Below, piece after piece: positions 1-64,000 of a stretch of DNA of 64,000 bases. Position numbers and translations under genes: made by a program. The notes under the pieces are model-generated. The model had not been told where the DNA came from. It did no database searches and saw only the letters and a program-made list of their open reading frames with translations. The stretch comes from Bryum argenteum (Eukaryota; Streptophyta; Bryopsida; Bryales; Bryaceae), in contig CM073321.1 in NCBI GenBank assembly GCA_037043015.1, forward strand, positions 29,315,010-29,379,009. The letters run 5' to 3'. Within the stretch, counting starts at the first letter, position 1. Every line of letters begins with the position of its first letter.

Positions 1-253
1 CTTGAGGTTCCGGATGTTCAGGTCTGCAGGGGGTGTATGGAGTTGCTCGATCTGTATCTCAAACGTTCTCTCTGCGCTTAAGATGTACGAGTTCTAGCAC
101 AGAGCCCAGTAGTTCTTGAAGACCTGCATGGACTCTTTGTAATCGACAACTTTTTTTTGTTGTCTAAGGAGATGTCTGTTAATGTTGAGGCTAGGCTCGC
201 GTGATCAATCTCCATCGACTCGGCCATCGTCGACTTCTTCATCGTGACTGGTT

Positions 254-984
254 TCAGCTTCTTTGGTGCCGACCCCGCTGTGTTTGGGACATATTCACCT
301 TGCGCTTCCTTGATCCACTTCCCTTCGTCTCAGAAGGCTGAAATAAGATTGATTCGTGGCTGCCAGTGTGCATGCTCACTTCCTGCGTCACACGAAGGGG
401 CTGCATTTGCATCTTTTTCCGTTGCAGCTTTGCCTTGAAGTTCACCATGGCAGTGACCAATGAACGGAGCCGAGGTGCGAGAACATTTGAGGGCTGCTGG
501 TTACCAAGCTTGGTCTTGAACCGATACTCGCGAATGTGTGCCTCGGCATTCTTAGCGAAGGAATCTTATTGAGTATTTTTTATACTCTCAACATGAGCCC
601 ATATGTCTAATTTGATCTTCAACGTATTGATCATGTAAGTGAACTGGTAGTTTTGGTCATCAGTCATGTTTTGAGTGGGGTCGTCCAAGATGCACGTCAC
701 GCACATCCAGTCCGTGTTATGGACGACTACATCAATGATTTTCTCCTCCATATTTATAGGAAGGTTGCACTCTATTCCCCTGTACTTGGATACGACAACC
801 AACTTGTCCGTGTGGGGTGTAAAGGGCATACTCTACCATTCGACATCGTGAGGCTCTTTGTGCTCCTGCATGTTGCCAAATATTTCTAGGTCTGCGACTT
901 CGGTGTCCTCCTCAGGAACATAGGGCTTGAAGAATGTTGTGAGCCTTTCCTTCGGATTGTTTTGTGCAAATGGGACGCAAAAGC
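254..984 (-). pseudogene. N-terminal part of a ParB/methyltransferase-like gene (X element), broken
   Basis: One reading frame on the minus strand runs from a probable splice acceptor (CTAG at 988-985) to a stop at 254, interrupted by TAG near 832 and TAA at 566-568. It begins with Val-Pro-Phe a few codons after the acceptor, as does exon 2 of the larger gene at 21361-16912. The two can be aligned by eye through DVEW/DVESYG, a Thr-Pro (FTPH versus WTPK), and a later IW/MHIW stretch. The similarity is weak but collinear, and the position (upstream exon facing a palindrome cluster) is the same. No ParB or methyltransferase motif is in this part; those would lie left of the window. Bases 1-253 continue without a readable frame. 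I infer a decayed relative of the ParB-like gene. Confidence 0.5.
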
Positions 985-1109
985 TAGATTAGTATCGAAA
1001 CTCAGTTGATGACTGCTGGCATGATATATAACTCGACCTGAGTTGAACTAGAAAGCTATCAATTTGTGTTAAAGTATGTATGTCGAACTTTATAATCACG
1101 AAAGTTTAA

Positions 1110-1572
1110 TTCAACTTGAGTCGAGTTGAACTTATCTTACTGTAGATATTCTGCACTTACAATAAATGTGCGCGTATTTACTTTCAACTCGAGTCGAGTT
1201 GAATGAATCAAGTTTAGGCTTTCGTGAGGGAGGATCACTTGACTCGTTACAAGTCATGTAGTGTTGAATGTATCAACTTATGTTTCTGATCGGTTTCTAA
1301 TAAAAGGATATTCAACTTCAGTCGAGTTAAATCTATCTTGATGTTGCTCTCCTGTGTGAAGCTACCCCTGTCGTCTTGAGCGTTTAGCAAAAAGAAGCTT
1401 CCTGACTACTTTGGGGTTCGCACTGGTTATCTAATCTGTATTTGCACGTAATTAGAAGAAATTGAATAGAGAATTCAACTCCACTCAAGTTGAATCTTAT
1501 TTAAGTTGATTTTTGGCATTGAAATTGATGGATAGTACAATGTATTTCTAATTCAACTCAGATCGAGTTGAA
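1110..1572. repeat. X palindrome cluster A (5 copies of a 21-bp dyad)
   Basis: Five near-palindromic 21-bp sites lie at 1110-1130, 1183-1203, 1311-1331, 1474-1494 and 1552-1572, with a partial one at 1031-1048. The consensus is arm TTCAACTCGA, one central base, arm TCGAGTTGAA. The copy at 1183 is perfect. They lie just upstream of the minus-strand exon ending at 984, in the position of a 5' intron. The spacers are unrelated AT-rich sequence, so this is a set of dispersed sites and not a satellite. Confidence 0.9.
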
Positions 1573-1667
1573 CTGCTGAACTTTAGTTTTTCTTTGAAAC
1601 TACAACTCGGTTATGCTTGACACGAGCTGAACTGATTTCTGTACGCTAACTTGACTCAAAACTATTA

Positions 1668-1725
1668 TGTATGTATATATATATATATATATATGTATAT
1701 GTATATATATATGTATAATATACAA
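1668..1725. repeat. AT-rich TA/TATG microsatellite
   Basis: Alternating TA with TGTA interruptions. It marks the start of the AT-rich spacer between the two X palindrome clusters. Confidence 0.85.
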
Positions 1726-4079
1726 ATACAAAAATTCAATGCCAAACTATTCTACTACAAAATCGTTTGAACGAGAGCAAAGAAGTGTTTACTCACCCAT
1801 GGTTATGTCTGGTTTTCTTCAACTAATAGGATATTGAACACAATTGAACAAGCCACAGCTTTGTTGTTAACCTGAAGCAAACAGTATTGCATTCAAACTT
1901 GATCAGTTCTATGATCTCAATCACTCACTATTGACGGAGTTACGGGAGAAATATGAAAACGAGTATACAACACAAATAGCTACTCAAAAAGGAATTAACG
2001 GCGATTCGCGAGAATTCCTTCAAACGCAATTACGAAGCCCTAAGAAGATAAGACACTGATGCATTTCTGAAACGCATTCACATGTAGAGGAAACATCACG
2101 TCTACCACTGTCTATGATATCACTCGTTTGTTGTATTGATACCAATTTTTTCTCTATAACCTTGGACCTCTACACTATTACCTTGTTTTAGAATAACTTT
2201 CTCGGAAATTTTGTTTGACCTTTATTGTATCATTACTATAACTACTAGATTATTCCTATAACATTAAATCATCAATAAGATATAAGTATTATATTATTGA
2301 TATTACAACATAAATTTTATTTATAATTTTATTGGCTACAAACCGCCTTACAAACAGTAACACATTATTTTTCTAATAGTCTTCAAGAAGTTACTTCAAA
2401 TCAAATGAGAGTCAATTTAGTTATTTTCAAATCTACATAATGATGAAGTATAACTTAATTATTAACACTTAATTGATATGTAACCGTTGATCATGCACCA
2501 TTGTTATAACTACTATATTAGGACTATAACATTAAAATACTACTGATATATCTAATATATTATTTTATTAAAATATCATTATAACTCAATATTTTGTTAA
2601 AAACAAGAAGCAGCATGACGAAACGAACTAGAGTAAATCTGGAGTAAATTATCCTCGTTTCTTGACCTTCTAGATGAACACCAGGTCTCTGAGGTAACTA
2701 TAAGACGCACAGAAGGTAACAATAGATATGTAAGTAGCCCAGCTATAAACCTTCAAAACTTGAAGTGATGCATACTATCCACCTCTTTTTGAGCGCTTTT
2801 ATAACAAGCATTCGTGAAGCTAGTTCAAGCGTGAATCTCTTTGACATGAATGATGTAGTATGCTTTGATGTCGAGAGCATGCAACAAAGCAAAAATCTGC
2901 AAGGAAGGCATTGTTGCCATAAGAGATTTTTGCAATGGTAAGGTCAAGCTCGTGCAAGTGACCTAAAGGCTCAAAACATGAAGATTTAAAAGTGGAATAC
3001 AAAAATATTAACATAGAATGCATGGAAAAAACACAGCGGGTCCGCAGAGCAAAAGACCGAGCTAAAATACTTTACTATGCAAACATTACGGCGTTTACAA
3101 AAAACTACTAGAGAGGCGTCAACCGTTTAAGCACCACTTATGCTACCCTAAACTTCGTCACCAGACCTAGTAGAACATATGAGATATTTACATAAAGTCT
3201 CGTATACAAGCACCTCAATGTACTCTAAACTATTTGCAATTATGACATGTTTTAAAACGCTTTTCTTATGTATTATCATGCTTCACCTTTAAGTTAAGAA
3301 AGGTACTATATGCGCATGCTTCACGTAAGAGCAAAGTTCAAAGTCAATCGAGCCTTAAACACTACAATTCTAATATCCTATATATCTAAACCCTAAACAC
3401 CTAACCCTAAATCTTAAATCCTAGCCCCTAAATCCTAAACCCTAAACCCTAAACTCTAAACCCTAAACTCTAAATGTTAAAGCCTAAAGCCTAAACCTAA
3501 ATCCTAAACCTTGTACTCTATATCCTATACCCTATACCCTAAAAGCGTAATAAAAAACAATAAATATTATGTTCCATCTTCATTATTACAATTAATACTA
3601 TTCTCTTATTGAAGACCCTTTTGATGTGAGGCAGTTTGGAACTCATTGTTTGAACAATAGAATGATTGCAACATGTTTAGGCATGTTTAAATAAGTCTGC
3701 TAAAGGTCAAACATGAAGATTATAATGGACAAATTTGATTCCTATTCAAGCACTGCCACGTGGCACTATATGTAATAAAGCAGGACGTTATAATATTTTT
3801 CTAGGCTTCCAAGTATAAATTAAAAATTTAGATAATTTGAGAAGGATTCAGAAGTGTAATATGTAGGGATAATATACTACTCCTGCAGAGGACAAGAGGT
3901 TCGTCTATGGAAATGTTCAGGATATGAAAGCAGAATAAATAATTTTCCTTTATAAAAACAAATATTTCTGAAATTTTTGGAAAAGAATTCGGCAATTAAT
4001 ATCACCTACCTCCAAAACCTAATTCTGGCATGCTTTAATGTCATGAACAAATAGACTGACCTTTAGTTGTAAAGGCAAA
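1726..4079. other. AT-rich spacer without a gene
   Basis: I see no convincing coding frame on either strand. The stretch is AT-rich, with a telomere-like block at 3379-3545 described separately. It separates the two divergent halves of the X element. Confidence 0.6.
3379..3545. repeat. Interstitial degenerate plant-type telomeric repeats
   Basis: About 20 units of CCTAAA, CCCTAAA and close variants run in one orientation, mixed with one-base variants such as CTCTAAA and CCTATAC. Perfect CCCTAAA units occur in the middle. A smaller block is at 10185-10222. CCCTAAA is the usual plant telomere unit. Confidence 0.8.
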
Positions 4080-4250
4080 TTCAAACTCGACCGTTGAAAA
4101 AGTCTATTTGTTTGCCGCCTTAGTTTTCCCTCCACTCCAAGTACTTGAGTGACTTCGGATTGATTTTGCTCCTCTTTTGCTCTCGTGTCTTATCATCATT
4201 GTCTTTCGCCATCGCTCTCCCGTTCTTGCTCTAATCTTCGAGTCCGTCAG
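4080..4250 (+). promoter_or_regulatory. Probable promoter and 5' leader exon of DUF7869 copy 1
   Basis: A pyrimidine-rich stretch (many CTC, TCTC and CTTT) ends in TCAG followed by GTCAGT at 4251, a good splice donor. The matching acceptor is TAG at 5651-5653, eight bases before the first ATG. The intron 4251-5653 contains X palindrome cluster B. Copy 3 has the same plan (C/T-rich leader, donor, palindrome array, ATG). No TATA box was assigned. Confidence 0.45.
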
Positions 4251-4649
4251 GTCAGTGTTCGCTCAACATACGTAGACAGCGTTAAGTGTTTGGGGCAACG
4301 TAGCATTTCAGAGTTCTCTTGGTAGTTGAATTGAATAATGACAGTTTAGGTCTTTATTGGGATTGTTCTGATGCGTTGTTTTTAGCGAGGCTTTTGGATG
4401 GTCGATTTCGGTGTAACATGTTGTATCTAGTTTGTAGCAATAGTAGTATAGAACTGTCTCCCCTAAATCATTGCGTTTCACGCGTATAGAAGTTCGAAGC
4501 TGCTGATTGCTATTTTACGCATAGTTTAGATTTCGGAATGGTACGCTCAGGTACATAGTTTTGTTGAATGTTATCTGGTTTTGAGTTTCTGAAAACTCCG
4601 GCGCTATTTCCGGGAGAATGTTCTAGCATCCTGGTCCACATTCAATGAA

Positions 4650-5603
4650 TTCAACTCTAGTCGAGTTGAAATTATATAGCCATAGTGTATATGTCTATGT
4701 TCCAATGTAGAAGTTCAACTCGAGTCGAGTTAAATTGTAATTCATGAAGTATCAACAATCGTATCAGCATCATGAATGTTATGTACATGGTTGTTGATAT
4801 TCAAATCGAATCGAGTTAAATTTTGGATTCATGAGGGATGTTCTCTTTACGGATGTTGATATTCAACTCGAATCAAGTTGAAATTCTCGAGTTCGTCTGG
4901 GCTATCAGACATTGTAATCAGCCCAATCCTATTCAACTCGAATCGAGTTAAATCAGAATTGATTCATAATAACCGATATATTCGTCTGTACAATGATTTC
5001 GCTTCATATGTTTGTAGATATTCAACTCGACTCGAGTTGAATTTGAAAGTATCGTCATGGACACGACAGCAAAATTAAGGTCCTCTTAATTTTGAATAGA
5101 CTCGAATACTAAATACTACATATTATTACCTTCTTTATTCGTTAGATTTTATTGCTTAAGATTACAGCGAGTAAAACTCATGATAATGAAAATGCCTAAA
5201 GTATCTTGAATCCTAGACTGTCAGATAATGACAATTTCAAATAGCAGCGATTTCAACTCAAGTCGTGTTGAATCTTTTCTTGGTTGTTGGTCTTTTGGTA
5301 CGTTATAGATAACGGTTATTGATTTGAATGTTGACTAGACTAGATGCTTCAGTAAATGCAAGTACAATAAGGTATCATGGATTTTGTTCCGGTTGAACAA
5401 ATTATAGTTCGCGCTGCCATATGATGTGTAGTTTATAAACGATATGTTTAAAAAACTATCCCGCTCTCTATTCAACACATCGGTTAATAAGACTTCCTAA
5501 GTCTATATTATTTTTTTCTATGAGTGTTTTTTCGTAGAAGTTGGAGGGTAAATACATCATTGTTTCTTACGTCTGTATTCTATTCAACTCGACTCGAGTT
5601 GAA
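4650..5603. repeat. X palindrome cluster B (8 copies of a 21-bp dyad)
   Basis: Sites lie at 4650, 4714, 4800, 4862, 4932, 5021, 5252 and 5583, each 21 bp, with arms TTCAACTCGA and TCGAGTTGAA around one base. The copies at 5021 and 5583 are perfect. Common variants change the last arm to TTAAA. All lie within the predicted leader intron of the DUF7869 gene that starts at 5662. Together with cluster A this makes 13 full copies in 4.5 kb; I saw no full copy elsewhere in the window. Confidence 0.9.
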
Positions 5604-5661
5604 ACACCACAACTAATACTGTTCCTGAACTATTATGTGTGATTATTTTGTAGTTGCTACC

Positions 5662-8506
5662 ATGGCTTCATCGAATGTTCAAATGTTTGGTAATTACTCC
5701 TCTAATGAGGATGTTGTGGAGAAACCGGAGGAGCCAGAAAACATTCCAAGCTGTGAAGGTGTCCCTTAGCGTCTTTGGGCTACTAAGTTCGTTACCCTTT
5801 ACGGCGACAAGGGTTGCCCTATTGCAGAGGGCCTATGTCACAGCATCAGTTACGATCTCGTTCTCGAGAGCAACGGTCCACTTGGGTACTCCCAAGTTGC
5901 ACTTTAAATCTCAAAAAGCCTTGATGCCACATAGGTGCCAGATGAGTGGAGATACCTTGTCAGAGCGTGGCCAATCAAGAAAGTCTTCTATAATGGGGCT
6001 AGTCATAGAGACCATGAAGTGAGACACGATCATAACTCTCGTGTTGCACTTCTAGCGAGACCTCACTCGTCGTGTAGCAAACGTTACAACAATAAAACTA
6101 GAAACCCGCCTCGTGAAACATCCGTCAAATGCAAAGGATTATTAACTCACGAGTCTATCAATTTTGTCTCAAGCAAAGTTTGTTGTACCAGGAACTGCGT
6201 TCAGCTATTTCTGCAGGAGAAGATCCGATGTTTCTGAGAGCAGATGTATAGTGGAACGACCTACCAATTCAGGTTTCTCATGAAGCTTGACATTCATAGG
6301 TAGGTTCATCGGAATGTTGACGAGAAGAAGGTGGTCACAGTTGAGGGAATCAACGTTTGCTTGTTTGCATGGAGACATATTGCTGGAGTGTCCGAGGCAA
6401 CCTTCCATCGTTTCAAACGTACGTGGCCGATGGTGTCCAGGCGCATCCCTATGGAAATATGTCTTTACTTAAGCCGCGTAAGCACACCTCACAAGCAACT
6501 GCAACCCTACAAAGAACTCTCCGGATCACATGCCGCACCGAACGAAGACGTTGAATTCTGAGGAGGAGGTTGTATCAATGATTCTTCTCGCGACATGAGA
6601 ATGGAAGAGTGCCATCCCAGAGATCTGCGCTGCAAATGAAGGCTTTGATTTGAAGATGGTCTCGCCATCTTGTGTGAGTAGAATTCGGAAGTTACACTTC
6701 CCTGAATTTGATGCCAAGAAACGTGGGGATAACTTTGCTCGATGCTCGAAATGTGATTGGTTGCACACACTCCGTTGTGGCTCTATTTCTAGGTCGCAAC
6801 AAGCACTACTTTGGGCAAAGAAGCCGAGGTACACTTGGCTGCAGCCCGTGCTCATCGGGAGTTATATTATGCAAACATGTATAGGTCAGAAACCTACCCG
6901 CATGACTGTTTGACCATTATGCATGACAAAATGGATCATGCAAAGACCGCTTCCCCTCTCTTTTCTCACAAGAGTAAGGAGCTCCATGGTCTGATGAAGC
7001 TACCAGTATCCGTCACAAGAACGATCGCTCCTGGCCACGGAGATGTACGCTACGCGCATTACGGTCGAGATATTTTCGCAAACGATTCAAATTATACGGT
7101 GGGCTTTTTTGCTAAGCTGCTCCAAGGTATAGAGTTGCCACCAAAGTACTCTTCAAGGGAGCTTTTTGTTGGGTCGAGGTCGGCACCTATCTTTGATGTT
7201 GTTTTCTTAGGTGCAGAGACTTGCATATGATCACTCCGTCCAGCACCAACTCTTCCACTTCCAGGGATTCCTCTTCCGCCAATTCTCAATGTTCAAATGG
7301 ACAATGCAGCAGGTGACAACAAGAATAGATATGTATTCTGTTTTTGGTCTCTCCTCGTCGCAAGGAAGATCTTCCGGGAGGTATACGTCAATTTCATGTT
7401 GGTTGGGCATACCCATAATGACATCGATGCAATGTTTGGGAGGTGGAGCATGTTGTTGCGGAAAGACAAATTTCCCACTATTCCGTTACTCATGAAATCA
7501 TTAATGGACGAGGAATCTAATCCAGCCATTCCCCATCTTGTTGAAGAGGTGCCGGATTGTAAAGGATTTATTGATGGATTTATTAGTGATGGAGGGGAAG
7601 GACTTTCTGGTCATACGAAGGCACAACAATTCAAGTTTTTTTTGGATTCGACTTGTTGTTATGTGATGAAGTACAAGGTTCCGTGCACAGCGGAACATTG
7701 GTTCTCAAATGATACAATCGGGATGAGGTTGTGGAGGAGGACTCGGAAGGTCGATGTTTGTGGCCACATAGTGATCCAAATCCTACAACACATCGTGCAA
7801 TGAGGGGTGTGGAGGATATTGTGAAGGGCATTTCAGGATTTATCAAGTACGGGAGGCAATGTCTAATGACGGCAGAACTAGAGAGTATAGCAGACGCTAT
7901 GAACATCTTGTGCTCTATTGGCGCGACGTGAAGGCAACAATAGAGGTTCCCATTGAACCTTTGAATGTTCATCGGGACGGATTTTGGCCAATATCAAGAA
8001 CAGATGCGACTTCAGAGGACCATTTTGTTGAATATAATGAACTTCGTGAGGAGTTTGGAGACGATGAGGCCTATGTTGGAGAGATCCGAGATCGCCCTCA
8101 ACCATCTCTTTGTGTAGCTCGTGATGTTTATGAAGGACACTTTGTTGCTATTGGGCCTGCTGATCGTAACTTGCGACCGGTCTGGATTGGGCGAGCGTTG
8201 TCAAATCCAAACACAAACTCCGAGCAGCCAAATTGCATCCTTATTCAATTCTTTCGGCCTACATCAAGGGTTCGAGATGTGCAATAGACCTACAATGGAT
8301 GGGATTTGGACAAAGGATTGCGTTGGAAGGTTGACAATACTCAACCTCCTTTGTGGGAGAATAGAGCTTCATTGATGACTTCATGGAAGTCAAAGGTCAA
8401 GAAGGATACAACCGAGTGCACTTTAAAAATTCTAGTGGATCAACTTAAAATCATTCACAATACTATAGTTGTATTTTTGAATGTTCGAAGGTCTTATATG
8501 TATTAA
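5662..8506 (+). pseudogene. DUF7869-type putative transposase, copy 1, decayed
   Basis: The start ATG reads MASS, as in copy 3, and then follows copy 3 through TKFVT, an IAEGLCHS segment, and a Cys-Cys-x3-Cys region near 6180 followed by EATFHRFKR. The central block is well preserved: HDKMDHAK near 6925, QMDNAAGDNKN near 7297, and VGHTHNDIDAMFGRW near 7402. These look like the three acidic positions of an RNase H-fold (DDE-like) transposase. The C-terminal part continues past a stop at 8284 to 8506. At least three stops in the first 300 bases (TAG, TAA, TAG) and several frameshifts show that it is dead. The family name DUF7869 is from memory; the catalytic reading is inference. Confidence 0.75.
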
Positions 8507-11208
8507 CATCGTATTTGTGTGTTGTAACAACTACATAGACATGGCTTTGTCTTACGATCTAGAATTATTAATCTTTTTATTCAATTTCAAAAGATTGTAA
8601 GCATTTGAAAGTACAGGAGATATGTTGGACGACATGATTAACAAGGATGTGAGGTTTGGGATCTTGGTAGTGTAGATGGAGTATGGAATATTTTCATGTT
8701 ACTTAGCTTGATTCGAGCAATACTTTTTTCTAGTAGGGATTTCATTTGAAATCATAAGCACATTGTACGCTTTTATGAAAATATATTTATATAGTAAATA
8801 TTAGTTTAGATTAATTCTTTCCATTTAATAGTTTTCTTGATTGATTTTTGTATTTAAACATGATACTTTGCATTTAATACGTTACAAAAGAAGTAGTGGT
8901 TAGCAACACTGATGTTTATGTGCTTCATACTTGTCAGAGTTGAGGATATGTGGGTGGTTGGTAGCAAAAAAATTCCTGCCCGCCGAAGCTCACTTAGCAG
9001 TACCAAATCATGTGTACATCATAGCCGCTCAAACAAATCCAAACGGAATCAAATTCGGACCACCTGCGTTACAGAAAGACTCCTTCTCATCTAATTACTG
9101 AGCTCATGACTTGGTGTCCATTCTAAAATTACTGCAGCCTTTATATTAATCAATTTGATTATCGAATTTGAAAGTCGACGATGCACAAATTTTCCCCACT
9201 ATTATACTATATATTGGATGGAAACTTTAAAACTCATAACTTTATAAGTTATTTGTGTACAACGGAACATCAATCTAAAACCTCTCAATTTCATTTTGAG
9301 AGAATTATTAACTCTCAAATTATTGAATACTGTGTTAAAGGAGAAAGATGGATCTTTAGGCTTAAAACATGTTATTGTAGAGGGTAGTAAGAAGAGGGAG
9401 GGGGATGGCAGCGAGGTCAAGGACAAAAACAAAGATGAACATATCTAACCCCTAGAGAAGAAAAAAGCTCTAAATAGGTTGATTTGAATTTGGTTAGTAA
9501 CTATTTTTCAACATATGCATGAAAATACAACCCTTTGCAAATATAAAATTTATTCCTACGTTTTTTAGAAGTTTTTTTTGTGCTTCAATATTTCTCATAC
9601 TTTAGAAGTTAGATATTTGATGGTCAATGTTTGAGTACAGCATTTGGGCAAGCTCAAACCTCTTCAAAAATCAATTATATCACAAAAACTACATAAATTC
9701 ACCATGTATTGAAAGTGTACTTTCAATCTTTTCAAGTTCTATTTTTTGTCCATGTAAAATGAACATGAGGGCAAGATCGCACTATTCTAATAACAAGTTT
9801 TGAGTATAAACCTTTTGTATATCAACACTATGTGGTTTATAGTTATATTTGCTAAAATAATACTCTTTAAGACCTTGTTGTCTTCAAATTGAAAAGTATA
9901 TTTATATTTAATATGAATATATTTCTCTAAATTGCTATTACATAGGTCGATGATTGCACAATGAAACAACCGTAGCAAAAAAATTGTATGACATCGAGTA
10001 TTTACAGATTTCACATGCAAAATGTTTTATTCACATTATTATGCTAAGATTATTTTTATAATATAGTATTCTAAGTCTAGTATGAGAAATTTAGAATTTA
10101 CACTCAATAACATTTTTTTACTAAGGTTGCTTTCTAGGTTCAATCTTTACCCTTGAATTCTAAATCTTGAACTCCTAAAATAAGTAAACCTTAAAACCTA
10201 AACCCTACACCCTAGATCCTAAACCCTTAATATATAAATCCTACATTGTATAATACACTAAACTTTAGTAGTTACATTGAATTTCAAGCCGTATGCACAA
10301 ATACTAATCATCACAAATTATAGAAAGCTCGTTTTTATTAGGATTAATTCAAAAAATTCTCATGCAAAAAGAACGATTTGTCATTGGTTGTTACTAATAC
10401 AGTAAACTTTAATAAGAAGAATCTTGGGCAAAAAGCATCCATATTTAGCGAATTTGAAGATAAGGTCCAATTGTCAAGCATAAGTGAACGCACGCCATTT
10501 TTCAACTCGATTGCTCGCCTTTTCTCAACTCCCGAGTCTACTAGCCAACGTTCGAATTTTGTAGTTCCCGCAGTTTACATTCTCCCTCCGTCTGGCATGA
10601 ATATCGGACCCTGGCATGTTGTGCAACAATTCTCTTGATTCTGTTGTCGGATCAGTGATAGCTATTGATTAATTGACACTATTTAGTCACTCAATGGTCT
10701 CATCGTTCGGTATACATGAGGTAGTATGAGAATTTTATTTTTTACAGCGCAGCGTTGTATTTCGTCTTTTGGACTATGTCTAATTTCTTTAGTTTAAAGT
10801 TGGTTGTTATCGTCAAGCCGACGATATTCTTCAATGTGTCAAGTATCGGTTGTTGAAATACTAAACCTCCGTAGGCTCGCCCACGTCTCTTCTCACGATA
10901 TATTGATGGATTCATGCACTTGATATTATTTTTTATAATTATATATTTGACTGTCAGATACAATGTGATTTGTCTAGGACCCCTTAAGGAAGCTTGCATT
11001 GTGTTTAGATTTCATTATTATCATCGTCTGGACGATATGTTAGTCATCGTTCTCGTCCATTCAGTTTTGCAAAGCTGTGATCGAGATTCAACCTTGGGCT
11101 TATTTGCGCTTCAAGTACTTAATCTTCCGCTTTCATATTTTGGTATGCAGTTGCTACATATTGTTTAGACAACTGCATTGTTTTGTCTTGGGATCTTTTT
11201 ATCGCAGG
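8507..11208. other. AT-rich intergenic stretch
   Basis: No recognisable gene. A short open frame at 10378-10638 (plus strand, 86 codons) has no feature I can name and is probably chance. A few telomere-like CCTAAACCCTA units lie at 10185-10222. The end of the stretch holds TTTATCGCAG, a likely splice acceptor for copy 2. Confidence 0.55.
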
Positions 11209-12429
11209 ATGGATACGCATCGGCCTGAGGATTTCGCCAGAACTATTCATGTGTTACCTTGAGGGATCTTTGTTTGCAAAGAGTTGCCTCGTTCTAAGTG
11301 GTATTTGAAGGCAGTTACTAGAAGCTACAATGACGGTGTAGACGATGCCAAGGCACTGTGCCAGAACACAGATACGACTTCTTTTGATGACACACACTGG
11401 ATCCAAACGCTTCTCTTGTCAAACCTTTAGGGGTGGACGGAGTCTTCGTCCAAATTGTAGAGTCCTTATGCAAGTTGGAAGTTCCATTCGGTTGGATGTG
11501 GTTAATTCATTCATGGAATATAAAACTAGTCATACTAGATGGTGTTAGTCTCTATGACCATTACTCGACTCATGTGTACAACATGGCCGTCAAGGCTCTC
11601 AAGAAACAAGGTCGGAAAGGTGTATGTTCCTATGAAACCATGCGTGAGAGAGTTGAGGCTGTTGTACCTGCAAAGAAAGAGGCTCTCTTTGCTCCTCAAG
11701 CAATTACCTTAGTTTCTACTCTAACATGTTGTGAGCAGAATTGCCTACAACCATTTCGGCGAGGGCAGATTCATGCTATTCGCTCACAAATTCATATTAA
11801 TAATAGTGTGTACTCCTTAAAGAAATGCCTTCTTGAGGTGCATAGACAAGTTTACAAGGATTGCATTGGAAACGAGTGGATTACCTCGAAAGGAAGGAAA
11901 GTTTGTTACACAACGTGGTGGACTAATCATGGGATCTTGAGAGCTACCTTCTACAGGTACAAAGATGCGGCGCGACGGGGGAAACAAGCTGAGGTGCACG
12001 GAATTGTGGGTTTGAAAAAACCCCGACTACACATAGTCCAAGCTATTGCGACTTTTCGATCACTTATAGCTTCAGATGCTGACCAAATGCCACACAAAAC
12101 CAAAACGCTCATTTCTGGTGAAAAAGTTCCATCAATGGTTCTGCCTTCTGCATTTTGTTGAAGACATAGATGCCATGTTTGGGCGATGGAGCTTGAAGTT
12201 AAAGGCAAATAACTTCCCAACTATTCCTAGAATTCTGAAATCTTTCATGGATTGTGAGACACACTCTGTGATTCCTCATTTGATAGAAGAAGTTTCCGAT
12301 TTTAAAGAGTTTGTTGAAGGTTATTTAGGGAGTGGTGGTGATTTTTTAGAAGGTCATTCAAAATCCCAGCAATTCAAATTCGTTATGGATTCTGATGGAT
12401 GGCCACTGATGGAGTACAAGATCCATTAA
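11209..12429 (+). pseudogene. DUF7869-type gene, copy 2, catalytic core deleted
   Basis: The frame opens at ATG 11209 just after a splice-acceptor-like CGCAG. It aligns with copy 3 through ELPRSKW and then, after stops at 11261 and 11428, through YDHYSTHVYNMAVKALKKQG. A Cys-rich N-terminal domain (TCCEQNC, then VCYTTWW and ATFYRYKD) is better preserved here than in copy 1 and is missing from copy 3. At about 12150 the sequence jumps to VEDIDAMFGRWSLK, so the DKMDHAK and LDNA motifs are gone. The C-terminal part (IPHLIEEV, SQQFKF) ends at 12429. I infer an internal deletion of roughly 0.9 kb compared with copy 1. Confidence 0.7.
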
Positions 12430-12651
12430 TGGAAAATGATGCTTATAGACCTCCACTATGCAGCAGCTTTGTTGATCCCTTATTTGTTAACTAGGAAAGA
12501 TATTTAAACAATGGAGAAGCAAAAAGAGCTTCAAATCAAGTCATAAGGAAGTTTAGTGCTCCTATGGGAGTAGTCTATGAAGGAACTCAAACATTATGAG
12601 GAGAGGACGGGTCCATTTAACACCAATTCAGAGGCCCCTAATGACGCTCAA

Positions 12652-12743
12652 TGTGATTTGTTACCACATTAATGTATGATTTGTTACCACATCAATGTAT
12701 GATTTGTTACCACATCAATGTATGATTTGTTACCACATCAATG
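12652..12743 (+). repeat. Four tandem copies of a 23-bp unit
   Basis: Units at 12652-12674, 12675-12697, 12698-12720 and 12721-12743; the first differs by two bases and the others are identical. Each contains GATTTGTTACCACATCAATG. The last unit leads directly into the hAT-like coding frame (LLPHQWW), so the array probably arose by slippage inside that gene. Confidence 0.9.
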
Positions 12744-13386
12744 GTGGCATCAAGTTGGGGGAAATGCCTTGCCAAAAATTGCTAAGGGCATTTTGGAATT
12801 GACATGTTCAACTTCATCATGTGAGAGGAATTGGAGCATGTACTCTTTCGTGCACAGCAAAGTGGAAATCGGTTGTCTTCTTCCTAAGCAGAGGCCCTTG
12901 TGTACATCTATGCAAACACCAAACTCGAGCGCGAGAAATGCAGACAATTGCCGAGAACGTGGTATGAAATTATTTAGAAGAAGAGGACTCTCACCAAGAA
13001 GAGGATATACGAGACAATGATGGGATGATGGTGTATTGGAGGATATCCTGGAAGTGGATGACAACAACAATCTCAATGACGGTAGCGAAAGCGATGCCCT
13101 AGAAAAATGGAATGACGACAAAGGAAACATAACTAATACTGTTAAGGACCTCTTTGAGTTTAATAACGACGAGGATGTTCCACAACAGCTTCGCCAGTTT
13201 GCGATTGCGGGCATAGACAGAGAGAGAAAAGGAGTGGCAAATTTACAGCTCCAAGAGAGTACTTGCTTAGCGAAACAAGACTTGGTAACCTGGATTGATG
13301 TAGAGAACATTGGGTCCCTTAACGGCAGCCGACAATATAACAGCGACAATAAACATGATCGTGTGAAAACACGTAATTCATTATAA
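12721..13386 (+). pseudogene. hAT transposase C-terminal dimerisation region, remnant
   Basis: The frame reads HQWWHQVGG, then IAKGILELTCSTSSCERNWS and MYSFVHSK, the typical C-terminal dimerisation segment of hAT-superfamily transposases (tryptophan pair, SSxCERNWS, a following HSK). The expected LVYIYANTKLE continuation lies in another frame, so there is a frameshift near 12880. The original frame has a TGA at 13018-13020 and then an acidic tail. No hAT catalytic region or BED finger is near, so only the 3' end of the gene is present. It abuts truncated DUF7869 copy 2, which suggests a rearrangement junction in 12430-12650. Confidence 0.75.
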
Positions 13387-13839
13387 TGGGAATATATACA
13401 CAAAATGGTAAATACGATTTACGGTAATACAATCGCACTTAGACTGCACCAAGCCAAATACATTACCAAATAATGTAAGTTTATCAATATAGAGAGAAGT
13501 ATTCTCAAAATAAAGAGCACGTTTTATCAATATAGTAGAATATTCTCAAAATAAAAAGACATAGTAATGAATATACAAACTATACTTAATCAAAAAGAAG
13601 AATTCATTCAAAATACAATCAATGATTAACACAAATTTACTAAAGGAGAAAGGTTTATTGATTGAAAAATCCAGAAAAACAAATTATTGGTGTAATTGTA
13701 GACCTCCTAAAGTAAAGCCCAGAAAAATCTACATAGTATTACGTGGACGTGCATCACCAAAAGCCTCATTTCTGTCACGCTTCCCAACAACTCGGGGATA
13801 GTCTCCTTCAAAGGATAGTCCCACACGGGCCATTGTAGT
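13387..13839. other. AT-rich gap between convergent gene remnants
   Basis: No gene seen. It separates the plus-strand hAT remnant from the 3' end of the minus-strand FCP1-like gene. Confidence 0.55.
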
Positions 13840-15390
13840 TCACAAAGGATGATTTAGGTTGACGGGAGCTAAATCGCAGGGAACACCAAGGGCCGTAGAA
13901 CGACTAGAGGTATTAGTAATCCGTGCCACGGTGCCTGTCGCCGGGATGTTCTCACGAGAAGCCGCCACAATTCGACTCGGTACACTGACGTAACTATCAA
14001 CAACATCATCATCATCATCATCCAAGACGTCTTTGGTGTAGTCCACCGCAGATGCGTCATCTCGAGCAAGATAAATGTACCGCCCTCGCTCCAACTCCGA
14101 GAGTGTCCTCGACCCCTCACTATTGTAAGAGGGATCTGACATCGTAGAGAGACCCATTGGAGGAATATCATCCACGGAGCCACTTTGTTGTCCATCGCTG
14201 AAAACCTGAGAATAATAAAAACAAACACTAAATCTTTAAAAGGCATTCTAATGGTAGACTCACAAGAACAATCGAACGTGACAATTCGCAAATCCATGAC
14301 TACAAAAGAACAGTGAGTCAAGGAAAAAGCAAAAAAACAAATTTTAACCAATACCGTAAATGAAAGTAATCACGACATGGTTCTTCCATTTAGTAGGAGC
14401 TGGTTCCACACATAGGGCAAATTCCGAGACATAATGCCGTACAACTCCGAGTCCTTGGACAAGTCATTGTGAGAGGGTCTACTAGTCATAACTCGCGTAA
14501 GTTCTCGGACCTCTCAAATGTACGGCAAAACAAAACTCGTGGATTAATTTCGGTGGATAAGAGTCGAGGGGTGGACCCGGATGTGAATGGACCCAAGGAT
14601 CGGGAAAGAGAGTGTTCGGTGGAGGAACAACCATACAAGCCGCGAGATTGCTATCGACCATAATAAAGTTCTGGGCGTTGAAATTAGCATCTCTTCTAGT
14701 CAAGAGACGTAGACGTGGATATTTGAGTAAGATAGGATTAGTCGTGCCAGGGTACATGGCCGTCGTGTAATTCTTCAACAAGAGACCATCGCAGAGTTTG
14801 AGGCCGGTATGAATCGCTGAACGGCAACGATTTTAGAGAAAAGGAAGGTGCGAGAGACCGTCCCACTACTTCAGGTTGAAGGGTACTCCAAACGTGGATG
14901 TGGCAGAAACGGTCTAACACATTGAGGAATGGGGTAAGTCCAGGACGACAGTATACTACCGTGTCAGCAACTACGGTGGGGATAGTTGACGACAGAACAG
15001 GAGGGTGTTTAGGATCAGGAAAAATAAGGTACATGGATGGGGCTTGAGACATAGGGGTAGTAGAACAAAGGACGCCGTTCAACTCCAACACCACGTTCAA
15101 CCACTTGGGCATGGAACGGTGTCCATTAACTGATGGCACACGCGGTAGGGGTTGACTGAGGGTTGTAGGAAAAGTCTTGCTTGAAGATTTGGGCAATCTA
15201 TCCTGCAGCACGACCAATGACAATAGTGGATGATATTAAAACAAGAGTGTTACCTTGTGAAATGCGGAAGCATGCAAATGACTGCTCGGAGTGATTGAGG
15301 ACCGGACCACCGCACCGACGCACAGGTCAAGGTGGTCGGTGGGGGATCTGGTGGCAAGCGGACGGAATAAGGTACTCAGAGGCGCGACCT
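13840..15390 (-). pseudogene. FCP1/NIF phosphatase-like protein with altered catalytic motif
   Basis: A leader exon ends at a CAAG/GTAACA donor near 15254, and the next exon starts after CTGCAG near 15205. The product has the order of an FCP1 homology (HAD-fold) domain: KWLNVVLELNGVLCST at the nucleophile strand, VVYCRPGLTPFLNVLD, HIHVWST, a lysine region (PILLKYPR), then FIMVDSNLAAC and NTLFPDPW. In active FCP1/SCP enzymes the first motif is DxDx(T/V); here it is E-L-N-G-V, so both acidic catalytic positions are changed. Frameshifts near 14780 and 14490 split the domain. The last exon (about 14175-13840) has a run of aspartates and ends beside a Y palindrome. It lies third in a minus-strand series with the coiled-coil and ParB-like genes. 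Substrate unknown. Confidence 0.6.
13853..13873. repeat. Y-type 21-bp palindrome at the 3' end of the FCP1-like gene
   Basis: Imperfect dyad with outer arms TTTAGGTTG and GAGCTAAA. It lies inside the last codons of the FCP1-like frame (13840 end). Confidence 0.6.
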
Positions 15391-15691
15391 GATAGAAGAA
15401 TGACGATATTTAGCGCCAAGAATGAGGGAGAACGACGCGGACGCAGTGCAGACGCAAGTGATAAATAAAAAAGTCTTCATTTTATTGAATGGGGAGTCAC
15501 TACATGGTAATATCTACAATCGTTGCACACCATCCAATAATTCGAAGACTAACTCGCAAGACCTACTCGCCGTCTTCAATGCCGGACTCCTGTAAAACAA
15601 GGAGCGCCGGCTTAAAAAATTATTACAATATGAAAAATGATACAAGCAGAGAATAATTTCAGCAGATGATCATCAACAAGATAAACAGAAA

Positions 15692-15712
15692 TTTGGGTCG
15701 ACCCGACCTAAA
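15692..15712. repeat. Y-type 21-bp palindrome overlapping a stop codon
   Basis: Outer arms TTTGGGTCG and CGACCTAAA. On the minus strand it begins at the stop codon of the coiled-coil gene (TAG, 15710-15708). Confidence 0.7.
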
Positions 15713-16604
15713 ATACATTTGCAACCATTGATAAGAAGCTTACTGTGGGATTTGTCGCAGGTACTGAGTCCAGTTCGAGATTCGCAGAGACAGTTCGATG
15801 TTCGTTGTCCGGGGAGATTGGGGCACCCAGTACCGCTCTTTCTGCATCTTCCTGCAAGTCATGACTACCCGAGGGAACCTCTTGCACGGAGGTTGCATCA
15901 ACCGAAACAGAGGTCACCAAGAGTGAGGAAGCACCATCACGAAGATCTTCATCTGTTCGTCCGTGGTCGCTAGCCTCGTAGTCCACGACGTCGTTTCGCT
16001 GGTCTGGCGTCTCGAGCGGATGAACGCCAGGGTTCTCATCTTGCTTGGCGATATCAGCTTCCGAACGAGATGCGTTACTGATGATCTCCTCAACAACAAC
16101 GTAGGGTACTGGCGTCGACAAAGCAGGAAGAATGCAGGCTGGAACTGCCGGATTCGGAGGTGTTGCGAGTTGGTGTGGCGTTTGGCTGGTGGAGGTTGAA
16201 GGCCCACAGATAGCCAAAGTAGGCTGATTGACGGGGTTGTAGGAGGCAAGGGGCTGAGCCACCTGTGCTATCTGCGTCAACAAGACCCTCAAATCACTCA
16301 AATCGCCAAAAACTCTGGAATTTGAGTTCTCCAAATTCGCAAACTTCGAGTCCACGCGCTGTTGATCCTCTCGCCTTTGCTCTTCCAACCTCGCAAGGTC
16401 TGCAAGTCTTTGCGCCTCGCGTCTTGCGTTCGCAGCTTCTTCTTCAGCTCGTTTTGCTGCCCTTCTCTCTTCCTTTTCCTTCTCACGCAGGGCACGCTTG
16501 GCATCCTTCGAGAGTGGAACGGGAATGTTCGCCTCAATCTTGACTCGCGGCGCAAGGTTCACCCTTCTCTTGCGGACCGAGACCAAGATTGATAAGAGGA
16601 TCAT
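15708..16604 (-). CDS. Coiled-coil protein of the ParB-like gene cluster
   Basis: The open frame has 298 codons. After a basic start (RKRRVN) it has a highly charged helix at about residues 30-85, rich in Arg, Glu, Ala and Lys (KEKEERRAAKRAEEEAANAR), continuing as a coiled coil to about residue 115. A Pro/Ser/Thr-rich region and an acidic C-terminal half follow. I recognise no catalytic domain. It lies 0.3 kb downstream of the ParB-like gene on the same strand and upstream of the FCP1-like gene, so it may be part of the same element. The true start is uncertain; the frame could be joined to an exon near 16890. A structural or interaction role is only a guess. Confidence 0.5.
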   Translation of the reverse strand: MILLSILVSVRKRRVNLAPRVKIEANIPVPLSKDAKRALREKEKEERRAAKRAEEEAANARREAQRLADLARLEEQRREDQQRVDSKFANLENSNSRVFGDLSDLRVLLTQIAQVAQPLASYNPVNQPTLAICGPSTSTSQTPHQLATPPNPAVPACILPALSTPVPYVVVEEIISNASRSEADIAKQDENPGVHPLETPDQRNDVVDYEASDHGRTDEDLRDGASSLLVTSVSVDATSVQEVPSGSHDLQEDAERAVLGAPISPDNEHRTVSANLELDSVPATNPTVSFLSMVANVF

Positions 16605-16911
16605 CGGCCTCCTCGCCGGGCGAGGGGGAATCCGCTCGGCCGAGAAATCAAAAATGTAGTCTCAACCTTCTCGGCAGGTCGTCGGCGCGATTATTCCAAA
16701 CCCCTTCTTCATGAAAGGGAGGTACCGTCCGCGAACAGGGGGGGAGGAGCGGCATGCGAGCACAAGAGACGGCGGAGGCGATGATGACTCTCTTGTAGGT
16801 GGCGCAGCGGGGATGGCTCTCTTGCAATCGGCTGATCCGACGAACCGGCTTGCATAGGAGCCGGGAGGAAACAACATCATCTCCCAAATTCATAGGAGAG
16901 GATCGATATTG

Positions 16912-19900
16912 TTATCCTCCTCGAGACGCCTGCAGCACTACCCTCCTCGGCACCCTCTTCTTCGGCGTTCTCTCCGTCGAACTATCCGAGTAGGCGCATC
17001 TCCGGGGCAACCTCTCTTGCCCGAGAACCACCTCCTCCTCCGATTCAGACCCGAAAACGTCATTTGCAGCCTTGGTGCGGGTCTCTCGACGATGATCTGA
17101 GTTGTCATCTTCATTGTCATCGTCGCTAAGAGTTACGGGGAGGCCCGTGGAGGCAAGTGTCTCCTCGAGGAGTGTAGGGGGATTTAGGTCGACGCGACCT
17201 AAATCCCCACCGCGGGCCAAGGATCTGCGCCGCCTGACCAATGGAATATGTTCATCAACGTCGTCATCGGGGCCAATATCTATGAGCAGGTTCCTGTAAA
17301 CAGGATCGATGCACTGAATGGGCTCAATACTCAAAGCCCGCACGCCAAAAGGCCCAGTAGATGCCCGACCGCGACCACGACCATGACCACGCCCACCACG
17401 AGCACCGGATGAAGGAGCGCCACCAGACGAGGGATTACTACCACGAGCACGGCTACCAGACGACCGATTACTACCACGAGCACGGCCAGCAGACAAAGAA
17501 CGACCACCACGAGCAACACCAGCAGACGACGGCTCGCCACCAACAGCAGACGCCGGATCGCCACCACCAGCAGAGGACGGATCACCACCACCAGCAGACG
17601 AAGGATTCCCACCACCAGCAGACGATGGTTCCCCTTGAGGGAGCCACAGTATGAGAGGATGCCTTACCACGACGAGCACGACCACCAGATGCCGATGCCT
17701 CGCCACGACCACGACGAGCAGTTCTGGTAACCCCAGCCTGAGGCGAGGACCCATGCTTCGGACCATGAACCCAATCTGGATTCACATAAGCCTCCACACA
17801 GAAGTCGTTCGGATCCAGATTGAAACTACTGTCACGGACAGCTTCGTACTTCTCCAACTCATCTTTGTCCTCGTAGACAATATGAGTTTGAAGATTAAGC
17901 ATCTGCGAAATGAAAACACAAAGTTAGTCCACAAAGAAGAGCAGAAGAGTAGATGGGAACTTGAATAAACAGACATTTAGGTGGCATCGACCTAAACCCC
18001 CAAATCAGTGTCAAGTCTGACGAACGCCAAGTAAATCAAGTGTACTTTAGATAGAGACGAATAAAATTGACAAGTAAAACGGAAGAGACTATGCGAACTT
18101 GACAAAAACAGGCATTTAGGTGGCATCGACCTAAACGCCCAAAGGAATGACAAACTTACAATTCCTGCAAGCATGGGCTTAGATCCACCCATGATCGATA
18201 GAAATCTGTTTCCTGGAGCTGTAAACATTCGCAGTACGCGAATGTAAAATTCCAAACGCAACTCGTTGTCGTTGATGCAGAAATCAAACTCCCTGTAAGC
18301 TCCTGGCTTATGATACAGGGGCAACTCCGGGGCATAGAATACCTCCGGAATTTCATCGAATACCTCCGATACCTGGGAGGTTCTCTTGAGGAGAAACAAG
18401 AGCGGAACGCGGTGTTTGTCCACGACCTTCCCCTCCAAGATACCGTTGAGACGCTCGTTGTTCGCGGGTGCGTACTGAACAGCCTTCGACTTGTACATAT
18501 CTTTGAATGCGTTGAAATATACGACGGCCTGGCAATGACGATCGGTAGTCTCCGTTATGATAAGCCAGACGTCAGGATTCTTGATGGAGGGGTCATACAC
18601 AGAATCCTTCCAAGCATTCAGAAAGTCCTTGAAGTACACATTTGAAATGTCATCCACCCTGCTACTATGGCCCGGGACGCATCTCAGGTCGATGATGCCC
18701 AACGCGCATCTTCCATCGTCCCAAGCATACCCATTATCCCAGCCAGCAAACTGAAACGCCTCAGCATCAAACATTCTTGAATGAACTTCCGGGGTTGGCA
18801 GCGAAAAATCCCCTTTCACATCCAAGAACTTCTTGAAGAACTCCGCAGCGTACTCGGAGATCTCTTCAGAACTCTTGTTCTTCGTTGTCTTCTGCCGGTA
18901 GTCGCTGAAGAACACGTCCCCGGGAACGGAAAGAAGCATCGACATGGTCTGCCGATTTACGTTGTATTCGAACTTGAAAAGCTTCCACTTTTCAACCACA
19001 AACTTGTCAGCACTGTCGAATAATCCCAGTGATGGCTTGATGTTGTGGAACTCTCTTGCAACGTATTTCTTCCTCTTGCGCTTCTCCAGCCAAACCTTTA
19101 TCGCAACGCACTCCCAGTAGTTCAGCTTCGGTTTCTTCAAGGACACCTTGGGATACAGAAGGTCCCGGTCCGGAGTCCTATTCAGAAGATGAAGCGCTAG
19201 TGTCTTGAAGTCGTGCTCTTCAAATCCAGACATCTGCGTGAAGGTATCGCGAGTCAAAACCATTTCCTTGAATTTGGACTCCCAGTCAAGATTCCGGTTA
19301 AAAGGCTCGCAAGTGTCGGGGTCTATCAACTCGCCCATCCCGACTGCAATGATAACTTCGGACCACAGCTGGTACACCTCCTCAGAAGCGGTAATGATCT
19401 CTAGTTCGTTGAGAAGGTCCGCTGGCTTCAAGAGCTTGTCCTGAGGTTTCGTGTTGATGCTCATGAAGCGTTTCACCATGGCCTCTTCAAAATCCTGAAA
19501 ACAAAAGGTCGACATCAATTCAAGAACATGACGAGATGATCATTTAGCTCGAGTCCAGCTAAACGCACGGAATTTAGGTCGAGTCTACCTAAACGCACAG
19601 AGTTTAGCTCGCATCGACCTAAACACTTGAAACTTAGGTGGCGTCGACCTAAACGCCACAAATCAAGCAAAGAAAATTATAAGAAAATGCAAGACTTACC
19701 TCATAGTTCTTTCGAGCGATAGCTTGCTCGATTGTCTCCCGACCAGACTTGGGCTTTGCACCACACTTCGCGGGCGACCCGTATTCAATCCAAACACTTC
19801 TCGCGGCCAATATGTTTGCCCACGATGCTGTGAATGTTCCCGCGTTGTTGGTCTTGTTCGCCATGATGGACACGTCCATGATCATCTTGGCGTCTGAATG

Positions 19901-21361
19901 CCAAACAACATGAGCACGCCAGGTCTTCAAGGCGGTAATCTTATCCTCGGAGATTCTGGCCTCCTTGATAAGCTCCTTCGCAGCTTCAACGTGATGCTGC
20001 CCATCGATCACACGGAAGTTGCACTTTGACTCGAGAAGTGCATTCCAGTCTCAAGTCGGAGTTGCCACAGTGATGATGGGCATGATGATGATGGTCTGCC
20101 TTGAATTCAAATCGATCGAATTCGTCAGGATATTCTTGTAATGGACAACTCCAGCAGGCTCAAGCTTTCGGACGATGAAGCGCGCATCGGCTTTCTGGAG
20201 GAGATCGATGTCCACATTGACAGGAGCCGAGTCCTTGCCAAAAACGTAACAAGGCTCACACTTCTCCCAGAAGTCCTTAAGAGTCTTGCTTGCAGCATCG
20301 TAGTCGATGTCCTTCTCGGTTGTGGCATGCCTGATGGAAGGATTCATATACGTAATCGTACTGCCTGCCAAACTACTCTTAATTCTCTTGGGCTGCTTCA
20401 CTGGCGAGGGGTTCGAGTTGCGGCGTTTCCGCGAAGGCGTAGGAGTTACCTCAATGGAGGCCATACTAGACCGCGCTGTTCCTGACCCGGTACCCTCCTC
20501 AAAAGCAGGCATCAGTGCCTTCCTTGCGGGTGCTTTGCCTTTCGCCTTGCTTTTCTCGAAGTCATTCAGAGCACTCCAGATGTGCATGCAATACTGCTGG
20601 TAGGTCTGCACAAACTTCTTCGGAGAGCTCACATTCAGAATGCCACTGACGATGTGGTCCAGGAGCCCCGCCTCCGTCTTCCCGACCATGTAACCCTTTA
20701 TAGTGTCGTGCGAGTATCGCACTTCATTCGGGGGAAAGTCGATGGTAAAGACAAATCCACGAACGTACGTCACCTTCAGCGTGATGAACAGGTGTGACTC
20801 CTCATAGTTCACCGCATAAATAAAAGTGTCGTTGCAGAATGGAAGATGGGCAGGATTAGTTCCAGACTGTTGAAACAAGTGGAAAATTCCATTCTCCTTC
20901 GGGTACAAGGACCACGACAGAATGGAATTTGGCTTAGGAGTCCACAACATGCCGTAACTCTCGACGTCCGCGACAGCAGAGGCAAGTACATCAGTGGCCT
21001 CGACAACAAGGGGCTCCAGGTATCCTTCAATAGTGCTGAGGTCAAACGGTACCTGATTTTAAAGAAGCAATGAGATGTGCGTTTAGCAGGCATCTACCTA
21101 AAAGATGTGCGTTTAGCAGGCATCTACCTAAAAGTGGTGTTTTTAGCAGGCAGTTACCAAAAAGATGTGCGCTATGATGCCATCTACCTAACATCCACTA
21201 AATATGAATTTAAAAACAAACCATCAGAATTCTAAAACAAACCATTAAAGTACAAGAAAAATTCATACCTGATTGTCAGGAGATTCATCATGACTCCCAG
21301 AAGGGATGTCCCTCTCTGCGGGAGCGGGAGCTATTGTAGCGGTCTGCTTGGTGCGAGCCAT
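16912..21361 (-). CDS. ParB plus DNA-methyltransferase-like protein with histone H3-like N-terminus
   Basis: Four coding exons fit GT-AG rules with phase kept: 21361-21269 (31 codons), 21052-19700 (451), 19494-18160 (445) and 17902-16912. The first exon encodes MARTKQTA, identical to the start of histone H3 through Ala7, then TIAPAPAERD. Residues 237-255 hold a basic nuclear signal (PSRKRR, KQPKRIK). Residues 320-400 look like a ParB/Srx-type domain: RKL, a strand TIIIMPI, then VIDGQHHVEAA at 379-388 (ParB-like proteins often have DGxHRxxA). Residues 740-950 resemble an N4/N6 DNA methyltransferase in permuted order: IIDLRCVPGH where DPPY is expected, WLIITET, MFTAPGNRFL with MGGSKPMLAG, then VYEDKDELEKY. 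Catalytic residues are poorly kept. A tail has five PSSAGGGD-type repeats and RG runs. Defects: TGA at 20053-20051 and a frameshift near 17640. Close relative at 62793-50798. Confidence 0.7.
17178..17208. repeat. Perfect 31-bp palindrome, Y type, inside coding sequence
   Basis: Arms GGGGATTTAGGTCG and CGACCTAAATCCCC flank three bases. On the minus strand it encodes GDLGRVDLNPP in the tail of the ParB-like protein. It is the most perfect Y palindrome in the window. Confidence 0.9.
17515..17640 (-). repeat. 24-bp coding repeats (PSSAGGGD) in the protein tail
   Basis: Five tandem units of about 24 bp encode E/N/D-PSSAGGG variants, followed by ARGSNPSSG-type and RGRGRGRA stretches. The frameshift that separates this frame from the start of exon 4 lies at the repeat edge, near 17640. 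Confidence 0.75.
17976..18135. repeat. Two Y-type palindromes in intron 3 of the ParB-like gene
   Basis: Sites at 17976-17996 and 18115-18135 are identical over 21 bp, with outer arms TTTAGGTGG and TCGACCTAAA. Both are inside the intron 18159-17903. Confidence 0.85.
19543..19653. repeat. Four Y-type palindromes in intron 2 of the ParB-like gene
   Basis: Sites start at 19543, 19573, 19603 and 19633, a regular 30-bp spacing. They share TTTAGGTCG or TTTAGCTCG left arms and CTAAACGCAC on the right. They occupy most of the intron 19699-19495. Confidence 0.9.
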
Positions 21362-22345
21362 GTCTGCAATGCAGCACAATAACTGTTCGTTCAGCAGGCA
21401 GCTACCTAAAAGCATAACAATATCAGGCATCTACCTAACAGCTGTGCGTTTTGGAGGCATCTACGAAAGAACTGTGCGTTTAGCAGGCAGCTACCTAAAA
21501 GATGTGCGTTTAGCACGCAGCAACCTAAAACTGGTGTTTATCAGGCACCTACCTAAAAGATGTGCGATATGAGAGCTCTACTTAACAGATGTGCGCGTCG
21601 AATGCAGCTACCAAACAGCAGTATGATAAGGCGGCAGCTACGTAAGCGGTGTGCAATTAGGGAGGAGCTAGCAAAGTGTGCGTTTAGCAGCCAACTACCT
21701 AAAAGTGTGCATTTAGGAGGGAGCTACCTAAAAGCTTTGTGTTTAGCAAGCACAAACCTAAAAGATGTGCGATAAGCAGGGAGCTATTAAATAGATATGC
21801 GATAAAAAGAAAAGTACCTAAAAGCTATGCTTTAAGGCATGTACTTAACATTATTGCTGTAGGGAAAGCTATTTACGGGCTGTGCGTTACAGAGGCAGCT
21901 ATCTTAATATTGTGCATTTACCGTGGTGCTTTATATTAGATGTTAGTTTAAAAAGCAATTGCATTAAAGTTGTGCGTTTAGCAGGCGGCTACCTAAATGC
22001 ACAGTACCTAAAAAGCCAGTACTAGAAAGCCAGTACCAGAAAGCCAGTACCTTAAAAAAGTAAGTTAAGCAGGCAGCTACCTAAAAAGTAAGTTAAGCAG
22101 GCAGCTAAGTGGTGTGCGTTAAAAAGACGGCTACCTAAAAAGTGTGCGTTTAGCAGGCAGCTACCTAAATGCTGTGCGTTTAGCTCGTGAAATTGGAGAG
22201 ACCAGTTTTTGCGACCTAAAAGATGTGCGTTTAGCTCGTGAATTAGGAAATATCTGATTTTGCGACCTAAATGCACACCCATCGACTTAAATGCACACCC
22301 ATCGACCTAAATGCACACCCATCGACCTAAATGCACAATGTTCTG
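21062..22345. repeat. Y tandem array, left copy (about 30-bp palindromic unit)
   Basis: Tandem, degenerate units of about 28-32 bp, each with a 21-bp core TTTAGCAGG ... TACCTAAA plus a linker like AGATGTGCG. The array covers intron 1 of the ParB-like gene (21268-21053) and the predicted leader intron upstream of its ATG (22559-21364). The outer end has three direct units containing TAAATGCACACCCATCGAC. On the reverse strand this end matches the start of the right array at 42150-42260 almost base for base, including TTTAGGTCGATGGGTGTGCA and a CACGAGCTAAACGCACA segment. Confidence 0.9.
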
Positions 22346-22559
22346 TAAAATCAATCGAACGGAGAGGTTGCAAAATGCAACTTCAAACTGAAATGCAGCT
22401 GCGTAACAATCAAATTGAAATGCAACTGCGTAACAATCAATTTGAAATGCAACTGCGAAAACAAATCGAAAAGAAACTGCGTTGCAAAATGCAACATCTG
22501 AAAGCAAAATGAAATGCAAAATGCAAATCGAAATGCAAGCCCGAATGCAAATTGCGTAC

Positions 22560-23105
22560 CTGAAGAGAATGGAGAGATTAGAAACAAGCAAAGCGCTGAG
22601 ACCCAGGCCGTTGATCGCAAGCAAGACCTAAAACACCAAAAGAGCTGATGCCGCAAGTAAGAACGGCGCAGCAACTACCGGAGCAGCAACGGCGCAGCAA
22701 GGCAATAGCGGCAGTAGCGGAAGCAGTAGCGGCGGCAGAGCGGAAGCAGCCAGCAAGAACAAGGGGGACGAAAGCGACGATCGATCGAAAGCGGAGAGCC
22801 AAAAACAAGCAGAGGAGCGGAGCGCAAAAAAACAATGGGCGGAGAGGAGGCTGTCGGCAGGGGTTTCGCGCGGGAGCAGTCGGCGACCTCGCCGGCTGCC
22901 CTGAACCGCGTGGCGGCTGCGGGGGTTGCCCCGCGGGTTTTTGGCGGCGCGTGCCCGCTGCCCGGGCTGCCCTGCGTGCCCGCTGCCCGTTCTTCATGGG
23001 GCAGCGCTACCCGGGGTGCCCAGGCTGCCCCGTGCTGCCCGCTGCCCTTACGGGATGGAGCACCGATGCCCGGTGTGCCCCGAATGCCCCGGAGTGCCCG
23101 CTGTT
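22560..23105 (-). promoter_or_regulatory. GC-rich promoter/leader block of the ParB-like gene
   Basis: The GC-rich block has a sharp edge to AT-rich DNA at about 23105. Read on the minus strand it starts with GGGCA-type short repeats (GGGCACTCC, GGGCATTCG, GGGCACACC), then GC-rich DNA with GCTCCGCTCCTC and many CTGCCGCT words, and ends in CTTCAG/GTACGC, a plausible donor at 22559. The matching acceptor is GCAG at 21367-21364, two bases before the ATG. The block at 41533-42003 has the same order in mirror orientation. Plus-strand open frames here are by-products of the GC content. Confidence 0.5.
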
Positions 23106-25605
23106 GAAATTTTGAGAATGTTTTTTGTTTATATTGCTATAGTTTGTGGAATTCAAGCACTCTAATTCACACTATCTAGATTCGTATGTTTTTTTTTGCA
23201 CTTTCATTATTTACAAAATGTCCACACGTATTAATTTTCTAATTCTTAGAATATTCTCTATACCACTTTAGAACAATTTTTGAGATTTATTTAACCCCAA
23301 AGAATCTAATCAAGCGGGTAGTGATCAAACCTCAATTTTGAAGGACAATCAGCAAATTATAAAAGTTACTTTTTTATTGATTTTGTAACATATTCCAAGT
23401 TTGTTAAGTTATAAACGCCATTCAATTCATAGGACTGTGATTGATTTGCTACATTTTCTGAATAAGCCTTCAATCACAAACACGACAAAGTTTTCTTACT
23501 GTAAGAATTCGACGTAAATATTATAAGTTCTCATTATTTTTTTCTATTTATTACGTTTTTATCATACAATATGTTATTTTAGTCAAGGATAACTGTTTCC
23601 AATTACCAACTAGAAAAATTATTTTCCAATGTGTTGAAATAGTCATGAGTTTTACCATTGCATAACTTTTATTTCAACCAAGAATTTTTTTTTAAGCATT
23701 TTACTTCAATAAAAAACTCATAGAGATAAATGGAACAACTTTATCGCGTTGGTTATAAATTTCTTTGCAATATGTATTAATAGGAATTTTACCACAAAGT
23801 CTAAATAATAAAATTTTGTTGTTTAGTTTAAATATGAATATGGTATGTTCTTCCAATTTATAGGACCTCAAATATTGGTCGGTCCACAAGATCTTCAATA
23901 GGACTATTACAAGTTTGTACGATTTAACTTTAAATAGCTCTCAATGGTTTTTATCTAAAACGATTACTAAGAAAATGTGCTATTTTCTTAAAAATAGCCC
24001 CGTCCGTTTAGAAGTTAAGTTCAAAATATCAATTTACAAGTCTCTATTTGATTTGCTTAAGTGTTCGGATTACCTTTCAATCATTAACACAACAAAGTTT
24101 TATTATTTTAATACTTTGTTCTATTTTACGTATATATGAATATTCGTTATTAAGTACTTCGAGTTTATTTTGATTTAATCATATATTGTTTAATTTTAGC
24201 CAATCATAACTATTTACAATACTAACTAAAATAATAACATTTCAGTTTAATTTTAAAGATTATACACATCCTAATTAACTATAAAACAAATGATACTTAA
24301 TTTACAAACATTGTTCGGATACATACATTTCAAAATTTTCGTTTACTATACAGTTTTAAAAACGATATTTGAAGATAATTATGTTGTTCATATTGTATAA
24401 ACATCTAGGTTTTTCTTTTAACTTCTCAACTTTTAAGAATATTAAAACATCCTCAGTTCATATAAATTATTACATATAATTGCTTTATTCGTTTGATTTT
24501 GCCAAAATTGTATCATTCCTATATAGTCATTATTAGCTCGAATTCAACTTGTTTAACTGTTATTAATATATTTGTAACTACACGTCTACTGTAGTTCTAT
24601 CTTTAATATTTTAATTCTTTGCTATAAAATAAAGAACATAAATGAAATTATATAAAAAAAAATGTACAAAAATAACACTTTCATTCGATTTTTTAGTATA
24701 TTTTGAATGTTTGAACGGTTATTACATTTACATTCTACTTTTTCATTCCTGCCTTATTTATTATTGTTTGTTATATAAATTGCAATCATAACATTACATA
24801 CAGATGCGATTATGACAATAATATTTCTTTGCATTTCAACAATTTTCTTTATTTTCTTCTAATAATAATCATAAAATCATACTTATCCAGTCAAATAATG
24901 GAATTTTTCTCATCGTTTCTTTAATCTATGTTTACATTATTTTTTAATATTTTAATCATTTTGAAGAGTATTAATCAGAAAACACCGTATACATGTAATA
25001 CTGATATAATTATTTATATTACATTCTATAATTTATACACGCTAATTTTCGGTTTAACCAAAAATTATAATTTTTGTTAGTTTTTAATAACCTATTCAAC
25101 TTGTTTTATTGACATTTGTATCAAATTATTATTATTTTTAGATAAATAGTATAAAATAGTTTATTTGTTTCATAAAAGTATGGATATTTAATTTTACAAT
25201 TTTCTAAGATACTAGCTAATTAAATTTAATTGCAAAATTCATCAACATTAAATAAATATAGAATATATTTGCAAGCATTTACAATTAAATTAAGTTTCAA
25301 ATCAAAAAAATTCCGTTAAATTACATTTCTCCTTTTTCTTAACATGCTTTATTGATTTTTTTTCCATTTTTTAAACCTCGGTGTATATCAAACATGAAAC
25401 GGTGAATATCATATTTGTAACAGTATATATCAAATAAGCAACAGTGTATATCAATTGAGCAACAGTGTATATCAATTGAGCAACAGTGTATATCAAACAA
25501 AAACGTTGTGTAAGTAATGACACTTCACAATTTAAAATTAAAAACGAAACAAAATTCTTTATCTTTCGTATGTATCAGAACTGAAATTCGCTTAAGGTCG
25601 CCAAA
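23106..25605. other. AT-rich spacer without a gene
   Basis: Very AT-rich with many homopolymer runs; no coding signal. At 25414-25495 there are four units of a 21-bp repeat containing CAACAGTGTATATCAATTGA. Its right end reads AGGTCGCCAAA directly against the Ty3 LTR. Confidence 0.6.
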
Positions 25606-26196
25606 TGTTAAGGGGGTTTTTCTGAAACCATACCCTAACGAGTCTAAGTTAATTTCCTACTAGTCACAATAACGTCGGGTTATCAAAACTGTGACTAGCA
25701 AGAAGGGAAGGGAGTTTACTCTACCGACTAGTGAGTATCTAGAGGGACCAGACAGCTTTAGGTCGGGTCTGCTAAACACTAGAGAGAGAGAAAACACACG
25801 ATTCTCACAAAAGCAGATCGTAGATCCTGCAAACAAAAGTCGGCTAGTCTATTCAAACACACACAACGGAAGAACAGAATAGAAGACTATGCAGAACTCC
25901 GAGGTTACTGGCAAAGAGGGATAGATTAACTAGCAACAACCCTCACGGAGAAGAGGGTGGTACATATAGTCGGTGGGGTCCGACTGATCGTCCGATCCAA
26001 ACAGAACAACAGTCGGCCGACCACCGCCAGTTGGCCGAAAAGGTCGGGTGTCCAAAATGAGTCTAAGACTCTAAAAACAACAACTAGAGATCCGACCTGC
26101 TAACCCTACCGGGTATCGCCTGCCGGATCTATACCTGCCGGGTAGAGACTAGACTAAAAATAGCCTAGCGAATATACTACGAATATTCCGTTAACA
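25606..26196 (-). repeat. 3' LTR of the 12.5-kb Ty3 element
   Basis: 591 bp, starting TGTTAAGGGGG and ending CCGTTAACA. It matches 37470-38062 with scattered substitutions. Confidence 0.9.
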
Positions 26197-27860
26197 GTGC
26201 CCCCCCTTTAAGCCAAGTACACCCCTGTGGACTTGTAGCCTAAACCGGTGGGCGATCGGTAGAGGTCGGGCCGTAGAGTGACCGACTAAACGTCGATGGG
26301 GCCTCCGCATGGGTTGGAGATGTTGAAGGTTGGGCTGTCCATCGATGTAAGGTCGGTGCGGGCCTTCTGTGCGGTCGTCGTTGGTGATGATGGCGGAGCC
26401 TTCAGGAATGCTGAGTGCGTCGCTGGATGAAGTGGAGCCCGGTTCAAAACTGTCGACTCCTGCAGCGGAAGGACAACAAAGAGAAGGGGAACGTGGGAGG
26501 TCAGCTGTCGGGTGCCAAGGCTCGACCACGGGAGAAGTCAGCGGTGATGTCGGGTACGAGGGTCGCTTCCTCTGGGCCTCCGGTTCGTCTAATGGAGGTG
26601 GTGTCTGGAGGTCGACTGTCTGGAAGTCGAGCGAAGTAGTGCGGCTTGGAGGTGATGACTCCGCCCATGCACCGGTGGTGGTCAAACGGAAGGAGGGAAA
26701 ATCCTCTTCCGTGAACTTCGGGCGCCCAAGTCGTGGTGGCTCGGGGGTCGACCACTGCCTCTCTAGGTCGGCTAGCATAGTCGTCATTTCGGTGAGGGTA
26801 GGCAATGGAACCTCGAGGTTGCTGCGAAGTCCAATCCGTGTGGCTTGAGCAGCCGGTGCCGGTGTGTCGGATGCGTGGTGCTGCTGGTCGGGACCTGTGC
26901 TGGGTGGCTGCTCGTCTTTGCCCGACTGGTCGGGTACCTGGTCCGGCTGGTTGTCGTCTTGAGCCCTGTCGGGCTGCTCTTGTTGTCCACCCGTGTTATG
27001 GCCGTCATCTTTATCCTTGTCCTCCCGTGGCTGAGTGTGAGGGGTCTGTGTGTCGTCACCCGACGTCGGGCTGTCGGGTGGTGTGACCTGTCCCTCGGAC
27101 AGGTATTCATCACTGTCAGTCGGCAAATTCTCCAACAGCCGGGGGTCGGGTGCTTCCTCGTCCTCCTCGTCCTCGTCTAAGTTTGGAATGACGATCTCCG
27201 GGTAGGCCTTCTGGATTGCGTCGAGCTGCCGACCGTACCGGGTCGATTGGCGATTCTGGATGTCGAGTGTGTGTTGCAAGTCTTTTATCCGAGCCCGCAG
27301 CTGAATGCGAAGAGCATGCTTGGACCTGCGCACCCGAGCCAACATTCGGTCGCGTCGAGCCGATTTGGTTACCAGCTGGTTTGTACGGTCGATATGCCTC
27401 TGTAGTCTCGTCATGGCGGTTCGGGCGCGCTTATCTGCATTGAGGAACTCCCCCTTCAGAACAATATGCTCGTTTCGCAAGGTCGTGTAGTCATGGTCGA
27501 CCTGCTGTTTTTGTGTCCTACTCTCGTCCAGCAGGGCCGCGTTGGTCTGGTTCGTCGCAACCAATCGCTGGTTGGCCTCTAAAGTCTCCTGTAGCCGGCG
27601 CTGAGGTCGAGCACTTGCTCGCGGGTTTCCCATGAATCGCTTGGTAGTCGGGTCGATCTGCGAGCGAAGGTCGACAAGGTCGGGCGGAGAGACGCCGCCG
27701 TTCTAGCCGGGTGTTGTCGAGCTCGAGTTGCATGCTCGTCGGTCGCGTCGGCGTCTCCGGAGGTACAGGGGAGAGGTCGACCTCATAAGCCTCGGCCGCT
27801 GCTAGGGTCATGCGTCGGAGTGCTTCAATGCTTTGTCTCTCAAGCTGCGACATTGGTGGC
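26191..27860 (-). CDS. Second extra frame of the Ty3 element, coiled-coil protein
   Basis: The open part 27633-26191 has 480 codons. Upstream, a segment starting MSQLERQSIEALRRM (27855) joins it after a one-base frameshift near 27705. The first ~130 residues after GNPRASARPQ are a long charged helix with regular Leu/Ile spacing (coiled coil), rich in Arg and Gln. Then come an acidic patch (DEDEEDEEAPD) and a long Pro/Ser/Thr/Asp-rich region. No membrane segment or fusion peptide is visible, so an envelope-like role is not supported. Its position after integrase and before the 3' LTR is typical of extra genes in large plant Ty3 elements. The stop overlaps the LTR edge. Confidence 0.6.
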
Positions 27861-29141
27861 GTCATCGACCTCGTGGGGTCCAATCGACAAGGGTTGGTCG
27901 TACGTCGGCCGAGGGGAAAGAGGAGGGGGTGATCGGAAGGTCTGTTCCCGGGTGTCGACACGCTGTGAACTGATTTCCATCGGGGCCGTGACGCCTCCTG
28001 GAGATTGCAAAGGTGTAGGCAAGGCCGACGTACCATGAGGTTTCTGGGGTGTCGGCACGGTATCGCTGTCGCATGGGGTGAACGGAAGCTCATCGTCCGA
28101 GAAGTCCGTTGTGAGTAGTGCCCGATACTTCCTAGTCTGGCCGAATGTGTCCTTAGGGCCGCGTCCTTTCTTCTTCGCCGGTGTCGATCGAGTCTCCATT
28201 CTCCGGGGGGTCGGCTCATCCAACGCATGACGACGGCGACTCCTGCGCGTTGAAGGTTGCCCAGACGGAGGATCGGATAGGGTCGATAGGTCGACAACTT
28301 CTGCTGCGGTGCTAGGTTCTTCTGCCTCGCGTAAAACATTTGGGTCGACTGCCTCCTGTCGGGTGCTGTCGGGTGGCTGGGAGGTCGATGCCTTCTGTGT
28401 GGCAGGGTCGACCTGTTTGGGTTGGGTGTCGAGATCGACTCCCAAGCCGCCGTTCGCTCGTAAGTAATTGGGGCCCGTGAAATTGTTGTCGACATTCTCC
28501 TGCATACGTCGGCGGTCTGCGGTCTGCTGTTCAGCGTCGGTTCGCGGTGTCGCGCCATCTTCGGTGGAAGAGAAGAAGGCCTCTAAGACCTTGTCGAGTA
28601 CCTCGGCTGACGGACACTGGAGAGTGTTCGTGCGCTGGATAGCCATGACATCGACGATGAGCGATTCCAAAGACTCCATCGAGCCTGATCCCCACGACCC
28701 GTCGCCGGAAGCTGCTAGGGTCTCGACAATAGCATAGACCGCAAACGACTCATTGCTGACGTACGTTGTTCTGCGTTTGAAAGTGAGGCCTAGGACCATA
28801 CCTTTTAGCCGGGGTTGAAAACGCGGGTGGCACTTGGAGATGATGTATCCCTCGTCCGACTTCGCCTCTGGAACTCGGTAGGCCCGCAGCAAGTTCTGGT
28901 AGTCCTCGGGCTGGTCGTCCTCGACCAGGGGCTCCAGTGTCGACCCGGTCGGTACCTTCAGTACCATCTGAATCACTTCGACGTCGATTCGGACGAACCG
29001 ACCCCGAACTCGTGCCGTCATGCCTGTCTTCCCATGGATGTCGGCTGCATTCACAAATTCCTCTATCAACTCCATGCGCGGGGCGGACATCGGGTTCGCC
29101 CAGTTCAGCGATAGGTAGGGCGGCGAAGCCGAGGTGGTCAC
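27840..29141 (-). CDS. First extra frame of the Ty3 element, unknown protein
   Basis: An uninterrupted 433-codon frame starts MTTSASPPYLSLNWANP. Residues 20-180 look globular, with FVNAADIHG, VRGRFVRIDVEVIQMVLKVP and SNESFAVYAIVETLA; the rest is Pro/Ser/Asp/Arg-rich and probably disordered, with KKKGRGPKD as a basic patch. The globular part recalls the plant-transposon-associated domains that often accompany large Ty3 elements, but I cannot name a function. It ends where the next frame begins. It lies about 1 kb downstream of the integrase frame; the spacer 29142-30201 may hold an internal promoter. Confidence 0.6.
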   Translation of the reverse strand: MTTSASPPYLSLNWANPMSAPRMELIEEFVNAADIHGKTGMTARVRGRFVRIDVEVIQMVLKVPTGSTLEPLVEDDQPEDYQNLLRAYRVPEAKSDEGYIISKCHPRFQPRLKGMVLGLTFKRRTTYVSNESFAVYAIVETLAASGDGSWGSGSMESLESLIVDVMAIQRTNTLQCPSAEVLDKVLEAFFSSTEDGATPRTDAEQQTADRRRMQENVDNNFTGPNYLRANGGLGVDLDTQPKQVDPATQKASTSQPPDSTRQEAVDPNVLREAEEPSTAAEVVDLSTLSDPPSGQPSTRRSRRRHALDEPTPRRMETRSTPAKKKGRGPKDTFGQTRKYRALLTTDFSDDELPFTPCDSDTVPTPQKPHGTSALPTPLQSPGGVTAPMEISSQRVDTREQTFRSPPPLSPRPTYDQPLSIGPHEVDDATNVAA

Positions 29142-30201
29142 GTCACGGTCAAGCTCGGCCTCGCTCGTTCTCGTAGAATCGTCGCCACTCCACCAACTTC
29201 TTCATGCGGACGTACGACAAGACCTTATACCGCCATCGTGTGTATGGACCGGTTCGGGCTGGTTCTCTGGTCGGAGCTGGCGGTTCACGCGCCGTCGGTG
29301 AGTCGCCGACTTCCCTTTCGGCATTTTGAGGTTGGTAGTCGCGGGGCCTGTGGGCGGAAGCAAAAAACAGGAAAAAAGATTCGGCTGGATTACCGAAATG
29401 AGATGGCTGTCGGCGCTACATACGTCGGTTTCGGATGGCCGGATGTCTTTCTGCGTCCGACCCGAGGAGGCGACGCTGGCCGCCGATAGGGTTTCAAAAC
29501 CCTTCTTTGGCGTCGCAGAATCGCTGCTACTTGCTGCTGATCGCGGCCGCCGGGACGGTATCGTCTGGTGCTCCCAACCCCGCCGTCCGCTAAGTCTTTG
29601 CGCTGTAAACCCCTAACCGTGGGCTGCCGGCCGAAGTGTGTCGATGCAGCGTGAGACGAACGCGCCGGCCCACATGATGTTGGCGCTGCTTCTACCTTCT
29701 CCTGCCGCTGCCGTAAGTCGGTCGTACGCCCGCCGCGCCAAACGGAGAGTCTTCGTTCTACCGACCTCCGCGCGCCTCGGCCGCCGAAAGTCGGATGCGC
29801 CAAAACCCTTCTTCTGCCGCGTCACTCGTCCGCTCTGCTCCGACCGACACTCGTGCAAAATCGCCGGGAGTCGCCGCCTTCTACCCCGTCGCCGTACAAA
29901 CCATGCTGCCGCCGACCGCAATTGCTGGAAAACGGTCGCCCAACCTCGCTTTACGTGGCGAAAACAAACATGATCACGCACTCCCAAGTCGCAAATCGCT
30001 GCTAGCGCCGCGGTCGCTGGCCAAAGCGAGGGCAAGGAGGGTGAAAAAGAGGGTGGGTTAGGGTTTTCCATGGGCCTATACCGCGGAGGGGTTGGTGGAG
30101 ATTTATTCAAACTAGGAGTTGTAGCCGCAATCGCGGCTACTAAATGGACGATCGGCGCTTCGGAGGTAGTCGATCGAAGTAATGTGGCGATTCATTGCGA
30201 C
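29142..30201. other. GC-rich spacer between integrase and the extra genes
   Basis: Several overlapping open frames occur on both strands, but they look like consequences of GC content (Arg- and Ala-rich, no domain). It could carry a promoter or splice acceptor for the extra genes; no specific site was assigned. Confidence 0.45.
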
Positions 30202-33200
30202 CTAATCGCCACCAACAACGCGTTGACTTTTGGTCGGCCGTGGTCGAGTGTCGGGTGTCGGGTTAGGAGTCAATATCGCGGAGAACGCTTTTGATGAATG
30301 TCGAGGGGTCGACCCGAGTTGTCGGGTCGTGTAGCGTCGATGAGGGCGGCAGTGCAGTCGAGTGCCCGGAAGCTCGTCTTCATTACGTATCACCATGTTC
30401 TTGACATCGGACTTGCTAAGTGACGGCTTCAGAACATCCGCCGGTAGTAGATCTTCTGAAATTCGGTACGGTTTGAGCTTACCGACATTGACTACTACCG
30501 GGTCGGGGTCGAAATGTTGGATACTAACCAGGAGGACAGTATTGTTCGGTAGAACATATTGTATCCGGTAGGGTCCGAACCACTTGCCACGTAGTTTGCC
30601 TGCATGTAGGTTAGCGCCTTTAGGGTACCACAGGACATAGTCGCCCACATTATACTGCTGTGTCGGGCCTTGTGTCGGGGCCCATTGGGCCCTGTTCCAC
30701 TGCGTGGCTCCGTGATGGAGTGCAGCAGTGTGTCGGGTTTCGTCCAGCTTCTCCAGGTCGGCTACTCGAGCAGTGAGAACACGCTTGGGGTGGAGATCTA
30801 AGGGTCCTGATCATAATGTCGGTATGACATATTTGGTCGACATCAGAGGTGTTAGTCCATAGACTAACTGGAAAGGAGAGTGGCTCACCGCTCACCGCTC
30901 AACGCTCACACGGTAGCAACGTCCCTGTATGCAAACAGGACTGTATGTAGCTGGACATCCCAGTCGGTTCGGTTGTGGACGACTAACTTCTGCAGCATAC
31001 GGACGATCACTTTGTTGGTCAACTCTGCCTGTTCGTTTCCTTGAGGGTGGTATGTCGTGGACGTTGTATGATGCAGCAGAAAATGGTCGGTCAGTGTCTG
31101 GATCGCCTTGTTAATGAAGTGGCTGCCTTGATCGCTTACCAGCTGCAATGGGCAGCCAAATCTCGTCAAGATCGCCTCGTACAGGAACTTGTCGGTCTCT
31201 TTGGCAGTGTTGCCACGTAGTGCGCGAGCTTCGACCCACTTGGTGGCATAGTCGGTTGCCACTAGGATGTACCGACACCCAGTTTGTCGGGTCTTGACTA
31301 CTGGTCCAATGAAATCGAGTCCCCACTTCATGAAAGGTTCGGCGGGAAGCTGCGTTACCAGTTTCGTGGATACCGACTTCGGCAGACCACCCGACATTTG
31401 GCAGTCGTAACACGACTGGCAATACCGGACAGTGTCCTGGTATAGGGTCGGCCACCAGTAACCTGCATCCAAAATTTTTCTCACCGTGATGTCGTGTGAA
31501 AAGTGACCTCCAGCGTTGCCCTTGTGTAACTCTTGCAGAATAGTTGTCGGCTGGGTGCCGGTCAAAACCTGGCGGGGTCTGCCGTCCTTACCGTGTCGGT
31601 AGAGTCGCCCCTGTATAAGATGAAACGGGATGGCTTTGTGAGCCAACCGTTTCCGCGCTTCGGTCGACATGGTGGTCGGAAACGTACCCGACTGGTGGTA
31701 GTCGACTATCGGTTGAAACCAATCGGGGTCGACTTTGAACAAGTGCGCGACATTGGGCTGGTCGGGAATGCCGACTGCCGGTTCAGCGCCCTCATTTCGT
31801 GATGTGTCTTACCCGGTTTATATACAACCGTGAAGTCGAACTCCAGGAACAGGAGTAACCATCGGGCGAGTCGCCCCGACACCTGCGGCTTGTTCACCAA
31901 GTACTGCAAAGCTAAATGGTCGACATAGAACACAAATTTATTACCGAGCAAATAGTGTCGGTACTTGTTAATGGCGTAAACCATGGCGAGAGCCTCTTTC
32001 TCTGTTGTCGTATAGTTCTTCTCCGCTTTGTTCAGTAGTCGCGAAGCGTAGGCAATGGGCTGGTCGACCTTGCCGGTCGGGTTTTGTGCCAGCACTGCCC
32101 CAACAGCTATGTCGGATGCGTCGGTGTGGATATGGAACTCCAACGACCAGTCGACTCCGATCAGAATGGGTGCCGACGTGTACTTGGACTTGATAGCCTG
32201 GAAGGCTGCCTCGCACTGGGTCGACCAGATGAACGGTTCGTTCTTCCGAGTCAGTCGTGTGATGGGTTCCATGATCGCTGCATAGTTTTTTATGAAACAA
32301 CGATTGAAGACTGCTAGGCCGTTGAACTCCTGGATAGCCTTCACAGTGGTGGGTGTCGGCATGTCGAGTATTGCTTGGATCTTTTTAGGATCCGGGAACT
32401 TGCCTTCCTTTCCGACTATGTACCCTAGGATGACACCTGTCGGTACCATGAAAATGCATTTTTCAGGGTTTAAACTGACCCTGTACTGCCGACATTTGTC
32501 AAAGACCAGTATGAGTTTTGGTAGGTGTGTCGCCATGTCGCTGTAAACACTGAAGTCGTCCAAAAACAGCTTCATGAAGTCGCCCAGGTACTCCTTGAAG
32601 ATCTGGTTGACAATGCGCTGATAGGTCGGGGGAGCATTCTTTAGTCCAAACGGCATGACAACCTGCATATACGCGCCCCACTCGGTAATGAATGCCGTCT
32701 TAGGTCGGTCGGCCGGATGGATCCGACCTGGTGGTATCCTCAAAAACAAATCCGAGGAATGAGTATGTTTCATACCCGATGACCGTGTCGAGTACCTCAT
32801 CCGTGAAGGGTAGTGGGTACGGGTCCTTCTTAGTGGCGACATTGAGTCGACGAAAAGTCGGCACGAATCTGCGCAGACTTGCCGTTCTTCTTCGGCACCA
32901 CAACGATAGGTGATAGCCAGGATGCCTGGTCAACCGGTTCGATAAACCCTGCAGTTAACAGTCGCTCCAGGTCATCTTTGACCGCCTGTGCATAATTGGG
33001 ATTCATGCGTTACCGGGCCTGGTGGCTAGGCGACATGGTCGGGTCGAGTTCGATTCGATGTGTCACTATGTGCTCCGGAATGCCTCGTAAGTCTTTGTAC
33101 GAGAAGGCGAAGATGTCAACGTATTCTATGAACAAGGACTCCGCCCCCTGCCTGATTTCTGGGCTCAGGTTGGCATTCAACTTTAGCAGTTTCGGGTCGG

Positions 33201-34205
33201 TAGGGGTACCGACGTTGACCAGATCGAGTCGATCGTCTTCGTTGTGGTTCCAGTGGACAATGTCCATGTACTGGAGCTACTGCTGGATGGGTGTCTCATC
33301 GAGCGGCATCTCTCCTGGCGTATGGGGAATGTCGACATGTGGAGGTCGGGTCATCTCTGGCTCCATGGGCGGGCCTGTGGTGTCGTCTATAGGGTCGATC
33401 TGAGTCGAAAGGCACCGGTCGACCGAATCGCTACCCGCAGTGAGGCTCGTGGTTGTATTCTTTGGGTCGACATGCGATCGAAGTGGGGTCGACCGTTTTT
33501 TAGTCGGTATGCGGGAGAGTCGGTCGCCAGGAGATTCCAAATGATGGTACCCGATAGGTGAAGGTTGGGGTCGGATGCCGTGGTATGGCTTCTTCCTCAT
33601 CTCGTTAAGCCTTCAACGAAATTATAACATACGAGGGCGTGTGGTGTAACCGCCTCACTTTAATTCTCGATTGATTTTGATGATCCTAATCGTGCCATTC
33701 CCATGATCTGCACTTCATTATTACCCCAATTATGGATTACCTTAGCATGCCGGAGCCAGGGTCGACCCAGCAGCAACCGGTAGTCCGATTTGACTGTCGA
33801 GCAGTCCAGCACCACCATTGTGACTACGTAAGGTATGCCATGGATGTGGATCCTGACATCCCGTAGTAGCCCTTTAGGGCGGGCTAAGGTGCCGTTTGCC
33901 ATCTTCAAATTGAAGGGGGCCGGAGACGGTTTTGGAAGGCCTAACCTTCGACGCTCCTCCTCGGTGATCACATTGACCCCAGAGCCTCCATCGATAAGGG
34001 CGTCGTCGACCACGTTCTTACCGACCGACACTGATATTACCGGCATGTGTCGATCGACCGTCTCTACAGCGGCTATGACGACTGTTTCAGGTAGAGGGTC
34101 GACCGTAGGGGGTAGGTCGGGTGACGCCGATTGGTATAGTCGACTCCGGACTAGGGCCGTGAGTGCCGGTGAGAGTTGAAAAAGCTCTCTTAGGGACACC
34201 TGCAA
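30202..34205 (-). pseudogene. pol: pol of the Ty3 element: protease, RT, RNase H, integrase
   Basis: Protease (34205-33660): ALIDGGSGVNVI and LLLGRPWL, with catalytic D-G-G in place of the common D-S/T-G. Reverse transcriptase (about 33270-32250): a TAG at 33277-33279, a stop near 33010 and a frameshift near 32840 break it, but QVVMPFGLKNAPPTYQR and the catalytic LFLDDFSVY are present. RNase H: FHIHTDASDIAVGAVLAQ. Integrase (31742-30906): zinc-binding H/C residues (HKGNAGGH, CQSCYDC), then GLDFIGPV, LVSDQGSHF and NEQAEL for the DDE triad. The integrase C-terminal beta domain (GDYVLWYPKG, GPYRI) is in the frame 30648-30202, after a shift near 30900. No chromodomain follows. Reverse transcription and integration of the element; no longer translatable as one polyprotein here. 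Confidence 0.85.
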
Positions 34206-34606
34206 CTTGCTGTCCCAAAAGCGCTGGTGTAGCTCGCTTAATGCCGAATCGGTCGAGTGGGGTATGGTCTGGTCAGAGGCTGTCGGCGACGTGTGAGGCG
34301 AAGTCGGTTGCTGTGGTAGTGCCTCTGAATCCCAGTCGGTTTGCAGTTTGTCTGCTCCTGGCTGTGGATATGTAAAAGTCGGGGACTCGAGTTACGACCG
34401 AACTCGCCTCGACGCCTGCATCATCTGGTCTCGCACCGCTGCTCCCGCATGCCGATCGGGTTTGTCCGGTAGGTTACGTCGGGTAGTGTCTCCTCCTTTA
34501 GTATCTTGCTCCGGGTTATGGCGGCTTATCGTCACGACTCCTACCGAAGTCGATGGCGCTTCTTCTATGATCACCGCCGAGGTGGTTGGTTTTGTTTCCT
34601 TCTGCC

Positions 34607-37111
34607 TCATTGACTCAAAAATTTGACCACCCTTGGGTCCTTGAAGATGGGACACAAGTGTGTCGGGTGGTCCATAAGCTTACACAGAGAACAAGGGAAG
34701 ATTCGTTTCGGGAATGTAGCCCGCGGGGGTCGACCCGTCGGCCCTGCTGACGATTGGGTAAGAGTTGGTGCGGCAACTGCCACTGTCGGTGCTGCTGCTG
34801 CTCGTCGTTTCGCAAAGTCGCTCTCCGGATTCCGCCAGCAGTCGCTCTCCCCATGGCCCAATTTTTTGCACAAGTTGCATACAACTCGTTTTGTCCGGTC
34901 GACCTGATCTGGTCGGGTGGCATCAGGGGTTGGGTTGGGTTCCTTCGGTAGTCCGCTCTCAGCAAGCTTGGCTGACTGCTTTGCCTGTGCCAGAGTGGAT
35001 CTGGGTAGTCCAACTGTCGCTACCTGCAAATACTTCAACAAGCCAGCTCGAAAGTTGCTTAGTAGAAAATTGTCGGCTGGAGGGACCTTGAACTGACCAG
35101 CCAGTTTCATCATACGCTCATAATAGTCATCTACCGACTCCTTAGTGTCCTGTTTGAGACTGCGGAAAATGAGGTAGGCTTGGTCATCATTGTCAATATC
35201 CTGATACCGGTATTTAAAGGCCTCCATTAGACCCTGCAGGTCTTGGTAGGGTAGGGTCGACCGTTGGTTGGTGAACCAATTATAATTATTTGCATCAACT
35301 AAAGAATTACCAAACAGGGCAATGCATATATCCGGATCGGTTTCTCCATTTAGCATCAAAGCGTTGACAAAACGGTTGACATGGGTCATGGCACACTTAC
35401 CTTCTTTATAGGTCGGCATGACCACTGGTTTCCTGGCAGTCGTGCGGGTTGGGTATGCTGCTGTCGGATAGACAGAGTGTGGTGGGACTGCTCCTGTCTC
35501 GTAAGCAGGGTATGGTGGTACCATACCTGTCGGATAGATGGGCGGTACAGATGTAGATACTGCCGGAGCGACTGGGTAGGTCGGTCCTACCGTTGTCGGA
35601 TAGACAGGCGGTACTTGACCAGGTGCTGTCGGAACGGCTAAGTAAGTCGGTCCTACCACTGCCGAGTAGACAGTGGTGCCGACCGGTCTTTGTTGGTCCG
35701 GTGCCACTAAATAGGGGCAGTATTCAAAAGTATGACCCGGGATGTGACAGTACGTACACACCGACGGATGGTGTAGGGTGGTTGGTCGGGTGACCGTTTG
35801 TATAGGTGCACTCGGTAGACTCACAGCCTGCATAGGTAGGGACTGTGGGTCTACCGGTCGACCATAAGTGCTGGCTGAGAATGGCCAGGAATAAGTCGAG
35901 GATGATACAGGTGTGGCGGTCGGCTGGGTAACTAAGACCCGTTGTGCCGGCTGTGCCTGATGACGGTGTTGGGTCAAAGCCTGTGGGGTCGACATTCTAT
36001 GGTCGAGTGGAAGGTTGACGGGCGGATCTAATGTTAATACGTCCGGTGGTTGCGTGCGAATGTTGGGTAGGGCGGGTCTGACTGCTAACGGGTCGACTCC
36101 TTGATTATATATAGTCTGGATCTGATGGACCGTATGGGGGTCGAACTCCTGTCTAGCAGTCGGGGAAGGACTTTCTTCTACGGGTGTACCCGGTCGGCTC
36201 ACCATTGGACCAGGAGAACTAGGGTCCTGGTAAGATGATGCCGTCTGGGGGTTCCGACTGGTAGGGGCGGGTGCTGCTGTCTGGCCCGGGTTAGACAACA
36301 GAGGCCAGGACGGAGGTCGAGTTCGGCCCGACTACTACGTAGTAAATCAATTTCGTCTTTGACGCTCTTGCATAATGATGGACGGGTCGATTGTACCGAC
36401 AAGTCTGGCGGTTGGCACTAGACGGTCGATCGGGAAGTGGTGGTTGGTCGTCCCTGCTCGCTCGGGCGTTGATGGGTTCGAAATCGTATGTCTCGCCACA
36501 CTAGGTCGGGTGTAGTGATCCGCTGTTGACGATGTTAGTGGCAAATTGGCCCGGTCGGGTCGGGTCGGTATACCCGCCACGATTCATTGGAAAAGACGTT
36601 TCGTGAAAGATCGCATTTTCCGGGACGTCCGTCATACCTTGGGTGTATTCGACCAGGTGGTGCGGGGACGCTTCATCCGACGTGGATGCGAGAGACTTGT
36701 CTTCGACGCTATATGTCGGGAGGGGTCGGCCCTTGGGGTCGATCGTCGGGTGTCTAGAGATGGATTTATCCGGGATCGCAACTGCGCCATTCCCGATACG
36801 ATTTGGAATTTTCCACCGGGTCGGGTGGTAAGTCGACCGCTCGGAGAGCCGGCAAAGACGCGCGTCGTGGACCCGTCATAATGGTGACGTGTCACTTTCG
36901 GATCGAGATCCGATTTTTTCGGATCTCGATCCGCATCTAGATCTGAATCAAATGATCCGGATCTGGCGGTGAGTCCGAGGTCGCATCCGCTTGGTCTGGT
37001 GTTTTGTGTGAGCTCACTTAGTTGCTCTTTTGGCACCGTGAGCTTCTTCCACACACCGCTCTCTGATTTCTTAGCACTCTTAGACGACTCTACTTTTTGC
37101 CGGATAGACAC
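34607..37111 (-). pseudogene. gag: gag of the Ty3 element with three zinc knuckles
   Basis: The main frame 36298-34607 has 563 codons. A Pro-rich N-terminal half contains a first CCHC knuckle, CTYCHIPGHTFEYC. The capsid-like part follows (NWFTNQRSTLPYQDLQGLM, then ESVDDYYERMMKLAGQF). Two more knuckles end it: CNLCKKLGHGESDC and CSLCKLMDHPTHLC. A knuckle before the capsid segment is uncommon. Upstream frames at 37111-36632 (starting MSIRQKVESSKSAKK) and 36580-36347 probably belong to the same gag and are separated by frameshifts. Stop at 34607, a gap of about 0.4 kb to the protease frame. Capsid assembly and RNA binding are the known roles of such domains. Confidence 0.8.
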
Positions 37112-37455
37112 GTAGCGACTATGATCTCCGAGGCGCGTTTTAGCTATGTTGCCGTACTCTCCCGATTAGGTCGATGTCTTTGTTGAGTGTAGGAGACGAT
37201 TTTTACTCAAACCTTGATACCAACAACTTCTGTGTCAACCGACCGGTAGGTTGCATACTCCTAAACCTCTATAGCGAGACACTTTCGAGCGGTTTGTGCG
37301 GGGTCGACATCCTGGTCGGCATGCTCTCTGATTTCTACTTGTTTACGAGATCTAAAATCTTTGGACCGCACAATCGCACGGTAGCCCAATGTTGAGGGAG
37401 ATCTACTGCTCTACTTCGATCTACGCGATCCGGAAACGATGGAATCGAACTCAAG

Positions 37456-37467
37456 CATAGGTCGCCA
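37456..37467 (-). promoter_or_regulatory. Primer-binding site of the Ty3 element
   Basis: On the minus strand the 5' LTR ends at 37470 and is followed by TT and TGGCGACCTATG. TGG at this place is expected from pairing with the CCA end of a tRNA. The tRNA is not initiator Met; I cannot name it with confidence. Confidence 0.6.
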
Positions 37468-37469
37468 AA

Positions 37470-38062
37470 TGTTAAGGGGTTTTTCCAAAACCATACCCTA
37501 ACGAGTCTAAGTTAATTTCCTACTAGTCACAATAACGTCGGGTTATCAAACGCAACTAGCAAGAAGGGAAGGGAGTTTACTCTACCGACTAGTGAGTATC
37601 TAGAGGGACCAGGCGACTTTAGGTCGGGTCTCAAAAACACTAGAGAGAGAGAAAACACACGATTCTCACAAATGCAGATCGTAGATCCCGCAAACAAAAG
37701 TCGGCTAGTCTATTCAAACACACACAACGGAAGAACAGAATAGAAGACTATGCAGAACTCCGAGGTTACTGGCAAAGAGGGATAGATTAACTAGCAACAA
37801 CCCTCACGGAGAAGAGGGTGGTACATATAGTCGGCTGGGTCTGACTGACTGTCAGATCCAGCTAAGAACAACAGGTCAGCCGACCAGTCTGCCAGGTCGG
37901 CCAGAAAGGTCGGGTGTCCAAAATGAGTATAAGACTCTAAAAACAACAACTAGAGATCCGACCTGCTAACCCTACCGGGTATCGCCTGCCGGGTCTATAC
38001 CTGCCGGGTAGAGACTAGACTAAAAATAGCCTAGCGAATATACTACGAATATTCCGTTAACA
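37470..38062 (-). repeat. 5' LTR of the 12.5-kb Ty3 element
   Basis: 593 bp, TGTTAAGGGG to CCGTTAACA, matching 25606-26196 with many substitutions. Confidence 0.9.
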
Positions 38063-41000
38063 CATTCGTTGTAACGAAAACACAATTGCAAACATGGTAG
38101 GAAAGAATTTTGTATTTGTCGATTCTACAAGCTTTTATCAAAGCTGTGGCAATGTTTCAACACTCCTCAACATAAAAGAATGTAAAATATGTAAAACTTA
38201 TTGCAATCTTTTCGCACTAAATTGAAACTCAACACAAGTCGAGTGTCGTCTCTCACTTCCTCAAAGAAACGTAAGTAAGTATCAAAGTGCACGCTGGGAG
38301 ATAAAATTATCCATATTGATAAAACCTTAAATAAATTATTTATGATCGAATAGTTTCATTCGTTTCGATTTCAATAATCAATCAATCGATTTATGTATTC
38401 GTAATCGATAGTACAATGGATACCGTGATGGATGTTGCTTGCTCACATTTAAAACTCAAGAAACTCGATACTATTGCTACACAATTCGAAAGTGGTTAGC
38501 AGTCATACGACATCAAGCGAATACATCGTTGTAGACACTAATGCGTTTAAAACGTTGAACACATTACGTTCATAAAGCATTGCTAAGGATGAAACACATT
38601 TAATGATGCTAAGTGATTTTTAGTTTGCAAAAAGCTTTCTAAAGCAAGTAGTTATGGCAATAGAGTGTTGAGTTACTAGGTAGATTGACAATAATTAGTT
38701 ATCAGCCAGCGAAGATAATTGCATCACTTATCGATCCAGTACGTAAGGCTGAATTCGTCGTTCATGCCCGTGTGAAAGTCTTCTTAAAGTATAAGCTCTT
38801 TTGCAACATGAGAAGCATTTCGAGTTTTGAATCAGAAATTTTGAATCACATCATTTTCACGTCGTAAGTGTGCATCGCCTCTATGAAGCTTTACACTGCA
38901 GCTGAGTGATCGAACTCAATTTCTCGGCTCGCACTCATACCAATCGGATTCTTCCAGCTCGATTGTTCATCATAAACAAGAATGCAACAACTTGTATTAA
39001 TACCGCTCACTGGATAGCAGATGAGGTAGTTAGCGCGAAAGAGGATGTCAGTCCGTAGTTGAGTGAATTGTCCGGAAGGACGTCAGAAACGACCGCTAGT
39101 TACATCTTCTCTAAGACCAACAAAGAGAAGTGTTGTAATTCAATACATTGATATTATTCATTCTGAAAGGTGTTGTAAATCAATATAATGATCTTATTCA
39201 TTGATTGAAAAATATTACATATTTGATTAAATATGTAGAATGCGCGTTCTATAATTAAGAACAATAGTATGAAATTGATTACTAAAATCTAGATTCTCTG
39301 AAGATATTCTTTCAATTTGTAAATTTTAAGAACAAGCTATAAATAAGCCGAAAGTTCATATTTGTTTAAATGTGGATTTCATTTGAATCGAACTAGATCT
39401 TCCACACAATACATTTGGCTCAACTGAAGCTCAATTTTTATTGATTTCATAATATGAATTCTCATTATAACGAAGTACGTGTTTTGATCTAACGTTTAAG
39501 TTTAAGAACGTTCAGTACTAAAAACTTTTATTTCTTTAATTACTTTTCATAAATCTTAATATTATGATTACACAAGATCAAATTATGTTAAGCATAAGGA
39601 TGTAATAATTTTAATTTCTGACACTGAGATTTTATTCAATATTTTAATGATTATTTAGTTATCCAATGTTCGGAAATGAAAGTTATAATCCAATATAACG
39701 TCGTAAAACAAGTAATATTGTAGATGAAAGAGTGATTGCATTGCAAAATGGGGTTTGCATATGTCGCGTTTATACACTAGTTAATATTTGAAATACCGCG
39801 AGTGTAAGTTGAACGGAATTAAACTAATTTTATGTGGAGGTCGTTTAGCGCGGATTTCATTCAAACAACAGTTTCGAGTTATAATATAACTTAGAAGAAA
39901 CGGGTGTATGTTTGATTTTGTTACAAATTTTAATGATGATGTATTCGTATAGATATTAAAGTTGTCGTAAAAAAGTTACCGTTACTGCTACGGTAAAACC
40001 GACGCAGGTAGATAAGTATATATTAACATAATACTATTTCGTAAAATAAGTTGATCGTATAATACGAATGACATGTATATCTAACTTATTATAAAATAAC
40101 TATTTATGTTGAAAATCGTGTATACGTATTTTTTTTATTATTTATTTATGGAAATTTGATTTATCATTTATATTTGAATATTATAAAATTCTATAAAATT
40201 TAAGAATAACTTTACTCTATTAGAATATATTATAATTTAGTCCTAAATTTATGTAAATTAAAATACTCACGTTATTTAATTTTTTATTTACATTTTTTTT
40301 TCGTTTGATTTTAATGATTTTATAGAGAAACCTAGATTTGATGATTTGTAATCGGTTTTTGTATTTATAATACACATTGAATTATAAGTATTATCTTTGT
40401 GAGTAAATAAGTTATTGATAAATATAACATGCAAAATGTTACATCTATAAAAAATTTATATCAAATGATACGTAATAAGCTAAAGACTATATTAAACTTA
40501 ATAATATTAGATGAATTTATTATCTGAAAAATATTAATTTTTTCTAAAAAGTTATATGAATGATTTAGTTTACAAAAAGTTATAAAAATTAGTAGTTATA
40601 CTTTATTTTAAGCCTTAATAATCGTTATATCCTAATAACTATAGATATAATATTTGTTACATCATTTTTGGTATGAAATTAATATTAAATTATTTGCTTT
40701 TCGATTATAGATAATAGTCAGTCTGATCAAATTTAGAGTAAAGTATAGTTAAGTTAGTATTTAGTAAATAAGTATGCACTTCTATTAACATAATTCGTAC
40801 TTAATTCGGTGATGTAATATAAGAATAATTAGTATTCAAACATTTTATAAGTAGTATTCTAACTTATTTGTTTTTTTATTTTAAGTGTTAAAATGTTCTA
40901 ATCTAAGTACATGGAAAATAACGTAATGGTTCAGTAACCTACGTATATTAGTACTAATAATTTCTAATAGAGGTATTGTAGGATTAAAATTGTTGAAATT

Positions 41001-41532
41001 GCAATATTCAAATTTTATTATCTACGTACAATATGTTCTGTCTTGTTAATATATTTATTTACTAGATTTGCTTTGGTATACTAAAATAAATATTACGTAA
41101 TTGAAGTTTGATATGATAGCTATAATATATAAGAATTTCATTGAAAATAAGTTTATTACGATACGAATCTAGATATTGTAAGAGAAATATTCTAAGATTT
41201 GAATTGAGTTATTTGATGATTAATATTCGTAGTTTAGTAACACGTAAAGTATATATACTATTCTAGATATGGGATAATTTAGTTATTTAGAATGTTTTAT
41301 TGTATGATTCGGTATGAATTATTTATATTCATCTATTTTGAGATTGATCTAAAGTGAGTAATTTAGCACAACGTTAGAATTTTTGATAGAAAGAGTAATA
41401 AATTATTTATTAGCCTATGTATAATCAAAATTTTAATCAATGTATTTTGAAACAAATAGTTAATTGCATTACAAAATTATTTTCTAATTATGATATATAT
41501 CGTACTTAATTTAATTTCACTATTGTATTTAC
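38063..41532. other. AT-rich spacer without a gene
   Basis: Strongly AT-rich, increasingly so after 39100; no coding frame with any recognisable feature. It is the right half of the spacer between the two Y arrays, and ends abruptly at the GC-rich block at 41533. Confidence 0.6.
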
Positions 41533-42003
41533 TTGCGGCAGGGGGCACCTCGGGCAACTTCGGGCACCCCCGGGCACCTTTGGGCACCCCTGGGCACCCT
41601 TGGGCTTCCCGGGCAGCAGCCCCACGCTGCCACGTCGCCGGGGCAGGCCGGGCAGCGGGCGCCATGAAAGCGCTGGGCAGCCCGCCGCACGTTGGCGCGA
41701 GCTCCCCGCTCGAATTTGAACGGCTCCCGCCAGCCATTGTCCCAGCCGGCTCCCGTGCCAGCCAGCGCCAGCAAGCCGTCCGCCAGCCTTCACGCTCCGC
41801 TCACTCCAGCGCTCCGGCACTCCGCTCCTCGTCGTTGGTCCGCCTCGCTAGTAGCCAGCCCTCTCAGCGCCGCATCATGCCAGCGCTCCGCTCCTTGTCA
41901 TTGCGCGCAATCACCTGATCCTTTTCCTGCTCAAACCACGCTCAAATCACTTCGCACATTGCTTCCGTTTGCTCTTGCATTCGGTCTGTGTTCCACGGTG
42001 TTC
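41533..42003 (+). promoter_or_regulatory. GC-rich promoter/leader block of DUF7869 copy 3
   Basis: Sharp change from AT-rich DNA to GC-rich DNA. It begins with seven short GGGCAC-type units (GGGCACCTC, GGGCAACTTC, GGGCACCCC and similar), then GC-rich DNA with CGCTCCGCTC words, then a T/C-rich part ending at TTC/GTAAGTA, a near-perfect donor at 42004. The candidate acceptors, TATAG at 43528 and ATCAG at 43551, lie 40 and 17 bases before the ATG. It mirrors the block at 22560-23105. Confidence 0.5.
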
Positions 42004-42149
42004 GTAAGTAAGCAAGGGTTTCTTCGTGCTGTGTATCAGGTTTGCCATTTTCATTCGCCATTGCAATTCCATGCGCAATTGCATTTTATCTTGCTCTTTG
42101 CGACCTTCCGCGCTATTCTAATTTACCTTCCTAGAAATACTAGAATCAG

Positions 42150-43470
42150 AGTGTGCATTTAGGTCGATGGGTGTGCATTTAGGTCCCAAAATCAGGTATT
42201 TTCTATTTTACGAGCTAAACGCACAACTTTTAGGTCGCATCCTGCTAAACGCACAGCATTTAGGTCGCATCCTGCTAAACGCTCAGCATTTAGGTCGCAG
42301 CCTGCTAAACGCACAGCTGTTAGGTCACAGCCTGCTAAACGCACAACTTTTAGGTCGCAGCATGCTAAACGCACAGCTGTTAGGTCGCAGCCTGCTAAAC
42401 GCACTGGTTGTACGTCGCAGCCTGCTATACGCATAGATTTTAGGTCGCAGCCAGCTAAACGCACAGATTAGGTCGCAGCATTCTAAACGCACAACTGTTA
42501 GGTCGAAGCCTGCTAAACGAACACATTTTACGCAGATTATAGGTCGCAGCCTGCTAAACGCTCAGATTATAGGTCGCAGCTTACTATACGCATAGATTTT
42601 AGGTCGCAGCTTGCTATACGCATAGATTTTAGGTCGCGGCCTGCTAAACGCCCAGATTTTAGGTCCTAGCGTGCTTTTCGCACAGCTGTTAGGTCGCAGA
42701 CTGATAAACGCAGAGCTTTAGGTTGCTGCCTGCTAATCGCACAGATTTAAGGTCGGTACCCGCTGATCGCACGGTGTATACGTCGATGCCTGTTTAACAC
42801 CGTGTTAGGTCGCTACTCCTTAAACGCAGTGGTTAGGACTCTCCCATCTTTTCGTTGTGTTAGCTCGCTGTTTGGTAAATACAAATTGTGTAGGTCAATG
42901 TCAGCTAAACACATTGTGTTCAGGTCACTGTCTGCTAAACTCACATTGTATAGGTCGATGTCTTCTAAACCCAGTGTGTTTTGGTCGCTTTCTGCTTAGC
43001 GCACATTGTTTAGGTCGCTGTGTGCTAAACGCACATTGTTTAGGTCAATGTCTGCTAAATGCAACGTGTTTAGGTCGCTCCCTGCTTAACGCACAGGTAT
43101 TAGGTCGGTGCCTGGTAAATACACGGTGTGTATGTCAATGCCTGTTTAACTGAGTGTTGCTAAGTGGTAAGCACACGGTGTGTAGGTCGGTTCCTGTTTA
43201 GCTTTGAGTGTTTAGGTCGCTGCCTGCTAAACGCACTATTCATGTCACCACCAATCGATCGCAGTGTTTACGTCGCTCTCTTATAACGATCAGTGTTCAG
43301 GTCACTGCCTGCTATTCAAATAGTGACTAGGTCCCTGCCTGCTAAGCGCACTGTGTTGGTCTCTGCGTGTTTAAAGCAGTGTTTAGGTTGCTGCCTCTTA
43401 AACGCACAGTTGTAAATACTCTCTGATCTGAACGCAGCGTTAGGTCTCTTTTTGCTAAACGCACGGGTTC
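42150..43470. repeat. Y tandem array, right copy (about 30-bp palindromic unit)
   Basis: Roughly 40 degenerate tandem units, each with TTTAGGTCG, a variable GCAGC centre, CTGCTAAA and a CGCACAG linker. The first third is regular; units after 42780 drift to forms such as TAGGTCAATGTCAGCTAAACAC. The array fills the predicted leader intron of the DUF7869 gene. It is in inverted orientation to the array at 21062-22345, so the pair forms a long imperfect inverted repeat with about 20 kb between the halves. Confidence 0.9.
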
Positions 43471-43567
43471 CATGTTCGCGCGTTCACTTCCACTAATGGT
43501 TATTTGTATCTTTTGTAATGTTTTATAGCTTATTCACGGAGCTATAATCAGGGTGTGACCACTCTAC

Positions 43568-45908
43568 ATGGCGAGTAGTGCGTCCGATGACGACTGGGAC
43601 AATCGAGGTCTTTCTTCTGAGGTATTAGAATCTTCACGGCTTTGTTTCCATCAACGTGTAAGGTGGTTCATTGTTTAACATAATTGTTTTTTGGTTATTA
43701 GGATTTGGAAGATGTTGAGCTCGTTCTGCCGGATCGTTTGAAGGATTGTCCTGGACTCCCCAGATGCAAATGGATAACCAAATTTGTGACACAATTGAGT
43801 CCTGGAGGGGCCATTGTTGCAGAGGGTATTTGTCAAAGTGTGGGGTCTGATTGTGTACTGGGCTCCGATGACGAGCCTTTGCGAGATGATCAAGTCGTTG
43901 TTCAGATCGTTAAGTGCTTGGATTTAGAGTTTCTGCCTTCTGATACAATATTTCAGTCATTAAAATGGGATCTCAGCCTCGCCATTCATGACGGTTGGTC
44001 TTTATTTGATCATTTGCATCGGGAGCAGTACAATATTGCGGTTTATGCTCGAGATCAGCCGAAGAGGAAAGGAGTTCGTCCATATACCTTGGGAGAAAGA
44101 CATCCAAAGATCCAGAGAACTAGGAGGGAAGAGCAACGATGTGCAACGTGTGATAAACTTGAGACCATGATCAAATCCATGGTGCCAGAGTCAAGTGAAG
44201 AAAACATGTGGATCAAAAAGCTTAAACTGCACTTGGACCATCAACGAACACATCGTGAGTATTATTATACAAACCGCTCTTTATCTATTCAAAGGCCCAA
44301 AGATGTTCTTTGCATTATCCACGACAAAATGGATCATGCGAAAACGGCTTGTCCTTTGTTCTCTCACAAAACAAAAACAAATGATGCGCTTATGAAGCTT
44401 CCTATTGCTGTGACGGGAATGATTGCTCACGGGCATTGCGATGTTCGTTATGCTCACTATGGACTTGACATTTATCCGAGTGATTGCAATCACACTGTGG
44501 GATCTATTTTGAAGCTTCTCCGAGATTTAGAAGGAGTTCCGATATCACATTCCAAGTCATTGTTTGCTGGATCTGGAACGCATCCTTTGTTTGAGGCATT
44601 GCTTATCGGAAAGGATGCATGTTTGAACTCTCTTTTGCCTGAGAGTGAGGCATCAGGTGCTATGGAGTCGCTTCCTCCTGTTTTACATGTGCAGCTTGAC
44701 AACGCCGCCTCCAATAACAAGAATCGATTCATGTTTTGCTTTTGGTCCCTTCTGGTACATATGGGTGTTTTCCGTGAAATTTACGTCAATTTTCTCTTAG
44801 TTGGGCATACTCATGAAGATATTGACGCTCTGTTTGGACGTTGGAGTATGATTTTGAAGGAGAACGACTATTTGACGATTCCTCTTCTGATGAAATCGTT
44901 CATGGATGCTGAGGCACTCCCAGTTATTCCGCATTTGATTGAGGAGATTCCCGATTTTAAAGGATATATCAAGGATTTCATTGCTTCTAAAGATGAAGTT
45001 CTTGTTGGTCATTCTGAAGGGCAACAATTCAAATTTTTCAAACATGACAACGGGTGGCCCATGATGAAGTACAAGATGTTATGTTCTGACAGTAAGTGGC
45101 TTCCGACAATGAGTGGCTTCCATCGACTAGTGAAGGAATCAAACTGTGGAAAGAGAATTCTATTACTGGTATGCCTCTATTGTCTACGGGAGAAATGAAG
45201 CCTCTAGCGTCAGTTCCTATGAAGAATCTCGATGAAATTGTGAAAGGTATATCAGGTTTCATTAAGTTGTGGGAAACTTCATGTGCCGAAGACTTGTCAG
45301 GAGAGTTTCGTCGACGACATGATTCCGTTTTACGATATTGGCGTACTGTAAATGATTTATTGTTGGCGCCCATGGAGGTTTTTTCTACTTTGAAGAATGG
45401 ATGTTGGCCTTTGTCTCGAGTACCATTGATTCGAGAATATCTGCACACTAGCGAATTACGCGAGGAATATGGGCAAGACCCCCATTTTATTGGTCGCTTG
45501 TGTGATAAACCAAGAGAGTCATTTCGCGTTGGTCGAGATGTATTTGTCGGCTACTTTTTGGCTTTACGTCCTGCAGATGGTGATGGTCGACCCTTTTGGA
45601 TTGCGAGGGCTTTGACTGATTTCGATGTAGATCGCAACAATCCGGGATGTATTCAAATTCAATTTTTTAAGCCTTTTAGCAAGCGTGCTATTGTTCAAGA
45701 TACCTATGTTGGCTGGGACACACAGAAGAACTTTAAATGGATCTTTGATGACAGCCATGACCCGGTCTGGCTTTATGCAGGTGCTATTTTTACAGCATGG
45801 AAATCGAGTGCAAAGGCTGGTGCTCAACGTCCAACAATCTCAATATCTGAGCAACAGGTTACTATCATCAAACAAAGTATTCTGCGTTTTGAGGGCGAGG
45901 AGGAATAA
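43568..45908 (+). CDS. DUF7869-type putative transposase, copy 3, one frameshift
   Basis: Exon 1 is 43568-43621 (MASSASDDDWDNRGLSSE), then an 80-bp GT-AG intron, then an exon from 43702 in the same phase. Motifs: CATC at residues 165-168, HDKMDHAK with Asp226/Asp229, LDNAASNNKN with Asp351, and GHTHEDIDALFGRW with Glu390, Asp391 and Asp393. I read these as the acidic triad of an RNase H-fold nuclease (inference). The Cys-rich N-terminal domain seen in copies 1 and 2 is missing between about residues 140 and 155. A 17-bp tandem duplication at 45088-45121 shifts the frame; the downstream frame runs to TAA at 45908 and aligns with copy 1. It starts just behind the Y array and is followed by a Y palindrome 27 bp after the stop. 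Likely the transposase of the Y element. Confidence 0.75.
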
Positions 45909-45935
45909 GATTTTTGATCACTGAAGACATTGGTA

Positions 45936-45956
45936 TTTAGGTCACGTCGACCTAAA
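45936..45956. repeat. Y-type palindrome just after the DUF7869 stop codon
   Basis: Arms TTTAGGTC and TCGACCTAAA. Two further half-sites lie at about 46361 (TTTAGGTTGACC) and 46390 (TTTAGGTCGA). Confidence 0.85.
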
Positions 45957-46479
45957 TAGTTCATCGCGGCTTTAGCTAGTATGGAGGACAAAGTGGGCAA
46001 GAGCTCGTCCATAATTTTTTCTCGAATTGGATTTAAGCTTAATAATGTTGAAGTTAATTAGAGTTTTCTCGTTCTAGGCAGAATCAGATAAGTAGATTGT
46101 TGTAATTGTTTTGTAGTAGAACTGTATTGTAATTGATATTTTAGATAGAATCATATTTTTATAACAATATGTAATTTTTTACATTGTTATGATTTCTCAT
46201 TTTAATGTGTTTTCCGTTTTGATGTGCTATTCTTTTTTTGATTAGATATGGAATGTGTTTTGACCATTCCTAATATATATTCTCAATATAGTTGAGTTTC
46301 TTGTTTTAATGTGATGTATTGCTGATATTAGAGAGTTCTGAGTTTCTTGTTTTGCACTTTAGGTTGACCCGAAGTCCTTTTTGTGGGATTTAGGTCGATG
46401 ATAATAGGAATATTCTCACTTTAACGAAATATGTTATTTGATGATAATCTGAATATTCCCATTATAATGAATTACGTGT
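45957..46479. other. 3' flank of DUF7869 copy 3
   Basis: AT-rich and non-coding, with the two Y half-sites mentioned above. The Y element may end near 46400, since no Y motif was seen further right. Confidence 0.4.
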
Positions 46480-47178
46480 TTGAAGTATACAACTATCTCG
46501 ACAGCAGTTGAAATGGGCCAAATTAAAGTGGAACATGACAATGTATCAAATACAGGTTGCATGGAAGTGGGGTCACCTAGAGTTTCAACCATTCGATCAA
46601 GAAGTACAACTCATATCGGAGATGACTTCGATGTACAAATACAGCAGTTGATTCCAAAGGTTACCCAAACGAAAGGGGTCTATACGACTCGTATGATATT
46701 GCTGAAGACGGAGGTCAAAATAGAAGCAACAATTCCAACATGCACCCGAGCATTGGCAGTGACACAAGACATTGGGCCATCTTCAGAACCTTCCAATCGT
46801 ATTACAAGAAGCCACAAGCTTTTGAGGAAGGCACACGAGCGACGAAGTCGGAAAGGAGCACGGGTACATGAAGAAGTCCATGCAGGTATTGCTTCCTCCA
46901 ATAATCCGAAGACACGTACAATGTGACATCTACCACTCAATGCAAAGGGGATTACTAATGCTTAACGGCCCTTGAAGTGCCTTGTTACAGTGAACAAGAA
47001 AACAACTACAAACACGGAAGTGCGCAATTTGGCGAGTAAGGTTGAGTGTGAAGTACGCAATAAGACAGAGGATGAGGACGAGGATGGCGACCAAAGCAGT
47101 GATGAGTCTCTAGATGAAACCGATCCAAACGCAGATGAAGTATCAAGCAACAATACATATACATTGAAGCATACCTAA
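46480..47178 (+). pseudogene. Unrecognised basic/acidic protein, two in-frame stops
   Basis: A single frame runs from about 46480 to a TAA at 47178 with stops near 46924 and 46962. The first part is neutral, then basic (RKAHERRSRKGARVHEE), and the end is acidic (NKTEDEDEDGDQSSDESLDE). Such an acidic tail is common at the C-terminus of plant transposon proteins. I recognise no domain, and it may be only the 3' part of a gene. Confidence 0.3.
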
Positions 47179-47544
47179 AGACCTGTTGTTAGAATTTTTT
47201 ATATTGGATTGGAAGTTAGTACAATACTACAATGCGGTGCAAGTTGGGTTAATATTAGTTTATAATATTTTGGTATTTATAATATTTTGGTATTTATAAT
47301 ATTTTGGTAATTTAGTATCTTTCGGTGTATAATATATATTGTTGGGTATATGTAATAGTTACATCGTATATATAAATACTATATTAGTAGACATGGACAA
47401 CTCTCTACTCTAAAATCATGATGCATTGATCTTGTTTTGCTTAAAAAGGCATTTAAAAATAACATTGGTGCTCGGTTTGTACCAATATATAACTACATTG
47501 ACTGTTTTGTATTCAATCATAATTTCAGTCGTCACACACGTCGT

Positions 47545-47785
47545 GCCCCAGGGCGACCGTCGATCGTCATAAGCGCGGTGTCCCTAGAGCAACCAGCGAT
47601 CGCTATAAGCGACCGTTGATTGCCCTAGGCGACAGTCGATCGCTCTCGGGAGCCCGGCTGTCGCCTGGACGCGGTGGCCCAATGCAACTAGCGATTGCCA
47701 CAGGCAACCGTTGAATGCATAGGGCGATCGGCGAACGCCATAGGCGGCTGTCGATTGCAGAGGGCAACCGTTGGTTGCTGACCCG
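47545..47785. repeat. Degenerate 20-bp minisatellite with CGATCG cores
   Basis: About nine units approximate CGACCGTCGATCGCCATAGG, with one irregular insert at about 47650-47685. Many units contain the self-complementary CGATCG or GTTGATTGC. It is much more GC-rich than its flanks. Confidence 0.75.
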
Positions 47786-48465
47786 AGCTCGCCCACCAGT
47801 GCTTGCCTAGTGTGACTAATATTCTAGTTTCCACGTCATTATCAAACCTTTGCCACGTATGAAAATAGCTTTTACCTCAATGTCAAACTTCAAAACCCTC
47901 AACAAGTTTGTACTATGCAATTTCTAGTGTGGTGGACATTCTTGTCGAATTTGACGTCAGACAGACATGTCGATTACGGACAATTTAGAGAGACATTTTG
48001 AAAAGTGTGTTACATAAGACAACCCTGCAGCCGCTACTCGACCACCAGGGTAAAGGCACGCTATGGTCTACCCCCTGGTGGTTTCTAGTTTTCATGTACA
48101 ACCGGTACGAAACGTTCTAAACTATACAAATTTATCTTTCCTATAATCGTCGGCGAATTCGCGAGTCTTCAAGAGATCGTGCTTATCGTCTTGACGGATT
48201 TTTATCGTCTATAATTACATCTGACAACATGCTAGCCGTTGACGCTGTTTTGGCAAAGTCTTACAGTTTTTGCTCAGTTTGAACATAAATCGTTGTGTTT
48301 GTTCTATGTTAGTACACGATAGATGCACTTTGGTAGATTTTGAGAACCAGCGATTTTGGTTTTGGTGTGGAGTTTGTTCCTTTGACGTTTTCCGAGAGAT
48401 CTTTTGTGGACATTTATTTGATCAGAGTGTGCCTAGAGTGTGAAGGTTCTCGAGATCTTGTTGCA
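47786..48465. other. Non-coding stretch with one hairpin
   Basis: No gene seen. An inverted repeat ACCACCAGGG (48041-48050) and CCCTGGTGGT (48073-48082) can form a 10-bp stem with a 22-base loop. It may be the upstream region of the next gene. Confidence 0.45.
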
Positions 48466-50153
48466 ATGGGTGATAATCGCAATGTTGCTTAGCATATTGG
48501 GTCTAATAGAAGAGATCCTCATGCAAGGGCAGATGAGTTTTTTGATAGTAGGAAAAGTCTAAGAGAGGAGGAAGCAGAGAGACAACAAAAACGAGGAGAG
48601 TTGAGAAGGGAGAGAAAAGAAGAGGCAAGATTTCTTGCCACTACCTCTAAAATTGGAGAGGAAGACATGTTTTCACATAGGGTTTATGCTATAGCATCCG
48701 AGATTGTGAATTTGTTTCTGTTTAAGATGCAAACTTGTTCTACTGCTACTTCGAGGTTGAAGGTCATGGAGTGTGTCATGGAGGATGAACGCATCAGATA
48801 ATGTCTCCCTAAGTATTATCCTTGTAAACTAGATGCAATGGTTCAGTTAGAGTTTATTCAAAACTATCAGAAAGAATTAGAGACAGTCAAGGGTGCTCAG
48901 TCAGCTGACAAGCTTGCAAGGAAGTCTGTTCTTCTTGATGCAACTGTATCTTCAAGTGCGTTAAATATAAAAGTCTTGTCTAGGATTCTAAATGTGAATC
49001 CTCAGAACCTTAGAGTAGCATTACACCGCAAAGCTGAGCGTATTGGCGACACGGCTTCCGTGTTGGCTAAGCAAAAGTGAATGCTAGGGTTGTCTGAAGA
49101 AATTAGAGACTTTGTTGTAAAATGGTGGACGGAGAAGACTCGAGTAAGTCCAAACCAAAAGGAAGTTGTTCAAAAGTGGATTGGACCAAAGACCTACGAA
49201 CAACACTGCACTCACTACCTGCTGGAAATTGAGGTATCGTTAAAGACTATTTTTTGCGTCTAGTTTGTATTGATTTGGTACCAATTTAGCAAGCGAATAC
49301 TATTTAGGGTTTTCGAAATGACTCCTTCTTAGTTCAGTATCTAATGCTTAGTAATTACTGTTTTATGTGTATAAAATTTCATCTACAATGTATTCTAGTA
49401 GTGTATAAAATTTCATGAACAATTACGCAAAAGACATTTATGTGTCATCTCGTTTAGTATTTGTATAGTTTTAGCAAAGAATTTGGTTTAGTGTGTAATG
49501 CATTGGTTTTCTTCGTTAATTATAATCAGCTTGGTATGTTCAATGAAATGGTGTACTTTTTAGTATAGTTTGAACCGTGTAGTTAAGTCTTTCAAGGAAC
49601 GGTACATATTGTGATGTCTTCTTACAGGTTCTTCATGTGTATGCAGTCGCTCTTGTACAACAGATTTGATGAATTACATCCCGATGTTCCTATCAAATTG
49701 AGGGCTTTTAAAAAATTGAAGCCATATTTCGTTAGACCATGCAATAAGAGGAATGTATGTTGTTGTCGCTACCATGTTGAGATTGACATGCTTAGAGAGG
49801 GGTTCAATAAAATTTGAGGTGCAGATAATGGACTTCACTTCCTAAGTGATTGTACGTGTGAGTGTGTTGTTTGCAAGTCTCCACTAGGTGAAGCACATTG
49901 CCATGCTCATTTGAAAACATATAGTGGAACATCTCTGTCGCAGGAAATAGTTTGTTTAAAATCGGAGAATGCCGAGTGGCATGCACTTTCATGCGTTATG
50001 GGTACATGCACTGATTGTCGTGTTTTGAAGTTGGAGATTTGTCCTGAAGAACTTTTTGCATTAATACTTATTACCTGGAAGTGTTTTGAGAATGAAGTGA
50101 TTGGAGTCACTCAGGAGGGGAGGCCCCAAAAGAAGGGGAATGCACGGGTGTGA
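48466..50153 (+). pseudogene. Transposon-associated protein with SPNxK and CCCRYHVE motifs
   Basis: From ATG 48466 one frame continues to 49263 with three stops (TAG near 48490, TAA 48799-48801, TGA 49078-49080). It has a charged coiled coil (SLREEEAERQQKRGELRRER), then VVKWWTEKTRVSPNQKEVV and GPKTYEQHCTHYLLEIE. An intron probably follows (GTATCG near 49232 to an acceptor near 49627). The second part reads LYNRFDELHPDVPIKLRAF, FKKLKPYFVRPCNKR, CCCRYHVE, then after a TGA near 49815 a Cys-rich block (CTCECVVCKS). I remember this order from proteins of unknown function scattered through plant and animal mobile elements. It may be a transposase of another family; no catalytic residues can be assigned. 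Confidence 0.5.
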
Positions 50154-50797
50154 GCGGTGAGCAGTGATTGGCAGATTTTTTTTATTTTTCATGAAAGATT
50201 AAGACCCTATTACCACTCATTGTACTTGAGGTAGTGACCCTATGACCATTGAGTTAAGGATGATGAAATATATTTGGGAATAGTTTGATCTAAATGAGTA
50301 CCCCAAATCTGTGAAGTTGGATCTTATTTCTGCGCGAAAGTAATGTTGGCTCCATACCATAACTCCTTAAATAATAATTAATCAAACGTTTTTACATTGT
50401 CGTCCATAATTTAGGGTTGACGTCATCGCTTCTCACCTCATAAAATTCGAAGCCAATTTTACTCTGATTAAGATGTGAAGTTTTTTACACATTTTGCTTT
50501 CGGTTATGGGATCGCGAGAATAGATACACCGATGCATTGTAATTGGAGTTGAACGAGTTACATCAAAATGAGGGCTGACGTCATCGTAAGAGGCAAGCAT
50601 GGCTTCAATTACAATGTATTCTCATACTTAGAGTAGGTTAGTGTAGGTTTGGCCATAAACGATAATCATGATAAGTAAAAGTATAAAACCGTAAATATCA
50701 AAAAACACATATAGATAGTATATAAGTAATAGATCATGGTAAACTACAAATGTATGGCGCTACCATATCCAGTAACTATCAGAAAACAAATCACACA
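50154..50797. other. Non-coding stretch between convergent genes
   Basis: No gene seen. Two TGACGTCA palindromes (50418-50425 and 50576-50583) occur in similar contexts (TGACGTCATCG), resembling bZIP-type sites. Significance unknown. Confidence 0.4.
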
Positions 50798-51109
50798 CTA
50801 GGCTGAAGGTGTAATACCATTAAAGTGCTGATCACACTCATCAGCCTCAAAGTCTATAAACTTAAGCACACTATTGCTATAACGTGGACGTGGAGTGTCA
50901 GACAAAATGGACGCTGGAGCTTGAATAAACTCTTGAGCAAGACGCTCAGCGTAGGATGGTAGGGTGAATGTTGATGGAGGGCTATTGTAGAGATGAGCAT
51001 TGCGAGTCAATCGCTCTTTCAGACCTGCGATCCTCAAATTACAAAGAAAGTCAATACTACCGATTTGTAAGAGTATAATTTGAATTTGAGAAAGAGAAAA
51101 CAAGATGGT

Positions 51110-51114
51110 ATTAC
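51110..51114. repeat. Target-site duplication ATTAC, left
   Basis: ATTAC precedes the left LTR and is repeated after the right LTR at 59021-59025. Confidence 0.95.
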
Positions 51115-52409
51115 TGTCGCAACCCTTGCTAGCTCACCTTAGCTTACACCAACTTTTTCCCAACTCTAGCAAGTGTCACGAGCGCTAACTCTGCACATCC
51201 CCCACATGCACAAAGTTAGCTCTCCATACCAACCACCAAGCTCACCGCTTGGTTATCAATCCCTCCTACTCATGCAACCGGGACTCAACCCCTTCGTAGG
51301 TAGCCAATGGTTAGGTGCGGACTTCCACTTATGTCCAAGGCCCAACTTGGTGGCACTCCCATACCACGCGGCCTAACCGCATTTGGTGGTGTCTCCTCAC
51401 CACCGCCCATGACCACCATGGTGACCCCAAGGCCACCAAGTAATCACAACGCCGGCGGTGAGACACCACCCCACATCGGTAGCACTCATGGTCCTCATTT
51501 TGCCTATATGAGTCCCGTGGTGAAGCCCCAACACTAGCTCCCCCACCGGGACTCACCTTGTCCTTATGAGCCACCGTGGTGAAGCCCCAACACTAGCTCC
51601 ACCCACCGTGCCTCATTTTGCACTTTGAGTCCCCATGGTGGAGCCCCAACACTAGCTCCACCCATTGGGACTCACCTTGGCTTGGGAGTCCCCATGGTGA
51701 GGCCCCAACACTAGCCACACCACTCGGGACTCCCACCTTGGTCACCACCAAGGCACCATGGGAGTGGGGAGGGAGACCAGCCCTCCCCATAGTATACTCT
51801 GTGGGATTCGGCAGCCCCCTGGTCCTAGGTGAAGGGCTGGACCCTCACACCTCTAAAGTTTGGAAGACCACCCAATCTCCCAATGCCTTAGCCGCTGGAA
51901 GGCCCCGGGAGACTTCCCGAACCTTCCAGGGCTCGTATCTACCCCGTCCCGCATCCAAACGCGACGAGCGACCACTCTATCGACATCTACTCGTCAAGTA
52001 GATGCCGATACACACCTTACTTGCCTCATTCCGACAAGTATTGAGGGAGTTATGCCCCTCTGAAGATTCGGGAGTCCCGGGCCAGCTTCCCAGTCCAGCA
52101 CTGTCCCTGGACAGCACTCACTTTAGTCCCACAATCTTCCAACTCCCATAACTTTTAGCTCACACCTCCAAATGAGGTGCTCCTTAGCATCCCGGAATCG
52201 TGGCAACATGAGCTTCCATAATCTCATGTCCATTCCGTCGTGGCTCCTAGTCTCCGTGGGTGAGAGGCGTCTCCAACGCCCGGGGTCCTCTCCCACACTA
52301 GGCCCACTTAGGTTCCCTTCACCTTGACACCCCAAGGCCCGGGCGTCACTCCGGTGTCCCCCTTGGGCCCTTGGTGTTGCGGGCACTCCTCAAGGAGAGG
52401 TGCGCGACA
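51115..52409 (-). repeat. 3' LTR of the chromovirus
   Basis: 1295 bp, TGTCGCAACCC to GTGCGCGACA, nearly identical to 57728-59020. Short open frames inside it are not genes. Confidence 0.95.
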
Positions 52410-52422
52410 CTCACCCCCACCT
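52410..52422 (-). promoter_or_regulatory. Polypurine tract of the chromovirus
   Basis: AGGTGGGGGTGAG on the minus strand, directly before the 3' LTR; primer for plus-strand synthesis in such elements. Confidence 0.8.
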
Positions 52423-53206
52423 AATGGAGTCGATGCCCTCATCGACTATACTTGTAGTCGGTCACACCAACTCTTGGGTTGCCATCCCCATGGGTGCAGC
52501 ATTGTGTTTCACCAGGACGCGACCCCCACAATGCACTCTCAAACTTTGGCAAAGTCTCAAAGGTGTCGTCACTAGGTGGTCCGTTTAGTACCCTGGACTT
52601 CTTCCAAGGCAACTAAACTACTCTAGACCCACCTACTTTGAGACCCTCTTGGATTGCCCTTACCTTGGCTCTCCAAGTTAGGCTCCACTAGCCTAACACT
52701 TCTTCCTTGACTACTAGGCTGGACCTCAATGCTTCCACCAAGTTGTCTTGGTTGCAAACCCAAGATGGCTTTTACACCACGACTCGATCGCACGGGGGTA
52801 ATGCCAAGTTCCGCCCAACTCGGATCCCACTATCTCTTTCGAGGCATGGGTTCATGACTCCCATGCACTAGCTTGCACTAGTTTGTGGGAGTGGCGCTTT
52901 TATGAGCACGCGCCATTACCTTGTCCCCGTCCGGACAAGCCCAAGGCCAAGGGACTTCATGGTTTTATCCACTCTTTCTCTTAGCCTTGGTCCCCATTAC
53001 TCGGCCTTCCCAACTCGGTTTCACATCTCTATTCCCCCTCTTCCACCAACTTAGCACAAGTACAAGACTAGGACTCCATCTCATACTCTTCTCTTTGCAC
53101 ACACAAGCCAAACTTTATTGCCAAATCCAAAGAACAAGTACAAGTGTTGTGGATCTACGCCCAAGCTACAAGTCATCCTCCCCCACTACGGAGATTGATG
53201 TCCTCA
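52423..53206. other. Chromovirus 3' untranslated stretch
   Basis: About 0.8 kb between the chromodomain stop and the polypurine tract, without a recognisable frame on the element's strand. Confidence 0.6.
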
Positions 53207-56200
53207 TCAATGCCTACGTTGCTTCTTGTTGGAGCTCCTATGCTTCTCAAAGTTCTCCACCACCTCCTTAGCATTCACCATGTCCTTTGCCGCCACCCAC
53301 GTTGCTTCTTTCTCGTGGTATCCTCGCCACTTCACAAGGTATTCCTTGCTCTTGTTTTTGAGGTTCCTACTCTTGAGGATGGCCTCTACCTCATATTCCA
53401 AATGTTGTCCAACCAACTCTGGTGGTGGCCGAATCACTTGCTTGCGATCCGGCCACAAGGTATCCTCCTTGAATGGCTTTAACAATGAAACATGGAATGT
53501 TGGATGCACTTTGATCTCGGGTGGTAGCTCCAACTTATACACATCTTTGAACACCCGTTCCACAATGGGAAACGGACCCGCAAACTTGGACATGAACTTT
53601 GGAGTGAGGCCTTCGGGCATGGTGAAGTTCTTCACATTCAACAACACCTTTTGTTCCACCTCATACTCCACTTCACGTCTTCCGGCATTGACTTGCTTCT
53701 CATAGCGCCTTCTTGCCTTCTCCAACAACAACTTGGTTTTTTCCAACATATGTTCCCGCTTTTTGGCCAAGTCTTCACCATCTTGGTTGAACTCTGGTGT
53801 TGAATGTGCCCCCTCGAGAGCTAAGTCAGCGTTTGGAGTGGCTCCACTCCATAGGCCACTTTGAAAGGTGACTCCTTAGTTGCCGAGTGTGTGGCCGCAT
53901 TGTAACTGAACTCCGCCAACCCCACATAGTCTACCCAATCACGTTGGTCCGCACTCACAAAGTTCCTCAAGTATTGGTTCAAGACCCCATTCACCCTTTC
54001 GGTTTGCCCATCTGTTTGGGGATGAAAGGCGTGCTAAATGTCAACTTGGTTCCCACCTTCCTAAAGAAGTGTCTCCAAAATGCACTTGTGAACTTTGGGT
54101 CTCGATCCGACACAATCACTCTTGGCAACCTGTGATGCTTCCACCATGCATCGAGAAAGATCTTGGCGGTCTCAAGCGCGATTCAGGATTCCTCTAGTTG
54201 GCACCATATGAGCCAACTTGCTAAACCGATCCACCATCACTAAGATGGCATCATACCCTTGCGACTCGGGAAGGCTTGTGATGAAGTCCATAGACACACT
54301 ATGCCAAGGACCCGCGGAATTGGCAATGGTTGCAACAAGCCCGCTTGCTTTTGATATGAAGCCGGTTAAGTTGGCACTTCACACAAGTCTTCACAAAGTG
54401 GGTTATGTCATCTTTCATCCCCGGCCAATAGTACCTCCTTGACACCGTTGCAATGGTAGTCTTTTCTCCCCTATGGCCGGCTATGGGACTATCATGTTCC
54501 TCCTTCAAAACCAACAATCTAAGCTTGCCTTGAGGAACATACACCCTACTTTGCTTATACTTGAGCAATCCATTCACCAACTTGATCTCCTTGAGCTTCT
54601 TGCCCTTCCTAAGATCACCAAGCATTTGTTGTGCCTCGGGGTCCTTCATGTACCCCTCTCTTATCCGCCGTTCCCAATTGCCTTCACCCTTATACATGAG
54701 CCGCAAGACTTGGGTGGTGCTCATGGCATGAAACTCTTCCTTTCTACTTAGCGCATCCGGCACCACATTGTCACGGCCCGGTTTGTGGATCAAGTCCACA
54801 TTCATGAGCGCCAAAGTATCATGCCACCTCAATTGTTTGGCACTCATTTGTGCTTGTGTCTCAAAATACTTCAAAGACACATTATCGGTGTAGACCTTAG
54901 TCTTGTGCAACCCCAAGTAATGTTGCCATGTCTTCAAACAATGCACCACCGCAAAGAGCTCCTTCTCGTGAGTTGGCCATCTCCTTTGACACCCATCCAA
55001 CTTCTTGCTCTCATAGGCAATTGGCCTACCATCTTGCATCAAGACGCCTCCAATGGCAAAGTCACTTGCATCTGTGTGGACCTCAAAGGGCTTATCAAAC
55101 TCAGGGAACTTCAACACTGGTGGAGATGACAACTTGTTCTTGAGTTCCTCAAAGGCTTGGTAGCAAAATTCATCCCATACTTGGTTCACCCCTTTTTCAA
55201 CAAGTCGGACAAAGGCTTGGCAATCTTAGAGAAGTTGCGTATGAAGCGGCGATAGTAGTTTGCTAGGCCAAGGAATGACCTAAGTCCCTTTTGTGTAGAA
55301 GGCCGCTTCCACTCTTTGAATTGCCTTCACCTTCTTCATGTCCGGCTTGATTCCATCTCCGGTAACCACATGGCCCAAGAACTCCATCTCAAGTTGTGCA
55401 AACTCACTCTTTTCCCCATTAGCATAAAGCTTGTTGTCTCTAAGCTTCATGAGTACTGCCTCAAGGTGCTTTGCATGTTCCTCGGCCGTCTTGGAAAACA
55501 CCAAGATGTCATCGATGTAGACAATCACAAAGTCATCCATTTCCTCTCGAAAGATGGTGTTCATAAGGGTTGTGAATGTTGAGGGTGCATTGCACAACCC
55601 AAAGGGCATCACAAGGAACTCATAAGACCCATACCTTGTGCGGCACGCGGTCTTTTCCACATCCGCATCCGCAATGCGGATTTGGTAGTAACCCGACTTC
55701 AAGTCTATGCGACTAAAGTACTTAGCTCCCGCCAATCTATCAAAGAGATCATCAATTCGAGGCAAAGGGTAGTTGTTCTTGATGGTCACCTTATTCAAGG
55801 CCCTATAATCAATGCACATCCTAAGCTTGCCATCCTTCTTGTCCACAAAGAGGACCGGTGCACCATATGGTGACTTGCTTGGTCTCACATAACCCCTTTC
55901 CAACAAGTCGTTTAGTTGCTTCTTTAGCTCCACCAACTCTTTTTGGTTTAACCGATAAGGTGCCTTAGAAGGTGGCTCGGCTCTCCGTGTAGCACCTCGA
56001 TCTTGTGATCCACTTCTCTTCTTGGGGTAGCTCTTTGGGTAACTCATTGGTAAGCACATCCTTGTACTTGGCCAACACCTCTTGAATTTGTTTGGGAAGT
56101 GGTTGTTGCACCCCTTCCCCTCATGCCCAAGTTGCTCTTCACGAGCCATCACCACAAATTGATGTTCCAACATTTGGTCTAAAGAGACCAAGTTTAATTT

Positions 56201-56588
56201 GCCCCCGCTATTGAAGGGCCACGAGTTAACTTCAACACTAACTCCTTGCCATCACGGCGCACCACTAACCGTCTTTGGCTTGCGCCTCACATCCACCACC
56301 GTGCGCCTCAAAGAAGGTATCCCCTAAGATGAGGTCTACCTCATCCATCTCACATAATGTGAAATTCTCAACAAACTCCAATGTCCCACACTTCAAGGTC
56401 ACTTGCAACGCCACTTCCTCCGTCTTGTGCGGTTCGCCCTTTGCAAAACGCACATTGATGGGCTTGCTTGCCTTTTGCAGTGGCAAGCCCAACTCCCTTG
56501 CTAGTTTGGGACTCATGAAGGAGTGCGTTGCCCCTTCTTGTCGGGGCACTCCGCAATGAAGTGGCCAATCTTGCCACAACCATGGCAC
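53207..56588 (-). pseudogene. pol: pol of the chromovirus: damaged protease, RT, RNase H, integrase, chromodomain
   Basis: Protease remnant 56588-56265: GATHSFMSPKLARELGL and LILGDTFFEAH, but the DSG preceding ATHSF is absent. RT (56191-55280): [31 protein letters not shown], catalytic [11 protein letters not shown] frameshift near 55290 leads to RNase H (55189-54299): FEVHTDASDFAIGGVL, LRWHDTLALMNVD, then the integrase zinc region (HDSPIAGHRGEKTT, CVKCQ). The integrase core (about 54298-53850) is split by shifts but [22 protein letters not shown] and a GQTERVNG-like site can be read. The frame 53770-53207 holds the integrase tail (HVSLLKPF) and a chromodomain (EYLVKWRGYHEKEATWV), which in chromoviruses directs insertion to marked chromatin. 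Confidence 0.85.
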
Positions 56589-57675
56589 CTCTTGGCCTTG
56601 GTGTCATCACCTTTGTCTCCCCCTTTAGATGGCTTTCCCCCTTGGTGTTCCCTTTTGTTAGAAGCTCCACCATCCACTTGTCCCTTGTGTTTGTTGCCAA
56701 AGCCAAACTTCTTGCGCTCTTTGCCTCGAGCCGCATTCCTATTTGATCCGCTTTGTTGAGAGGGGCCACTTGACTTCCTCTCGGGTCCATCAGCCTCAAT
56801 CCTTTCAACAATCTTGATGATGCCCGCCACATCCTCAGGAAGTTTTGGGAACTTGAACAAGGCATCCACCACCCACTTTTGAAGCCCACCCAAAAAGATG
56901 CACTTCTTAGAGAACTCATCCATCTTGGGTGTGGCATTCATTTGGGCATTGAAGTCACGCACATAGGCCTTGAGAGACCCGGTGTGCCTCATTTGCACCA
57001 AGTTCATGTCTTCCCTCAACTCCCGATACTCGGTGTGAAGCGTTCACTCAACAAGTCTTTGAAGCCACCCCAAGTCAAGTTTGCCACCAACTCCGGCTCT
57101 TGCTCCTTTTTGCTTGTCCACCATTGAAGAGCATGATCCTTGAGAAATGTCACCGCAATGGAAACCTTGTCCTCCTCATCCGGCTTTTGGACATCATAGT
57201 AGTTATCCATCTCAAGAAGGAATTCCTTCACCTTCCTTGCCTTACCAAGTCCCGAGAAGGTGCTTGGCATGTTTACCTTAGCCAACTTTTTGGTGGAAGA
57301 TGAAGGTCGGGACCCTTGCATCATGAGGTGTTCAATCAACCTCTCTTGGCGATCCCTTTCTTCCTTCCCACGCTTGAGCTCTTGATTCACGGAGTCCATG
57401 AACTCAAGCATTCTCATTTGGAAAGCCAATTGAGGATCTTGTCTTTCCACCCCTTGGGAAGACTCTAGGCGTCTCGACCTAGAGCGCTCCTCTTCACCCA
57501 AGGGCTCCTCTTGAAGTGACAATTCCATTTGCTCATTGCCCTCACTAGTGGCAGCTTGCTCATTGGAGTCATGAGAATGGGCCTCACTTGTAGGATCGGG
57601 GTCTTTGTTCCCCCTCGTGCGTGGCCGCTTGGAAGCTCCAGGCTCATCACCCTCAATGGTCTTCTTCTTGCCCAT
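56513..57675 (-). pseudogene. gag: gag of the chromovirus, frameshifted
   Basis: The likely start is ATG at 57675 (MGKKKTIEGDEPG), just inside the primer site; an upstream in-frame ATG lies in the LTR. Acidic and basic N-terminal region, then the capsid-like part (MPSTFSGLGKARKVKEFL, HALQWWTSKK, FKDLLSERF). A one-base shift near 57030 separates it from the frame continuing MRHTGSLKAYVRDFNAQM to the knuckle CHGCGKIGHFIAEC. It stops soon after CPDKKG. One zinc knuckle, as usual for chromoviruses. Confidence 0.85.
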
Positions 57676-57713
57676 TGCTCCCTCACAACTTTGCACTTGG
57701 GTACTAAAAGCCT

Positions 57714-57725
57714 GCTCTGATACCA
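57714..57725 (-). promoter_or_regulatory. Initiator-Met tRNA primer-binding site
   Basis: The minus strand reads TGGTATCAGAGC two bases after the 5' LTR end, the classical iMet primer site of plant LTR elements. Confidence 0.95.
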
Positions 57726-57727
57726 AG

Positions 57728-59020
57728 TGTCGCAACCCTTGCTAGCTCACCTTAGCTTACACCAACTCCTTCCCAACTCTAGCAAGTGTCACGAGCGCTA
57801 ACTCTGCACATCCCCCACATGCACAAAGTTAGCTCTCCATACCAACCACCAAGCTCACCGCTTGGTTATCAATCCCTCCTACTCATGCAACCGGGACTCA
57901 ACCCCTTCGTAGGTAGCCAATGGTTAGGTGCGGACTTCCACTTATGTCCAAGGCCCAACTTGGTGGCACTCCCATACCACGCGGCCTAACCGCATTTGGT
58001 GGTGTCTCCTCACCACCGCCCATGACCACCATGGTGACCCCAAGGCCACCAAGTAATCACAACGCCGGCGGTGAGACACCACCCCACATCGGTAGCACTC
58101 ATGGTCCTCATTTTGCCTATATGAGTCCCCGTGGTGAAGCCCCAACACTAGCTCCCCACCGGGACTCACCTTGTCCTTATGAGCCACCGTGGTGAAGCCC
58201 CAACACTAGCTCCACCCACCGTGCCTCATTTTGCACTTTGAGTCCCCATGGTGGAGCCCCAACACTAGCTCCACCCATTGGGACTCACCTTGGCTTGGGA
58301 GTCCCCATGGTGAGGCCCCAACACTAGCCACACCACTGGGGACTCCCACCTTGGTCACCACCAAGGCACCATGGGAGTGGGGAGGGAGACCAGCCCTCCC
58401 CATAGTATACTCTGTGGGATTCGGCAGCCCCTGGTCCTAGGTGAAGGGCTGGACCCTCACACCTCTAAAGTTTGGAAGACCACCCAATCTCCCAATGCCT
58501 TAGCCGCTGGAAGGCCCGGGAGACTTCCCGAACCTTCCAGGGCTCGTATCTACCCCGTCCCGCATCCAAACGCGACGAGCGACCACTCTATCGACATCTA
58601 CTCGTCAAGTAGATGCCGATACACACCTTACTTGCCTCATTCCGACAAGTATTGAGGGAGTTATGCCCCTCTGAAGATTCGGGAGTCCCGGGCCAGCTTC
58701 CCAGTCCAGCACTGTCCCTGGACAGCACTCACTTTAGTCCCACAATCTTCCAACTCCCATAACTTTTAGCTCACACCTCCAAATGAGGTGCTCCTTAGCA
58801 TCCCGGAATCGTGGCAACATGAGCTTCCATAATCTCATGTCCATTCCGTCGTGGCTCCTAGTCTCCGTGGGTGAGAGGCGTCTCCAACGCCCGGGGTCCT
58901 CTCCCACACTAGGCCCACTTAGGTTCCCTTCACCTTGGCACCCCAAGGCCCGGGCGTCACTCCGGTGTCCCCCTTGGGCCCTTGGTGTTGCGGGCACTCC
59001 TCAAGGAGAGGTGCGCGACA
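57728..59020 (-). repeat. 5' LTR of the chromovirus
   Basis: 1293 bp, with the same ends as the 3' LTR. Confidence 0.95.
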
Positions 59021-59025
59021 ATTAC
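59021..59025. repeat. Target-site duplication ATTAC, right
   Basis: Second copy of the 5-bp duplication; on the minus strand it is GTAAT, intron bases 5-9 of the host gene. Confidence 0.95.
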
Positions 59026-62000
59026 GCACCAATGAACTTTCGTGGCTTCTTCACGACCGGTTCGTCAGAGTCATAATCTGCGAGAGGGGCTGATTCCCCA
59101 CTTTCTTCATCACCGGGAGGACCATTCTTGTAATTCGCTAGTACACCATCGAAGATTTCTTCGTCAGATTCCATAGCGATAAGGTGTCGGTTGGAGCGCG
59201 TGCAAGCAATTACAGATGCACCTAAAAAATCAGAAGACCACGTTAGAAATGCGAAATGTATAAACGAATTCTAATGTAGAGTCTACGGAAACATTACCTG
59301 TACTTGCGCTTCTGTCGAAGACTATACCCCTGTCGTCCGTGAGACAATCGACGAAACATTGAATAAAAGAGGGGTCCTTCTCTCATGAGCCTCGCCATGG
59401 CGTACCATCCGGACGATAACGCAATGTCTCTTTGTCTGCAAAGTTACAGACGTGGTCTTCCTCATCGGGTACGATTGCCACACCCGCGTATGCCTGTGCC
59501 ACTTGCCGAGTTTAGAACTTCGAAACATACTCTTTACAAACGTAGACTTTGATATGGAAGCAGTGAGTCTGTAAAACACAAGTATAGATACGTTAACATA
59601 CAAGCATAGAAGACAATAATCAGGAATTGTGAAATTGGAAACTAGAATCTGCTCCGTTCCTCTTTCGGTTTAGGTACAGTAGAGGCCATAGGGAGGGAAT
59701 TATATCCCCACCAGTCTCGAACAAGACAAAAACTATATGTATGGGACTCAGAATCGAGAGTACGCTCGATTTTACGACATCTTGGATGCATCAGAAGAAT
59801 GGCTCCAACGTCCGTCAAATGATACGCGGCAAAAAAGAAGGGATTTTCATAGTTTATATTACGCCGGTTCCAGGATGGAACTTCCGTTGGAGACACACCC
59901 GGTACAGGCAAGTTCTCTGGAGCGTCTCCAAAAATGAGATCAATCCCTGGATGCTTGGGATCATACTCCATCTTCAAACACAAGTACTTTTGGTCTTTTC
60001 CAATTTGATATAGAAGTCAATAATTATATAGTGGCTATAAGATTTACAAGTACAAAACGTAATTAGGGAGATTATAAATGACAAATGTACAAAATAATAC
60101 CTTCTTGATGTATTGGACGATATCAAGGATTTGCGAATCCCAGTTTCCAGTCTTCAACGATTGATGAACCAAATCTCCAATGTTCCCCTTCTCGAGATAC
60201 ATAGGCAAAGTGACAGATATTTTTGACGATGAGCTCCTACCAATGTCTTGGGGTTTAGGAAATGAGGGCGTTTGGCGAATATTGGCTGGCTGAGGCGACG
60301 TGGGGACCGCAAGGAGTTGTGGTCAATGGTGAATGATTGAGGAGGGGACTCAACATTCGTGAGTCCACCTCTAGAAAGTTGAGTCAATCTCGCACCGCGT
60401 CGAATTGTATTGTTTGCCAGTCCATCTGAAGTTTGAGTCAGATCAGCTTCTTCTGGACTTGCAATGTCTTGTGCAAGGGGAGCAATTCTTTCGGATTCTT
60501 CTTCAAGATCTACTACAGGCTACGGAACAATGTTGCGTCGCTTCTTGTTGGCGCGAGGTTTGGGCTGTGCAGCTTCTGAAGGAGGTGAAGCGAGTGGTGC
60601 AGGTGCGCCAAGCAAAATTGAGAAATCTCCGTCGTCGTCATCGTTGTCTATCTCCGTCGGTTCGGTGCCACCAGCGCTTGTACCGTGGTTCAGGAGAAGA
60701 TGCTTCTCCTCTTTATGCACATAGTTTTCGTGGCACTCAAGGAACCAACCACCGGTCAACAGCTGTGAGGTACTAAACCGCCTCTGCTGGGCTTCTGAGA
60801 AAATGCTGCTAGAATCGTTCGTGATGGAAACGTCTTCAAACTCCACTGGAATGGACCAAGAAGCTAATGCTCCCTTGGCAACCAACTCCTGTTTCAAGTA
60901 CCTACACTCAAGCGAACATAATAAGATCATTTAATTCAATAGTTTGTACAAAGTTGATTCAAGTGATTAGTAAAGGAAATGCATATCGGAATATCAGTCG
61001 TTTAACAGTAGCTTTGCCACCACTAATTTTTTGAATACCTGTGCCCTTGATAAACCTCGGGCTTGCATTAGGAGAGAGGTAGTTGCCGAAATCCTTCTCC
61101 CATAAGAGCAACCTTCATTTCTTGACATACGCGGATGGCTTAAGAACAACACTTGACCACTCAATGTTGAGATTGCCATCTTCCACAAGATTTTGCAATT
61201 CAGTTGTAAGAGATTGTTCCAGCTGAAAAATAAGAGATTTTGTTAGAAAATTAAACAACTATGACGACAAAAAGAATATAAACTCTTTGATAAACTGCAA
61301 GTTACCTGTGCCCAAAGAGATGCCCAATGCAAAAGTGCAATCAGAGTTTTATCTTTCATTGGATGCTCTTCTGGAAAGTGGAAAGAACGACGAACTTTGT
61401 TTGTTGCGTTCGACCATTACATCCACTTCCCTTTGAAATCGGGAATAACATTGGTAGTGGCAACCATCTGTAGGTGATCGATTGTCATATCTCGTTTGTG
61501 GTTTTGGCTATAGTGAGAAAATATCTGCATATGAAACAGATAGATGATATCCATATGAGTTATAGAACTAAATGACGAATAGGCTCATAACGAAACTCAG
61601 TAGTGGGTATTGTATACCTCTTTCGCAGAAGTTAGAATGTGTAAAGAACCATATACAAACATCGCAGTGAAACACATATAACTCATCTTACCGCGTTTAA
61701 GAATCTGACAAAGACGTCAATTGTTACAGGATACCAAGTTTCTTTTTTTGCCCTGGCGTTCTTGCATATTCTGTAATCCTCTGGGATGTCAGATCCTTGA
61801 AATCCTCAAGTTTTAGTTTTCCGAACTTTCTCATCGGCTGTAATTTTGCACACAAACCGTCTTCGACATGGTCATGTTTAGTAGACCTGCAGTTCGAGAT
61901 GAAACATGAGATACATTGAACTTATACAGAATACAAATAAATTGTTTTAGAACAATATAACAAGTACTCACCAATTTATGTTGTTCATAGCATCTAGAAG

Positions 62001-62933
62001 GAGGTTGCTCTCTCCTCGAGCATCAAGTACAATACAGTCCACGGAGATGTACCACAAAGGTTCCATCTTATGGTACCTCTCCATATGCCGCATCCACGCC
62101 GTTAGACGATAGTTACCTCTGTACAAGTAGAAGTACTTCTCACTGAGGTGTTGAAGATCCGGATTAGACTGCAGCGTCTTCTCAAACTCCTCATTAGCAG
62201 ATTTCCAGAGAGGATTCGTCCACACAGCGTCTTCGGCATCCTCCATTTTTTCTCTCCCTTTCCTGTCAAAGGGAGAAACGTACATTACCCTATCGCCCTG
62301 GCGATAGCCTTTGTTGAACTCATTCTCCAATTTTCTGACATCTTGCTTCGAGATTGGCCGAACCTTAGGGTAACAAACGAGACGACACAATGGAATAAGC
62401 ATCCGAGACTTTTTTGACAGGTTTGTACCGGAACTTGTTGATGATTGCAATCGAAACACTTCTGTGGATCATTCTCATTTTGTTTGCACTCCAATCCGGA
62501 TCATTGTTCTGAAGATGAGTGGGCATGTGGACGATCTCCACGTCGACACTCCCAGACAAAGGAGTGTCTTCATCTTCCGATTGAGAGTCGTCTCCATCAT
62601 TATCTTGTATGTGTTGAGGTTGACTGTTAGCATCCAATGAACTCTCTTCCGGAACTTCGTTCTCCATGGCTTCAACACTATTGCCACTATCATGTAAGAG
62701 TTCATCTTCATCCAAAGATCGAGTTGGTGGAGAATTAAGCGGAGGTGGTGTGGCTTCCTCATCTTGAACGCAATGGTCTTGAGCTATGTTCATCTAGCAA
62801 TCCAGAAAACCAAATACAACACACCACAAAAAGAATAAGAAGGTGTCAAAAGAACAAAGAGATATAGAAAGTACTGTAAAACCTTTTTATAATTAAGTAT
62901 ATAATAAACATATCATATAATTGAAGGACACAA

Positions 62934-63253
62934 CTAAGGAGATTGCAACTTTGCGGCAAGTCGGGGAGAACGTCTGGGTGCAACTCTAGCTAATGCTTTT
63001 ACTTCAATACGACTAGCTTTGGCCTCATTCTTTTTAATTTGCATGTTAACCGCTCGAGCAACCCGATCAATGTCAACACGTGAAATGTGACGGACAGGTG
63101 AGGCAGGAAGTGGAGTTTCCGGAACCGAAGACAATGCTATTACTAATCGACGAGACTCCACTATAGCCAATACATCGTCTCTCAAAGCGGAGAGGTCGCT
63201 ATCTGCATCGGATTCCTCTTCTGGATGAACTTCATGTAGCTTTAACGGATCCT
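62934..63253 (-). CDS. 3' exon of an unknown protein upstream of the second ParB-like gene
   Basis: The exon starts after TTGCAG (acceptor near 63254) with DPLKLHEVHPEEESDAD and ends with TAG at 62934. The N-terminal half is acidic. The C-terminal half is basic (MQIKKNEAKASRIEVKAL and ARVAPRRSPRLAAKL), suggesting a nuclear protein. No donor precedes the stop, so I take it as the end of a separate gene whose 5' part lies further right. It might instead be an alternative first part of the ParB-like gene, whose frame starts 140 bp downstream after another acceptor. Confidence 0.4.
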
Positions 63254-63402
63254 GCAATACAAGTCAAAAGCACCACCATGCGAATTATCAGATACTACAT
63301 AAAGCCAAAGAGCTTAAGAAACATAATATAACTCAAAGAAATGACCTTTTTAAAAGAAATCACATCCATTTGCACATCATGGCATATCGCAAACATTTAG
63401 TG

Positions 63403-64000
63403 CCCGGGAAGGCGATGCGGGAATCACCCGCCCAAACTTGTGTCGACACAAGTTTGGTAGGGAGGTGAAATACCAGCCAAAAAAATACCAATCTGAACAA
63501 CAAAAGGGACGAGTTTGCCCAGGAACACGACTATGGCCACTTCCATCTTCATCATGGCCACAGCCAGCACTACGAGGTGCCTCTGACCGGTCCCTAGCAG
63601 GAATCTCGTCGGCCTTTACAGACACCACCCGAGGTCAACAAGGCCATGTATCAAGCATGAAGGAATGCAAAATAAGCATCACCTGCCCAGACTTGCGTCA
63701 ACGCAAGTCTAGCAGGGTAGTGAAAAATCATTCAAAAAAAAAAATAGACCTATACAGCAAAATCGAAAAATTCGCCAAGCCAGGACGATGGCCATTTCAA
63801 ACTTCATCACGCTCAATGCGAGCTGAACAGAGGTGCCTCTGACCAGACCCTCAAAGGAAATCTTGTGATCCAATTTATTGACACCAAGGCCTATCCTTCT
63901 CACCAGAATGCAACAACGAATGAATCCAAATCATCAGCAAGCTAAAGGAAGAGTCCCAGTTTGAGGATCATGACGATTCCAACAAACTCTACGAAGTGTG
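63403..64000. repeat. Tandem ~260-bp repeats, each with a 22-bp palindrome (family Z)
   Basis: Two diverged units start near 63403 and 63665 and share GAGGTGCCTCTGACC, a following GACACC, and GATGGCCA/TATGGCCA-like parts. Each carries a palindrome: arms AAACTTGTGTC and GACACAAGTTT at 63434-63455 (perfect), and arms AGACTTGCGT and ACGCAAGTCT around CA at 63689-63710. A possible third unit starts near 63930 and is cut by the window end. It lies upstream of the minus-strand genes, where the X and Y arrays lie in the other elements. Confidence 0.6.

Follow-up and report, generated by a model that had tools for sequence, protein, structure and literature searches.

Overview of the locus

The window, that is, the whole 64,000-nucleotide stretch of contig C1 analysed here from the 258.8 Mb, 25-contig genome of Bryum argenteum, contains a large DNA transposon with two divergently oriented genes and a nested Gypsy retrotransposon (Table 1). 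All seven elements of this family examined carry 28 bp terminal inverted repeats (TIRs) and 4 bp target duplications, which identifies them as TIR DNA transposons. The six other elements have the same TIRs, with one end carrying one change, and their target duplications are TATA, AAAA, GTCG, TAGT, TTTA and TTAA. Genome-wide, 867 TIR-like sequences with up to two mismatches were identified, compared with 0 for the control.

Table 1 Features of the transposon and its surroundings in the window
Feature	Position	Strand	Basis or remark
Whole DNA transposon, 20,645 bp without the nested Gypsy	13368..46480		Identical 28-bp TIRs; 4-bp target duplication TGAA
Target site duplication TGAA, left copy	13364..13367		Flanks TIR
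TIR, gene 1 side, AACACGTAATTCATTATAATGGGAATAT	13368..13395	-	Identical to other end
Candidate further exon of gene 1, charged stretch rich in Arg and Glu	15711..16661	-	Open frame; joining to gene 1 putative
Gene 1 exon 4, repeats rich in Gly, Arg and Ser, approximate 3' end	16911..17902	-	By eye
5 motifs in introns 2 and 3 of gene 1	17976..19623		
Gene 1 exon 3, conserved domain, fold not assigned	18160..19494	-	Open frame; 8 homologues
Gene 1 exon 2, TGA at 20053-20051; 3' part equivalent to ParB/Noc-like domain	19700..21052	-	Frame, homologue alignment, predicted fold
Motif array with 9 exact TTTAG-N11-CTAAA sites, in intron 1 and upstream of gene 1	21082..22169		
First coding exon of gene 1, with the H3-like MARTKQTA start	21269..21361	-	Translation and splice signals
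Gene 1 5'UTR exon, predicted, with approximate start; donor CAG/GTACGC	22560..22860	-	Donor string, ATG-free stretch
Gypsy LTR retrotransposon, nested, not part of the transposon	25595..38062	-	LTRs 93.9% identical; RT/RNaseH and gag domains
Motif array upstream of DUF7869 gene, 9 exact sites	42229..43231		
DUF7869 (PF25273) probable transposase ORF	43702..45198	+	E 1.1e-42
TIR, transposase side	46453..46480	+	Identical to gene 1 side TIR
Target site duplication TGAA, right copy	46481..46484		Flanks TIR

The DUF7869 protein is the probable transposase of the element and a candidate DDE-type enzyme; the term DUF7869 was not found in the literature searched. In the window copy this gene looks broken, because its ORF and the next one (45096-45908) lie in different frames. 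A divergent DUF7869 match is located 3-26 kb upstream of at least 29 of 52 starts of subfamily A and at least 24 of 70 starts of subfamily D, the two subfamilies of the element described below, and another arrangement within 26 kb is seen at 2 A and 3 D starts. A further ORF inside the element (14741-15235, minus strand) weakly resembles phosphatases of the NIF/FCP1 type (E 0.0013, below the cut-off) and is possibly an additional gene. Outside the element, the window contains a second DUF7869 fragment (7297-7800, plus strand, E 2.5e-31), which resembles the DUF7869 ORF at 43.7 kb only distantly, as well as direct repeats of 99.4% identity (51115-52409 and 57728-59020) which surround RT/integrase and gag ORFs and together with them probably represent a young LTR retrotransposon.

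Gene 1 is predicted to start with an H3-like exon

The first coding exon of gene 1 (21361-21269, minus strand) translates as MARTKQTATIAPAPAERDIPSGSHDESPDNQ. Residues 2-8, corresponding to residues 1-7 of the mature chain as predicted, read ARTKQTA and equal residues 1-7 of histone H3, and this near-identity at the predicted N-terminus makes the protein a candidate H3 tail mimic. The exon is followed by a donor GT at 21268, an acceptor AG precedes 21052, and the join is in phase 0 with the 451 codons of exon 2. Translation, splice signals and phase bear out the first-pass annotation, which had described a MARTKQTA exon spliced in phase into the frame at 21052-19700; that frame, however, contains an in-frame TGA. 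Because of this stop and a frameshift near 17640 in exon 4, detected by eye, the window copy is a decayed member of its family.

The MARTKQTA ATG is likely the first AUG of gene 1, a prediction based on an upstream 5'UTR exon devoid of ATG. The likely donor of this exon, TTCAG/GTAC (TTCAGGTAC), is located 1.0-1.3 kb before the ATG in 10 of 21 upstream regions examined, and the preceding 300 nt are ATG-free in 9 of these 10 copies, the window included. It is most improbable that the gene model is wrong and that translation starts elsewhere or exon 1 is skipped. While the model is predicted from sequence and the exact upstream donor string is absent from 11 of the 21 copies, in 49 of 51 fetched loci an AG precedes the ATG by 2 nt and in 48 of 51 a donor GT closes exon 1, and the ATG-free upstream exon, the codon-level contrast described below and the similar exon layout of the diverged subfamily D likewise argue for the model. 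The consensus forms of both subfamilies have Ala or Pro as residue 2, and either residue at this position permits or favours removal of the initiator Met. We infer that the Met is removed, thereby freeing the H3-like end.

Distribution of the H3-like start across the genome

The degenerate pattern M[AP]RTKQTA has 110 matches genome-wide, with 0 for the reversed-pattern control and 0.03 expected assuming equal base use. Chance is therefore excluded as the origin of these matches, in agreement with the initial judgement that the match to H3 is hard to explain by chance. Among the 100 matches listed, 12 correspond to H3 genes, found independently and paired by hand, and the remaining 88 have codons of the two transposon subfamilies; subtracting the 12 H3 genes from the 110 matches leaves about 98 transposon copies with an H3-like start. 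The data support the start being part of a transposon-encoded protein, as had initially been supposed. The 21 bases ATGGCTCGCACCAAGCAGACC are matched 55 times with up to two mismatches. Three matches fall within an H3 gene cluster on contig C2, and one of these three, L048, was read (MARTKQTARKSTGGKAPRK). The remaining 52, made up of the window copy and 51 further loci, were all read; every one is a copy of exon 1, and together they constitute subfamily A. MARTKQTA is intact in 42 of the 51 loci and changed at one residue in the other 9. Exon 2 follows exon 1 in 20 of 20 copies fetched at length and an exon 3 match is found in 19 of them, the exception being L017.

The same codons could represent a passively captured, functionless piece of a host H3 gene, from which subfamily A differs by just 2 of 23 nt in this stretch. 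However, when L048, the one H3 gene of the 12 that was compared, is aligned with the window, the flanks of the 8 codons agree at only 19 of 60 nt on the upstream side and at 8 of 36 nt on the downstream side, in neither case more than chance. Further, the codons change stepwise inside a homologous exon in related copies, and shared changes in the core are mostly silent. Capture is thus disfavoured and considered very unlikely.

With respect to chromosomal location, contig C1 (44.1 Mb, 17% of the genome) carries 42 of the 52 subfamily A copies and, by hand count, 45 of the 70 subfamily D copies; one guess is that C1 is a sex chromosome or a poorly recombining chromosome.

Subfamily D, intermediates and signs of conservation at the N-terminus

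A search of the genome with the exon 2 protein gave at least 123 matches, and the DNA upstream of 20 diverged ones was read. Twelve matches at 47-52% identity represent subfamily D, of which 11 have a first exon of the type ATGCCGAGAACCAAACAAACTGCCAGAATT, encoding MPRTKQTARI, and one (L069) does not. Four of the 11 are damaged or changed (L063, deletion; L064, K4N; L071, A7V; L072, R2G and R8K). The D 36-mer, allowing up to three mismatches, identifies 70 copies genome-wide. Most D starts matching the M[AP]RTKQTA pattern are known from the matched bases alone, with at least 12 of the 49 listed having an exon 2 match.

Codon variation shows signs that the N-terminal H3-like residues are kept at the amino-acid level. 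Counting variants rather than independent events, in copies chosen by closeness to the core, codons 2-7 of the 52 A copies have 4 silent and 0 amino-acid variants that occur in at least two copies, compared with 6 silent and 14 amino-acid shared variants in codons 9-31 of the 47 indel-free copies (p = 0.02). Codons 3-8 of D have 5 silent and 2 amino-acid shared variants versus 0 and 12 singletons (p = 0.002), the latter including post-insertion decay. Pooling the A and D cores yields silent to amino-acid ratios of 9:2 for shared and 5:15 for single variants (p = 0.007), a contrast absent from the A tail (6:14 versus 6:12, p = 1). The signs are weaker once edge codons (A 1 and 8, D 2) are added, with 9:5 shared versus 5:18 single (p = 0.015) and p = 0.08 for 9:5 against the 6:14 of the A tail. 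Comparing the majority RTKQTA codons of the two subfamilies gives 5 differences in 18 bases, none of which alters an amino acid.

The relation of the exact start to age was assessed for 100 exon 2 matches beginning at residue 1 or 2. Starts were scored as near-exact if they were A within two mismatches or a listed exact D lying just upstream of the exon 2 match. Such starts accompany 34 of 36 matches with an identity of at least 90%, 6 of 16 at 80-89%, 3 of 22 at 60-79% and at least 12 of 26 below 60%; this last figure is an underestimate, since the listed D starts do not extend beyond contig C8. As near-exact starts are few at intermediate identities, the exact H3 form is mainly found in close A copies and in D, not in the copies between.

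Fourteen such intermediates were read, comprising 7 of 8 copies at 64-88% identity, the eighth being without exon 1, and the 7 readable ones among 8 more fetched. Their starts are of the ARTKMTATI type at 82-88% (one at 69%), the ARIKSTARI type at 73-79%, ARTRTTARI at 64-70% and the ARSRIITRI type at 65-66%. R2 is retained in 11 of 14, position 4 is K or R and position 5 is the freest. In L073 and L074 the exon 2 frame is open and the protein starts ARTRTTARI or AGIKSTARI, without an exact H3 match, showing that neither K4 nor T3 is universally retained. The first-pass annotation had named related copies with an unrelated N-terminus as grounds for abandoning a mimic; the exact H3 start is mainly that of close A copies and D, and other copies depart from it. 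In a tree of 29 rows, the exact A form (100/99) is nested within the ARTKMTATI group (94/89), and Q5 of subfamily A was therefore probably not retained from an ancestor but regained from M5, in keeping with selection for H3 identity.

The fact that related lineages differ from H3 at T3, K4 or Q5 (ARIKSTARI, ARTRTTARI, ARSRIITRI), some of them with open exon 2 frames, speaks against a strict mimic. The N-terminus may instead be a short motif, x-R-x-[KR]-x-T-A-R-I-V, for another partner, possibly serving in nuclear import, in DNA contact or in contact with an element protein, with H3 identity in two subfamilies being coincidental. R2, T6-A7 and the following I-V or I are indeed best kept across lineages, with T3, K4 and Q5 varying. 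On the other hand, both exact-core subfamilies match H3 from R2 to A7 and do so equally far from the N-terminus, the change toward subfamily A suggested by the tree raised H3 identity, and residue 2 of both consensus forms permits Met removal. Overall, a different partner appears somewhat unlikely.

A predicted ParB-like domain and palindromic motif arrays

Residues 280-411 of the exon 2 part of P0012, a homologue from another organism, are predicted to adopt the fold of a ParB N-domain, based on one model (mean pLDDT 52, about 70-80 across most of the domain) and a structure comparison that was a second look at the Foldseek ranking. The region after residue 411 is poorly modelled. The CTP binding motif of ParB-type proteins is GERR, and the aligned homologues have DGQHH in its place. 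No DNA-binding domain was identified in the gene 1 protein, and the domain matches include no helix-turn-helix family. Of the original label, ParB/methyltransferase-like, the first half agrees with the predicted fold, but the second was not confirmed: exon 3 has no Pfam methyltransferase match and no Pfam family above threshold. DUF1985 and DUF287, domains of VANC anti-silencing proteins, were not matched in exons 2-3 or the scanned pieces of later exons.

The palindrome TTTAG-N11-CTAAA occurs at 26 sites in the element, which are not independent because many form tandem arrays with a period of about 30 bp, at 1 site in the Gypsy and at 0 sites in the 30.9 kb of window outside; block shuffles yield 0.21 sites on average. 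The spacer is 11 bases at every site, though 9-12 were allowed. In addition to the sites in Table 1, two are found near the element ends and one, at 17183-17203, inside exon 4, which shows that coding sequence can also harbour the motif. Its usual form in subfamily D is TTTAGCTCGA[CG]TCGAGCTAAA, and there are 5,923 exact TTTAGSTCGANTCGASCTAAA sites genome-wide. In some homologues from other organisms, the read-through ends contain LARVEL or SSSRA at the protein level, consistent with the same motif following exon 3 of these homologues.

This anatomy would equally serve a protein that targets or tethers the transposition machinery, or an element protein, to particular chromatin via H3-tail readers, with no role in anti-silencing. 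The concentration of subfamily A on C1 would agree with such targeting, but could just as well reflect weak purging there, and the location of the motifs, mostly in the introns and promoters of the element itself, fits action on the element. We regard tethering as improbable.

Proposed function and comparison with known systems

We hypothesize that the DNA-clamp-like protein of the transposon, with its H3-like tip, may trick the chromatin machinery of the host. In the preferred reading, to which we assign a probability of roughly one in two, it is a DNA-bound H3-tail mimic that keeps the element transcribed. The first-pass interpretation, a mimic that could protect the element from silencing, is partly supported. 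The 20-kb TIR transposon would encode this large protein divergently from its DUF7869 transposase, and the N-terminus exposed after Met removal would imitate the first 6-8 residues of H3, A/P-R-T-K-Q-T-A(-R). Acting via its ParB/Noc-like domain or together with it, the protein would bind the 21-bp palindromes in introns and promoters of the element and hold an H3K4-like tail without Lys9 in place there. This tail would occupy readers or erasers of unmodified or K4-methylated H3, such as LSD1-type demethylases and UHRF1/VIM-type PHD fingers, or alternatively attract H3K4 writers, and the element would stay transcribed. Motif binding, the identity of the partner and anti-silencing are what we infer. 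A more far-reaching version, in which ParB-like clamps load at scattered palindromes, spread and display a dense array of H3 tails with Lys4 but without Lys9, a decoy chromatin that the host could mark as active and could not silence via H3K9, seems rather unlikely.

Anti-silencing by a DNA-bound mimic is proposed because of the predicted first-AUG H3-like end and three precedents, SNAG and LSD1, PAF15/DPPA3 and UHRF1, and the VANC motifs. In SNAG domains, Arg follows Pro2. SNAG factors (SNAI1, GFI1), which are H3-tail mimics directed at LSD1, share with the transposon protein a free N-terminal peptide, and subfamily D also has Pro2 followed by Arg; unlike the transposon protein, which matches H3 residue by residue, they recruit LSD1 to repress host genes. 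H3-like SNAG ends are described as blocking LSD1 and as needing Pro at position 2 (P2A) (PMC5896174). Similarly, H3-like ends of PAF15 and DPPA3 are reported to bind the UHRF1 PHD finger (PMC11187062). Both start VRT, an x-R-T as in the ART of H3, and offer a way to interfere with DNA-methylation maintenance, but they are cellular animal proteins with a three-residue H3 match. VANC motifs are repeated in the introns of their own transposon and upstream of its transposase gene (PMC5735166). The Arabidopsis VANDAL/VANC system resembles the present one in being a DNA transposon with a transposase gene and a separate large protein, and in having short motifs at corresponding places that vary between subfamilies. 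In contrast, the element described here has DUF7869, a predicted ParB-like fold, an H3-tail-like N-terminus and putative anti-silencing activity; the resemblance concerns gene layout and motif placement. The bacterial CTP-dependent clamps ParB, Noc and KorB resemble the gene 1 protein in predicted fold, and the element has palindromic motifs; they differ by the DGQHH substitution and the helix-turn-helix, which was not found among the domain matches.

Histone mimicry by SNAG factors and PAF15 and transposon anti-silencing by VANC are already known, and no transposon-encoded H3-tail mimic was found in the literature listings searched for H3 mimics and transposons, which cover few of the subscription journals. 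If the preferred reading is true, a transposon would avoid being silenced through displaying, at its own DNA, an H3 tail that lacks K9, and a fold used for bacterial chromosome segregation, the ParB-like clamp, would have been put to work in eukaryotic chromatin. The mimic claim is directly testable with a short peptide.

Other histone-related genes were noted elsewhere in the genome. A CENH3-like gene (L081, C6:1762400-1765400) is represented by pieces at 49% and 59% identity, and the DNA preceding it reads MARRKSTPRHGRN by eye, not an ARTKQTA start. L082 (C7:3013900-3014900) and L083 (C6:8411500-8412500) each combine, in an open frame, an H3 core (84-87% identity across 87-89 residues) with a different sequence in place of the H3 tail.
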